A DNA stretch of 64,000 nt from Erodium maritimum (lineage: Eukaryota > Streptophyta > Magnoliopsida > Geraniales > Geraniaceae). Made by a program: the position numbers and the translations under genes. Position 1 is the first letter of the stretch, and each line of letters starts with the position of its first letter. The stretch covers positions 58,102,803 through 58,166,802 of the forward strand of contig OY997588.1 of assembly GCA_963921825.1 (NCBI GenBank). Direction: 5' to 3'. The notes under the pieces are model-generated. The model did no database searches. It saw nothing but the letters and a program-made list of their open reading frames with translations, and was not told the DNA's origin. Below are positions 1 to 64,000 of this stretch, piece after piece.

Positions 1-1545
1 ATCTTTTCCCAACGAGACCTGAACATGCGCCAGCGGCGATGGATGGAGCTGCTTGAGGAGTACGACTTTGAGCTACACTACCATCCGGGTAAGGCGAACG
101 TGGTTGTCGACGCCCTGAGTAGAAAGTCGGTTCCGAGTCTTGCTAGCATATCAGTCCGAGAGTGGAACATGATGGGGGAACTGGGTACGTTTGGGCTTGA
201 GCTACAGGAGGTTACTGGTGGCGTGGTCATGTGCTCATTGGTGGCTCAGCCCTCACTACTTGCCCGAGTGTTGGAGGCGCAGTCGGAGGATGTCGAGACG
301 TCAGAAATCCGAGAGAGGGTCGTCAGCGGTGATGAGGCAGAGGGTTGGGAACTCAGTGCGGATTGGGGGTTACGGTATCGAGGAGGATTATTCGTGCCGG
401 GCAACTGTAGAGACGGCGTGTTGCGAGAGTCACATCATTCGCGTCTTATAGTGCACCCGATTAGCACCAAGATGTACCGCGACATCAGGCGGCACTTCTG
501 GTGGATTGGGATGCGGAGAGCGGTCGCGGAATTTGTGTCGAGATGTCTCACCTGTCAGTGGGTGAAGGCCGAACATCAGCGACCTGCCGGATTATTGCAG
601 CCATTGCCGATTGCCCAGTGGAAGTGGGAGCACGTCACGATGGACTTCGTGAGTGGATTGCCGAGATCGCCGAGGGGACATGATGTGGTATGGGTGGTAG
701 TCGATCGGTTGACCAAGTCGGCCCATTTCTTGGCCATGAGGATGACTGATCCGGTGGACAAGTTGAGCAGCCTGTACATTAAGGAGATAGTGTGTCTTCA
801 TGGAGTCCCTATGTCGATAGTGTCTAACAGGGATCCTCGTTTCACGTCCAGATTTTGGCTGAGTCTGCAGACCGCGTTGGGGACCGAGGTTATACTCAGT
901 ACAACACACCATCCCCAGACAGACGGCCAGTCCGAGCAGGATTTAGATTTTGGAGGACATGCTGCGGGCATGTGTGCTAGACTTTAGGGGTCGTAGGAGA
1001 CCCACCTACCATTAGTCGAGTTCGCCTACAACAACAGCTTCCAGGCCAGTATTGGGATGGCACCATTCGAAGCGTTGTATGGTAGGCCGTGTCGATCGCT
1101 AGTGTGCTGGGCAGAGGTGGGAGACAAGAGCCTGCTAGGGCCAGAGCTCGTCCGAGAGACGACAGAGAAGGTCACGCTGATATGCGAGCGGTTGAAGACC
1201 GCACAGAGTCGGCAGAAGAGCTACGCCGACAGACGACGTTGACCTCTCGAGTTCGCGGTCGGTGATCACGTGTTCCTGAAGGCGAGCCCGAGGAAGGGAC
1301 TGGTACGGTTCAGCCGCGGCGGAGGCAAGTTAGCCCAGCGGTACATCGGCCCTTTTGAGATCTTGAGCAGAGTGGGAGCAGTGGCATATCGTCTGGCATT
1401 ACCACCGCAACTTGGGAGGATTCATAACGTCTTCCACGTGTCCCAGTTGCGGAAGTACAATGCGGACCCCTCCCACGTCATTGAGTGGGCAGATGTCGAT
1501 GTGGTTGACGATGTCTCTTATGAGGAGCAGCCGGTTCGAACATTA
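1..1545 (+). pseudogene. Ty3/gypsy pol remnant: end of RNase H, integrase, no chromodomain
   Basis: Three consecutive frames read as the C-terminal third of a gypsy polyprotein. The open frame from base 1 holds the RNase H end (HPGKANVV, DALSRK), then the zinc-binding HHCC region (HHSRL ... CLTCQ) and the integrase core (TMDFVSGLP, then SNRDPRF, then HHPQTDGQSE). Integrase would join element cDNA to chromosomal DNA. The coding frame is lost near 940, returns one frame over, and shifts again near 1000. It then continues through a YNNSFQ segment, a TGA at 1240-1242 where the family has Arg, and the C-terminal GKLAQRYIGPF and HNVFHVSQLRKY blocks to about 1545. The expected chromodomain is missing. 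The second catalytic Asp (SDRD in the family) is Asn. Two frameshifts, one nonsense codon and this substitution make it dead. The 5' part of the element lies outside the window. Confidence 0.92.
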
Positions 1546-2061
1546 ACATCATTGCTACTTCAAATAGATTTAAAAAATGAAACAAAAAAAAATCGAGAGT
1601 TTTAAAGTACCTCAGTTTGAACATGGTTACATATACGGGGTGAAAGCGCTAGGGTTCGTGGAGTTCTCAGTAGGTTGAGTCAACAAGTCCCGGAAGTTGC
1701 ATAGGTTCCCGACAGTGAATTGGAAATCGTCCAACCTAGGGTGAATGAGAACGTTGAGTTTTGTCATCGGATATTTTCGGTCGGATTTTAAGAGGTAGGA
1801 AGTTGAGAATGGGAGTGTGAAAGTGGAGAAAAATTTAAGAGAAGTTGGAAAATGGTTGGTGGTTTAAGAATGAAGTTGAGGGTATTTATAAGGAGAAAAA
1901 TTCGGATTTAATTAATAAAAAGTTCGCGTCTCGATTTCTTGCGTTGTCTGAGCTCTAACAGTATATATGCATTGTACATGACGTTTTTTCATCCAATACT
2001 GTTATCTTACACAAATTTAGTTATTTCAAGATATTAAGTAATACTGTTCAATGAAAAGAAA
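1546..2061. other. Unassigned AT-rich spacer with LTR-like features
   Basis: No gene is visible. Homology to gypsy pol stops at about 1545, and recognisable gypsy LTR sequence starts at about 2062. The interval has a TATA-like motif (TATTTATAAG near 1887) and a purine-rich stretch upstream of it. It could be part of an unrelated LTR joined here by rearrangement. I could not match it to any other repeat in the window. Confidence 0.35.
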
Positions 2062-2599
2062 TTTGATTGTTGTGTGCGATCCTTTGTGATCTTGGGTGTT
2101 GCGTGGTTATCTTTTGGGTCTTTGGTGGGGGTCGTAACCGCTGTGTCGGGTCTACATTACGCGTCCGGGCTTGAGTTGGTTGGGGAAAGTAACAGTTTTC
2201 GTGTGACAGTCGGGTTACTCGAGTTTGGGGATAGTAGTCCCCGGTGTTTGGTTTGTTGTTGGTGTTCCGGCATTTTCTGCTAGTATGTCGTAGTCAGTCT
2301 TGTATCCGTGGTGGTGAGCGAACGCTCACCCCTAGCTGCTTTTCCTACCGGTACTGGTCGCGAGACGAACTAGGGGAACTCTCGAAGCTTGAAGAGCTGG
2401 GAGCGGGAGTCCGGGTTTTTGGGAGTTTAGGGACGTACGCTTTGTTTTTTTGTCCGCTTGTTTTGGACGTGTTTTCAGTTGTAAAATATTTTTTTTTTTT
2501 TAACTCAAAGTGGTAATTTTAAGCGGTTTATCAAAATGTTTGAAAACTGTTTCACCGTTCGCGTTCCGGGTTCGGTTCTACCGAATTCGGGGCGTGACA
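2062..2599 (+). repeat. Gypsy B 5' LTR, 3' portion only
   Basis: This segment matches 7853-8394 almost base for base and ends GGCGTGACA directly before the primer site. It keeps the perfect 18-base hairpin at 2313-2330 (GGTGAGCG, AA, CGCTCACC). Upstream of 2062 the similarity stops abruptly, so promoter and U3 are missing. Confidence 0.88.
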
Positions 2600-2602
2600 G
2601 TT

Positions 2603-2614
2603 TGGTATCAGAGC
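2603..2614 (+). other. tRNA-iMet primer binding site of gypsy B
   Basis: TGGTATCAGAGC lies three bases after the LTR end. It is the usual initiator-Met primer site of plant retrotransposons, where minus-strand DNA synthesis begins. Confidence 0.9.
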
Positions 2615-3278
2615 TCGATGTTTCACACCTCGGACTGTATATCAATTAGGTGGGAAGAGTCGAGTCATTAAAAGTCTCGTCGTGCGTTGGTTGCGCAACT
2701 CGGAAACCGTGTGTGGACCCGTAGTGACATGAGTCATGTTTGTTGTTCTGTGTATGAGCAGTACTGTTGTTACTGGCATAGTGATTGTGTGTTGCTGCAT
2801 GAAACGGTTTTAAGCTATCGCGACTCGACTCATGAGCGCTCCTATAGTCGAACGTGACGGTGCTGATATCAAGTGGGTACAATCTAGTTCGGGGACGCCT
2901 GGACCGGGTTGTAACTACGTGATGTCAAAAATGAGATTTTATGATGAAAGGGAGAAAAGTTTTAAATTTGGTTGGCCCTGTTGGCGTGTTTTTAAATTTA
3001 TTGGCCCGGTGGGCGTGTTTTGAAATTGGTTGGCCCGGTGGGCGTGTTTTGATTTTGGCTGGCCTTGTCGGCTTGTGATTGGAGTTGGGCGACTTGAATT
3101 TGTCTGTGAATTGTTGTGCGTGGGTTTGAGGTATTGATAGCGTGAACAGTGTGACGTTTTGGTACCGAGTTTTGAGATAGACGTAGACTGTGTGAACGCT
3201 AGTATATTGAGCACGTCGTCGTTGTATAAGTTCGCAAACTAAGCGTTTGCGTGTATCCGTGCAGAGGATACCTATTAC
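2615..3278 (+). other. Gypsy B 5' untranslated leader
   Basis: No coding signal. It contains imperfect short direct repeats built on TTGGCCCGGTGGGCGTG (about 2970-3070). Similar repeats occur in the leader of element C (about 30260-30370). Such leaders usually carry packaging and dimerisation signals, which is an inference here. Confidence 0.6.
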
Positions 3279-3870
3279 ATGGCACGTGGCAGGAGAGGAC
3301 GATCGGCTGGGGCACCGGGACGAACGCCAACACGTGGCAGGAGGGGACGATCAGGTGGGGCACCGGGACGGATGCCCACCGTCGAACCCGCTGAGTCCAC
3401 GGAAGCCCAGGGTACTTCTGTCGGGGAGGACATGAGGAACGACGCAGGACCATATGCGGGCACGCCCAGCGTCCCACCGGTCGTAGACCCGCCCACTGCG
3501 ACCGCTCTAGACGAGCTGACCCGGACGGTGCAGAGCTTGGTGGCGATCATCGCCCGTAGGAAGTCTGCATCGCCAGCTCCGGAGACAACAGTCGTTCCAG
3601 CGAAGCCCGTTCAGGCCGAAGGCCATATGGCCCGGACACTGCTGGATTTCCTGAAGCTGGGCATACCTACGTTCGTCGGGGAACCGAACCCTGACATAGC
3701 CGAGAGATGGCTGGAGCAGGTTACTCGGGACCTGGACACGTCAGGCATAGAGGACGGTCACACCAGGGTGTCCTTTGTAGCTCATCAGCTGAGGGACAGC
3801 GCTTACCACTGATGGGGGCGTGTATGGGACAGAGTCGGGGACGACTACAGTATCTTCGACATTCGTGCTG
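3279..3870 (+). pseudogene. Gypsy gag, N-terminal part
   Basis: The ATG at 3279 opens a basic, Arg/Gly-rich start (MARGRRGRSAGAPGR, a motif then repeated), followed by a Pro/Ala/Thr linker. The beginning of the retrotransposon gag domain follows, with a LDFLKLGIPTFVGEPNP block and a WLEQV block typical of plant gypsy gag. It would form the capsid of the virus-like particle. A TGA at 3810-3812 replaces a Trp codon. The same frame stays recognisable to about 3870, then jumps out of frame into pol sequence. The C-terminal capsid half, zinc knuckle and protease are deleted. Start choice rests on the first ATG after the leader and on the family-like N terminus. Confidence 0.82.
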
Positions 3871-3873
3871 GGA

Positions 3874-4245
3874 ATGATGGGGGAACTGGGTACGTTTGGG
3901 CTTGAGCTACAGGAGGTTACTGGTGGCGTGGTCATGTGCTCATTGGTGGCTCAGCCCTCACTACTTGCTCGAGTGTTGGAGGCGCAGTCGGAGGATGTCG
4001 AGACGTCAAAAATCCGAGAGAGGGTCGTCAGCGGTGATGAGGCAGAGGGTTGGGAACTCAGTGCGGATTGGGGGTTACGGTATCGAGGAGGATTATTCGT
4101 GCCGGGCAACTGTAGAGACGGCGTGTTGCGAGAGTCACATCATTCGCGTCTTGTAGTGCACCCGGTTAGCACCAAGATGTACCGACGATCCAACCGACGG
4201 AGAGAAGGAGAGAAGGAAATGGAAGAAAAGAGAAGAAAAGTCTAG
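3874..4245 (+). pseudogene. Displaced RNase H-integrase linker fragment
   Basis: Bases 3874-4184 duplicate 169-479 with four differences in 311 bases. They cover the region between RNase H and the integrase zinc finger, ending just after STKMYR. In element B this piece follows gag directly and out of frame with it, so it cannot be expressed as Gag-Pol. After 4184 the reading continues into LTR-derived, Arg/Glu-rich sequence that is not part of the family protein. Non-functional. Confidence 0.85.
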
Positions 4246-4889
4246 GGTTTGTGGATTTCCCGACGATCCAACCGACGGATCGTCTCAACGGTTGAAGAAT
4301 CGAGCTCCCATCGTCATTCCCTACGGTGAGAACCTATTCAATTTTCGTTTTGGTACGTTTGAAAGTTAGGGATTGGGTTTAAACGGGTTAACTATGGATG
4401 ATTCGAGGTGTAGGGTTCGTTGGTAACGTTCTGGAGCGAAAATTGATCGGTTTTCGGTGACCGGAGGCTCGGGGGAGCTCCGGCCACTGTGGGTGGTGGC
4501 TGGCCGGAGCTAGGACCGGCCACCATGGTGGTGAACCGGTCCAGCCACCCACGGCTAAGGGTGGTTGGGTGGGGGCCACATGTTCGGGTCTCGGGTTTTT
4601 GTATTCGGGTGGTTTAGAACGATCCCCAAGTCGTTAATCCACACCCGGAACGAATTATGGATTTAAATTGTAAAAGTTGGAAATGACGGGTTTAGAAACT
4701 TTAAACACGAATTAAATTGCTCGGAAGTCGGAAATTGATTCCGTCGATTGCATTGGAACCCTTGAATTATTCTAAGATCGTAGAAACGAAAACGGGAATT
4801 TTCGGAGCCCCGAAATGGCGTTTTCCAATCCCGGGCAGATTCGCCGAGCCGGGCGAATTGGGCGTTTCCGGGCCCATTATCGACAATGT

Positions 4890-6646
4890 TATTGGGTCTC
4901 GATGTCGTGGACATGTTAAACACAAGATGCAGCGGAAGATTAACCACAAGACAATCGAGATGAATCTACCAAATATGAAAAACAAGTCTGAAAATTCAAC
5001 AAAGGTTTGAACACATCACCTTTGTTAGTGCCTCATCTTGCAGCTCGTGTATCTCGCAAACAAACCGTTGAAACTCAAATCCCTTTGGCCAGAACGTTCA
5101 CTCCAAAAATCAGCTTCATCGAACATCGGATGAACCTCCGATCGAGCTCCTCAAGGTGACTGGTCGGACAAAACTGTGCTGAAAATCAGCACCCTCTACT
5201 TGTCCGAAATTGGTTCAATAACACCCAACTTTGAATGGCTTGAGCCCCTTGGACGCCTACGTATCCTTAACAGAATCAAAGCCAACGTAGTTCTTGAGTT
5301 TGATGACTCAAGAACATGAAAGACCAACCTTGAAGCTTGGAGGGGGTTTCGGCCAAGGGTAGAAGAAGAAGAAGAAGAAGAGCTCTCTAATTCTCTACAC
5401 TTGCATGTTGTTATCTCCAACCTATCTTGCATGCTTAGTTAAGTGGAAACACTCTCCAACCTATCTTGCATGCTTAGTTAAGTGGAAACACTTAGCTCTC
5501 TACTTGAGACAAGTGTCCATGCCAAGATGCTAGGTGGAACTAATAAACAACCTAGTTTATTAGTTTAGTGGAAATTGGGTCCCACCCAATTTTGGTCAAC
5601 AAGACTAATAGTCATCTAATGACTTGAGTCCTTGTTGGGCCTAGCCTATATGGGCCGGCCATGGGCCTCTCCAAGAGAGCCCATGCCGAGCCCAATATGC
5701 TAGCCGGTCCACTATGGCGATCCCCGCCACAAATCCCTCTAACTCAGGTTCGTCATGTTCTTATCGAGTATCAAACTGTCGGTGTGACCCTTAGGTCTAT
5801 GCATGTCGGTAAGATCAACGTAAAATCCCATTTTACTTGATCTTACCAAAGTGCCGACTGACGAGACTCAGTATAGCCCGACCCTGCATAACGAATCGCG
5901 CCCTGTCGATTCTGACCTTTCAGCCGTCCTTATCATTATCCCTTTATCACCGATATCCGGGCCGTCATCCTTATTATCCTCAATCCATGTTCCTTGATAT
6001 GTGAGATGACTGACCTTATGATACCCAGTATCATGTGCATGGCCATGCTTTCTTGTCAGTCATTCTCGATCAAGCGGCCGTGAACCAGATATCTTTCCCA
6101 TACCGTAGTATGAGGGATAAATCCCTTAGCCGTCTATCATGTCACTCATGCAGTCATTCCCCAAGCCAATCCTGGCCGTTATGGAAGCCCAGTCACGGTG
6201 CAACGTTGGGCTTTCAGGTCAAACTTGGTTGTTTACTGCATAGCAATCATATAGACTCCTCGATCTAAGGATACCTGACAAGCTACGACTCTGAACATGT
6301 TCATGACTTAATCTATGGAACATATTCATGTAGGGTCGTCCAACATCATGTCCCACATGATGTTTATGATCAGACTCCGGAACCCTTTCCTATGGCTAAT
6401 AGAACGTAAGTCATCAAGAGTCATATCTCATACTAGTCGCTTCCAGCGAAGACTATTGACTAGGGACCTCATCGAGTGTGATCCATCCTGATCTATGGTT
6501 CTATTCGCATGGTGGGCATAGATCGGAAACACACACGACATATTACTCCAACACTTAAGTAATATAAAAATTGCTTTATTTATATTGCCAACGATGATAA
6601 TTACAATTGGACATTTATGATCGGACTACGGGCACCGAGGCTAACA
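4890..6646 (-). mobile_element. Copia solo LTR, family F
   Basis: It is bounded by an exact 5-bp target duplication AATGT (4885-4889 and 6647-6651). On the + strand it runs TATTGGGTCTCG ... GCTAACA; the first base pair is TA instead of TG, a likely deamination. It matches the solo LTR at 20928-22614 and the LTRs of element F (46607-54110), all in reverse orientation. No internal region remains, which is the signature of unequal LTR recombination. A short GAA microsatellite sits at about 5362-5380. The insertion splits the gypsy B LTR, so it is younger than that element. Confidence 0.9.
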
Positions 6647-6910
6647 AATGTCGAGTAATTGGGAAGTTGGGAGTGATCGACATTTTCGGGGTTGCAATTG
6701 GGCGTCAAGTTTATTAAATTTCAGCTTTGCCTGCAAACTTAAAAAGTGTTTTAATTGTGTTCTTGATTAGATCGTGCCATCGACCGAGGAAAGGGGAAAC
6801 TAGGCGAGTGATCGCGAGCACGCCGGAGCTTGGGCGTGGACTTTTGGGAAAGTGTTACGAGGTAGGGAAAAGTAGCCGGATCTCGGCCTTGACTAAGGAA
6901 AGTTAACTGT

Positions 6911-7075
6911 AGAAATGCATGTGACACCTAGTGGTGTCGTAGGATGAGTAAGTTTATCGAACACTAGAAATGCATGCGGCACTTAGTGGTGTCTTATGAT
7001 ACGTGAACGTATCGAACAATAGAAATGCATGTGACACTTAGTAGTGTCGTAGGATAAGTGAACTTATCGAACAAT
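6911..7075 (+). repeat. 55-bp tandem repeat, three copies
   Basis: Units starting AGAAATGCATG occur at 6911, 6966 and 7021 inside the gypsy B LTR. Each contains a GTGACAC-type motif and ends in a TTATCGAACA-like sequence. Related but more diverged units lie in element C's LTR near 28490-28680. Confidence 0.85.
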
Positions 7076-7130
7076 GGAAATACTGGTGGCATTTGGTTAT
7101 GCCCGGAGGTTGATTGAATTGTTTGTGTTT

Positions 7131-7400
7131 GTGGGTGGCCATGAGTGTCGTTGGGGTGTTGAACCCGTATATTACTGTTGGTGTGTCGTGGGTGGCCATG
7201 AGTGTCGTTGGGGTGTTGAGCCCGTATATTACTGTTGGTGTGTCGTGGGTGGCCATGAGTGTCGTTGGGGTGTTGAACCCGTATATTACTGTTGGTGTGT
7301 CGTGGGTGGCCATGAGTGTCGTTGGGGTGTTGAACACGTATATTACTGTTGGTGTGTCGTGGGTGGCCATGTGTGCCCTTGGGGAGTTGAACCCGTGTTT
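7131..7400 (+). repeat. 57-bp tandem repeat, four full copies and a partial fifth
   Basis: Units start GTGGGTGGCC at 7131, 7188, 7245, 7302 and 7359, an exact 57-bp period. Because 57 is a multiple of 3, frames across it stay open and give repeated apparent peptides on both strands. These are artefacts of the period. The array lies in the gypsy B LTR. Element C has irregular homologues near 28870-29060. Confidence 0.9.
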
Positions 7401-7517
7401 GTTGACTAACTTGCCGAGTGGTAGTTAGTCGTGTTGTCGTTTTCTCTTTCTTTGGGGGGTGTTGTGTGTCATTTGGTTTTGACTATGATTGCATAGAGGT
7501 CGGGGGCCCGCCTGACA

Positions 7518-7690
7518 ATAAAGGGGTCCTGTGGTCGCGCGCGTGGGGGTTGGCTAGCCTTCCGACTAACCATCGGTAAAGTTTGTGCATTCTTCTGTGA
7601 TAAAGGGGTATTGTGGTCGCGCGCGTGGGGGTTGGCTAGCCTTCCGACTAACCATCGGTAAAGTTGTGCATTTCTTCGGCGATGAAGGGC
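7518..7690 (+). repeat. 82-bp tandem duplication with hairpins
   Basis: Two units begin ATAAAGGGG (7518 and 7600). Each carries a GGTCGCGCGCG tract and a CTTCCGACTAACCATCGG stem-loop. They lie in the U5 side of the gypsy B LTR. Confidence 0.8.
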
Positions 7691-8394
7691 GACTCCCCTT
7701 CCGACTAGCTATCGGAAAAGTACCGCTGTACATATCGCTAACAGGTCGACCGCCTGGCCCGACTGCGTTCGGGGGAAGTTGCGTGGGGCAGGCTCAAGCC
7801 CAGCCGGTTAGCAACCGGCACTGAGTAGCTTGAGTGCGATCCTTTGTGATCTTGATTGTTGTGTGCGATCCTTTGTGGTCTTGGGTGTTGCGTGGTTATC
7901 TTTTGTGTCTTTGGTGGGGGTCGTAACCGATGTGTCCGGTCTACATTACGCGTCCGGGTTTGAGTTGGTTGGGGAAAGTAACAGTTTTCGTTTGACAGTC
8001 GGGTTACTCGAGTTTGGGGATAGTAGTCCCCGGTGTTTGGTTTGTTGTTGGTGTTTCCGGCATTTTCTGCTAGTATGCCTAGTCAGTCTTGTATCCGTGG
8101 TGGTGAGCGAACGCTCACCCCTAGCTGCTTTTCCTACAGGTACTGGTCGCGAGACGGACTATGGGAACTTTCGAAGCTTGAAGAGCTGGGATCGGGAGTC
8201 CGAGTTTTTTGGAGTTTAGCGACGTACGCTTTGTTTTTTTGTCCGCTTGTTTTGGACGTGTTTTCAGTTGTAAAATATTATTTTGTTTAACTCAAAGTGG
8301 TAATTTTAAGCGGTTTATTAAAATGTTTGAAAACTGTTTTATTGTTTCACCATTCGCGTTCCGGGTTCGGTTCTACCGAATTCGGGGCGTGACA

Positions 8395-10318
8395 GTGGGT
8401 TTGGGAGCAGCGTTTTGCTTGGTCGTTGGTCACCAGAAGTTTGAGGTTTTGTAGCCAGTGTAAGCTCGACGGATCTCTTGCCTGGCTACTGTGCCGGAGT
8501 CCGTTTCTTGGTTCGGGGGCAAGTTCGGTTCGAGGGCTGCTTACTACTACTGCTGCTCGGAAGATCGTCACCGGTGTCGACTGGTTATGCAGAAGACGTG
8601 GGTGGCCGCTGGTTTGGGTGCTTCTACGGGTTAGGTGCGGGTCGAGTAGGTTTTGGCTCGACCAGGCCGGGTCTGGTCCGAGTGGTTGGGCTTCGGGTTG
8701 GTTGTTGCTTGGGCCGGGTCGTTCTGAGCCAGGTGGATTAGGCCGGTGGTGACCGGGTTTGGTGCTGGGTCGTGGCCCGGGTCAGTGGACAGGTTTAAGC
8801 GGGTCGGTTCGGCAACCTGGGTCGTGGCTCGGGTCTGTGGACAGCTTTGAGCGGGTCGGGTCGGCGATTCGGGTTGGGTTCGGGCTGAATGTTCGGTAGA
8901 TCCGGACTCGCATTTTCGGCCCTATTTTCGTGAAGCTTCGTCGTTTTGTCTTCCGACTCCGGAGTGGGAAGTGTTTCTTTTCCTTTCGGGATTAAATCGT
9001 CTCGGATCAGGTAAGACGATTACCGGGTTAGAGGAGGTTAGTGTTCTGCTGGTATTTGGGTGTTGGGCCCCAGCTTTTTCTCCTCCGTCGTTTGTTGGGT
9101 TGGGAGCTCCATTTATCGAACTTTGGTTGTTGTAGTGTACTGATCGGAAGCTCGGGATCGACTCGGGTTTTGTCCGCCGGCCTTGATCTTCGACTGCTCT
9201 GAGCTTTGGAAGTCAGATTTCCCTCTTTGGCTCCCTCGTTCTTCATAGAAATGTCGATCCCCCTCTTCTGGGCCTATTTTCGGTGATGGCCGGAAAAGGC
9301 TTATCGTCTTTATGGCGGTATCAGAGGATTGAGTTCGAGCAGCTGAATCAGGGTGGGTCTTCATCCTCATCTTTGGCGCAGGGCTTCCCTGATCTGGCGT
9401 GGGACGAGTTTCACTGGGGAGGATTCTCGCGGGTCTGCTTTGCCTCTATGGTGGTGATGGGGGTTTTTCCTTCGGCGCAGCTGCAGTAGGATTGTGTTTT
9501 CGGTTGTGATCGTGGACGTACAGGTTCAGCCGTGGGACGCGCTTCCTCGAAGAGGACCGTTGTGGTGCTGGCTCGTCCAAGTCTGCCGGAGGCTCTTCTC
9601 TTTAACGTCTTTGTCGCCCTTTGTGCTCTTTGGTATGACACTCGCTCCTTTTTCTTGGCTGGCTCTTCCTCTCTCCCCCCTTTCATTTCTCTTCTTGTTG
9701 GGGCTTTTGTCCTTCTCGGCCATATGGGTCGGGCTCGCCGGTGTTTCAGGGTTGGCCGACGGCGAGCTCCTTGGGCATTTCAGTCCGCAGAAGCCCCTGG
9801 AGGATTTGTCTGATATTTGGGGTCCAGTTGGGTTTTCCGCTGGATTGGCTTGTCGTCTAGTGTTGGCCGGCGGCGTCTGTTAGAGATCATCTTCTTCGAA
9901 GCGATGTGATCTGCTAAGCTTGGGGAGAGATCGATGTCCAGCTTTGGCTAAGTGTTGGGTCGCTTCTTGGGCAGTTGGAAGGCCTTTGGCTCCTTTTCGC
10001 GCTTAATGGTGGAAAATTTTGGTTCCTAAGGCCTCTTTTCTTGGTGCTTAATGTTAGTCAAATCTGGTATTCAGGCCTTAATTTTTTGTTTTGAGCTTTT
10101 GTTGCTTGTTCTTCCTTTGGGCCTGTCTTTGTATTCCTTTCGCTCATACTCACTGCGTTGAGTGCTCCTTGGTTGTTTATGTTCCTTGTTGTTCTCTCTG
10201 TTTGTAGAGAGGTTTGGTTGAGGATCCTTTTGAGATTGCTCGTATACTTGTATTTCAATTCTATTCTTCTTTCCAAAGAACAGTTCAATTTAATTTTGCT
10301 TTCTCGATAAAAAAAAAT
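8395..10318 (+). mobile_element. GC-rich LINE-tailed retroposon (viii), no ORF2
   Basis: Starting immediately after the gypsy LTR end, about 1.9 kb of sequence with no recognisable protein ends in a LINE-type 3' terminus: hairpin TTCTTTCCAAAGAA (10267-10280), then TTTCTCGAT and an A-run to 10318. It shares GTGGGACGCGCTTC (about 9534) and the general GC-rich, Gly/Arg-codon-like texture with retroposon iii (33426-35701), where that motif occurs twice. The 5' end and target duplication are not visible, because gypsy B abuts it. Open frames here overlap each other on both strands and show no conserved domain, so I do not call genes. Confidence 0.55.
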
Positions 10319-10764
10319 CACTAGATCTGTAAAGTCTTCTAGCAGTTTGGAAGCGTAAGGAAAGGACCAATGAAGGAAAAAAGAGAAATTAAAGTAACGA
10401 CATAGATATGTATCTAACATCAACTGTATATAAAATGTTAAGGAAAATAACAATCCAGAAAAAAAAAAGCATATCAAAAAAAACACATGCAAGTGCATCT
10501 AGCTACAGGTTTATAAAAAATAATAGTTGAAAAACTGATGTGTTTTAGATTCCGCCTAACGTTGTTATCATATACAGTAATAAAAGGAGTTGTAGCAGCA
10601 TTCATGCATGTCGTACACTGACGAGACTTTACCAGGAATATTTAATTAGTTCAGACGTGATGACTTTAGTTCAAAAAACAGACTACCTATACAGTTCACG
10701 TGTTAGATTTTAATATGATATAGAGTTTGTTTGCTGACCTTAGCCTTTAATATATTGACTTGAA
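10319..10764. other. Unassigned AT-rich spacer
   Basis: No gene, terminal repeat or element end was recognised between the retroposon A-run at 10318 and the target duplication at 10765. Confidence 0.5.
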
Positions 10765-10910
10765 CTTTTAGGTGTGGTTATTTTTTTAACGGAAGGTGTA
10801 ATGTTATTAAACTTTAAAAATCAAACATTGATGTGAATCAGGGAACAAGCTTTCTGACCACTAAAAAAGGACAATACGGAACCGAGGTTCACCAATACTT
10901 GTACTACTAG

Positions 10911-11294
10911 TGTTGGGTTTGCCCTAGGCCCAATCGGGTTTCAAGCCCAATTGCGTCTTGGACCCAATAATTAGAAGTATATAAATAGATAATTAGGGTT
11001 AAGAGAGATCATTATCATAATATTCTCTGCAGCCACTTTTTATATATTCTCTCCCAAACAACCAAAAGAAGAATCGTTCTTCTCCATAGCTGTCTCAATC
11101 GTTGAAAGCATCAAAGATCGTTACTCGGTGTGGATACACTAGAGGCTTCGTAGTTTCGGAGCTATATCGGTTTTGCTCTACATATCAAGTAAGTAAACCT
11201 TTTATTGTTTTAACATTGATTCAAATGCAAATAGATCGTTTTGGATCGAATCCTTTTATTCCGCTGCGAACATATGTTTGTTTTCGATCCTTCA
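10911..11294 (+). repeat. Copia E 5' LTR
   Basis: 384 bp, TG...CA, with a TATA-type promoter motif TATATAAATA at 10978-10987. Transcription should start a little downstream. The R/U5 portion contains a CTGCAGCC block and ends ATCCTTCA. The first ten bases carry an imperfect palindrome of the CCCAA/TTGGG type, as in many copia LTRs. Confidence 0.93.
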
Positions 11295-11296
11295 AT

Positions 11297-11309
11297 TGGT
11301 ATCAGAGCC
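11297..11309 (+). other. tRNA-iMet primer binding site of copia E
   Basis: TGGTATCAGAGCC begins two bases after the LTR end. It is the priming site for minus-strand cDNA. Confidence 0.93.
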
Positions 11310-11971
11310 TTGGGTTTTTGCGTTTAAATCATATGTGAAATTAGAGCTATTACTGATGTGTTTCTGTACATGTTTATGATGATCAATATTTCCACTATTT
11401 GATTGGTTTTTTACATATTTGTTGTTGGACAAAAATCCTAACCGCAAATTGAATGAACTTGTGGATGCGTTGGTCATAACAATATATGTTATTGCTTGTT
11501 CTTAAGCCGTGCATAGTATTGTGTTCCATAATGATGTATAACATTAATTTGCGTGTTCTGGTATAATTGGGAGTGTTTTTGTGATTGATCATCAATATGG
11601 CATTATAAATAAAAGAAACATGTTGGATGATTCTTGTGGTCTCAGTAAAGGGGCAAATACATGCTTACGTACTTATTTTTATTCTTATCATATGATGTAT
11701 GATAGTACATATATGTATGCATGTTGTCACATGAAATTGTTAATTGTTAACTAGTGTTCATATATGCCTAGCATGATATTGGTTGATAACATGTTGCCTA
11801 CACTGTATATTGTAATCATGTGTGAGACATGTATGTTTTTTTTTTCATATGATGAAAAGTTGTATTGAAACTTTTTAATTGAGTTTTTTAGAATTATTGA
11901 GTTTTAATTGATAAAATATGAGATATTTTGTCATCGGCTTTTTCATCCAAATAGATAAATAATTGTTATTC

Positions 11972-12450
11972 GTTTACAAGGAACGACCTGACTACCAGGA
12001 GACTTGTAGTTCGGAATAATTATTTTTATTTTTGTTTACAAGGAACGACCTGACTACCAGGGGACTTGTAGTTCAAAGATAAATATATATTTTTCCTCTT
12101 ATTTGCATACGATGCAGGTACATAGAAATTATTTAATGTTAGTACTTATAGTCTGGAGTACCCAGAGGGTATAACTTTAATTAATTTTCAAGAGGAAGTA
12201 ATTTTGTCTATTGCATGTGATGCGTGAGTGAAGAAGAAATTATTTGATGTTACACTTATAGTCTGGACTACCCAGAGGGTGTAATATTAACTGATTTTAT
12301 GTCACTAGGATGGATAAACTCAAATATACTAATAGGACTGACCTGACAACCAGGTGACTATGTAGTATATAGCCTGTCGTGGTTTTATGTGATAAAATCA
12401 AGAAAAACTTTAATTATGTGTGAGAAACGACTTGACAACCAAGGGGCTCA
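11972..12450 (+). repeat. Repeated leader motif array upstream of copia E gag
   Basis: Six related units lie between primer site and gag. Two nearly identical 41-bp units start GTTTACAAGGAACGACCTGA at 11972 and 12034. Two units with TATAGTCTGG and CCCAGAGGGT lie at 12144 and 12254. Two shorter variants of CTGACAACCAGG lie at 12336 and 12427. Spacing is 62-110 bp. The region is untranslated. A packaging, dimerisation or translation-control role is possible but unproven. Confidence 0.75.
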
Positions 12451-12548
12451 TTCATGTTTTAAAGTTTGTATTATCATTTTGATGAATCGTATGTCTTAAT
12501 GATGTATGTTTGTGCTATTGTTGTTTTTCTTTACAGTAACTTTCTGAA

Positions 12549-15500
12549 ATGGCTACTATCTCACTGCGTGGCATACTTGATTCTAACAAATTGTCTGGTA
12601 ACAATTTTGATGACTGGTACCGGAACTTGAGAATTGTTCTCATGCATGAAAAACTTATCGATGTGATCGATAACCCCATGATGGAAGCTCCCGCTGAGGG
12701 AGTGACTGATGTAGTTGCATTAGATGCATATTCGAAGTACCAGGAAAGAAGTACTACTACTCAGTGCATCATTTTGGCTTCCATGAGTCCTGATCTTCAG
12801 AGGCAACATGAGACTATGAATCCACCACAGATCATAGAGCATCTTAAGAAGATGTATCGGTCTCAGAGTAGGACTGCAAGATATCAGATATCTAAGTCCT
12901 TGTTCAAATCTGAACTGAAACCCAAGGAACCAGTTCGCACCCATGTTCTAAAGATGGTTGATCTTGTAGAACGGCTTCAGAAGCAAGGCTGCACACTTGG
13001 TAAGGAGTTATCACAGGATTTGATCTTGCAATCTCTTGATGACCCTTTTTCACCGTTCATTGTTAATTATAACATGAACAAGATGGATTGTGATCTTCAT
13101 GAATTGCTCAATTTGTTGATCGATTTTGAGAATCAAATCACATCTGGGAAGGTGAAAGTGTCGGGATCTGTGAATCTGATCGGTAGCTCTTCTAAGGGCA
13201 AGTGGAAAAATGTGAGGAAATCTAAGAAAAATCCACTTGGGCCAAAGAATTGTGTTTTGAACAAATTCAAGAAAATGAAGTTGAGCACTGGTCAAGAGGA
13301 TGCTGAATGTTTCTTCTGCAAGAAGAAAGGACATTGAAGGAGGAATTGTTAAGAGTATTTGGCTACTCTGAAGGACAAGAGACAAGGTAAGGCATTAATG
13401 AAAAATGTTTTCATGATTACTTTGACATCTATTGATGCTTCGAAATGGGTATTGGATACCGGAAGTGGTTTTAACATCTGCAATATGTTGCAGGGGCTAA
13501 AAATCAATAGGGTGTTGAAGAAAGGAGAGGTCAACATACAAGTTGGAAATAAAGCAAGTGTTGCTGCCCTGGCCGTAGGGACTATGACTCTTGTAATGCC
13601 TATTGGAAAGACTTTATTGTTGGAGGATTATTATTACATTCCTACGTTTCTTTCAAACATAATTTCTGTTTCATATTTGGTTGAACATGGATTTCGTTTG
13701 GATATTCGTGGTAATCATTGTTCTATATTTCATGGTGATGAATTATATGTCAATGTTTACAAACAATATGGTCTTTATGTCTTGCCTGAATTAGTTACTT
13801 GTCCTGCTATGACTATTTCTGGCCGAAAGAGGAAGAGAAATAATCAAGTAAATCAAAGTTACCTTTGGCACTGTAGACTTGGTCATATCGGTGAGAAAAG
13901 AATAAACAAGTTGCATAAGACGGGGTGTCTTGGGCTGTATGATTATGAATCATACGATACTTGTGAATCTTGTCTCATTGGAAAAATGACAAAATCTCCT
14001 TTTAATGGAACTGGAGAAAGAGCCAGTGAACTTTTGGGACTCATACATAGTGATGTGTGTGGACCAATGAAAGTTCAAGCAAAAGATGGATATTCTTACT
14101 TTATCACCTTCACTGACGATATGTCGAGATATGGTTTCGTATATCTCATGAGACATAAGTCGGAATCTTTTGAAATGTTCAAAAGGTTTAGAAGTGAAGT
14201 TGAGAAACAAACCGGTAAGAATATCAAGGCACTGAGATCTGACCGTGGGGGTGAGTATCTCACAGATGATTTTATTGATTATTTATCACAAGATGAAATC
14301 TTATCACAATGGACTCCTCCTAGGACACCACAACACAACGGTGTTTCTGAGAGGCGAAATCGTACCTTATTAGATATGGTACGATCGATGATGGGGTTCA
14401 CAGATCTTCCTATCTTCCTATGGGGATATGCTTTAGAAGCTGCCGCATATTTGTTAAATAAGGTTCCCACTAAGGCAGTTGCTGAAACACCATATGAGAT
14501 ATGGAAAGGACGGAAAGCCAGCCTTAAACATCTAAGGGTTTGGGGTTGTCCAGCCTATGTTAAGCGACTGCAATCAGACAAGCTTGAGGCTAAGTCTACC
14601 AAATGCAGATTTGTTGGTTATCCCAAGGAGACTATGGGATACTATTTCTACCATCCTTATGAACACTAAGTGGTTGTGGCTAGGAACGCGACCTTTTTAG
14701 AAATGGAGTTCCTAGATGCTGGAAAAACTGGAGTAGAAATAGATCTTGATGAAATACAAGATACCAATGAGTCAGCACCGACTCAAGAGCATGAGATGCA
14801 TATTGAGCAACCTTTTCTTGATGTCTTACAGTTGCCACTGAGGATTCCAACCTCAAACGTTGAGGTAAATGATTTGGTTAATGAACCAGTTCAGGAACAA
14901 GGGCAACAACAGAATAAAGAAGTACAAGAGCCTCCTAGAAGATCAATTAGAGAACGTCGTGCACCAAATAGGATGAATCTATTAGTGTGCAGTAATGAGG
15001 ATAATCATATTGATGATGACCTTGTTATTGAAGACGATCCTAAGTGTTATCAAGAGGCGATGGCTAGTCCAGACCATGAGAAATGGCTTGATGCCATGGA
15101 ATCCGAAATGGAGTCAATGAAAATCAATAAGGTGTGGACTTTAGTTGATGACTCTAATGACTTAAAACCTATTGGGTGTAAATGGGTTTTTAAGAGAAAG
15201 ATTGGAGCGGATGGTAAGGTTGAGACCTTTAAAGCCCGTCTGGATGCTAAGGGTTATAATCAAAAGGAAGGTATTGATTATGAAGAAACGTTCTCCCCTG
15301 TTGCAATGCTCAAATCTGTTCGGATTTTGCTAGCTATAGCTGCATACTATGATTATGAGATTTGGCAAATGGATGTGAAAACGGCTTTCCTTAATGGTGA
15401 GCTCAAGGATGATGTCTATATGACTCAACCTGAAGGTTTCACATTGTCATCTGCTCCTAATAAAGTATGTAAGCTACAACGATCCATTTATGGATTAAAG

Positions 15501-16607
15501 CAAGTTTCTCGTAGTTGGAACATTCGGTTTTACACAACAATCGAAAAGTTCGATTTTGTGCGTTGTGAAGAGGAGCCATGTGTGTACAAAAAGGTTAGTG
15601 GGAGCATAGTTATTTTCCTATTGTTGTATGTAGATGACATATTGCTAATAGGAAATGATGTGTCAGCCATGCAAGAAACAAAGGTTTGGCTATCTGAAAA
15701 CTTCTCCATGAAAGATATGGGAGAAGCAACTTATATTCTTAGAATAAAGGTCTATAGAGATAGATCAAGGAAGTTGCTTGGAATCTCCCAATCTACGTAC
15801 ATTGATACTATCTTAAGGAAGTATCACATGGATAATTCCAAAAGGGGTTACTTACCTATTGGAACTGAAGTTTCTCTTTCTAGGGATGATAGTCCTAAGA
15901 CCCTAGAGGAAAGAGAACGCATGAGTAGAATCCCATATGCTAACGCAGTGGGAGCTATCATGTATACCATGACATGTCCAAGACCGGATGTTGCCTATGC
16001 GCTAGGAGTAGCAAGTAGGTACCAAGGGAATCCGAGTGAGGCACATTGGAAAGTTGTCAAAACTATTCTTAAGTACTTGAGAAGAACTAAAGACCAATTC
16101 CTCATATATGGAGAGACTGAGCTTAAATTGTTAGGCCATACCGATGCAAGTTTTGCATCAGATAAGGATGATAGCAGATCTACTTCTGGTTATGTCTTTA
16201 CCTTGAATGGTGGAGCAGTGAGTTGGAAGAGTTCCAAACAAGCTACAATAGCTGATTCAGTAACCGAAGCAGAATACATAGCGGCATGTGACGCTGCTAA
16301 GGAAGCTGTATGGATAAGGAAGTTCTTAACTGAGCTTGGTGTGGTTCCTTTAGCGAAGGAAAGTGTTCCTTTATTTTGTGACAACACGGGAGCTATTGCA
16401 CAAGCCAAAGAGCCGAGAGCACATCAGAAATCCAAACACGTTCTTCGGAAGTTTCATCTAATTAGAGAAATAGTTGAACGAGGAGACGTTCAAATTCTGA
16501 AGGTAGAAGGAAAAAAGAACGTTGCAGATCCTTTCACTAAAGCACTTGGTTCAAAGGAGTTTGACAAGCATAAGTGGAATATAGGATTGAGGTTCATGAA
16601 TGGTTGA
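12549..16607 (+). pseudogene. Copia E gag-pol polyprotein with two nonsense codons
   Basis: One frame of about 1352 residues, usual for plant copia. Gag is at residues 1-270 and ends in a CCHC zinc knuckle (CFFC ... GH). Protease has DTGSG near residue 303. Integrase has a zinc-binding HCRLGH ... CESC region near 440-475 and a catalytic triad (SDVCG about 500, SDRGGEY about 563, SERRN about 600). Reverse transcriptase carries KTAFLNG and the catalytic YVDD near 1026. RNase H begins with TDASFAS near 1198, with TEAEY after it. TGA at 13335-13337 falls inside the zinc knuckle where Trp is usual. TAA at 14667-14669 falls just after the integrase C-terminal region. All motifs are otherwise intact and there is no frameshift. 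The start is the first ATG after the leader and gives the expected gag N terminus. The copy is recently dead unless stops are read through; its RNA may still be mobilised in trans. Confidence 0.96.
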
Positions 16608-17730
16608 CTTTAGATTAAATGCTAATCTTTATGCAACATTATTATTAGCACATTTTTGAACTATGGATTGTGGTTAATTAAGAATTAATGCAATGTTTTA
16701 TTGTTATCATATATGAATATTTATTGATATTGTGATATGATAAGTCCTTGATTAAACTGTTATACTTGTCATCATAATGGGGATTATGATAATGAGAGTC
16801 AAGTATTATAGAGTTTTATCTAAAAGTGTTCTTGGTCATAGGATCATCCTACTGGGACTAAGGTGATCCGGATAGACCAATATATGTATAACAGTACTCA
16901 TTGGATGAGTATTAATGGATCTCATTCATTAAGTTATAATATAGATGATGCATATAGTGGATATGATCATTGAACTGACCAAACGTGAGATTTCCAAATG
17001 GTTGATTTTACCTATACTATCAATGTGGAAATTTTCTTAAGGAGCAAATGCATATTGTTTTGTCCTTTGACCTGAGATCACCATAGTGGTTAATAGAATG
17101 CTTGTTATACTTTGATAGCAAACACCTAGTGTGTAAAAATGCTAGTTGAAAGGTCATTGGGTATAATTGAGTACCTATATAATCAATGGCGAGTCAAGAG
17201 GGGATCCATCAACTCAAGGTAATGAGTTTGAACTCTATGTTGTTGTGAATCTTATGGTTGGAAAAGATCCTTGGCCAAGGTAGAAGAATGATTTAAGAAA
17301 GGAGTTTCTTCAAGTCATTCAACAACCAGTAACGATCAACATGAAACATAGTGGTTATCTATTAGGGTTTGACAGTCAAACCATACCCTAGGATAATCCG
17401 GAGTTGGAAAGATGGAAGGAAAACGATGCATCGTCCTTAAACCAGGTTCGTCTTTATTGGATATTGATATTCACGCTATCCGGCCGTCGAGGAGTGTTGT
17501 TAGACGCCAACCTCGATTAGTAGTTAATGAGCTTAATTACTACCGGTTTAGCGTTGAACCTATGTGGTCACACACTTACGGGTGACGTTTGATGTTTAAG
17601 ATCGTTTAATTTATTATGAGATGATTTATTGAAATGATCTAGATGACATATTTGTTATACCTTCTGCTAACACAGAAATGTAATAAATATTGGAGTTCTT
17701 GACAGATTGGATCTAGGTCAAGTGGGAGAT
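16608..17730 (+). other. Copia E 3' noncoding region and polypurine tract
   Basis: About 1.1 kb without coding potential separates the RNase H stop from the 3' LTR. It ends in the polypurine tract AGTGGGAGAT (17721-17730), the plus-strand primer. The region is long for a copia element. No extra ORF is evident. Confidence 0.8.
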
Positions 17731-18117
17731 TGTTGGGTTTGCCCTAGGCCCAATCGGGTTTCAAGCCCAATTGCGTCTTGGACCCAATAATTAGAAGTAT
17801 ATAAATAGATAATTAGGGTTAAGAGAGATCATTATCATAATATTCTCTGCAGCCAATTTTTATATATTCTCTCCCAAACAACCAAAAGAAGAATCGTTCT
17901 TCTCCATAGCCGTCTCAATCGTTGAAAGCATCAAAGATCGTTACTCGGTGTGGATACACTAGAGGCTTCGTAGTTTCAGAGCTATATCGGTTTTGCTCTA
18001 CATATCAAGTAAGTAAACCTTTTATTGTTTTAACATTGATTCAAATGCAAATAGATCGTTTTGGATCGAATCATTTTATTCCGCTGCGAACATATGATGT
18101 TTGTTTTCGATCCTTCA
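17731..18117 (+). repeat. Copia E 3' LTR
   Basis: 387 bp. It aligns end to end with 10911-11294: four substitutions (in the GCCA(C/A)TTTTT, CATAGC(T/C)GTC, TTTC(G/A)GAGC and GAATC(C/A)TTTT contexts) and an extra ATG in CATATGATGTTTG. The target duplication ACTAG follows. Confidence 0.95.
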
Positions 18118-19297
18118 ACTAGAACCGTCACTGACGGTGTTTGGATGCCATAAGGGCCAACAAGAAAAACGAGTGCGGTCCTTCTCTGAAAATTGTCGCA
18201 GCAGTAATGGCCAAGGATTTCTCCAGTACTAGTGGAAGGCACAACAACATCTACGGACACCTTCCAGGGCCAGTTCCGATGCCCAACCAGAGTATCATTC
18301 CTCCCGGTTGGGGTGCTTCCCCGCCCGAGTATCTCCTGTCGCAGCCCTCTTCAGTGCTCCAGATGTCACATGCACCCCACATCCATGGCTTAGCTGCCTA
18401 CCAAGGTAGGGAACATGTCTATCGGAAACTGATGGAGCCTTCCCCGCAAAAGTGGAGAAGGGTCAGAATAGTCGTGAACAGGCATGGGGCGGGAGGCCGC
18501 GGTACCTGAGAATAACAGCTCCCCACCTCGCACCCGACCACAGTTATAGTGGAGAGTCTGTGTGGATGAGGTCACCACCGTCCTTCTCACTGAACAAGAG
18601 GTGGCAGGGAAAAAGTGTTGAGTTGGACTAGACACCCTAGTGACTGTGGAGACGGTCGAGAATGCCTCCAGAACAACCACAAAGTATGAGACCATGACCA
18701 AGGGCGGCTGAAGCGTGATCAGGAGAGCCCGAGGCTTGGGCAGCGGAACTCTCGAGGGCCGCATAAGTGCAACCCTAGAACGTGCGTTGCTCAGGGCTAG
18801 AGCAAGGTCATGGTAGGGGCGAGAGACCAACAAACTAGGTTTGAAATAGCTGGGGGGAGAAGTAAACGCACGTCGACGCGGCCATCCCCGCTGTGGTGTC
18901 GAGACCTACGAGGGATGCCGGGTTCCCATGGACACTGGAAACAATGTCGACGAGACATCGGGGGCACTATTTTGGTCGGGACGAGAGAGAAGGAAGCTGG
19001 GTGTGGCCACGTCCTTTCCCATAGTTGAGTCTTATCCCCCACACTAGGCGCGGTATGCGAGGGAGACGACCAGATGGGACGTAAGAGCAAGGGAGCAGTG
19101 AGGTCAACAAAACCAACAGTACCAGATGGCGGCACGGCAGTGGCGTATCGGCGACGGTTACAGGGGGGAGCACCATAACGACATAGGCGACTAGGGTTAG
19201 AGAGAGTTTCCCTACACCGAGAGGGAGTCCAGGTTAATTGTTGGTTTGATTTTCTTTTAGGTGTGTGGTTGTTGTTTGACTTGATATGTGTAAATTC

Positions 19298-20927
19298 TTT
19301 TTTAAAACATAAAGTGCAATATTTTATTAGTACGAAATAAGAGTCATTATAAATATTATGGTCTCAAAAGGTCCTTGATCAGCAAATTCTGAGAGAAATT
19401 GATCATAATCATAGACGATTTTTAAAAGACAAGAAATTATAATAAATTGAAAATAAATAAAGAGAACTACTCAAGATGGTGCTTAAATGCTGCTTTATTC
19501 CTTTTGGGATGACTCTTTTTGTCGTAAGGAGTGCGATCGAACCTATACTAAACAGTAGTAATGGGAGGATGGGTTTGCATTATGGACCCCTCCCAAACAA
19601 AGTCCCTGAAGCCTCAAGCTTCTAACATTCCTTCAAGCGAGGTTACTTACCAACTCTCGCATGATCTTCACGGGTTCTTCAACCGACCCCTCTTCTTTCT
19701 TATTGTCATAGATGGGACAATCCATGAAGGTCTGGTGGACCCAGTCGCCGAGCTATGACCTTCGTCCATGGGAGGAACCTCATACTCCCTAATACCCAAC
19801 TCCCCCATCTGAATGTTAGTTAGAGTGTTCGTGGTTACAATTAATATAGCGTTTGGGGTCTACTGGGGAAAGCCTAGAGGACTCACCAGTCCCACACCTT
19901 CCATATCCCACTTATTGGCATAAGACTGGCCAAGCTTTTCCGATTTCAATTCCATGAGGGATTTATCAAACCTAGGTATACCTGGCATCTCCCTATCACA
20001 GTCTCGTACCGCATGACCAATTCGACTGCAATAGTAGCAGAAGGTGGGCAGCTTTTCATAGCTCAGGGTTACCTGAATCGGTTCAGGGAATTCTTGAACG
20101 ACATGACCATTTTCCAATGCAGGGGACGGTAGAGCTCCATTAAAAATCGAATCTTCATCATCCCTCCCTAGAAAGAGCCTCATTGGCCAGACGGAACATC
20201 CACACACTCCCCATAGTAGCTCCAATGACTTCTCAATAGCTTTCGTCCGAACCAACTGTACGAGGCCCCTTGAATGCACCGATAGTTAAAGCTGATCTAG
20301 GTTAGGGAGATCCATTTCCATTGGATCGACAATCTCCCTTAGTATCAACGGATACCCTTCGAAACACCACGGTTCGTTCTTACGAACCCAAACCCTTGCC
20401 TCTTGGGTTTCGATGCAAAAGGCATAGACAATCGATTCTAGGTCTTTAACCACCAGACCTGAAGCCAATTGTCCTAATGCCCGCGTGATGATCTTTAGCA
20501 TGAAGACCTTCCAAGGTGGCTTTGGTGCCAAGAGCTTTACCACCATGCCAAAGCGTTTGCCGACCAGGGCTGTTGGATCCACCAGAGTGAAAGGGACTAC
20601 GATCTCCATCTTCTCGTCTTTTGTGATGGAGTAGGATGAGAACCTTGCCTAGAGGGTCACCATTAATGGCAGTGCAGCTCGTGGTGGAGTTGTGTTAAGG
20701 TAGTGGAAACCCTAATCGGGTTTGGAGGAGTCCCGAAGACCCGATGCTGCTCGTCCGTGACCCGAGAGTCTTCTGTCACCAGGGATTCAGGACCATCCTT
20801 GGGCGATAGCTGGTTATCCGCTAGCGGTTGAATGAGAGAGGGAACCTTAGACGGGCATCCCTATTTCGGTTTAGTTGGCATAGACTACGGTAAGGAGAGA
20901 CATGGGGAGGAGACTACCAGCACATAC
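19298..20927 (-). mobile_element. LINE fragment with DUF4283/CCHC ORF1, no ORF2
   Basis: On the reverse strand the unit ends in a short A-run (about 19298-19303) preceded by AATATTGCACTTTATG-type tail sequence. It contains ORF1 (19860-20609) but no endonuclease or reverse transcriptase before the tail. Its 5' side meets the solo LTR at 20928, and I could not find the matching target duplication. The region 20610-20890 reads as degraded ORF1 leader with several stops. Confidence 0.6.
19860..20609 (-). pseudogene. LINE ORF1: DUF4283 domain plus CCHC zinc knuckle
   Basis: One frame of about 250 codons, broken by a TAA at 20286-20288. The N-terminal half fits DUF4283 (PPWKVFMLKII ... VVKDLESIVYAF ... 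EARVWVRKNEPWCFEGYPLIL). The second half has a CCHC knuckle, CYYCSRIGHAVRDC, with spacing C-x2-C-x4-H-x4-C. In plant L1-type LINEs this architecture is the nucleic-acid-binding ORF1 protein that coats LINE RNA. The domain seems to extend upstream of the ATG at 20609 (ARFSSYSITKDEK), so the annotated start is internal to the ancestral protein. ORF2 is absent downstream. Non-functional. Confidence 0.8.
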
Positions 20928-22614
20928 TGTTGGGTCTCGAGGTATGGTTGGAAATGAACCAACTCGCAGCGGAAAATCAATGAAAACCAAGAGACGATTA
21001 AACCATGAAACAACTAACAAAGAATGGATTCACAAGAGAAAAATTCAGCACTATTTCTTACCAAAACAAGAACACCGGTTAACGGATTATTGGCTTGAGT
21101 CTCCAAGACGCCTACGTATCCACATGGGAATCAAAGCCACGTAGTTCTTCTCTTTGAGGACTCAAGAACACAAAAATGGAGGTGGGAACTTGCCAAACCC
21201 GAAATTGCAAGGGAAGGGGGAGAAAAGTTGTGTTTCCTATTCTTGTCTAGTGTTTGTTATGTTGAAAAAAGATGACTTAAACATAACAAAACCCATACTT
21301 GTCCAACTAAAGGCATGGGACAAGTATGGTGTCAAGTAAGGTGTAAATAGGACAAAGTATGGCTAGACAAGATTGGGTTAGGTGGTGAATCACCAACACC
21401 TTAATCCTTGTCTTCCTTACTTAGTACTAATTAATCAAGACTTAATTAATTAGTTCCATGGGCCTTGGTTGCATGGGCCTTTCATGGGCCTCTTGGAACA
21501 TGGCCCGTGGCCATTTCCAACAAGGTCTCGTGATTTGCTCATCGCCTCCAAGCCTTCCATACCGGAAATGTCCAACATTATCCGACGCGATCAATCCCAA
21601 GACTCCAAGCCTTGTCTTGATCCGTAAAGTCCTATTCACTTACGGGCACATGACTCAAAACCCAGTTTTGATCATGTCCCGAGACAACTCCCTTTTGGCC
21701 ATTCTCCATAAATGTGTCAATGAGTTTCATCCTCCGGTGTGACCCTTAGGTTTATGCATGTCAATAGATCAACGTAAAATCCCATTTTACTTGATCCTAT
21801 TTAAGTGGCAACTAACGAGACTTTAGTATTGCCTGACACTGCATAACGAATCGACCCTGTCGATTCTAACCTTTCCGTCATCCCTGTCATTATCCTTTTA
21901 TCTCCGATATCCTGATTGAGATAAGGCATAGAGCCGTCATCCTTATTATTCTCAATCACTGTTCCTTGATATGTGAGATGACTGAAGATATGATACCCAG
22001 TATCATGTGCATGGCCATGCTATTCTTTCAGTCATTCTCGATCAAGCGGCCGAGAACCGATATCTTTCTCATACCTCAGTATGAGGGATAAATCCCTTAG
22101 CCGTCTTTCGTGTCACTCATGTAGCCCGTCCCCAAGCCAATCCTGGCCGTTATGGAAACCCTGTTACGGACAACGTTAGGCTCAGGTCAAACTCAGTTGT
22201 TGACTACATAGCGATCACAAAGACTCCTTGGTCTAAGGATACATGACAAGCTACGACACTGAATATGTTCATGACTTAATCTATGGAACATATTCAGGGC
22301 GGGTCGTCCAATATCATGTCCCACATGATATCTATGATCAGACTCCGGAATCCCATTCCAATGACTAACAGAACGTAAGCCATAAAGAGTCATCTTTCAT
22401 ACTAGTCGCTTCTAGTGAAGCTTTGTTGACTAGGGACCCATCGAGTGTGATCTATCTCGATCTATGGTTCTATTCACATGGTGGGCATAGATCAGAGCAC
22501 ACATCGATATATTACTCCAACACATAAGTAATATAAAGCCGCTTTAATTTTATTGCTAACGATGATATATACATTTGGACATTTATGATTGAACTACGGG
22601 CACTAACACTAACA
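20928..22614 (-). mobile_element. Copia solo LTR, family F, second copy
   Basis: An exact target duplication CATAC (20923-20927 and 22615-22619) brackets 1687 bp running TGTTGGGTCTCG ... CTAACA on the + strand. It matches 4890-6646 and 46607-48642, all on the reverse strand. No internal sequence remains. Apparent frames within it are noncoding. Confidence 0.92.
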
Positions 22615-22619
22615 CATAC

Positions 22620-23689
22620 TACTTCATGGATGTTGATCAATCGAATTGACCAGTGCCGAAATTAACAAAGAAGGAGAGGGTTTGGGGTTCCTCTTCTATC
22701 GAGTTTTAATCAGACGGACAAGCTCAAAGGAAGGACATGAGGGTATGAGAAGACTAGGTTTATTGGTGACCACTATTAGTGAAAGGGTAGGCATGGTGAT
22801 TGTCATTGGTGGAGTGGACGGCGGTGCAGGTGCAGAGGGAATATGAGTAGTAGATATCAACAGGTGGTTGGGGCTAGGTCTAGATAGATTATCTAGAGGA
22901 GGAGGCACACGAGAACGTGGAGATGGAACGCGTTATACGGGTAAACTTTGAAACATGATCTAAGTAAATTAAGTTAAAGTTTACGGGACAATTAGATAAA
23001 TAGTCCTTTGATGAAAATATGTTAAAGAGGTTAGTCTTACCATAAAAAAAATTATTTTGGTTGTCTAGCACTTTCTTTAAGTGATTTTTCACATTCCCAT
23101 CTTTACCTTTTATTATTATAATATTATATTTATTGCTAACAATTTCTTTTTTTTTCTTTTTTGTTCTTCTTCGTTCATTGTTGCGTTCGTTGTTGACCGT
23201 GAAACGATAAGCGACTCGGAGTGCATCTTCTGCTCTTCTTCTTCTTTTTGGGGCTACTGTACTACTAACTAAGCAAGAAGTGGAGTTATCGATTCATAGT
23301 GATGTATCGAAACCATATCATTGAACACTGAAACCCTAAATTCTAATTTCCAATTTCACTCGCCATCCTCACCTCACAATTTTCGGAAATATGTTTGTAT
23401 GTATGTGTAGATTGTGGTTAATATGAAGTTTGAATGTGATGAACAACATTGAAACGCAAACCGAAACAAATTATTGAATTGGAACTTCGTCTGCAAATTT
23501 CCGCAAAATTTTTGGGTGCTTGTAATAACTAGGTACTGGGAACAAATGAACTGATAATGGGGATGTGTAATAACCCAATACTAATAATAAATGAATTGGT
23601 ACTTGGGATTGGTAATAACCCATACTGGAAAGAAATGAACTGGTACTAGGGATTTCTATGTTGATGTTTTGTTTTGTTTTGTTTTAAAT
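22620..23689. other. Unassigned region with CACTA-like short repeats
   Basis: The first 300 bases carry a Pro/Ser-rich reverse-strand frame (22696-22908) with no domain I recognise. Bases 23520-23660 contain three or four imperfect copies of a motif built on AATAACCCAATACT and ATGAACTGGTACT. Similar GTACTGGG/CCCAGTAC motifs recur near 38550, 44080 and 45230-45900. Subterminal repeats of this style are typical of CACTA DNA transposons, but I see no CACTA terminus here. Confidence 0.35.
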
Positions 23690-24180
23690 TCGTGTAGGAA
23701 TTGGGCGAGTTGTAGTCCTTGCTTTTTGTTGTGGGGAATGCAAGATAGAGGAAGGAAAGTATACTTCGTTACCAAGTATAATGATGAAGTACATAGTTTT
23801 GTTGTTATTGATTTATTGGAGTTGTTAGTTGAAACATTGTATGAGAAGATTTAAGTGGACAAAAAACACATATAATTGAAAGTCGGTTACCATGTGTATA
23901 AGTTGCAAGATATTTCTTGTGCAGTTTTGAAGCCAATCCCGATAACAACTGATGTGAGTCTTGAGGCCTAGCATTTGTTATATGGAAAGGCCCACACCGA
24001 TCGTCCAAACATATTACATGTAGAGTTGACTAAGAAAGATACTCTTGGAGATAATATCTTTGATTGGAAATGTTGTCATCACCAAACCTAAAAGAACATA
24101 ACGGGAAGTGGTAGTGTTAATTTTATAATGGGTTTAGCGAGGAAAGACTCTATTGGTATTGGAGAAGCATCATCTCCTAC
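23690..24180 (+). pseudogene. Degraded gene remnant, possibly MuDR-like N terminus
   Basis: Frames with several stops read VYFVTKYNDEVHSF, DLLELLVETLYEKI, LKVGYHVYKL and PIPITTDVSLEA. The order (a short strand, a DLLELL..LY helix, LKVGY, then I..D) resembles the N-terminal PB1-like region of plant MuDR-type transposases. This is pattern memory, not an alignment. The remnant is cut off by element D at about 24196. Similar acidic coding texture on the same strand reappears at 32156-32220 and 33206-33411, after two insertions, and stops at 33411 where retroposon iii lies. I treat those pieces as probable continuation. Other possibilities are an unrelated hypothetical gene or another transposase family. 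Confidence 0.35.
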
Positions 24181-24499
24181 TGGTGCATAAGAGGATCTTC
24201 TTGTTTGGGTTTATTTCAAATTACAAGTATTTCCTAATTCTAGTTTAGGTTGGTTTCCTATATTGTGTAGTATTAGTATTTCCTATTTAGTATAGAGTTT
24301 CTCCCTATATAAAGGGATGCTCTCATTTGATTGAAACATCAACAATAAGAAGTATCATCAATAATATTTCAGAATTCTACTTGCTATTAGAGCCTATTGA
24401 ATCATAGGTTAGAATTAAGTGAGTTATTGCTTTTCCCACTCGTAAATATATGATTTAACGGGTGGGAAAGGTATTGCTATTTGGAATTTCAAGCTCTCA

Positions 24500-24630
24500 T
24501 CGATGTACTGTTCACATCGACGCTGTTCATTGCGGGTATGGTTCACCCGATCACCACTGTTCATCACAGGAACTATTCACCCATGCATGTACTGTTCATC
24601 ATGGGTACTATTCACCACCAGAACTGTTCA
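24500..24630 (+). repeat. TACTGTTCAYC short direct repeats in element D
   Basis: At least eight variants of TACTGTTCA / TACTATTCA, often followed by YC, occur in about 130 bp just downstream of the element D primer region. A second array of GTCGTTATGCGACGTAGTTG-like units follows at 24790-25010. Both are noncoding. Confidence 0.7.
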
Positions 24631-26505
24631 TCAAATTAGTGTTCCTGGTACTCTTTACGCGCCAAAAATTCAGTTGAGCAGTTCCCTTCCATATCAATTC
24701 TTCAGATTTTAGGGTTTCGGTACTTTCCATTAAAAAATCACATAAATAATTGTGTGTGCGTACAATCAGCATGGTTTACACGACCTTCGTGCTTACATGA
24801 AGATGTTTGCACTGTCCTTATACGACGTAGTTCCTCAAGTTTTCACACTGTCGCTATGAGACGTAGTAGCTCGAAGTTTTTTCGTACCGTCGACGTAGTT
24901 GCTTGAAGTTGTTTCGCACCATCAACGTACTTGCTTGAATTTTTTTTGCATTGTCGTTATGCGACTTGCGTGAAGATTTTTCGCTCTCGTGTGACGTAAT
25001 TGCTTGAAGCTGAATCGTGCGTCCGTAAAATCAGGGTATGATCCAATGGCTCCAGATTGTCTTAGGCTTTAAAAAGCCATTATTGGGTATCGTGCCAATT
25101 ATCACCTTTACCGTATATTAGTGTCATAATCGGACGTATATTCCTGCTATGGCCCCTATGTAGACGTCCATTCCTGCTATGGTACACGTGTAGATGTCCT
25201 GTTCAACACGTGAAGGGGAGTGTTGAAAAAAAAAACAATCTTAGCTCTTCGACAACAACAACATAGTGGTAATGCAACAACATGAAGTTCAAATTTTAAA
25301 TTTATTCTTCGTTCACGTGCAAGACTCGTTATCCGATTTGCACATGAGATGGAGTGTTGGAGTTTGGGTTTATTTCCAATTATAAGTATTTCATATTCCT
25401 AGTTTAGTTTGGTTTCCAATGTTGTTTAGTATTAGTTTCTTTTTATAAGCGAAAATTTATTAACCTTTGCTTTCTTGAGTCAGGAAAACAAGGCAGGAGA
25501 TCAACCTCAGAAAGGGATCATCCCAAGACTAAAACAGGCTCAAAAGAGCAACAAGGCAATAAGCCAGAACCAAAACAAAAAGAAAACAGTAGGGACGCAG
25601 CCCACAAATAAACCATAAAAGACCGACAAAGTTCGAGACTACCCTCGTACCACTTCAAAAGTCTTGAAAATATCTTTATTCACGAAACACGTCACCTAAA
25701 CCTGAGTTACCAGCGAACGGACCAAAACGATCCCGATTCCTGTAACAGAACCATCGGGACCTCTTTCGGCTTGTACTGCTTCCAATTACGAACAGTGCCC
25801 CATCCAACACCGGACATGAACTACTCGGAACTTCCAATCGTTCGGTAACCAGATCACGAAACATTAACCCAACAACCTTACGGGCGGCACCAACCTATCC
25901 CTTAGGCCTCAACCGAAAGTTGAGAAATGTCTCGATCAAGCCAAATGGTCGAAGGCAACCCAACAACCGGGACTGAACCTCAACCACTACCATGACGTGA
26001 ACCTCCCAACCACCATGACCCAGCACCTTGGAGATAACGAGGGACGATCATCGGGCCAGTGCAGGCAGCAAAACAGGGAGAACCATCCCCTGCCAAACAC
26101 CCATACACCGAGCCTCTGTCAACGAGCCTCAACCCAAACAAACCGGACAACAACCACACCACCCAAGCTGCAACAACAATAGCAGCCAGGCAAACAGATG
26201 TCAAGGCAGGGGAGAGAACAGGGAGCAGATCTTTTACCTCGGTCACCAACCAAGTTGCAGTCACAAAACGGATCGCCACGAGATGACGTCTCCACAACCA
26301 TCGAACGCCGAGGCTGAGATCCAAAAGCTCGGTGACCAGAACCACAGCGTCATGCCGGAGACACGGCAGAGGCGATCTCCAAGGCCAGGACTCCAACCAG
26401 ATGCGAACTCCAGCCAGACTCGAACGGGGAGAGAGAGGCTTCCATCGGAGGAGGACGAAGGCGAGCGCTGTAACATCCCGCCGTGCCTCACACAGAGCCC
26501 CACGC

Positions 26506-26737
26506 GTGGCGATGTTAGGTCTGCAGCCCAATACACCCCAACCCCTCTGGTGTACTGTCCACAGACAAATACCAACCTAGGTTGTTGGTGAGACTTGATG
26601 ATAGCATCACTCAAGGAAATGCTATAAAGGGTGAGGTCTTGGGTTCAAGTCTCACCAACAACCTAGGTTGGTATTTGTCTGTGGACAGTACACTAGAGGG
26701 GTTGGGGTGTATTGGGCTGCAGACCTAACATCGCCAC
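26506..26737. repeat. Foldback element: two 91-bp arms around a 50-bp loop
   Basis: Arm 26506-26596 is the reverse complement of 26647-26737, with one mismatch noticed. The loop contains its own TAGCAT/ATGCTA stem. GTTCAAGTC at 26643-26651 fits the RNA polymerase III B-box consensus GWTCRANNC. The element lies 37 bp inside the LTR of gypsy C. No direct target duplication is visible outside the arms. Confidence 0.9.
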
Positions 26738-29173
26738 ATTGTGAAGACTGCCTCGTTAAAAAGTTTTAATTTATTTAATCTTATTCGATCGGGATTTCGA
26801 GGTTGACATTTAAATCGGTTTTGGTAAAGACGAGGTTGAAATTCGTTCTAACTTTTAATTCGTTTAAAAAAAAAAGTCTGACCAGGCCTGACAAGCAAAC
26901 CCGGCCAGACCCTGCCCCCTTCTTCACGTTTGGGCCGAGCGGCCCAATTTCGATCTGAGGCCCGTTTGGGCTAGCCCGTGCCTTATAAGCTCGGTTCTAG
27001 GGTTTGCACACCTCATTTGTCCCCTCGCAGCCATCAAATCCCCTCCCTCATCGAAACCCTTGCGCGTCCTCCCTCTCTGCAACCGAAACCCCACCTCCCT
27101 CCCTCTCTCAACTCGGTCTCCGGCGACCCTCTCTCCCTCTCAGTTCTACAATCCCGACCACACCAAGCCTCCCTCCCTCCCCCATCTCCGTTTCTCTCCC
27201 GAGTCCGGCCATCGAGCCCCCTCCCCGTCTCCGTCCAGCCACGGCGCCACCGCTCCCGAGTATAGCCACCGAGCCCCCTCCTCGTCTCCGTCCAGCCACG
27301 GCGCCGTCCCCGAGCTCCTCTCGCCTCCCTCGTCCCGAGCCTCCATCGCCAGAACCTCGCCCTTGCCGGCAAGCTCACCAGATCCGGGACGGGACACCGA
27401 GCCGTCCGGATCTGGGGCCGTATTCAGCCTCCTCAGGCCTCCCGAGCCGCCGCCGTCCTCTCCTTCGTCTTCTCCTCCCTTCGCCGGCGCGTTCGACAGC
27501 TCCGGGACAGAGCCACCAGGGCCGTCCGTCGTGCACCGTCGTGCACCGCCCTTCCCTCCACAGTGAGGTTCGTGCCTGGGGGTTTAGTCGCCGGCGACGT
27601 CTTCGCCGGCGGCCGGTTTATTTTCCGTCCGTTCGTCTCCTTTGTATTTAGCTTCTGTGTTTTTGTTTTGAAACGACAAATTGCGTTGTAATTTCAGTAA
27701 AGAAGATAAAACGTTATTTGGAATAAAAATTCGATGTTTGTTTTTCGGACGAAAAAAACGGTTATCGATCTGGACTGATGTGAAACAGAAAATCTTAGGA
27801 TCGGATTTTGGTTGGAGCAAAATCAGGGATTTTAAATTGAAAGGAATTTGGTTTAGAAGCAACCCAAAACGAAGGCTTTTAATCTATCAGTTCAACGGAA
27901 AATGGGTTTAACAAACGAGAATCAATTTTGGAATTAAAACGGTTTTAATCAAAAAGGAAAACGAAACCAGAGTCGAGCAAAAGGTTTCTTGTTAGGAGTA
28001 TTGGATCGAAACTGATTTGAGTTGGGAACCTGAACGTTTAAACTAGACGTTAAACAGATTTAAAACGGAATTTGAGCAGTTGAACGAATCTGGAACTCTA
28101 GTTAACATGGACTGTTATTTGGGTTTAAAAAGGAACAAAAGCGGACCGCTGAATCGGACCTCGGGATTCGTGCATTGGGACCGTGCCTCGCATGCACCGG
28201 TTTCGGTGCTCGGGTACTCAGACCCGATTCGCCATGACCCCGCTTTTATCCCGCTCGAGTTTAAAGGACAACTGCCGGTTTAAAACTGGTTTAAATCGTG
28301 ACCTTTAAATTAACCTGAGAACCGCCGCTAATTGTGGCTTTCGTGTTATCTTTAGCGTCTGGCTTCGATCGAAGTGAAGCCCGGAGGTAGCGAGCCAAAA
28401 CGTCAGCAGCTAGGAAGCGTAGCGGGCGTTCTTCGGTTGAGGTAGGGAAAAGTAGCCGGATCTCGGCCCTGACTGGGGAAAGTTAACAGTAGAATTGCAT
28501 GTGACACCGGGGTGTCGTGTGTTGAGTATGTTTATTTAAATATTAGAAAAGCATGCTACGGGAACTTGGTAATTGTTAGAAAAGCATGATACGGGATTGT
28601 AGCGTTTATCAGAAAAGCATCTTACGAGAACTTAGTAATTATTGGAAAGGCATGTGACACTTAGTAGTGTCGTAGGAGCAGAGAACTTAGCGATAATTGT
28701 TTTACTGGAGGCATATGACCATGCCCGGAGGTTGATTGCGAACTTATCGATATTAGGAGTACTGGAGGCATATGACCATGCCCGGAGGTTGTTTGTGAAA
28801 CTAGCGATCTTAGGACTGTTGGAGGCATCGTTTATGCCGGAGGTTGTTGTGTGTTAATTGTTATTGAGTTTGGGTGGCCTTGAGAGCCCGTGTTATTTAT
28901 TGCTGAGTCTTGGGTGGCCATGAGAGCCCGTGTTGTCGTTTCGGTGTTTTGGTGGCCGTGAGTACCCGTGGGGTTGTGAACCCGTACTTTATCGTTGGTG
29001 TCTTGGGTGGCCATGAGGGCCCGTAGGGTTGTTGAACCTGTGTTTGGTTGTCGGTGTCTTGTTGGCCTTGAGTGCCTGTGGAGTTGTCACCGGTGTCGTC
29101 ACTGTCTGTTTGAACTTGTTTGTGATTGTGTTTGGTTACTTGATATTGGTGGAGGTTGTGTGGTGTAGGTAGC

Positions 29174-29322
29174 CTCCCGACTGGGATCGGGAGAAGCGGA
29201 GGGGTTGTGGGCTAGCTCCCCGACTGGGATCAGGGGAAGGACGCGCGGGTGTGACTAACCACCCGACTGGGATCGGGTGAAGCGGAGAGGTTGTGGGTTA
29301 GCCTCCCGATTGGGATCGGGGG
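29174..29322 (+). repeat. Array of covarying hairpins in gypsy C U5
   Basis: Four stem-loops share the loop CTGGGA or a close variant. They are CTCCCGA/TCGGGAG (29174-29193), TCCCC/GGGGA (29217-29237), CACCCGA/TCGGGTG (29260-29279) and CTCCCGA/TCGGGGG (29303-29322, one G-T pair). A degenerate fifth lies near 29350. Stem bases change together. Confidence 0.8.
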
Positions 29323-29904
29323 AAGTTGCGCGACAGGTCGACCGCCTGTACCGACTGGGATTGGAAAGGGCGAGATACAGAGATTGGTTACTGAGCAGCC
29401 GGTTTGCGATCCTTTGTGATCTTGTTTGGTATTGTGTGGTCAGTCGTGTCTTGGAGGAGGTCGTCGATCGTAGTGTGGGGTCTACATAACGTGTCCGAGT
29501 GCTGAGTCGGTTGAGGAAAGTACTGGTCGTGTGTGTGTCTTTTGAGTCGTTGTGGTGTTACCGGCATTGTCTGCAAATTATGCCGTAGTCAGTCTGTTAT
29601 CCGTGGTGGTGAGCGAACGCTCACCCCTAGCTGCTTTTCCTACAGGTACCGTTCGCAGGCTGGAGTAGGTGAGCTTCTGAAGCTTGAAGAGCTTGAAGCG
29701 GATTCTGGGAGTCTTGAGTCTAGAGACGTGTACCTACCATTTTTGTCCAAGTGTGGGACTAATTTTTGTTTGAGATGTAAATGACTTTATTTTTTGAACT
29801 AAACTGGTATTTTAAAGTGATTTAAAGAAAACAGGTTTAAAGAATTGTATCTTTTAAATGTTCGCGTCCCGAGTTCGGTTCGCTGAAATTGGGGCGTGAC
29901 AGCT

Positions 29905-29916
29905 TGGTATCAGAGC
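29905..29916 (+). other. tRNA-iMet primer binding site of gypsy C
   Basis: TGGTATCAGAGC lies three bases after the 5' LTR end. Confidence 0.9.
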
Positions 29917-31289
29917 TCGAGGTTTCACACCTCGGACTGTCCGTTAATTAGGTGGGAGAGTCGAGTCGGTAGAGTCCCGTTGTACGTTGGGTACGTAGGT
30001 CGGGAACCGTGTGTAAACCCTTAATGTCTTGAGTTTTGTTTTGTCTGTGTGTATGTGCAGTACGGGGTTACTGGCATACTGTTTGTGTGCTGCGTGAAAC
30101 GTTTCTAAGCTGTCACGGGTCGACTCAGGAGCGCTCCTGTAGTCGAACGTGACGGTGCTGATGTCAAGTCGGTACAACGTAGTTCGGGGACGCCTGGACC
30201 GGGTTGTAACCGCGTGATGTCAAGTACGAAGTTTTTTTTTAAAAAAAATAAAATAAAAAAATTGGTTCGCCCAGTGGGCGGGTCTTGAGTTTGTTTGACG
30301 CCGTGGGCGTTTGTATTTGATTTTGGTTGGCCCGGTGGGCAAGGTTCGTCTTTGGTTGGCCGGTGAGCGGCGGTCATGTGATTGTGTTGTTTTTGGCCGT
30401 GTTGGCTTGTGTTTGAGGTCGGTCTTGATTTACTGTAACTGTGTTATGTGTTTGGTGGTCGTTGTCTGCGACGTACTTGTGTACGGGTCGCTATCAGCCG
30501 GGAAGGTTACGAATGCCCTAGGGTAGACATAGCGGGGGTAAGTAGGGTGAAATCATTACCGCTATATTATCAGGGTCACTAGTTTGGTCCGGTAGGTAGA
30601 ATGGACCGGTTTGGCTGTCGGCCCGGTAAGGGGCCCAACAGGTATTGAACGCCGGCCCGGTAAGGAGCCCGGCAGGTATTGGACGCCGGCCCGGTAAGGG
30701 GCACGGCCCGGCCAGGTTACCGGCCCGGAGAGTGGCATGGCAGGGGTCGTGTACCGGCCTGGTACAGTAAGCCAGTTTCAATTGTTTCGTGGTTGTTTCG
30801 TTGTACGGTTAGGTTTGTCGTTGCGCGACTTAGTGTGCGTTTGTGCGGTTTAATTGAGGTTTCGCTTACGTATTATTACCATTGAAGTTTTAATAGTGTG
30901 GGCAATGGTGTTTGCTTAGTTGAGAGCGTGTTCCCCGTCTTGAGGTTTCCCTACGTGATCGGGTAATTGGGTTTTTGAGGTTGCGAACAATAGTGTTTTA
31001 CTAAATCGAGGACGTGATTCCCGTGTCGAGGTTTATCTTACTTGAGCGAGTACTAAGTTGTTGATAGCGTGAGCGGTGTGACGTTTGGCATCCGGTTTTG
31101 AGGTAGTGGTTTGCCCTGGCTAGATCGGTAAGTCTTTAGTGCGTTACTAGTATGCCATAATCGAACGGGTGTCCGTGGAGGCGAGCATAACGCTCATCCC
31201 CTTTACTACTTTTCCCGCAAGGGACGAGTAGCGAACACTAGTTTGGTTGCGGAAAGTTACAAGTAATGCCTAGAGGACCGTGTGAGGGT
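29917..31289 (+). other. Gypsy C leader-only interior with GC-rich tandem repeat
   Basis: The first 300 bases align with the leader of gypsy B (shared GGGGACGCCTGGACCGGG and GTGGGCG repeats). A 34-bp tandem repeat beginning GGCCCGGTAAG occurs at 30620, 30654 and 30688. The segment from about 31150 resembles a diverged U5 piece (GGCGAGCATAACGCTCATCC, a variant of the conserved hairpin). No gag or pol frame is present. Confidence 0.7.
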
Positions 31290-31885
31290 TACACTAGGAT
31301 CGGGGGAAGTTGCGCGACAGGTCGACCGCCTGTACCGACTGGGATCGGAAAGGGCGAGATACAGAGATTGGTTACTGAGCAGCCGGTTTGCGATCCTTTG
31401 TGATCTTGTTTGGTATTGTGTGGTCAGTCGTGTCTTGAAGGAGGTCGTCGATCGTAGTGTGGGGTCTACATAACGTGTCCGAGTGTTGAGTCGGTTGAGG
31501 AAAGTACTGGTCGTGTGTGTGTCTTTTGAGTCGTTGTGGTGTTACCGGCATTGTCTGCAAATTATGCCGTAGTCAGTCTGTTATCCGTGGTGGTGAGCGA
31601 ATGCTCACCCCTAGCTGCTTTTCCTACAGGTACCGTTCGCAGGCTGGAGTAGGTGAGCTTCTGAAGCTTGAAGAGCTTGAAGCGGGTTCTGGGAGTCTTG
31701 AGTCTAGAGACGTGTACCTACCCTTTTTGTCCAAGTGTGGGACTAATTTTTGTTTGAGATGTAAATGACTTTATTTGTTGAACTAAACTGGTATTTTAAA
31801 GTGATTTAAAGAAAACAGGTTTAAAGAATTGTATCTTTTAAATGTTCACGTCCCGAGTTCGGTTCGCTGAAATTGAGGCGTGACA
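31290..31885 (+). repeat. Gypsy C 3' LTR, truncated
   Basis: It corresponds to the last 600 bp of the 5' LTR and ends GGCGTGACA at 31885, followed by the TSD AGCGC. The conserved hairpin at 31592-31609 has one C-to-T change in its 3' arm. Confidence 0.9.
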
Positions 31886-32220
31886 AGCGCGAAGGGCCGA
31901 GCGAGGACGCGGGGTCGGACAGAAGCGCGAACAACAGTAGGACTGCCACCGGCAACAGCCACAACCGTGGCCGCCGCCGGGAGGGGCGAGCAAAAGGGGG
32001 TGGCGGCTCAGAAGCACTAGGGTTTTGTCTAAATGGAGGGTTTTTGTTTAGCATTAGTATTTCCTATTTAGTGTAAAGTTAATACCTATATAAAGGGATG
32101 CTCTTATTGTATTGAAACATTAACAATAAGAAGTATCATTAATAATAATTCTACAGTATTAAAGAGTAAGTTGATCTCGTATTTGATATTGGTGAGGTCA
32201 TGGATCCCGCATTTGACATT

Positions 32221-33205
32221 GAAGAGGACTTTTTATTATAGATGATGGTTTTATTAAAAATCTTCTTACCACAAGATGGAGTTAAAAGATAGGACTTCCA
32301 AAAAGACTGTTCTCACGTACTTACAAATAAGCCTTACCACTTAAGGCAAAAGATTGACCTCAAAAAAAAAATACGCCTCAAACAGATAACTAGGAAAAAA
32401 AATACCCTTACAAAAAGTATCGACCAAAACCTCACAGAGGAGACACGGACGAATCTGCGTCCTCAGCCCCTGCTAAATCCTTGGAATCTATAGTGACAAA
32501 CTGTCTCCAAACCTGGTGTCCAAGCTGAGCTGCAAGGATTTCATGATCACTCTGAGGGGTTTGTGATCGAATCTTCATTACAAATGGTTGCGGAAGTTTC
32601 TTCTCTCTATTTCTTTTCATGTAACAAATCAGATAAGTCCTGATCAAAGCCCTTACATAGCTTAAGGGAAGGAGCCGGGATCAACTTTGGTCTAATTAAC
32701 ACTCGACACTGGAGCTACCTCTTCCTTCACATCCTCAATATCCACTACACCCTCTACCGATAAGGGGGAAGAAAAATTGGAACTTGAGTCAAACAGAGCT
32801 TCCTTCGCTACCTGCACGACCTCCACGAACGAGGGAGGTATCTCAGATGAAGGACCCTTCTGAACTTGAATATCAGTGTCAGTTGCACCACAATTAATTT
32901 TAACCGGGCTAATTAATTGCTCACCTTTGTATAAATCCTTGGGCTGTTTAGCACAACAACATGATTGAAACCCTTTAGACTTGGACCACCTTTGTCAATT
33001 ACAACTTGTTTCGTAACAGGATCCTATTGACTTAGACCAACTTTGACATTTAGAACTTGTTGTGTACCAGGATCTTGTTGACATGGACCAACTATCTCAT
33101 TAAAAGCTACAATTGGATAAGTATCAAAATCATACAGATTACGAGGGGGAGAATTAGAATTTGAAAACAAATCCATCTCTGGTGATCTCGTCGTATCATT
33201 AGAGA
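32221..33205 (-). mobile_element. Short LINE-derived retroposon (ix) with ORF1-like remnant
   Basis: It interrupts an older coding-like stretch between GAAGAGGACTTT (about 32210-32221) and AGAGAGGATTTT (about 33199-33210), a plausible duplicated target of about 12 bp. On the reverse strand it ends in a short A-run at about 32221-32226 behind a TTTAATAAAACC tail motif. Reverse frames are acidic and Ser-rich (PSFVEVVQVAKEALF, VEGVVDIEDVKEEVAPV) with stops, in the style of the linker of plant LINE ORF1 proteins. No ORF2. The assignment rests on tail, TSD and texture rather than on a domain. Confidence 0.5.
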
Positions 33206-33411
33206 GGATTTTGAACATGAAATTGATATTAGAGTAAACTTTGATCCTACCACTAGTAAAGAATATTATCAGGTTTATAAAGGAAAACTTTGATCCTACT
33301 ACTAGTAAAGAATATGATCATGTGTATAATGGAGACCGACATTATGGTCCGGTGGGATTGAGTGTTGAAAAAACCTTGACCGCATTTGGTTTTACAGAAG
33401 AATGAGTAATC
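33206..33411 (+). pseudogene. Continuation of a disrupted coding remnant
   Basis: The + frame reads EDFEHEIDIRVNFDPTTSK, then a near-copy of the last part (NFDPTTSKEYDHVYNG) after a local duplication of about 57 bp (33235-33291 and 33292-33347), and ends GLSVEKTLTAFGFTEE before a stop. The piece 32156-32220 (DIGEVMDPAFDIEEDF) joins its upstream side across retroposon ix. It is probably the same gene as the 23690 remnant, but I do not recognise the family securely. Confidence 0.35.
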
Positions 33412-33425
33412 AATTCTCAAAATAA

Positions 33426-35701
33426 TTAGAGAAAGAGTCGGCCAAAACTTTCTCTCTCAACAACACGTCCCAACCCTAGCTTCTGCAGAAACAGCCGCCA
33501 CCCTCCTTTCCTTCTCCCGCCGGTGATGGCATCGGCTCCGGCTGCGTCTGTCGCCGGCGGAGGCTTCACCTCCATCCTTTGTTTACCCTTCTCTTTTTCT
33601 TTCTTCTACCCCCCCTTTTCTCCCTCGCATCTTTGTTATCTCCTTTTACAGATCTGTGTTGCTCTGGCCGATGGCTTTTCTCCCTTGTGGTCCAACGCGG
33701 AATCTTGGCTTCTCGGCGCATTTTCGGGAAGGTGATTATGTGGTTGACTCCGGGAGCTCGAGACCTTACTCCGGCAGCGTCCTTGGCCTCTCCGGAAAGC
33801 CTTTGTGGCGTTTGGACGTCTCTCCGGTCGGTGGACCTCGTCCATCTCTGTGCTGAAGTGGGTGCTGTTCGCCAGCGTCCGCTCGTCTCCTCTCCTCCGG
33901 CGAGATGGCGTTGGGTCGGCAGATCTACTCACCGATTTCATTGGCGTCGCGCTTTCTCCTCGTCGTGTGAGCTTCGCGGTCGTCACCTGCCTATGGCAGT
34001 CGGAGCTCTCCTCGCCGTGTGCGATTCGCCGTCGTCGCCTGGAGCTTCGTTGGTCCGGTGTGTTCGTGACGGCGACGCTTGCTGCTGCTATGGTAGATCT
34101 GGCATTTTATTGTTGCCTCTTCCCGGATTTATTGTAGCTCGGTGTATGTAGGTGGTCGGAGTGGTTTGTGTTTGACCGGCAGCGTTCCCGAAGTCCGGTT
34201 TCGGTGCTGGCGGCGGGTTGTGGCCCGAGTCGGATCTGCTATCCGGTTCTAGCACCGGGTAGGGTTTGGTTCGGGTCGGGTGACTGGTGGGCCGGGTCGG
34301 GTCTGGGCCAGCAAGGTTTGGGCCTTTGTGATCTGGGCCAATCTGGTCTAGGCCTGTGGGCATTCCTGGTCTGGGCCTGTCTGGACTGGGCCTGACTGTT
34401 TGGGCCAGACTGGTTTGGGCCTACCTGTTCTAGGCATGATCTGGGTCTGCCCTTCGGTTCTCACCTGGTTTTCGGCGGACTTTGAGCTCGTTCTCGTAGA
34501 AATACCGGTCCTCCTCGTTTCCCTTCTCGGTGTTGTCCGATTTAGGTGTTGGAGGACCGAGTATGGGCTCCTTTGTCTGATCCGGCCCTCTCGGATGCAA
34601 GGGTGGAGCGTCTTTCGGATCATTGAAGGTTGTTAGTTCTGGCTCTGTTCGTGGGACGCGCTTCTTCCCGGGTGGTGGTTCGTCTGCTTGCCAGGTGTTT
34701 TGCTCCAGATGCGGTCGTGGGACGCGCTTCTTCAGCCTCCCGGGTGAGGATCTTCGTGGGTCTAGCGACTCATCGTGGTACTTATACTGGTATATTCCTC
34801 ATTACAGCTTAAGTTTTGTAACCCCGCTTTGCCCCTTTTTCGCTTTCGAGTTGATATGCATCTGCTTCCTTCCACTTTTGTGGTTGGGTCTCGCCGGTTT
34901 AAGGTGTTGGCCGCCGGTGAGGTTTTAGGCCTTTTTGCCTTTCAGTTGTTTTCATACTCGTTTCGCTTTAAGGGTTTATGTGCTCTAGTGGGTTTATCCA
35001 TCGGGACTGTCTTTATCGCTTGCGGTGTTGACCGTCGATGTGTTAGTACTCGTCCTCCAGTCTGTGTGACTGGTGGATGATTCTAATGAGACAGGGTGCT
35101 TTACTTGCTTAGGTTGTTTTTTGGGTTATATTCCAGTATCTCTTGTGCTTAATGGTTGGCAAATCAAGGGTAAAGATCTTTCCCCTTTTTGAGCGTTTTA
35201 TGGTTGTAAAATCCGGGTGTTAGGACCTTTTTTATTTTTTCTGTTGTTAGCTTATGGGTCTGCGTACCCTTGCATTAATTCTGGGTCTGCGTGCCCATTC
35301 TTAGCTTTTGGGTCTGCGTACCCTTGCTGTTCTTCTGTGTCTGCGTGCCTATTCTTTTCTTCGGGGTCTGCGTGCCCTTTCTTGGCTTTTGGGTCTGCGT
35401 ACCCTTTCTCTTGCTGGTGTCCTTTCTTAGATTTTGGGTCTGTGTACCCTTGCTTTACTTCTGGGTCTACGTGCCCTCTCCTTCCTTCGGGGTCTGTGTA
35501 CCCTTACTTTCCCTCTTGTCTGTGGTTGGTCTTCCCCGCTGTGGGACCGTTGGCTCTGCGTCTGTGTACCCTTACTTGGCTACCAGGTCTGTGTACCCTT
35601 ACTTTGGTCCTTTGCAAGCTTTAGGAAGTTTGCGTTTTTTTTTTTGTAATCTTTTCTTCCTCAGAAGAGATTAATTTATATATGTTTTCGCCGATAAAAA
35701 A
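33426..35701 (+). mobile_element. GC-rich LINE-tailed retroposon (iii), complete
   Basis: A 14-bp TSD AATTCTCAAAATAA (33412-33425 and 35702-35715) brackets 2.28 kb. It begins with a CTCTCTC ... CAACCCTAGCTTCTGCAG leader and ends with a 9-bp-stem hairpin (35648-35656 with 35664-35672), GTTTTCGCCGAT and an A-run. GTGGGACGCGCTTC occurs twice (about 34651 and 34719). The longest frame (33579-34151, 190 codons) is Leu/Ser/Pro-rich, overlaps long frames on both strands, and has no domain, so I do not call it a gene. It lacks ORF1 and ORF2 of autonomous LINEs but has full LINE-type ends. Confidence 0.75.
35254..35605 (+). repeat. GGGTCTGCGTACCC interspersed array in retroposon iii
   Basis: About eleven variants of GGGTCTGYGTRCCC, most followed by TTNCTT-like spacers, are spaced mainly 25-30 bp apart. 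Apparent Cys/Pro/Leu-rich frames here are repeat artefacts. Confidence 0.8.
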
Positions 35702-35715
35702 AATTCTCAAAATAA

Positions 35716-36449
35716 ACCACAGTATAAGGAAAAAATGTAGTTAACATGAAGACAAAAGGTATTCAACCTATTTCCAATAATATCTAAAATAAGATAAGAT
35801 ATAGCTTAAGTTGGGTTTGCCATTCGAAAAAAAAAACATGTATGTAACCATTATATGTTTGTATTACAAAAAATACTATAAAAAAAAACACTCTGTCTTG
35901 TAGTACTTGTTCATCATCCATCATCAAAGTAGTGCTCATCAGTATCATAATCTATATTCACATCATTTATGTCCTTCTCATCAATTTCATCTTCTTTATA
36001 GTCTTTATCACTATTTCGAGCTTTCACCTCTTTCAGCCTCTACTTCTTCCTCTTTATCCTTTCGACCCTCACCACTCTCTTCCTCTTACGCTCGGCATAA
36101 AGAGCCTCTTCCAGATCTGCATCTTCATCTTCCGTGCCCAACAAGTACTTTAATCCGGCCATATCCTTCCTCTTATATTTCCCAACACTAGAGGAGGAAA
36201 CAAAGGAAATGGTGGCGGAGATAATGGTAGAGATGGTGGCGGAGATTATGACAAAAACATGGGAAGGGTTGAGGAGAGGTTTCAAGAGTAGAACAAGATC
36301 TAGAATGAGTGACAATAAGATAATTTGGTGTACAAGATGAAACGTTAAAGTAGAGTAAGAAGTGGAAGTCCAAAAGACAAATCCATCACTAACAAGACAT
36401 TAAATTAATCTGACAAGACGCGTCATTACCATTAAAACACACGGTTAAT
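35716..36449 (-). pseudogene. Charged C-terminal coding remnant, family unknown
   Basis: Reverse frames from about 36190 to 35910 read DMAGLKYLLGTEDEDADLEE, ERKRKRVVRVERIKRKK and, after a frameshift, DYKEDEIDEKDINDVNIDYD. The run of basic then acidic residues ending in a stop looks like the C terminus of a nuclear protein or transposase accessory protein. No domain is recognisable. The remaining bases to 36449 hold nothing I can identify. Retroposon iv begins at 36468. Confidence 0.3.
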
Positions 36450-36467
36450 AATCTTGACTTACTTATT

Positions 36468-38525
36468 TTATTTTTATTTTTTTTGATCCACGAAAAATAA
36501 CAATTTTATATCACCCAAAGCCAAAGATCTCTAGGAGAGATAATACAGGAAAAGGGAGAGAGACAGAGCTAAAAGATGTCCCCATGACAAGGACAAAAGA
36601 GAAGACTTCAAACTAAACACAGAACGAAAGCAAACAAAGGCTGACAGACGCGCTGGTTAAGAGGCGTTCTAAAAACAATTTAATTACTTCGTCCTCGCTG
36701 AAGTTAGCGGAAAACCCCATGGATTTGGAAAAATCCCATGAACGTTTAGCTTCAGATTTCTTGCGAAGAGATATGCTAGAAAATTTGGCAATCGGAGCGA
36801 GATTGGGCGGCTTGCATCGCCTGAGCTATTTGCACTTTTTCTTCCTTAAAAAATCAGCGAGAGGGGAGTCGTCGGCCAACGATGGAGAGTTTATATCAGC
36901 TATAAAATCTTGGAACTTCGCTGGACGAGAGACAATGGGCTTGGGGGCAGATGAGCCAAGGAGAGGAGGCCCAACGGCTAGACCAAAATCATTGCAGGAC
37001 ACAGGGCTTGGGTTAGGGGACTCGAGCCCAACTTCACCCTCAGGAAGGAAAATTTGCGCGAGATTGACCGAGTCATGCGCGTGCGCAGGGGCGGCATGCT
37101 TTGCTTCAACCTCGTCATAACTGCTCATGCCAAGCGTTTCGTGACCCAAGACCAAATTCTCGGAACTCAGCACAATTAAAGTCCCGATGTCCTTGGGACA
37201 GGGGGTCGCCGAAGCCGGAGGAGCCTCGGGAATGACCGGAGAAGATGAGCCTTCACGAGTTTTGGAGCCCCCAACTCCGATCTTGACCGACCCTTCGCCT
37301 CCGGCCGATCTAACAGCTCTGCTACTCCTATCGACGGTGCCAAAAATTCTGGCGTCCGGTTGGGAGATAAGGATCGGCAAAGGCACAGCGGTAGAGCCAC
37401 AGATCTGCGATGGGAGAGAGCAAGGGCGGGGAGAGACCAGAGAGATGGCGCGAATCTCTCCGTCTTCAAGCTCAGAGGGATCCTTCGAGACGGAGGAAGA
37501 AAATGCCGGGACCTGCGACAGAGTCGGGTAGCTGAGGCGAATCGAGAAACTCTTGTCCGAGATAAGGAGCTTAGCGAGCCTCTCAACTGGTTGTAACTCC
37601 AAAGAATGGATGAGAACAAAAGCTCGGTTCAGACGGCTTCGCGAGGAGGAACAGGGATGGAGGAGGAGAGGGGTACCAACCAAAGCAGCTGCACTTGTAA
37701 TCGACAATCTCGTCCAGCCAGAGAGTGGGATACCATCAATAGCAACTCCAAGCAGGTGGCCTCCATCGACAATATCACTAACATTGGTGAAGAGATCCCA
37801 GAACCAAGGGCGAAGGCAAGACCAATCTGATTTCGAAGCGTGCTTGAAAGCTTCCGCGTCAGAGAAGGAAATAAGGAGCTCCTGATTTCCCAAGTCTGCA
37901 AGGCGAACAACTGATCTTTGGGTAGGAGAAAACTTGGACCAAATCGAGGCAAGGTTGTGGCCTGAAAAGGGTAACCCCACAATGCTAAGCTTCAAAGATT
38001 TGTTCCAGCTAGCACAGGAGGAACTAGTGCCAGCGAGGGATGAAACAGATGCAGGACGAAAAGTCGGGGCAGCAACCAAGGGAGCTACGACTTCTTTAAA
38101 ACTGCGAACTCCGGCCGGGGGCGGAGAGGGGATAGGAGCAACAGAGCCAGCGTTGTGCGAGAGAGAAAAGTCTACGATGAGCTGGTCGGAGCCGAGGTTG
38201 GAGCGATGAAGGGCTGAGACGACATTTGCTGCATCACCCGAGTTTACAAAGTGCACGAAACCAAACTTCTTACCAGCTTTGTTAAGCTTGCTAAGAAGGA
38301 AGGCCCTTCGAATCGAACTGAAACTAGAGAACAAAGAGACGAGCTAATCTCGGGAGAAAGCTTGAGGAAGGTTGCAAACGAAGAGCTTGGGGCAAGGAGG
38401 ACCGGCTGGGTGAGAAGCGGGGAGAGGCTGAGAAGGGAGGGGAGGGAAGGAAGAGGAGGGGTCGGGAGGTTTAGCCATAATTCTTCTTTGGTAGGGTTGG
38501 GGAATTGATGAGGCATCTAGCCTTC
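36468..38525 (-). mobile_element. ORF1-only LINE (iv), bounded by an 18-bp TSD
   Basis: AATCTTGACTTACTTATT occurs at 36450-36467 and 38526-38543. Between the copies is a 2.06-kb reverse-strand unit: short leader, ORF1 (38478-36826), about 340 bp of 3' sequence, a hairpin ATCTCT/AGAGAT (36527-36541) and a poly(A) shown as a T-rich run at 36468-36484. ORF2 is completely absent. Perfect TSDs at both ends argue that the shortened form itself was inserted. Confidence 0.88.
36826..38478 (-). pseudogene. LINE ORF1 protein, RRM type
   Basis: Counting from the ATG at 38478 the frame is about 550 codons, with one TAG (38344-38346). The start is Pro/Ser-rich, followed by an RNA-recognition motif with RNP2 LFVCNLP and RNP1 KFGFVHF, so the TAG falls inside the RRM. 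After it come a Ser/Pro-rich linker, a block (KLSIVGLPF ... WSCLRPWFWDLF) typical of plant LINE and DUF4283-like ORF1 proteins, and a long low-complexity C terminus. RRM-containing ORF1 proteins are known in plant L1-type (BNR-like) LINEs and bind LINE RNA in the ribonucleoprotein. I chose 38478 because it restores RNP2, which the ATG at 38334 downstream of the TAG lacks. After the stop the coding sense seems to continue briefly in another frame (SEAKRSWDFSKSMGFS). Confidence 0.82.
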
Positions 38526-38543
38526 AATCTTGACTTACTTATT

Positions 38544-38905
38544 ACAGTTTAACATTCATACACCGGTACTGGGAAATAAATAACCAGCACTAGGCTTTAA
38601 ACACCTAGTATTGGGTTAACAACCAACCATAATGTGTTTTTATGAACACCCAATACTTTGTCAACAAAATGGTATTGTGATAAAAAAAACACAAGTACTT
38701 GGAAACATGATCTACTACCGTGGATGGGATGAAGATCAAGTTTAAGGATAAAGATCAAATTTGAGGATGAAGATCAAGTTTTATGATTAAATTTAACGTC
38801 CAAGAAGATTAACATGAAAAGGACGAAGAGTACTAACATCAAGAGGTTCAAAAAAATGAACAACGATATGAGGACGAAGGTCATTAACATGAACATAAAG
38901 TATTG
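38544..38905. other. Spacer with ACCAGCACTAGG-style repeats
   Basis: The first 150 bases hold variants of CCGGTACTGGGAA, CCAGCACTAGG and CCTAGTATTGGG, like the arrays near 44080 and 45230. From 38730 there are three copies of a 25-bp unit containing AAGATCAAGTTT. No gene. The SIRE-like LTR starts at 38906. Confidence 0.45.
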
Positions 38906-41900
38906 TGTTGTTACATCTAGGTTGATCATGTTTTGTGTCAAGCAAGATGTTATATGAGATGTCATCTGACATCCTATGCGTGTCCGGTAGCAAAGATAAA
39001 AAAGATGTCATCGAAAATGTCAACAAACATCTTGTGCGTATATGTGTGTATTCAACACTGCAAATTTGTTTTCTAGTTAGAAGATACATATGTAATATAT
39101 ATCTTCTCTTTTAAGGAAAGTATTCAATGCAAGGAAACAAAGTGATTTTCCCTGATCGTGACTCTCAAGATTAAGGAAACCCTAGGATGCACAATACAAG
39201 GGTTATTGGAGCTATAAAATCCCAAGTAACTCTGGTAGCTCGGTTCGGATCATCGGTCATATTCTCTCTGAACATTATAAATCGTAACTGACCATTTGCC
39301 GTCTGTGAGGACTATTTGTTTTTGTTCCTTTTTAATGATTTTAGGTTTCCTAAGCGTGTTGGACTAGCGTGTTAGGAGAAAGAATGAATAAAGCAAGGGG
39401 GAACATTGTTGTGCTCATCCATCATTCGTAACTGAAGTGTAATGAAGCAATGTTTTCGTGATTGAAGTGTCATGATACCCCTTGAAGACCGCAAGGCTGA
39501 ACCGATAGTGAAGGGCTCGTAGAATGGAATCAAGAGTGACACTTGGATTCATGGGGAGACCTTGAGATAGGTTTGCACCATAATAATAACATAGGTTTGA
39601 TATGAAGGATCAAAACATGTATGTTGATTGATTACATATAGTGAAACCTTTCTGCTGGAAAAATACCCCTAGCTGTAGGTGATGATGCATTGAACTAGGT
39701 AACCAACTTGTGTGTCTTCGTGTGCTAAACTATTTTACTTGTTTGTTTCCATTCTGTTATAACGCAAGATGTTAGTCAACAAGTCAGAAAATCTTGAATG
39801 ACATCTTGCCACGACACCTTATCATCATTTCAATTGGTATCAGAGCGGGTCACACATTCAAAATGAAGATAATAGCTATAGAGGAAATGCATGACATGAG
39901 CATCCTCAGATTTGATGAACTCATGGGTTCACTCATGACATTTGAATTGTCTCTTCAAGGCACAAACAACAAAAAATAAGGAGTGGCCCTGAAAAGCTCA
40001 ACACAAAACCTCAATAATCATACATATTCAGACACTAGGAAGAGATGAGGGGAAAAGTGGTCATGATGGCGAAGAAGGTAACGAAGCGTTTTAACCATAT
40101 GAAAGGGTGATATGTTCGTCAAGATGTATGCCCAAATGTCACTAACATCCCATATCAGAAGGGACAGAGACTCGGTGAAGGAAACGATGATCAAGTTGAC
40201 AACGGAAAGGGGGTTCAATTCCTCAAATGTGAAGGATATAAATACATTAAAAAAGAATGTCCTACTTTACTAAAAGGACAGAAGAAAGGATTTAATGTTT
40301 CTCTGTCTGATTGTGGTGAAGAGAAAAGCGACAAAGAACAGGAAAACAATCATACAACTTTTACAACTCATGTTGATTCTATGGAAACAGGTGAAGATGT
40401 CAACAAAAACCTTTCTCTAGAGTTGCTATCAGATGATGATGTGAACAATACCTACTACCACACGTTCACCAAATGAATAGAAGAACCAAATATTCTTGGT
40501 AAACAGAGCAATCAAATACGAACTCTAATTGAAGAAAAAGCTAGGCTGCTTGAAACAGTTGATTCGCTCAAAGAAGAGGTTAGCAAACTCAATGGGGAAA
40601 TTGATCGAATCTCCAAGTCTGTTACGATGATGAGCTAAAGCGCAGACAAGCTAGACACTCTTCTGTCCATGGGAAAACTAGCTAGAGACATGAATGGACT
40701 GGGATATACTGATAAAGCCTTACCATCTCAAACTATTTTTGTTCCTCCAAATGATCTCTATAATTCCATATCTGTTCAAAACAGAAAGTTGATCAGATTA
40801 TGTGAAGCACTAAAGTATACAATGTTCAACAACATCATACTCGACATCATGTGCAACATTTTCCACGACATCCTGCAAGACATTCAGATGATCAGCAGTA
40901 TCAATGCAAGTCCAATACTCAAGTTGAATCATTGTATGCAAATAAGCTGAAAAGAGCACACTGGGTATGTCATTTATGTTGTAAGAAAGGTCATGTACGA
41001 CCACACTACTATCAACCACATGGAACTTCAGCTGTTCAACAGAGAAAACTTAGGCAACCTCAGACCTCTATGAAACATGCATGGAAAGTCAAAGGTAAAC
41101 ATTCTCATGAGAATCCGAAGCAGGAATGGGGAGTTAAGGGTGAAAATTATCCTGCCAATGTTTCATATACCGCCCTTGCTGAATCCAACAAACATGTTTG
41201 GTACTTTGACAGTGGAGCTTCACGACACATGGCTGGAAATCGTGAATACCTGACAAATGTTCATTTATATCTTGATAGACATGTTACATTTGGAGATGGG
41301 GTCAAGGATAGAGTCATTGGAAAGGTCCAACAATAATTTCTTGGTATCAACTATCTCCCTAAGGCACTACGAGTAGAAGGACTCACTAGCAACCTTTTCA
41401 AAAGAAGTTAAATTTGTGACTTAGGTCTCTTTGTAGAGTTTTCAAGTACCATTTGTGCTGTTTTAGATAAGAACTTGTCTACTCTTATGATTGGCACTAG
41501 ATCAAAAGATAACTACTATATCTTGTCCCAAAATGGAACTATTTCAACTACATGTTTTTCTGCATCAACATGCCTACTATCAAAATGAGATGAACATAAG
41601 ATGTGCAAAAATTCCAGTCATCCAAACCTGAGGAATCCTAATGAGTTCCACAACCAAGCATTTATATTGAAATCAGGCAGAGATGTCACGCAAGCAAGAT
41701 GTTCTGAGAACAAATGTCATTAACGATGTCCTTACTAACATCAAAGCTAACATCTCTGAGAATCATGAGCATGATAGAAACAACAAGAATCACCGTATAT
41801 CTCAATAATATACTCAAACAGAAGAACTAGAATATGGAGAAGTTTATATGACGTATCCTGCAAGGTTCACTGATTCACACATGCCTCTACATGATTATAA

Positions 41901-43107
41901 ATGTCACAAGGCCATGTATGGAACTAGTCCAGCTTCTCAAGGCTGATGTTAAAGGCTATCTCCGAACCTTAAGAAACGAGGCTATGTTCTAAGGGGGTTC
42001 AAACAACTCAATGGTATAAGCAAGAAAGGGATCAACTTCATGACTGCCTAAAATGAACATGTTTGGAGAGATGTCAAACAAGATGTTCCAGCATCATGCA
42101 AGACACATGCTTTCTAAGTCTTAATTGAACATATTCGAAGAATCCGTTGATCAAAAAAAGTATAAAATCAATCATGAAAGATGCTTTTATCAAGGTTGGC
42201 CATGTTTTGTGTCAAGCAAGATGTTATCCAATATGTCATCTAACATCATGTGTGTGCCTGGTAGCAAATATAAAAAAGATGTCATCCGAGATGTCAACAA
42301 ACATCTTGTGCGTATCTGTATGTATCTGGTGCTGCAGATTGGTTTCCCAGTTATAAGATACTTCTCTAATAGATATCGTCTCTATTAAGGAAAGTCTTCA
42401 ATGCAAGGAAACAAAGTGATTTTCCATTATCGTGACTCTCAAGGTTAAGAAAACCCTAGGAGGCACGATACAAGGGTTACTGGAGCTATAAAATCCCAAG
42501 TGACTCTAGTAGCTCGGTTTGGATCATCGGTCACATTCTCTCCTAACTTGTAAGTCATAACTGACCATTAGTCTTCTGTGAGTACTATTTGTTCGTTTTT
42601 CCTTGTTAATGATTTCAGGTTTCCTAAGCGTATTGGGCTAGCATGTAAGGAGATAGAATGAATTAAGCAAGGAGCGAATGTTGTTATGCTCATCTACCAC
42701 TCGTAACTGAAGTGTGATGAAGCTGTGTTTGCATGATTGAAGTGTTACGATCAACCATTGAGGACCACAAGGATAATCCGAGAGTGAATGGCTCATAGAA
42801 TGGAATCAAGAGTGGCTCTTAGATTCAGGGGGACACGCTGAGATACGTTTGCAGTGTAATAATAACATAGGTTTGATCTAGAGGATCATAACTTGTATAT
42901 TAATTGATTACGTATAGTGAAACCTTTTCACTGGAAAGTGCCCCTAGATGTAGGTGATGATGCACCAAACTGGGTAACCAACTTGTGTGTCTTCATGTGT
43001 TAAACTGTTTTAGTTATTTGTTTCCATTCTGTTATGATGCAAGATGTCAGTCAACAAGTCATGACGTCTAGAACGACATCTTGCAACTACACCTAACCAG
43101 AATTTCA
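38906..43107 (+). mobile_element. Decayed SIRE/Maximus-like Ty1/copia element G
   Basis: The LTRs (38906-39832 and 42182-43107) are nearly equal in length (927 and 926 bp) but clearly diverged. They share GTTTTGTGTCAAGCAAGATG, a promoter-side GGAGCTATAAAATCCCAAG block, and ends in TTTCA. The primer site TGGTATCAGAGC is at 39835-39846. The possible TSD is TATTG (38901-38905) and TATTA (43108-43112). The interior has gag and protease remnants. Integrase, reverse transcriptase and RNase H are deleted. The LTR divergence makes it one of the oldest LTR elements here. Confidence 0.85.
39863..41770 (+). pseudogene. SIRE-like gag and protease remnant
   Basis: Broken frames read a gag zinc-knuckle region (CEGYKYIKKECPTLLKGQKK) and an acidic, coiled-coil-like stretch (LIEEKARLLETVDSLKEEVS). 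A second knuckle follows (WVCHLCCKKGHVRPHYY), then the protease start VWYFDSGASRHMAGN. The longest intact piece is 40851-41336. Beyond about 41400 only short stretches of an integrase-proximal region survive, with many stops. DSG is the usual catalytic motif in SIRE-type protease. The protein would package RNA and mature the particle. This copy cannot. Confidence 0.82.
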
Positions 43108-43531
43108 TATTATATTAAGTTGGATGCTAAGGAAGAGCATGAAGTTTGAACATGAGTAAGAAGACGTTGTTTGGGTTCCACGTTCGATTAAGTGAATGTT
43201 CATGTTTGATGAAGAGGATGTATTGTGCTTATTACTCATTGTGAATGCCTTATTTGGTACCAATTTCGATCGTGATAATTTAAAAAATTTATACATTAAC
43301 CCTTATACTTTATAAAAGCTATGGTACTAGGAGAAAAATACACATTCTAGACTACAAAACACCCGCTATTAGGTATGTATCTCTTAACGATGTTATATTT
43401 ATAGAAATTAATGTTCACGGAATAGTATCCATATTACCACATGTAGTGCACATACCAACAAATAAGTCAAAATATTTTGTGTTCATCATTTGAGGAAAAA
43501 TTATATCTCAGGCACGCATACAGAGGAGAAT

Positions 43532-43908
43532 ATGATTCAGAAGATGATGGAGAAGATGCGTCGATGTGGCTTCTCAGCTCTAATTTGCAGGTCGAACTTT
43601 AAGAGGAATCCGGGGAGAATATTTTACGGCTATTCAAATTATAAGTATAGCATTCTATTGTGCGTAATTTTTTTTTGTGAGTGGTGTGTGAATTTCATTT
43701 AACTTATATGAATTTGGTCTGAAAATCGACAAAGTGGTAGAGGATGCGTTTTTTTTAATGGATTGATCAACCGACAAAAGCTAGGGATGATATTGATGGA
43801 TTAGAAAGAAGAACTATGGAGCTTAAACTGGAATTTGCGGATAACGATGAGGTCATCACCTGGTGGGAAATAGAAATTTTAGCTTTCAAGAAGAAAATAA
43901 AAAAATAG
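43532..43908 (+). pseudogene. Small zf-GRF zinc-finger gene, two exons, frameshifted
   Basis: Exon 1 (43532-43644) contains RCGFSALICRSNFKRNPGR then IFYGYSNYK, the C..LI.R....NPGR.FYG.. core of a GRF-type zinc finger. An intron with GT at 43645 and AG at 43739-43740 (96 bp, TTAACTTAT branch-like site) precedes exon 2. Exon 2 begins with GGATGC, giving the GC-hydrophobic-FF piece expected next, followed by WIDQPTKARDDIDGL and a helical C terminus ending KKKIKK and a stop at 43906-43908. One base is missing next to the T8 run (43749-43756), which breaks the frame. GRF fingers bind single-stranded DNA or RNA in several plant proteins, and many short plant copies of unknown role exist. The final Cys of exon 1 (usually FYGC) is Tyr. 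It is probably a decayed copy rather than a working gene. Confidence 0.6.
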
Positions 43909-44059
43909 TGATGTTAGTTGTTGTATTTCTATTTGTATTGTTTATATTTGTAATAATATGGTGAATTTGGAACAACGTAATTGTTGTTTAGGGATGAAAT
44001 GAAGTTGAAACATTTGTCTTACCTTACCTACATTTAGAAATTTGTGAAAAACCATTGCG

Positions 44060-45229
44060 CTAGGGACAAAATCCCAGTACTGGGACCTAAAGCCAACTTC
44101 ACTCTAAGCAGGTTTGTTGTATATCCTACTACTGAAAAAAAATAGTATTAGGATACAAGACAGATCAATAATTCTGCTAAGACATATATCCTAGAACCGG
44201 GAACAAAAACTTAGTACTAGGATACACAACACATCAGAAATTGCACGAAGATAACAAAAAACCCTTGAACACCTCTCTCGCTTCTTTCTCCCCCTTTGGT
44301 TCCTAAATGCGCCACCATCCCCATCACCGGCCCTAGCTTCCCTACTTCCCAACCACATGTGGTATTTTCAATCGGCCACCAACCAACTTCTCTATATCTT
44401 TTTCTTTTGCATTTAAGGGGCTCCAGGGCTAATAAAAGGGCTCCTACGGTTTCTACTCTTCAATCGTCTCCACCACCTCTTATCCAAAGGCTACGGGATC
44501 TTATGTTTCCCAACCTTCAACCTATCATGTCGCATCTATGAATAAGGGTATGACCTCCATGGCCATGCCAGTTACCGCCCGAGTTTCGCCTGGGTAGACT
44601 AACGTATATCGCAGCCTCTGGACCGTAAGGGATTCAGGACCTCCTTGACTGAGGGGTGGAGTTCTTCCTATGTCCATCTCTCTACCGATGGTCTCCCACG
44701 ATCTCTCACCAAGTCTTGTTCGAGGATCACATGTGACACCTAACGTTTTGCCCAAGAAACCCATATATATTGGGTGATCTGATTTGGCCTGGCCAAACCT
44801 CTCATCAGCAGAGGTCGTGGTGGTTACGACCGTAGATACGTGGTTGGTTGTGACAACCAACGTCTTCCCTAACCAGCCAGTAGGAATAACATGTTCAAAA
44901 GGTGCCTATTGTGGGTTCTCCCTGATGCCACCAGCCTCCGGGCCTCCAATGAAGGTGGTGTCACAAGCCCATATAACAATAGCTCCAGAGAATAGGGTAG
45001 AGGAAGGCGGAAGCATCTACTAAAACAAGGAGGTTTAGGCGAGGGCTGTGAAACAGCCTCACTGGGAACCATTTGTTTTTCTATTTTTTGTGTTTTATTA
45101 CGTTTGGTTTCGATATCCACTTATACATTTAAAAAATAATTGTCTATGCTTTGGTTATATTTAGAATAATGTGAAACTTACATTTAAATGTTAATAAAAT
45201 CGTCCCACTCTCAAAACAACGATAAATAG
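44060..45229. other. Unassigned interval with GTACTGGG-type motifs
   Basis: Bases 44070-44240 hold variants of CCCAGTACTGGG and AGTACTAGGATAC. Bases 44280-45080 have moderately GC-rich sequence with no domain in any frame; it could be an old retroposon insert within the repeat array. No ends or TSDs were identified. Confidence 0.35.
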
Positions 45230-45900
45230 TTCAATACTGGAAAAAAGACCCTCAATATTAAGACAAAAACCCAAGCAAAGAAAACAAACTCGGGTACTGG
45301 AAAAAAAATTAATACTATGACACAATACGATACTAGTACAAAAGAAACCATAGTACTGGTATAAAAAACAGAGTAGTGGGACAAAAATCCCAGCAAGGAT
45401 AACAAACCGTAGTATTGAAAAAAAACAGTACTAGGACACAATACGGTATTAGTAGAGAAGAAACCATAGTACTGGCATAAAAAACAATGTGAAGACAAAA
45501 ACACCCCCAACAAGAAAAACAAACCCTGGTACTGGAAAAAATGTTGTAGGATTGAATACGGTACTAGTACAATAGAAACCATAGTACTGGGATAAAAAAA
45601 CATTACTAAGACAAAAAAAAAACCCCATAAAAGTAAACAAACCCTATTATTGGAGAAAAAGCCCGTACTAGAACACAATACGATACTAGTACAGAAGAAA
45701 CCATAGTATTGGGATAAAAAACAATACTAAGACAAAAACCCCAATAATGAAAACAAACCCTGGTTTAGCGGAACAAAAAAAAAACTAGTACTAGGACACC
45801 ATACAATACTAGTACAAAAGAAACCATAGTACCGGGAAAAAACACCCAGTACTAAGATAAAAACACACAAACACCCCATGTACCAGGTTAAATACCCAGG
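45230..45900. repeat. Tandem array of 115-123-bp units
   Basis: The marker GAAACCATAGTA recurs at about 45344, 45460, 45575, 45697 and 45820. Each unit also holds GGACACAATACGATACTAGT and CCAGTACT-like motifs in both orientations. The array lies directly downstream of the reverse-strand remnant at 45957-46590. This placement fits the subterminal repeats of a CACTA-type DNA transposon, but termini were not found. Confidence 0.8.
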
Positions 45901-45956
45901 ACTAGGATAGAAACCAGATCAAGTATGTCAAAACAAAAATTTACATCCAACTTTAA

Positions 45957-46590
45957 TTCAAAAATTTACATCCATTCCATCTCTGAGTAAGCCGACATAA
46001 TATTGTTCGTCACCCACTCCAGCATGTCCTCTACATCTTCATACACTGTCACTTCACATTTTTTATCTTCGTCTTCTTCTTCATTAGGGCCTTCCTTTCT
46101 GGAATCGTCTATGCCAACTTCTACATCTTCTTCTATTGACACTTTATATTGATTATTTGCACTTTGTTCTTTATATTTTTCATCTACATCTGTATTATTG
46201 ACACTTTATCTTCTACATTTTCTTCATCTTTTTTATGTGTTTCTTCTTCATCTTTCTTATTTTTAGCTTTTTCATCTTTTGTATCTTCCTTTTCTTGTGC
46301 ATCTTTTTTCTTTAACTTCTTCATCTTTGGTATCTTTTTCATCCTCTGCATCTTTCTTTTAGTTTCTTCATCCTTTTCATCTACATATTTTGCATCTCTT
46401 TTATCTTCAACTTCTTCATATTTTTTGTTATCTTTTTCATTTTTTTTCATCTTCAGCTTCTTTGTCTACATCTTCCTTTCTAGCTTTAGATATATCTATC
46501 TTCAAGCTTTTTAGTCTGTCAAAATATTCCTTTAGTTCTGTATTCAATGTTTTTATCTCATCCGTATAGCACTTTAGCCCGTCATTTCTT
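45957..46590 (-). pseudogene. Lys/Glu-rich coiled-coil coding remnant
   Basis: Reverse frames read DGLKCYTDEIKTLNTELKEY, FDRLKSLKIDISKARKEDVD, a frameshift in an A-run, then about 90 residues of Lys/Glu/Asp repeats (46184-46450). After another shift comes a coherent acidic end, DVEDMLEWVTNNIMSAYSEM, with stop near 45957. The composition predicts a highly charged coiled coil. No catalytic domain is present. The upstream part of the gene is cut by copia F at 46607. The subterminal-like array beside it suggests an accessory gene of a DNA transposon, but a diverged host gene is possible. Confidence 0.45.
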
Positions 46591-46606
46591 CCTTCAAGGT
46601 TTCAAG

Positions 46607-48642
46607 TGTTGGGCCTCGTTGGAGGGTATGAAAACATACTCGCAGCGAAAAATAACTAGACACCATGCCATAGAACACTACCAAATATTAGATACACAAG
46701 AGAATAAACAATATTGATGTCTCCTTACCAATTAGTTCAAAAACACAAGTGAAATGAAGAGAACGCCAAAGAAACTATGATTGGATTGAGTCTCCAAGAC
46801 ACCTACGTATTTTAGGATCAAAGCCACGTAGTTCTTCTTTAGATTTCTCAAGAACACGAATTTTGGAGAGAATTCCCCTCTTGGCCGAAACTAGAGAGAG
46901 TGGGTGTGAGGTTATGAACTATTCTTGTCTTCTGCTTTGTTATATTGAATAAGATGACTTAATCAATCAATATACACAATAACCATCAAGGACAAGTAAG
47001 GTGTGAAGTATGGTGTAAACTAAGACAAGTATGGTGCTAAGTATGGCTTGACAAGATGGCGTTAGGTGGTGAATCACCAACACCTTAATTCTTGTCTTGC
47101 TTACTTAGTACTAATTAATCAGGACTTGATTAATTAATTCCATGGGCCTCTTGGAACATGGCCCATGGCCATTCCCTAACGAGGTCCTGTGATGCGTTGA
47201 TTGCCCCCAAGCCTTCCATACCAGAAATGTCCAACATTATCCGATGTGATCAATCCCAAGACTCCAAGTCTTGACTTGATCCGTAAAGTCCTATTCACTT
47301 ATGGGCACATGACCCAAAACCTTGTTTTGGTCATGTCTAGATACAGCTCACTTTTGGCCATTATCAATAAATGTGTCAATGAGCTTCTTCCTCTGGTGTG
47401 ATCCTTAGATTTATGCATGTCAATAGATCAACGTAAAATTACATTTTACTTGATCTTACGTAAGTGGCATTTAACTAGACTTTAGTATTGCCTGACACTG
47501 CATAGTGAATCGACACCGTCGATTCTAACCTTTCTGTCGTCCCTGTCATTATCCTTTTATGGGTTATATACGTTCACCTACCCCATACTATACACGTTTA
47601 ACGGATAAATACCCCAAAGTTATTTCGTAACGAATACATACCCCGAACTAACATTTTGTAACAATATCCCCCCTCCCATCCATTTTTCAATCCATTTTTA
47701 TGGTTAGATTTAGGGTTGGAGAGTGATTTAAGGTTGAATTTAGGGTTGGAGTTGGTTTTAGGATTGTAATACTACGGATTGTTTCGGAATTTCGAAAAAA
47801 AGAACGGTAAATGGACGAAAAAATGGGGGATGTTGTTACACTTGTTATTTCGGGGTATGTATATGTTACTTGGGGTAGGTATCCGTTAAACGTGTATAGT
47901 TTGGGGTAGGTGAATGTAATTAACCCTCCTTTTATCACCGATATCCTGAATGAGATAAGGCATACAACAGTCATCCTTATTATTCTCAATCATTATTCCT
48001 TGGTATCTGAGATGATTGAATCTTTGATACCTAGTATCATGTGTATGGCGATGTTATTCTTTCAGTCATTCTCGATCAAGCGGTCGAGAACGGATATATT
48101 TCCCACATCGTAGTATGAAGGATAAATCCCTTAGTCGTCTTTCCTGTCACTCGTGCAGTCCATCCCCAAGCCAATCTTGGTCATCATGGAAGCCCTGATA
48201 CAGACAACGTTAGACTCAAGTCAAACTCAGTTGTTGATTGCATATCGATCACAAAAACTCCTTAGTCTAAGGATACAAGACAAGCTATGACACTGAATAC
48301 GTTCATGACTTAATCTATGTAACATATTCAGAGAGGGTCGTCCAATAACATGTCCCACATGATAACTATAATCAGACTCCAGAATCTCATTCATATGACT
48401 AATATAACGTAAGCCATAAAGAGCCATCTTTCATACTAGTTGCTTCTAGTGAAGCTTTGTTGACTAGGGACCCATCGAGTCTATCTCTATCTATGGCTCT
48501 ATTCGCATGGTAGGCATAGATCAGAACACACATCGACAAATTACTCCAACACATAAGTAATATAAAGCCGCTTTACTTTTATCGCTAACAATGATATATA
48601 CATTTGGATGTCTATGATTGAACTACGGGCACTAGGACCAAA
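46607..48642 (-). repeat. Copia F 3' LTR
   Basis: It aligns with both solo LTRs of the family along its length except for the 366-bp MITE at 47561-47926. The outer end has drifted (AGGACCAAAAA where the solos have CTAACA), so the boundary at about 48642 is approximate. Confidence 0.85.
47561..47926. mobile_element. Mutator-type MITE, 366 bp
   Basis: Terminal inverted repeats of roughly 110 bp begin GGGTTATATACGTTCACCTA at the left. The right end, read in reverse, begins GGGTTAATTACATTCACCTA. An exact 9-bp target duplication TCCTTTTAT (47552-47560 and 47927-47935) is the usual length for Mutator-superfamily transposases. No coding capacity. It is absent from the corresponding position of the solo LTRs and of the 5' LTR of the same element, which proves insertion. 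Confidence 0.92.
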
Positions 48643-48657
48643 AATATCCCACTTTCC

Positions 48658-50088
48658 CTAGTTCCAATATAAACTACAATATGTTCCCATTGACCTTACA
48701 TGCCTCTCATGTTTAGGAAACGATAGTGCCTTAGTCAACGGGTCGGCTACGTTATCATCAGTTGTAATATAGGAGATCTTCACATCCCCTCGGTTTAGTA
48801 TCTCTTTTATGAGGTGGTATCGCCGCCGTACATGAATGGATTTGTAATGCAACCTGGGCTCTTTAGTTTGCATATTAGCCCTTGTGTTCTCGCAAAATAG
48901 GTTCACCAGACTAGATGGGTTTTCTATTACACCCAACCCTACCGTGAACTTCCTAATCCACACAGCCTCCTTGGCTGCCTCTGCAGCCGCTATGTACTTT
49001 TCCTTTATCATGGAGTCAGCAACGGTGTCTTTCTTTACGCTCTTCCAGATGAAAGCTCTGCCATTCAGCGTGAACATATATCCTGACTGACTTCTAAAGT
49101 CATCTGGATCTGTTTGGAAACTACCGTCTACATATCCATTAACGAATAACTCATAATTATCTTTTCCCACGTACGCCAGAAACGCATCCTTACTTCTTCT
49201 CAAATATTTAAGAATCTCTTTGACCGTTATCCAGTGTTCCGTACCAAGGTTATACTGATGTCTGCTTGTACAGCTCAAGGCATATGAGACATCCGTTCTT
49301 GTGCATATCATTGCATACATGATAGGTCCTACCGATGAAGCGTATGGGCTTCACATCATCATTTTTAGCTCATCAGGTTTCGTAGGACACTAAGTCTTGC
49401 TAAGATGAACGTCATTATGTGCAGGTAAGAGTCCTTTCTTGGAATCAAGCATTGAGAACCTACTCAATACCTTGTTCACATAGGTGATTTGACTTAAACC
49501 CAAGAACCTCTTGGTGCGATCTCTATATATCTTAATCCCTAAGATATAAGCAACATCGCCTAAGTCCTTCATTGAGAAATACTTCCCTAACCAAGCTTTA
49601 GTCTCGAGCAAGGTTGGGATGTCGTTTTCAATTAGTAGTATGTCATCGACATATAGCACCAGAAAGGTAATCTTACTCCCGTTTGCCTTCTTGTAAACAC
49701 AAGGTTCATCCTCGTTCTTGATAAAGCCAAATCCAGTTACAGCTTAATCAAAACAAAGGTTCCAACTCCGAGAAGCTTGTTTAAATCCATAAATGGATTT
49801 CAACAACTTAAAAATATATCCCTTATTCTTCCGATCGACAAAACCTTTGGGTTGAGACATATACACGTCCTTCGAAAAATTTCCATTTAGAAAAGCGGTT
49901 TTGACATCCATTTCCCATATCTCGTAATCTCGATACATAACTACGAAAAGAAGAATCTGGATTGATTTGAACATAGACACTATGGAGAAGGTTTCCTCAC
50001 AGTCAATCCTTTTGATATGCCTATAACCTTTCGTCACTAGTCGGGCTTTGTAGGTACGTGGGTTGCCTTCCATGTCCATCTTCACCAT
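48658..50088 (-). pseudogene. Copia F reverse transcriptase and RNase H
   Basis: One reverse frame, interrupted by stops at 49744-49746, 49390-49392 and near 49350. Reverse transcriptase starts with YKARLVTKGY, then CEETFSIVSM, KTAFLNG, SIYGFKQASRSWN and the catalytic YVDDILL (about 49650). RNase H follows (VDGSFQTDPDD, WKSVKKDTVADS), ending in NVADPLTKAL. The RNase H TEAEY-type motif is altered to IKEKY. This would copy element RNA to DNA in the particle. Three stops and altered residues make it dead. Downstream is a short polypurine-like AGGGAAAGTGGGATA before the LTR. Confidence 0.9.
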
Positions 50089-50274
50089 GAAGATCCATTT
50101 GCATCTGATGGTTCTTACACCATCGATTGGATCAACCAGTTCTCAGACTTGGTTGTCCGACATGGATTGCATTTCCTCCCTCATGAATCCCATCCATAAC
50201 GCGGAGTCGGGTCCATCCACGGCTTCTTGAAATATAGTTGGATCATCTTGATACACCACAAGCTCTTCGTCACC

Positions 50275-51455
50275 TCATGACATAAAGTAGCCATATCTCG
50301 GAGGTGGACGACAAACCCTTTCAAATCGCCTTGGACCTTCTGGAATTGTTGCAGGAACAAGTCCTTGCTCTACGACCATCTCTGGCTCCTCTACAGGGTT
50401 GTCCAGTGGGTCAAATGGATTTGTACCATCCTGAATTTCTTCTATATGCATAGTACTCCCACTGACGTCTTTGGAAATAAACTCCATTTCCATAAAGACC
50501 ACATCACAAGTGACGAAAACCATGTTCTCGCTGAGGTTGTAGAAGTAGTATCCCCTTGTTTCTTTGCGATACCCAACATAGGTGCATTTATCAGATCTTT
50601 GTTCAAGCTTAGTAGGAACCAAACGTTTCACAAAATCCTCACAACCCCAAATATTTAAGAAGGACAAAACATTTTTCTTCCCGTGCTATTTCTCAATGAT
50701 GTCCCTTCCACAGCCTTCATCGGAGCCCGATTCAATATGAATGCTCCCGTCTGTAGAGCGTAACCCCAGAAAGAGATTGGGAGATCAGTACAACTGACCA
50801 TGGATCAGACCATATCCAATAATGTCTGACTCCTCCGTTCGGGCACATCGTTCATTTGTGGTGTCCTGGGAGGAGTCCATTTAGAGAGGATCCCACTCTC
50901 AGCTTGATGATCTAAAAAATCTATAGTCAAGATTCACATCTATCAATCGAATGAAATTCGAATGGACTAAAAAATCTACACTTGAAAAAAGCTGATATGC
51001 ATTTCTCGTTTATGTGGCCTAAACGACATTTCCATTATAGAATTTGGTTTAAACCGTCGGACTTAGACCTCTTGGTATTTACATTATATATAGAGCTTGA
51101 GGCATTGTTATCCATATCCAATATGTACAATCCTCCAATCATTTTGGCACTAGTATAAAATATATCATTGCATAAAATACTGAAAATCACATTTCCATTA
51201 TCAAACTTGTATCCTTCCTTGTCCAACAAAGAAATGGATACAATGTTCCTACTAAAAGTAGGAATGTAATATACATATGTTCAAAACAAAAACTAGCCCA
51301 CTTGGCAAAAGAAGAGTATTGGATCCTACATCAGTTGCTACAACTCTAGTCTTGTTGCTCACTCTAAGGTCCACCTCATCCTTCTTCAAGCTTCTCCTCC
51401 CTTCCAGCCATTGCACATTAGTACAAATGTGAGATTCAGCCCCAACATCCAACAC
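50275..51455 (-). pseudogene. Copia F protease and integrase remnants
   Basis: At 51455-51252 a protease start is visible, but the catalytic Asp-Thr-Gly is DVG (LDVGAESHICTNVQWLEG). The integrase core is mostly lost. Its third catalytic region survives near 50880 (WTPPRTPQMNDVPERRSQT), and the C-terminal region lies at 50275-50667 (WGCEDFVKRL, YVGYRKETRGYYFYNLSE), followed by a linker toward reverse transcriptase. Several frameshifts and deletions separate the pieces. Confidence 0.78.
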
Positions 51456-51499
51456 CCATGAATCTTTGGAAGTAGTGAGATTTATCTCTATAAAGAAAA

Positions 51500-52345
51500 T
51501 ACATGATGAAGACGTAGTCCCACCGGCCTTCTTTCAGATTTTCCAGACATTCTCGACATCCTTCCCTTTCCTTGAGGACTCCCCGGTCCTAGGAGGGTTA
51601 GGACGCTTCAGATTCCTTATCTTTCCTGTAAAATGCACAGGGGGCTTGCCCTTGCCACTAACAGTTCCCTTACTCTTCAAATTGTTTCCTTATCTGACCA
51701 TCATAAGATCCTTGGATCCCTGATTCTTGACGTTCTTTTTAGCAGTCACTAACATTTCATGCACCTCTGAAATGGTCTTGTCCATATCATGCATATGATA
51801 GGTTATGACGAATGTAACATATGAACGAGGAAGGGAACGCAGAACCACGTCCGTTTCCATCTCGTTTTTCAATCTTAAGATTTAGTCGCTTAAGATGTTC
51901 GAGATGCCCCTTCATCTTTAGGACATGAGGACCCACGGAGACTCCTGCTGACATTTTGCAGGAGAGAAGTTAATTAAGGACATTCTATCTCACGATACAT
52001 TCCCTTTCCTTGAACACACAATTTATGACCAACATCATATCATAAGGGTCATCAGAGTACTCCATGAACAGCTCTCGGAGATCAGAATCCATGTTCCCCA
52101 ACATAATACATGCCACATCTATAGAATCGCTAAGGTTCTTTTGGTATATATCCTTAACGGCCCTAGCGGCATTATTAGCTGGCTCCTCAGGGATAGCCTA
52201 GTCCAGGATATATTCTTTGCGTTCGAATTTGAGGACTATCCTCAAGTAACTATGCCAGTCCAAGTAGTTTGTCCCACTTAGCTTGACCCTATCTAGAATG
52301 GTTTTTAGCGACGAACTATTATTGTTCGCTGAAGTACTTTTCATT
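51500..52345 (-). pseudogene. Copia F gag
   Basis: Read from the ATG at 52345 the frame shows the copia gag N terminus (LKTILDRVKLSGTNYLDWHS, then LRIVLKFERKEYILD), a stop where Gln/Glu is expected, and further gag pieces (NLSDSIDVACIMLGNMDSDL). After a frameshift come LPRSYVTFVITYHMHDMDKT and LHEM-type helices near 51870-51690. The expected zinc knuckle region (about 51500-51600) is not recognisable. It would form the capsid. Confidence 0.8.
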
Positions 52346-53200
52346 TGGTCTACTCGAAAAACAAAATTCAATCAGTAAACTGAATAAAGTTTATGAAGAT
52401 CAAGTTTAAACATCAACCAATTGATTCTAAACCTTTAGAATCTAAAACCACGATCCTTTATTCACTCGATCACGTTGAACGAATGGTCACCACTTAATCG
52501 GGCTATGTAGGTAGGACCCCATCCAATCACATTCAAAGTGACTCTTGGATAAGGTATGTACTCATGTACACGGCTTACCCTATTTGATACCCTAGCTCAG
52601 ACCTAGTTGAGAATCGTAGTCGGGTCCACCAATTTTCAACTATGGCCCATGACTATATAGGTGTTCTGTTAAGGCGCAAGACACCCACATATGTCGTCCA
52701 AACTTACTGCCCCGTTTTTCCATGGATGCAATACTAAGGCACACGAAAACCATAAGACGGGTGTTATCAAACATCATCTAAATTTCTGATTGTAATTAAC
52801 AGCTAAGTTTCAAAAAAATTTAATGCTCGGTTTATCGAAACCAATCAAAATTGAAAATTTTGAACATTTGATTTTTTTAGTTCGTTAAGATGGTTCCAAA
52901 CTCGTCATGACTAGCAAAACGGTTTGGTTCGGCATATCTACCATCCAATGGTCATGCTCGGCTTAGCTCCGTCCAATGGAGCCCCATTCGGTCCCAGTTT
53001 CGGCTCCATGAGAATCCTGCTCCCGAGACCCGAAAAATCAAACTTTTTTCAAAAATTCCAGATTTGATATAATTTAAAAAAATTCATTTTTCAAGTAAAC
53101 AAACCCATAAACAAGAATTTAAAACATGTTATCAATCAATATGAAAATTCAAGTAAAACCGAAAACACAATTAAACTTTTATGAATCCCGGAGGTAGCAC

Positions 53201-53213
53201 GACTCAAATACCA
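53201..53213 (-). other. Degenerate tRNA-iMet primer site of copia F
   Basis: On the reverse strand TGGTATTTGAGTC follows the LTR end CCAACA after one base. Compared with TGGTATCAGAG, two bases are changed. Confidence 0.75.
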
Positions 53214-53214
53214 C

Positions 53215-54110
53215 TGTTGGATCTCGTTGGAGGGTATGAACAGATACTCGCAGTGGAAAATAACTCGATAACATGCCATTACACTACCAAATATTAGATA
53301 GACAAGACAATAAACAATATTGATGTCTCCTTACCAATTGGTTCAACAACACAAGTGAAATGAAGAGAACACCAAAGAAACGATGATCGGCTTGAGTCTC
53401 CAAGACACCTACGTATTGACTTGGAATTAAAGCCACATAGTTCTTCTTTAGATGACTAAAGAACACAAATTTTTGAGAGAATTCACCTCTTGGCCGAAAC
53501 ACGAGAAAGTGGGAGTGAGGTTATGCAATATTCTTGTCTTCTGTTTTGTTATAATGTAAGATGACTTTTTCTTTTTATCACCGATATCCTGATTGAGATA
53601 AGGCATAGAGCCACCATCCTTATTATTCTCAATCATTGGTCCTTGATATTTGAGATGAATGAATCTTTGATACCCAGTACCATGTGCATGACCATGCTAT
53701 TCTTTCAGTCACTCTCGATCAAGCGGCCGAGAACCGATATCTTTCCCGCACCATAGTATGAGGGATAAATCCATTAGCTGTCTTTCGTGTCACTCATGTA
53801 GTCCGTCCCCACGCCAGTTCTGGCCATTATGGAAGCCCTGTTACGGACAACGGTAGGATCATGTCAAACTCAGTTGTCCACTGCGTAGCAATCACAAAGA
53901 CTCTTTGGTCTAAGGATACATGACAAGCTACGACACTGAATATGTTCATGACTCAATCTATGGCAAATATTCCCGGCCGGTCATCCAATATCATGTCTCA
54001 TATGATATCTATGCTCAGACTCTGGAATCTCATTCCTATGACTAATAGAACGTAAGCCACAAAGAGTAATCTTTCATACTAGTCGCTTCTAGTGAAGCTT
54101 TGTTGACTAG
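53215..54110 (-). repeat. Copia F 5' LTR, truncated and internally deleted
   Basis: TGTTGGATCTCG at 53215 matches the other family members. Similarity jumps at about 53570 from the ATAAGATGACTT region straight to TTTATCACCGATATCC, losing roughly 600 bp of LTR (measured without the MITE), and ends at about 54110 (TTGTTGACTAG). Confidence 0.85.
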
Positions 54111-54483
54111 CGAAGAAGCCTCAGACGACACAACTCTTCACATGACTAGAGAATTACATTCTTCCGTTGATTGCCCCCCACCCCCAAATAGACTCCACAT
54201 TTTCCTCACTACTTCAACGCGCAACTCGTAATTCTGATGTCGGTGAGGAAGAACCAACATCGCTAGGAGGGAACGTTATATGTTCTCTTAGTGACTTATA
54301 TATTTTTGGATTCAAATATAGATATAGTTATTGTTCGATCATAGTTACTCAATATTTGAATAAAAATAAATTTAAAAAAGAACATTTCAGAAAGAGGTCT
54401 TGTTAAAGGGTTTGAGATCTAATGGTCACTGCTCCTGGGAAGCTTTGAATGGCGTTGTCTTGACCCTAGGATAGATGTGTATT
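54111..54483. other. Unassigned spacer
   Basis: No element end, coding remnant or repeat was recognised between the truncated copia LTR and the LINE tail at 54484. Confidence 0.5.
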
Positions 54484-56600
54484 CTTTTTTTTACTACGAG
54501 ACTTTATTACTTAATAATGAAACATGGTACCAGTAGAATAAGGGGAGTAGTCCCTCTAGAGAGAGACTATAGTTAATCTTCAAAAAGGGTCTAAGACATA
54601 GTTGGGATTTTGGTTTTGGAGCAAACAGTAAATGAAATAAAACGACAATTGAACTATAAAAGAAATCAATGACTAGAACAAGAACGAAAACCTAAGGACA
54701 AAACCATCTCCAACTTTTCTTGAACCCGACCACTGTGGCCTTAATACTAGTGTGATTTCCTAAAAAAAAACAATAAATTGCAGATGAATGCGCCTGGTAC
54801 AGCCAGCGATTGTGTGCGATACTGGAGGACCCCGAGAGCCAGGGGTGTTGTCAATCCTCCAAGACAGGCCATGGCCGAGAGGCCTATGTCCTTGCGTGGC
54901 TGTTTCCGAGCCCTCAATAGTTCACTTCTCCCAATAAGCTCTGATTGACCTCTCTCCAGATTACCGATAGGTCCTGTCGTAGGGTTAGACATGACGATAG
55001 TTTTCGCCAAAACATCCTTTGTCCCCCTAAAGGGGCATTTGAACCTGGTTGGGTTAGGGGTCCCAACATAGGCAAGCGACATAGACCAGACGATGGACCC
55101 CATTACGATTTTTGGTGTCTGAAGTGGGGAGAAACCTAGCAAACCCCAGGGGACGGACTCGAAGTTGGTGGCACCCACTCCAACGGCACCAACTTCCCAA
55201 TCTCTAGGGCACCATCCACGAAAAGAGACTTATAGTGCCTAGGGGCTCCTGGAAGTTCCAGAGCATAGCCAACAGCCGCATGGCCAATCCTACCGCAGTT
55301 GAAAAAAAACATGGGAACCCTTCATACTTGAGGGTGACCCAAAGTGGCTAAGGAAACTCCTGAAACCCAAGACCATCGTCCTCCGAAGGGTTTGGTTGAT
55401 AGTGTCCAAATCGTACGCGGACCTTTCCACCCTAGTAGAATCCCCACTTATCTACATGAACCTTCGCACATCCTCCCAACGTGTCACCCACCCTAGTACT
55501 GGTGGTAACCGTGGATATTGTCTGTTGAATTTCCTAGACCTAGGCCCATAGTAGAAGTCGGTCAAATCCTGGCCTAGGAGGCCTTCTAGTCCGAGTTTTG
55601 TTAGAATAAGAGTGTAGCAGCAGAAGCACCAAGGCTCACCTCGGCGGACAGTCTCCATCGTCACCTTGTTCGTAAAATAAAACACTCAGAACCCTAGAGA
55701 AAGATCTTTGATAACTAATCCCTCCACCGTAGATCCTCACCCGCGAAGAATAATACTCATTACAAAGTCCCTAATATGCGGTCGAGGAGAGAGGAATATC
55801 CCTACCAAACCGAAGTGCATGCATACCGGAGAAGGCAGTTGTGATGCCGGGACTCAGAATATAGCATCCTCATCCGACAATGGTATGCATGTCTCCAATG
55901 AGGTACCGATATCATCCAATAATGGTAACGTAGCCGTCACTAGTGGTGGCATGCTCCCCAATATAGACAACGATCCCCGTCCTAATGGTGATCGGCTTGC
56001 CTCCGCCCTAGGTGGCACCTCCTGATGATGAGGTCTTGTGCTAGAGAAGGGTAGTAGGGGTGGAGTTGGCACAATTCCTAGTGTTGCGTCTGTGGCTGCA
56101 TCTATCAACAAGAGGGCCCCTTGGGCTAGGGTTTCTCCTACAGAGAGTTGGTTTCCTAAGCCATATACCCCCGCACTCTTGGTAATATCGTCTTGGATAG
56201 AATCCTTAGTAAGCCTGGGAGAATAACATCAAGGGAAGGGCTTCCAATGAAGGAGGGGTTACGGCCTGCCCAGTCTCAGAGGAGGAAGCGGGAGGCATCA
56301 TCGTAAGAGCCACAAACAACGTATTGAATAAAGTCATTGGTAGGAGAGACGTCGTGGGAGGGGATGCGCAACATGTATAAGGTTTTAAAAGAGGGCTAGA
56401 AGTAGCGTCGGAAGGGTGCCCCAGACCCCAAACCCATCGAACATGGAAAAGTCGTTGGTGATAACTACCTGGGCTTTCTCGGGGCATGCTTGGGAGCAGA
56501 CGACAGCATGGAAGGGTTAGAGGAAGGCACGGGGATGGAGGAGGAGGATAGTGAGAACTCCATTAGAGTATCAAAAAAAGAGTAACTAGGGTTTCCTACC
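54484..56600 (-). mobile_element. LINE fragment with degraded DUF4283/CCHC ORF1 (vi)
   Basis: On the reverse strand the unit ends in an A-run (54484-54492) behind a TTATTAAGTAATAAAGTC tail and a hairpin at 54548-54569. Upstream frames carry a DUF4283-like block (TNKVTMETVRRGEPWCFCCY, 55452-55685), a worn zinc knuckle (NCGRIGHAAVGY near 55290) and a Gly/Arg-rich C-terminal frame (54747-55178, WGLLGFSP). The N-terminal region to about 56600 is Ser/Pro-rich and broken. No ORF2. I could not find a TSD. Same architecture as 19298-20927. Confidence 0.6.
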
Positions 56601-56652
56601 ATCAATTGTAAAATTAGAATAGTTGTGCGATAATTGAAAGTGTGCATTTTAT

Positions 56653-58427
56653 TTTATTGGAAATGGATCATTCCTCACATTCTAAGGAAAAGCAATGACA
56701 TTTCCTCCTTTGCATCCTTTCTCCGCCTTTTGTTCTGGTTTGATTTCCTTATATGGGGAATATTTCCATGTCATTTCTACTGTGAATAAGAGAAGGCATG
56801 ACCAGCAGTTCAAAGGAGAAATCGTGGGTAGAGCAAAGGGAAACAAGGCCTTATTGCCACTACTGCTGGTAGTATGGAACCAAGGTCGAAAGTCGAGCGC
56901 CCGATTGAGATGGGTGTTGTAGTTCCTCATCAGGTTGATGTTGAGCGTGAAGATACTCAAGGAGACGTTGACCATATCGTTTCCAGCGTAGGATTAGATG
57001 AGCCACGTTTGATCGAGAAGAAGATTCGTGAGAAAAAGGCTTTGTCGTCTGACCGTGGCAAGATCGTCACAATGTCATCTAGGGAGAAGGTCAGTCATCG
57101 TCGCCGCCGTTCCAATAAGTTAGCACCGACACGTTTTGTCGAGTCGGCTACTGATATTTTGGTGCGTAACTTGTCGTTCAAATCATCAGAGGAGTGGGTA
57201 CCAGGTGTATTCGGTCTTTTTGTTGAGATCGATTCGTTATTAGTTCTGCACTGACCAAATAGACAAGGCCAGTATTTTGGTTTCATCCGGTTTTCGTCGG
57301 AGGTGTTAGCTTCTCAAGCACTTGAGAGCTTTTATGGGTATAAGATGAATGGTTATATCATTTTCGTCGCTCGTGCCCGACGTAGGATTGGGAGTAATGA
57401 TTATCCTTCGTCGTTCCCGGTTGTCTCAGAATAATATAGCATAGGCTCTGTTCCAATTTCGTGAAACAACGAATCTGTCTTTGGTGTTCCTGTGGAGGAT
57501 TCGTTGCGTTGTGATGGCCAGGCACTCATGGTGGTTGAACCACCAATCCAAAATGGTAACAGCTTGATGTTGCAGCGTTGCCGGAATCCGATGCAGTGAG
57601 TCGATGAGCTTCCGTTTCGGCTTCGTCCGATTTTGTTGGGATTGAGGGATTCGTGGATTGTGAAATCTCCGTAAATCAAGGAGTATCCTTGAACGCCTTT
57701 GAAAATAGGGATTTGATTGCTTCAGAACCAGATTCTTGTAGCGTTTTGTGTGGTGAAGGAAGCGCATATTTGGTGTTGGAGGAGAATGGGATGGGTTTTG
57801 TTAGGTCTGGGCCTGGGCCGTTTTGCACATCTCTTTCAGCAGACCTGAAATTAAATGGGTCGGGTTCAGGTTTTAATGGGTTCACATCGGGTCTGGTATC
57901 TCCCGTAATTATTGTGAATGTTTCCGGAGCTAGTATCCCTCTAGCAGGTCATACGTCACTACAGGCGGAATATAGTGATCCAATGAGGGACCAACAAGGT
58001 AGTCCGTGGAAGGAGTTGCTCCTTCAACATCCGAAAACTATGAACAAGGGTCCCCTCTCGAAGTAGGCTCCTTCTAGAGCTTCGAATCGTCAGAGTCAGT
58101 CTCCCAAGTTTTTAGGGGACTACTATACTGTTAATATCAAACCAGCTCGATCCTTGAGCCGTGTGTATCCTATGGACGTTTGGAAGTAGATTATACAAGT
58201 TCAAGTCGCTCAGCTAGATCATTCAGCTAAAGATTTTAATGATCTGACCTTGACTTCAGAAAATGAAGAATGGGTCGTTGATGGTTGATTTAATGACTCA
58301 TTTTGTTTTTTTTTCGGGGATTGTTCCCGCGGCTTCTTCTGAGAGCTCCCTTGTAATGTTTTCCTTTGATTAGATTCTTCTTCAATCTGGCTTTTTTGTA
58401 AATAAAAGTTTTAAAGCTTATCAAGAA
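56653..58427 (+). mobile_element. ORF1-only LINE (v), bounded by a 15-bp TSD
   Basis: AAAGTGTGCATTTTA occurs at 56638-56652 and 58428-58442. The 1.78-kb unit has a leader, an RRM-type ORF1 (56874-58066 in broken frames), a short 3' region with hairpin AGATT/AATCT (58372-58388) and a terminal GCTTATCAAGAAAAA. There is no ORF2 between ORF1 and the tail. It is the second RRM-type ORF1-only copy in the window, on the opposite strand to the one at 36468-38525. Confidence 0.85.
56874..58066 (+). pseudogene. LINE ORF1 protein, RRM type, broken
   Basis: The ATG at 56874 opens a charged N terminus with a basic patch (KVSHRRRRSNK) and the RRM start (TDILVRNLSF as RNP2). A TGA at 57252-57254 interrupts the RRM. 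The same frame continues with QYFGFIRF (RNP1) and a basic tail (ARARRRIGS) to about 57430. After a frameshift an acidic, Gly/Ser-rich frame (57653-58066) forms the C terminus. RRM-type ORF1 proteins bind LINE RNA. At least one nonsense codon and one frameshift are present, so it is non-functional. Confidence 0.78.
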
Positions 58428-58568
58428 AAAGTGTGCATTTTACAGTATTATTAGTCTGTACGTTTTTGTGTGTTTTATTGTATTATTAAAATATGCATTG
58501 TTTTTCACGTGTGCTATTATCACATGTATGTTTGTCTTTCACAAACATGAAAAAAAAAATCAACATTT

Positions 58569-60262
58569 CATCAAGCACATACTCATTGAAGCTCTATGGG
58601 ATGGTCTGGTCTGGGATCTCTCACTGAGGAGAACCCCTAGAGGTAGAGAAACTCAAGAATGGGGTGCCCTCTCTGCATTGGTGAGCTCTACTCATCCCTC
58701 TACTTCAGATGACTTTCTGCTTTGGAATCCTGATAACAAAGGCTTCTCAGTTGGAAGATTCTATGGCTTACTTGGGATCTTGAGGATGGAGCTCACATTC
58801 CCCTTCACTGCTCTAAGGCCTGGAAGACTTGGAACCACATTCTCAATTGGTGGGGACTGCTTTGGGTATGCCCCTCTTCTGTCAAGGACCTGCTAAGCTC
58901 CTGGTATATGCTAGTCCCTCCTTCTCTTAGGAGGTGTTGGGGTGGCATTCTTCATATCACTCTCTGGCAATTATGGTTGGCCAGAAACACTTTGGTATTC
59001 AATCCCACTGAGGAAGTTGTTGAAACTATTGTCCTCAAAATTCTCAATAAGTCCCTCAGTTGGGAATGGGCCAACTTCACTCCTTCTTACTCTTTCTCCT
59101 TGCAGGATTGGACTGGAAATCCTAGGCTTCTGGCCAGGAAGTGATTGACCTCTTTCATCAACTGGTTTGGTCATCTGTTTTGTCTTCTTTTCTTGGGGGT
59201 TTAGGTGGGGTTTTGGGTGGTTTTTGTGGTTTTTTTTCCTGTCCCTCTTAGGTTTTGTGATGCTAGGCTCTCCCTCGGTTTCCTTTTTGGCCTTCTTGGC
59301 CTTGTTGAGTGTGGTTTTCCCTTTCTCATGCTTGTCTTTGAGTGGTGTGTGGGTTGACGCTTTTTGTTTCTGAGTGTTTTCTTTTACCTTTTTGTGTCTT
59401 TGTTCTCTTTGCAGGCATTGCTCCCTGGTTGCACTCACTTTGCTGCCTTCTAAGCTCATTGCATTACATATCATCAACATCAGCATTATCAACATCCAGC
59501 AAAGGAAAGCAATTCAATTTCCTCAGCAGTGGATCAAGACTCCCATCCACCAAAACAGCAAAGGATTAGCTTTCCTCTACAGATTATCAAACTCTGCACT
59601 AGATCAAAACTCATGATTTTTTCAGTCTGCATTTTGAATCAAGCCTACAGCAAGCTCAATTCCACATCTCACACATCTTCTAGCTACAGGCCCTCAAGTC
59701 CCTCTCAAGCACAAGATTCTCAATCACCTTTCATCAACATGGTGGAGAATTTCCCAGCACAATCCTGTACCTGACCTCACAAGATCACAAGCTTCAACCA
59801 GACTCACCTGCAACTTTCATCAATACTCATCTTCTCCACATCCATCTCCTGCAGCAACTCACACTCTTATCCCCTGCAACAACTCTCCCTCCTCTTGCAT
59901 TGCAATCCAACACAAGTCTTCACAACTCTTGTTTCCTTGAGACACAAGGCAACCTGATCCTGGTCTCAAATCTCTACCCTTGCTTCCGCAACAGATCACA
60001 AAAATTGCTTGCATCACAATCCAGCACAATTCATCTCAGGACTCGGCTGCGACTTCCTTAAGAATCAAGTCAACCCCTCATTCCTCATCCATCAGCAATT
60101 CAAAACCCTCACACTCACCCCTCTTGCATAATCCCTCTGGTTTATTTACAGCTTTATTTAATCTGTTGTGTCCCTTTCAATCCGTAGTTAGATTGTTAAT
60201 TTTGACTTGTATCTTTACTTCCTCAGAAGAGGCTTAATTCAATTTGCTTTCGCTGATAAAAA
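58569..60262 (+). mobile_element. 5'-truncated LINE: ORF2 C terminus and 3' end
   Basis: The left part encodes the zf-RVT-like C-terminal region of ORF2 (58587-59144). About 1.1 kb of 3' untranslated sequence follows and ends CTTCCTCAGAAG (60218-60229), AATTTGCTTTCGCTGAT and an A-run to 60262. This tail closely matches those of retroposons iii, viii and ii, making this LINE type the best local candidate for their enzymatic partner. 5' truncation is usual for LINE insertion. A TSD was not identified. Confidence 0.72.
58587..59144 (+). pseudogene. LINE ORF2 C-terminal fragment (zf-RVT region)
   Basis: The first frame reads ALWDGLVWDLSLRRTPRGRE, then SDDFLLWNPDNKGFSVGRFY, typical of the segment after plant LINE reverse transcriptase. 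After a frameshift near 58900 the second frame reads ITLWQLWLARNTLVFN, the usual end of plant LINE ORF2. The zinc-binding Cys/His residues are not well kept. Endonuclease and polymerase domains are absent, lost by 5' truncation. ORF2 would nick target DNA and reverse-transcribe LINE RNA. Confidence 0.75.
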
Positions 60263-60368
60263 AATGTGTTTTCTCTATAAAAAACTCTAGATGTACCTAA
60301 TTTGCCTCACTACAAATGGAGTGGATTCTCTCATACACTCCCACAAACGCAAGGTTATTACTTTAGTT

Positions 60369-60728
60369 CTATGTAAATATTAAGGAAAAGTATATATACA
60401 TATCATAAAAATGATTCGCATGCATAGAATATATAGGAAGGATAGACCTAATGACAATTGACAAAGCTATTAAAGAATTGAGCTTGTTATATGTTGGACC
60501 GAAAACATTAATCATACCAATGATTATGAGATAAAATGTCAAAAGAAGGAACGGAAATGCATGTTTTATTATATAGTTGTGCGGCCTAATCAAGCAGCCT
60601 AGTGGAGTAGGTGTCTGGTTTACAATTTCCTCTTTATTTTGACCATTTGATTCCATCCACATGTTTGTTGTAACAATCAAACACTCTTTCACTTCAGTCC
60701 AGTCCACGTCGCCAGAAAGCTTGTCCAA
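60369..60728 (-). CDS. Hypothetical 119-codon ORF
   Basis: An uninterrupted reverse-strand frame starts MDKLSGDVDWTEVKECLIVT, has a polar first half, a hydrophobic stretch (AFPFLLLTFYLIIIGMINVF) that could be one membrane segment, and a second Leu/Ile-rich stretch. I do not recognise a family. The surrounding sequence is AT-rich, the frame is short, and there is no neighbouring gene. It could be chance or a fragment of a decayed gene. Confidence 0.15.
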   Translation of the reverse strand: MDKLSGDVDWTEVKECLIVTTNMWMESNGQNKEEIVNQTPTPLGCLIRPHNYIIKHAFPFLLLTFYLIIIGMINVFGPTYNKLNSLIALSIVIRSILPIYSMHANHFYDMYIYFSLIFT

Positions 60729-60779
60729 ATCAGTTTATTGATAAACTCAATAAATTTTATTAAAATAATTCTTATTTGG

Positions 60780-61700
60780 CGAGAACACAACGATAACAAC
60801 AAAACTCCACAAAAAAAAATTATACTAAACCTGAAAATAAAACAGAGCTATCAAACAGACCAGTAAACAGCTTTTCGAGGATCATAAGCAGACGTCTCGT
60901 TTGAATCGATGAATAGTATCTCCACGTGAACTAGGTGAATCCTCTAGTTCTAAAAAGACTAAGTATTCGGTCTCTCCGCTTACCAAAGCAGATTGGCGCC
61001 TATATGTTCCTCCGAATGAGTACTCACCGGACCCGAATGAGAACTAGTGAAATCTGTCATGACTCCCGAACGGAAACTCACCAGACTTGTAAGTCCTCAC
61101 CAGGACCAAAAACAAAGGCCTTAAATCGAGGTGTGTCTCCTTTTAGGGCGGAAACAAAACCCCGGACGCCTACACATATCGGAGAAGGAAAATCTCGATC
61201 TTAACGAGCCAGCCTGCCACAATGTACAAAACGAGTGATTTAGAATCTTACCGAACACAATATTACCCTTTCCCATCACGCTATTAAAAATAGCCACGTT
61301 TCTCAATACCAAATATGTCAAATCGTAATGTAACAAATGCGACCTAATCCTTCCACCAATGATGTGTCCCCAAACATCTTCACATGTGGCTGAATGTCAC
61401 AAAAAGATTTAGGCATCTCTTAATAAATACCCCACCAAGATAGATCCACCATGAAACAAAGCAATGTAACAATATGTGATCTAAAGTCTTCATACCTTCT
61501 CTATAGAGATGGAAAAACATCTGATTGGATTGACGATCATCATGGACGTTTGGGTAGTCATAATGTCTTGCTAGAGGTCAACTATGACATACGGATGAAA
61601 CAGAGATTTCAGGCTCGCTGCAAACACGTGGTATGGGCCTACAGGGTAGCACACAACAACGAGCCCAAAATCGAATTAGACTTTTGAAGTCCCTTAAGTG
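60780..61700 (-). pseudogene. Possible LINE ORF2 C-terminal remnant
   Basis: Reverse frames near 61510-61400 read EGMKTLDHILLHCFVSWWIY, which resembles the ETxxHLLLHC motif of the zf-RVT region of plant LINE ORF2. Further pieces (RSHLLHYDLTYLVLRNVAIF, then FGKILNHSFC) follow toward 61120 with frame changes. No poly(A) end was found. Treat it as a weak call. The rest of the interval holds nothing recognisable. Confidence 0.3.
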
Positions 61701-61710
61701 AATAAAATAA

Positions 61711-62483
61711 GGGTTATATACTTTTTGGTACCCTTATGTTTAAAATGACCAATTTGTTACCCTTTTGTTTTGTCCACGGACGAAAGTGGCATATTCCGTT
61801 AGAAAACTAACGGAATATTCCTCTAAGTTAGTCATGTGCAGCTAAGTGGGGTGTTAAATGACGATTTTACCCTTTCTTATTTTAAGCTTATAAATTTTAT
61901 AGACAAAATTACCATTATACCCTTTGTTATAATACAAGAAATAATTATTTAAAAAAATAAATAAATAAAAGAATTAATTAATGAATAATAATAATAAATA
62001 AACAAATAAATAAATAAATAAATTTTAACAATAAATAAATTTTAAAAAAATTATAAAAAATATAAAAATTACAAAATAAAAAAAAATAAAAAAATAAAAA
62101 GATTAATTTTATAAGAAAAATGTAAATTAAAAAAATAATTGATTATAAATTATTCAGAAAATTTAAAAACAATTATTAATTATTTCAGGAAATAAAAAAT
62201 AAGAAATTCGAAAAATATATTAAAAAAATTAATTCAATAAAATAAAATAAATTTATTTATTTTTATGAAGAAAAAAAACTTATTAAAATATAAGTTTATA
62301 AATAAAGTCAAAAGTCAATATAAGGGTAAAATGGTCATTTCCCATTACTCTGTTAGTTTTTTAACCTCATTAACTCAAAACGTTCGTGGACCGAACATAA
62401 GGGTACCAAATTGGAATAAAAATTCAAAAGGGTACCAAATCGTTCGTGGACGGAACATAAGGGTACCAAAAAGTATATAACCC
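61711..62483. mobile_element. Large Mutator-type MITE, 773 bp
   Basis: Perfect 30-bp terminal inverted repeats start GGGTTATATACTTTTTGGTA (61711-61740 and 62454-62483), with weaker inverted similarity further in. An exact 9-bp TSD ATAAAATAA lies at 61702-61710 and 62484-62492. The middle (61920-62280) is almost only A and T. There is no transposase. The terminal GGGTTATATAC is shared with the MITE at 47561-47926, so both probably use the same Mutator-superfamily transposase. Confidence 0.93.
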
Positions 62484-62492
62484 ATAAAATAA

Positions 62493-63552
62493 TAAATTAC
62501 ATTTGATATAATATTTATTTATTCATTAACTCGTTTTTCAATTGTTAAATATAATGAAAATTATGTTGGACAATTAATATGTAAAAATGACTCTCCAATT
62601 TTCTAAATTCAAATTGGGTATTTTTGCATGTCCACTATACTTAAAATGAGACATTTGTCATATTTTGAAGTCCAATATTTTCAAAATGACATAGTGGAGT
62701 CATGTCTATGAATAGTAAGCATGCAAAACCAAAGTGAGACACTTGTCAAACTTGGAAGTCTAAAAGTTGGGACATATGCATGCAAGAGAGAGAAAATTAG
62801 TTTTTTCAAAGTGTTGAGAATGGTTCTCAAAGAGTAGAGAGAAAAACGAGTTTGAGAGAGAGTGGGGTTGGGGTGGGAAAAGTGTTCTTCATCTTGTGGT
62901 AGCACACAAACGATTACGGATATCTTGTTGGTGTAGATACCGGTAGAGGACTGATTCTTTTGGAGATTTCTCAACACACTCAATCCACGGAAGCATTCTT
63001 GGTCCCCGTCTCGAACCAAACTCAAAACCGAGAGGTAATCTCTTTAATTTTTCGTTTGTCAGTTCACTCGGAACTACATGGATCTTGAGGCTATTTTAGG
63101 GAAAGTTTTTTTTCATTGTGTTTTGCTCCCTACAATTCCACCATATCAGTCAATTATGCGTTCATGAGATTTTAATCATTGTGTTTTGTTTTGTGTTCTG
63201 GTGTACTTACAACATTTGATCTCTAGCTGGTATCTCCGATCAATTTTGATCTCTCGCCCATAGGTTTGATTTATCTACAATTGTGTGTCGTCGATCTCGA
63301 GAATAAACTATTATGCTCGATCTTTATTTTGTGAAGAGTGGATCTGAAGGTTGTCTCTCTCAGTATCAAAATATGGAACTCGGCAGTTATGGCTCTGAGA
63401 ATCATGTTCAAATCATTTATACAACGATAGAAGGAAGAATTAACTCCTATTCAGGAGCGCATGGGTGGTCTGGACATAGTTCATATCGGGTGTACTATTT
63501 CGACTAAGAACGTGGATCGCATGATCACATTCCATCAAGGTGTAGCAGCCGA
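62493..63552. other. Unassigned AT-rich region
   Basis: There is no confident gene. Bases 62780-63060 have a purine-rich stretch and a CCAAACTCAAAACCGAGAGGTAA block, vaguely like the R/U5 of a copia LTR, but no partner LTR lies in the window. A 64-codon frame at 63313-63507 has no recognisable domain. Confidence 0.3.
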
Positions 63553-63575
63553 TATATATATATATATATATATAT
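63553..63575. repeat. (TA)n microsatellite, left flank
   Basis: About eleven TA units immediately precede the foldback element at 63576. A matching run (about 63945-63959) follows it. Confidence 0.9.
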
Positions 63576-63944
63576 AGGGTTTGTATCAAATACAAACCAC
63601 CCCTTATTGTGCAAACTACGAACTCACCAGGTGCTGACACGTGGACGCGCGCGCTGCTGGTGCGCGCGCACAGTGCTGACACGTGGCGCGCATAGTGCTA
63701 ATAGTTTGGGCGCACAGTGCTAATAGTTTGGCACTGTGCTAAACTATTAGCATTGTGCGCGCCAAACTATTAGCACCGTGCGCGCGCGTGGTCAACACGC
63801 TCACGCGCGCGGGCAGAGGCGCGCGCGAATCTGCCACGTGTCAGCATCGCGCGCGCTCTGCTGACGTCACTTTGACCACATCCTGTGGCTTAGATTGGTT
63901 CGTAGTTTGCACAATAAGGGTGGTTTTTACTGGATAGCTACCCT
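63576..63944. mobile_element. Foldback MITE-like element inside (TA)n
   Basis: 369 bp with inverted ends: AGGGT ... ACCCT, then CCTTATTGTGCAAACTACGA paired with TCGTAGTTTGCACAATAAGG, then GTGCTGACACGTGG paired with CCACGTGTCAGCA. A central palindrome spans about 63709-63759 (arms around TGCTAATAGTTT). The interior is rich in GCGCGC and holds CACGTG boxes. TA runs on both sides suggest insertion into, or creation of, a TA microsatellite, as reported for some small plant elements. No coding capacity. Confidence 0.75.
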
Positions 63945-63962
63945 ATATATATATATATAGAT

Positions 63963-64000
63963 GGTATAACGTGAGAACCGGCCTTATTGTGAGAAATGTA
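63963..64000. mobile_element. Start of a second, related element, cut by window edge
   Basis: GGTATAACGTGAGAACC followed by GGCCTTATTGTGAGAA resembles the CCTTATTGTGCAAAC end of the preceding foldback element and follows the second TA run. Too little is visible to classify it. Confidence 0.3.

Follow-up and report, generated by a model that had tools for sequence, protein, structure and literature searches.

A window of 64,000 nucleotides from the genome of Erodium maritimum (contig OY997588.1) carries two retroelements, A and B, each terminated by a 3′UTR and an A-rich end, and each bounded by an exact target-site duplication (TSD; Table 1). Both window copies are interrupted by stops or frameshifts. 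The copy of A is 49% identical over 585 residues to the family protein L026, and that of B is 59% identical over 189 residues to the family protein at C8:54.72M. The ends of the ORF1 regions were set by reading the window sequence against the tail alignment for A and against the alignment of B copies for B. The preliminary description had recognized A, with the limits and the 18 bp TSD of Table 1, as an RRM-type ORF1 with a LINE tail and without ORF2. This was confirmed by the exactness of the TSD, by a Pfam search with a family protein and by the lack of a match to the ORF2 query inside A. For B, the 15 bp TSD, the RRM ORF1, the tail and the lack of ORF2 also held, and the start, which had been placed at 56653, was corrected to 56652 since the upstream TSD copy ends one base before. 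Elsewhere in the window, Ty1/copia-like open frames were recognized by eye from the translations at 12549–16607 (+) and 48658–49320 (−), and other LTR-retrotransposon-like frames lie at 25–987 and 3279–3812.

Table 1. Features of elements A and B in the 64,000-nucleotide window.
Feature	Position	Strand	Observation
Element A, ORF1-only LINE (half-LINE)	36468..38525	-	near-full-span copies elsewhere in the genome
18 bp TSD copy flanking A on its 3′ side	36450..36467	.	exact repeat of 38526-38543
18 bp TSD copy flanking A on its 5′ side	38526..38543	.	exact repeat of 36450-36467
Element A 3′UTR and A-rich tail, common to the family	36468..36656	-	20-copy alignment, 19 crossing the ORF1/3′UTR junction
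ORF1 region of element A, with RRM, a DUF4283-like part and the C-terminal motif; interrupted in the window copy	36657..38478	-	
5′ leader of element A, particular to this copy, from the TSD to the ORF1 ATG	38479..38525	-	by eye unlike the leaders of other copies
Element B, ORF1-only LINE of the second family	56652..58427	+	85% copy at C4:36886215-36887806
15 bp TSD copy flanking B on its 5′ side	56637..56651	.	exact repeat of 58428-58442
15 bp TSD copy flanking B on its 3′ side	58428..58442	.	exact repeat of 56637-56651
ORF1 region of element B, with RRM and the C-terminus ..LGDYYTV..EEWV.DG; interrupted in the window copy	56695..58288	+	
Element B 3′UTR, terminating GCTTATCAAG(A)n	58289..58427	+	alignments of nine copies

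The A member L026 matched RRM_1 in Pfam (E 3.2e-12), together with a DUF4283 match below the curated cut-off (E 1e-4). The B member at C8:54.72M also matched RRM_1 (E 6.8e-14), and B gave no DUF4283 match. Among four family proteins compared with Pfam, RRM_1 was present in three and DUF4283 in two (below the cut-off), and no model of the mammalian L1 ORF1, the ORF1 type of mammalian HAL1, was among the matches listed. The two elements had been treated as parallel. Both are indeed ORF1-only, but their ORF1s, 33% identical over 72 RRM residues, belong to two different families with many diverged copies each. Over a hundred such copies per family were present among the matches listed (120 rows for A and 148 for B), and protein identity within the A family goes down to about 40%.

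The search for copies with the same junction, proposed in the preliminary description, was run on the whole 763-Mb genome. The window A query produced 44 rows among the matches listed, with the near-whole element at five places including the window. The four near-full-span copies outside the window (91, 90, 84 and 78% identity) showed the same ORF1/3′UTR junction and TSDs of their own. TSDs were searched for in 13 A-type and nine B-type copies, and a single-rule test was applied to 12 and four of these, respectively. The longest exact shared words measured 18, 13, 14, 12, 16, 8, 16, 15, 14, 0, 10 and 13 bp in the A copies, and 15, 11, 6 and 15 bp in the B copies. Words of at least 12 bp were shared by the ends of 11 of the 16 copies, compared with 10 of 3000 random placements, the letters of the A-tail entering some of these words and the upstream sequence being 400 bp for B_C1_73 and 180 bp for the other copies and the random control. 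The five copies below 12 bp were C7_12 (8), L034 (0), L029 (10), B_C1_20 (11) and B_C4 (6). For the window elements themselves, the longest word shared in 2000 random pairs of window flanks was 14 bp, compared with exact TSDs of 18 bp (A) and 15 bp (B). Outside the single-rule test, B_C1_52 showed an exact 16 bp repeat located further upstream, L033 and L013 showed repeats of 17 and 15 bp with one mismatch each, and nothing clear was seen for B_C3_11, B_C8_54 and L015. Several insertions with separate TSDs and a single junction, the pattern expected of a half-LINE and named beforehand as support for a mobile family, were thus observed in both families, although B yielded fewer TSDs than A.

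In the A family, the C-terminus of ORF1 is followed by the stop and by a 3′UTR of about 190 bp. By manual count among the matches listed, the ORF1 stop was crossed by 35 of 44 A rows (stop at query position ~190) and was matched on both sides in 39 of 48 B rows, window included. Twenty A tails were aligned, drawn from the window copy and 20 loci with L029 omitted; the L029 match, at query 60–613, also spans the stop. The junction was continuous in 19 of the 20 tails, similarity being lost just after the stop in L031, and the 3′UTR could be aligned from end to end in 19 copies. A junction unique to each copy, which had been put forward as the observation that would speak against a half-LINE family, was therefore not what the tails displayed. 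Seven shorter matches (L023, L024, L025, L031, L032, L035 and L036) contained the C-terminal codons of ORF1 and little or none of the remainder, as expected from 5′-truncated insertions. Twelve further matches to the 3′UTR (12 of 40 rows) were compared with the ORF1 C-terminus by tblastn: six were positive, five were negative, including L048 in which the C-terminal motif was readable by eye, and one, L044, lies beside a LINE ORF2. L044 was considered as an autonomous partner and rejected, its A-like 3′ end being a separate, 5′-truncated and nested half-LINE tail. This tail, 92% identical over 151 bp to L034, lies downstream of the point where the LINE itself ends.

The distance from ORF1 to the 3′ end was examined with 58 of the 120 A-ORF1 rows and 61 tail places among the matches listed. 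Twenty-three rows were paired with a tail, two of them being halves of one element (3932 and 783 bp from the tail), which leaves 22 elements. Between the last ORF1 match and their 3′ end there were 584–1163 bp, which cannot accommodate an ORF2 (about 3.7 kb). With 84 of the 148 B rows and 39 tails among the matches listed, eight ORF1/tail pairs were found at 718–867 bp; another B row had a reverse transcriptase (RT) place 4.8 kb away on the opposite strand.

ORF2 itself was searched for with that of L037, an L1-type LINE of the E. maritimum genome taken from a PF00078 match. No match was found inside A or B, which encode ORF1 and no RT. Among L001–L036 the query found only a fragment in L023, downstream of its tail, and the remnant beside B. 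This remnant, the sole significant match in the window (58782–59129, +), is a 116-aa L1 ORF2 C-terminus (35% identity) situated ~340 bp downstream of B, outside its TSD. When 117 A-ORF1 places were compared with 129 ORF2 C-terminal and 33 LINE-type RT places, no pair lay within 9 kb among the matches listed. These sets represent 117 of 120 A rows (the other three being second pieces), 129 of 133 ORF2 rows and 33 of 150 RT rows, the last judged LINE-type from their longer match span. Among the matches listed no copy of A or B was linked to ORF2, a search in which an autonomous A-type or B-type element may be missed.

More distant relatives showed the same organization. Five A-type relatives at 41–44% identity were fetched with ~1 kb past ORF1, and all five were ORF1-only: the C-terminal motif (broken by an early stop in L058) was followed by a short 3′UTR ending in GCTGATCAAAA, GCTGATAAAA, GTGGATCAAAA or a similar sequence, beyond which no relation was seen. 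The three B-type loci fetched were likewise ORF1-only, L061 being itself a copy of B, 79% identical over 438 bp. In these eight deep loci, which were picked for long open frames and are not a random sample, the ORF2 query gave no match at E below 0.2. L059 and L060 showed a third type of ORF1 C-terminus leading directly into a 3′UTR with the ending TTCGCTTATAAAA and an A-rich end, provided, as is assumed here, that the fetched sequence prolongs the frame of ORF1.

A link to ORF2-bearing elements was provided by L053 (C7:16054600-16060900), which contains an RRM-like ORF1 followed by ORF2, with interrupted frames. Its ORF2 is 41% identical to that of L037 over 647 residues and 38% over 462 residues. 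The A ORF1 is homologous to that of L053 (25% identity over 219 residues), and the C-terminus of A aligned with the C-terminus of the L053 ORF1, just before ORF2; for three A sequences, 3, 43 and 0 of 1000 shuffles reached the score. Judging from this alignment, A appears to consist of a full ORF1 plus a 3′UTR. At the 3′ end, by eye, L053-type LINEs resemble A only in the terminal 20 nt or so. The relation of B to L053 is weaker than that of A and limited to the RRM (25% identity over 76 residues). The ORF1 is therefore related to the ORF1 of a plant LINE that has ORF2, more weakly so for B.

Purifying selection on the A ORF1 was observed between subfamilies. Among 11 of 12 aligned copies (55 pairs, C3_2 being omitted for a deletion), pairwise dN/dS was 0.22–0.37 at dS above 0.4, and subfamilies reach dS above 1. 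The pair L026/L027 gave 0.32 at a dS of 0.31, and the four closest copies gave 0.49–0.64. Shifted-frame controls were made on seven of the 55 pairs: in six deep pairs the other two frames gave 0.91–1.37, and in the closest pair, A_win/C5_44, the real frame gave 0.64 and the others 1.32 and 0.63. Parsimony on the A tree (10 copies, 471 ungapped codons, uncorrected for multiple hits) gave 0.41 for internal branches and 0.45 for terminal ones, so that the latter show no clear relaxation relative to the former. Open frames of at least 550 codons, with no stop within the match, contained 20 of the 117 A-ORF1 matches among the matches listed. Selection was seen less clearly in B, for which eight of nine copies (28 pairs, L013 omitted) gave dN/dS of 0.42–0.94. 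The real frame was the lowest in 27 of the 28 pairs, the exception being the closest pair, B_win/B_C4 (0.94, above 0.54 and 0.55 in the other frames).

The copies of each family thus have one ORF1/3′UTR junction, separate TSDs, 5′-truncated members and, in the copies examined, no ORF2. Carrying only the first gene of a LINE, they probably borrow the enzyme of another element for their copying. We consider it very probable that A and B belong to two separate families of ORF1-only non-LTR retrotransposons, mobilized in trans by an autonomous L1-type LINE, and we read them as HAL1-like LINEs, old and diversified. The view already expressed, with HAL1 as a parallel, that two independent exact losses of ORF2 are less likely than insertion of the half-element as such gains support from the shared junction and the separate TSDs. 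In the mechanism that we propose, ORF2 would have been lost before the families radiated. An mRNA with ORF1, the short 3′UTR and a poly(A) tail would be transcribed, and the ORF1 protein, with its RNA-binding RRM, would be translated and probably bind its own RNA in cis. The endonuclease and RT would be supplied in trans, presumably by an autonomous L1-type LINE, and target-primed reverse transcription would insert the copy, leaving TSDs and 5′-truncated copies.

The homology of ORF1 with that of the ORF2-bearing L053 might also suggest that the copies decayed one by one from autonomous LINEs, ORF2 having been lost after or during insertion. This seems very unlikely, and is largely refuted by the retention of one junction in 19 of 20 aligned A tails, even across subfamilies at dS above 1. 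The results of the ORF2 searches in L001–L036 and in the deep loci also speak against it. Still less credible is an origin of the ORF1 copies as retrocopies of a host RRM gene: the RRM is common in host proteins, but A resembles L053 in ORF1 and at its C-terminus, and both families comprise more than a hundred diverged copies among the matches listed. The DUF4283 match of A, although below the cut-off, also points away from a host gene, this domain being conserved among LINEs of diverse plants (PMC11288735).

A third reading, in which several families of autonomous LINEs gave rise to half-LINEs on separate occasions and the selection on ORF1 is that of the autonomous parents, is improbable to a lesser degree. 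The lack of relation between A and B beyond the RRM and the third C-terminal type of L059 and L060 indicate that there was probably more than one origin, and mammalian HAL1s have several separate origins (PMC5753468). On the other side, the A 3′UTR aligns along its full length across 19 copies, and in the 9-kb comparison none of the A-ORF1 places was near an ORF2 or LINE-type RT place among the matches listed. Beyond mobilization in trans, it is possible, and we propose it tentatively, that ORF1-only LINEs, far from being accidents, form a deep class of plant replicators which evolves independently, has outlived its parent, keeps its own ORF1 protein under selection and borrows only the endonuclease and RT. 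The retention of this protein under selection would imply action in cis. If ORF1 of an enzyme-less element stays selected, the protein should favor its own RNA, and these families would allow the cis-preference of ORF1p to be tested in a natural system free of ORF2. Censuses of plant LINEs based on RT would then miss a sizeable coding class.

The RRM is also carried by the ORF1 of BNR elements. Together with LINE-CS, BNR is one of the types of plant L1-type LINEs (PMC9033089), and the Celine LINE has an ORF1 with DUF4283 and TSDs of 10–30 bp (PMC11288735). A and B resemble the plant L1-type LINEs by the DUF4283 (Celine) or RRM (L053) in ORF1, the TSDs and the A-rich 3′ end, and differ from them by the absence of ORF2. 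Mammalian HAL1, a non-autonomous L1 derivative coding for ORF1p only (PMC5753468; see also PMC4859970), has in common with A and B an ORF1 without ORF2. It differs by its mammalian host and in that the ORF1 is an RRM with a DUF4283-like part in A and an RRM without DUF4283 match in B, that the parent LINE of A and B was not found among the matches listed, and that the A family spans such low protein identities. Sadhu elements are not known to encode an ORF1. These elements of Arabidopsis are, like A and B, plant non-autonomous retroposons (PMC2848041), whereas A and B code for ORF1. The EKA genes of powdery mildew, discussed as effectors, are many truncated copies of a LINE ORF1 lacking its C-terminal half (PMC4641428); A and B are also many-copy ORF1 derivatives, but the C-terminus is kept. 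No plant half-LINE was found in the open-access literature searched, nor was one described in the accessible text of the Boea OAR1 paper.

A conserved 3′ hairpin was considered as a signal for RT and dropped: of eight 3′ ends folded, none clearly exceeded the shuffles (best L059, z −1.74). RNAalifold found little covariation in the A 3′ end, and the pair counts of the B 3′ end were not above those of letter shuffles, though slid controls were lower. At the other extremity, similarity between A copies (and, by inspection, B copies) starts at or near the ORF1 ATG, and the stretch of 1 to about 145 bp from the TSD to the ATG differs. This also applies to L030 and L033, which are 97.6% alike over 42 bp and whose similarity begins at the ATG. 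Exceptions were TTG at the place of the ATG in C8:65.47M, its absence there in L026, and a short similar stretch seen by eye in two B leaders. From this pattern we infer that the RNA begins near the ATG and that extra sequence is joined at insertion; 5′ transduction may be an alternative source. The 106 bp leader at C5:44.10M had no other match in the genome search. The 157 bp leader of L020 (C1:97.45M) is patchwork-like and matched just two unlinked pieces elsewhere, 44 bp at C1:126921770 (95%) and an exact 27 bp segment antisense to an ORF1-like copy at C1:75.02M.
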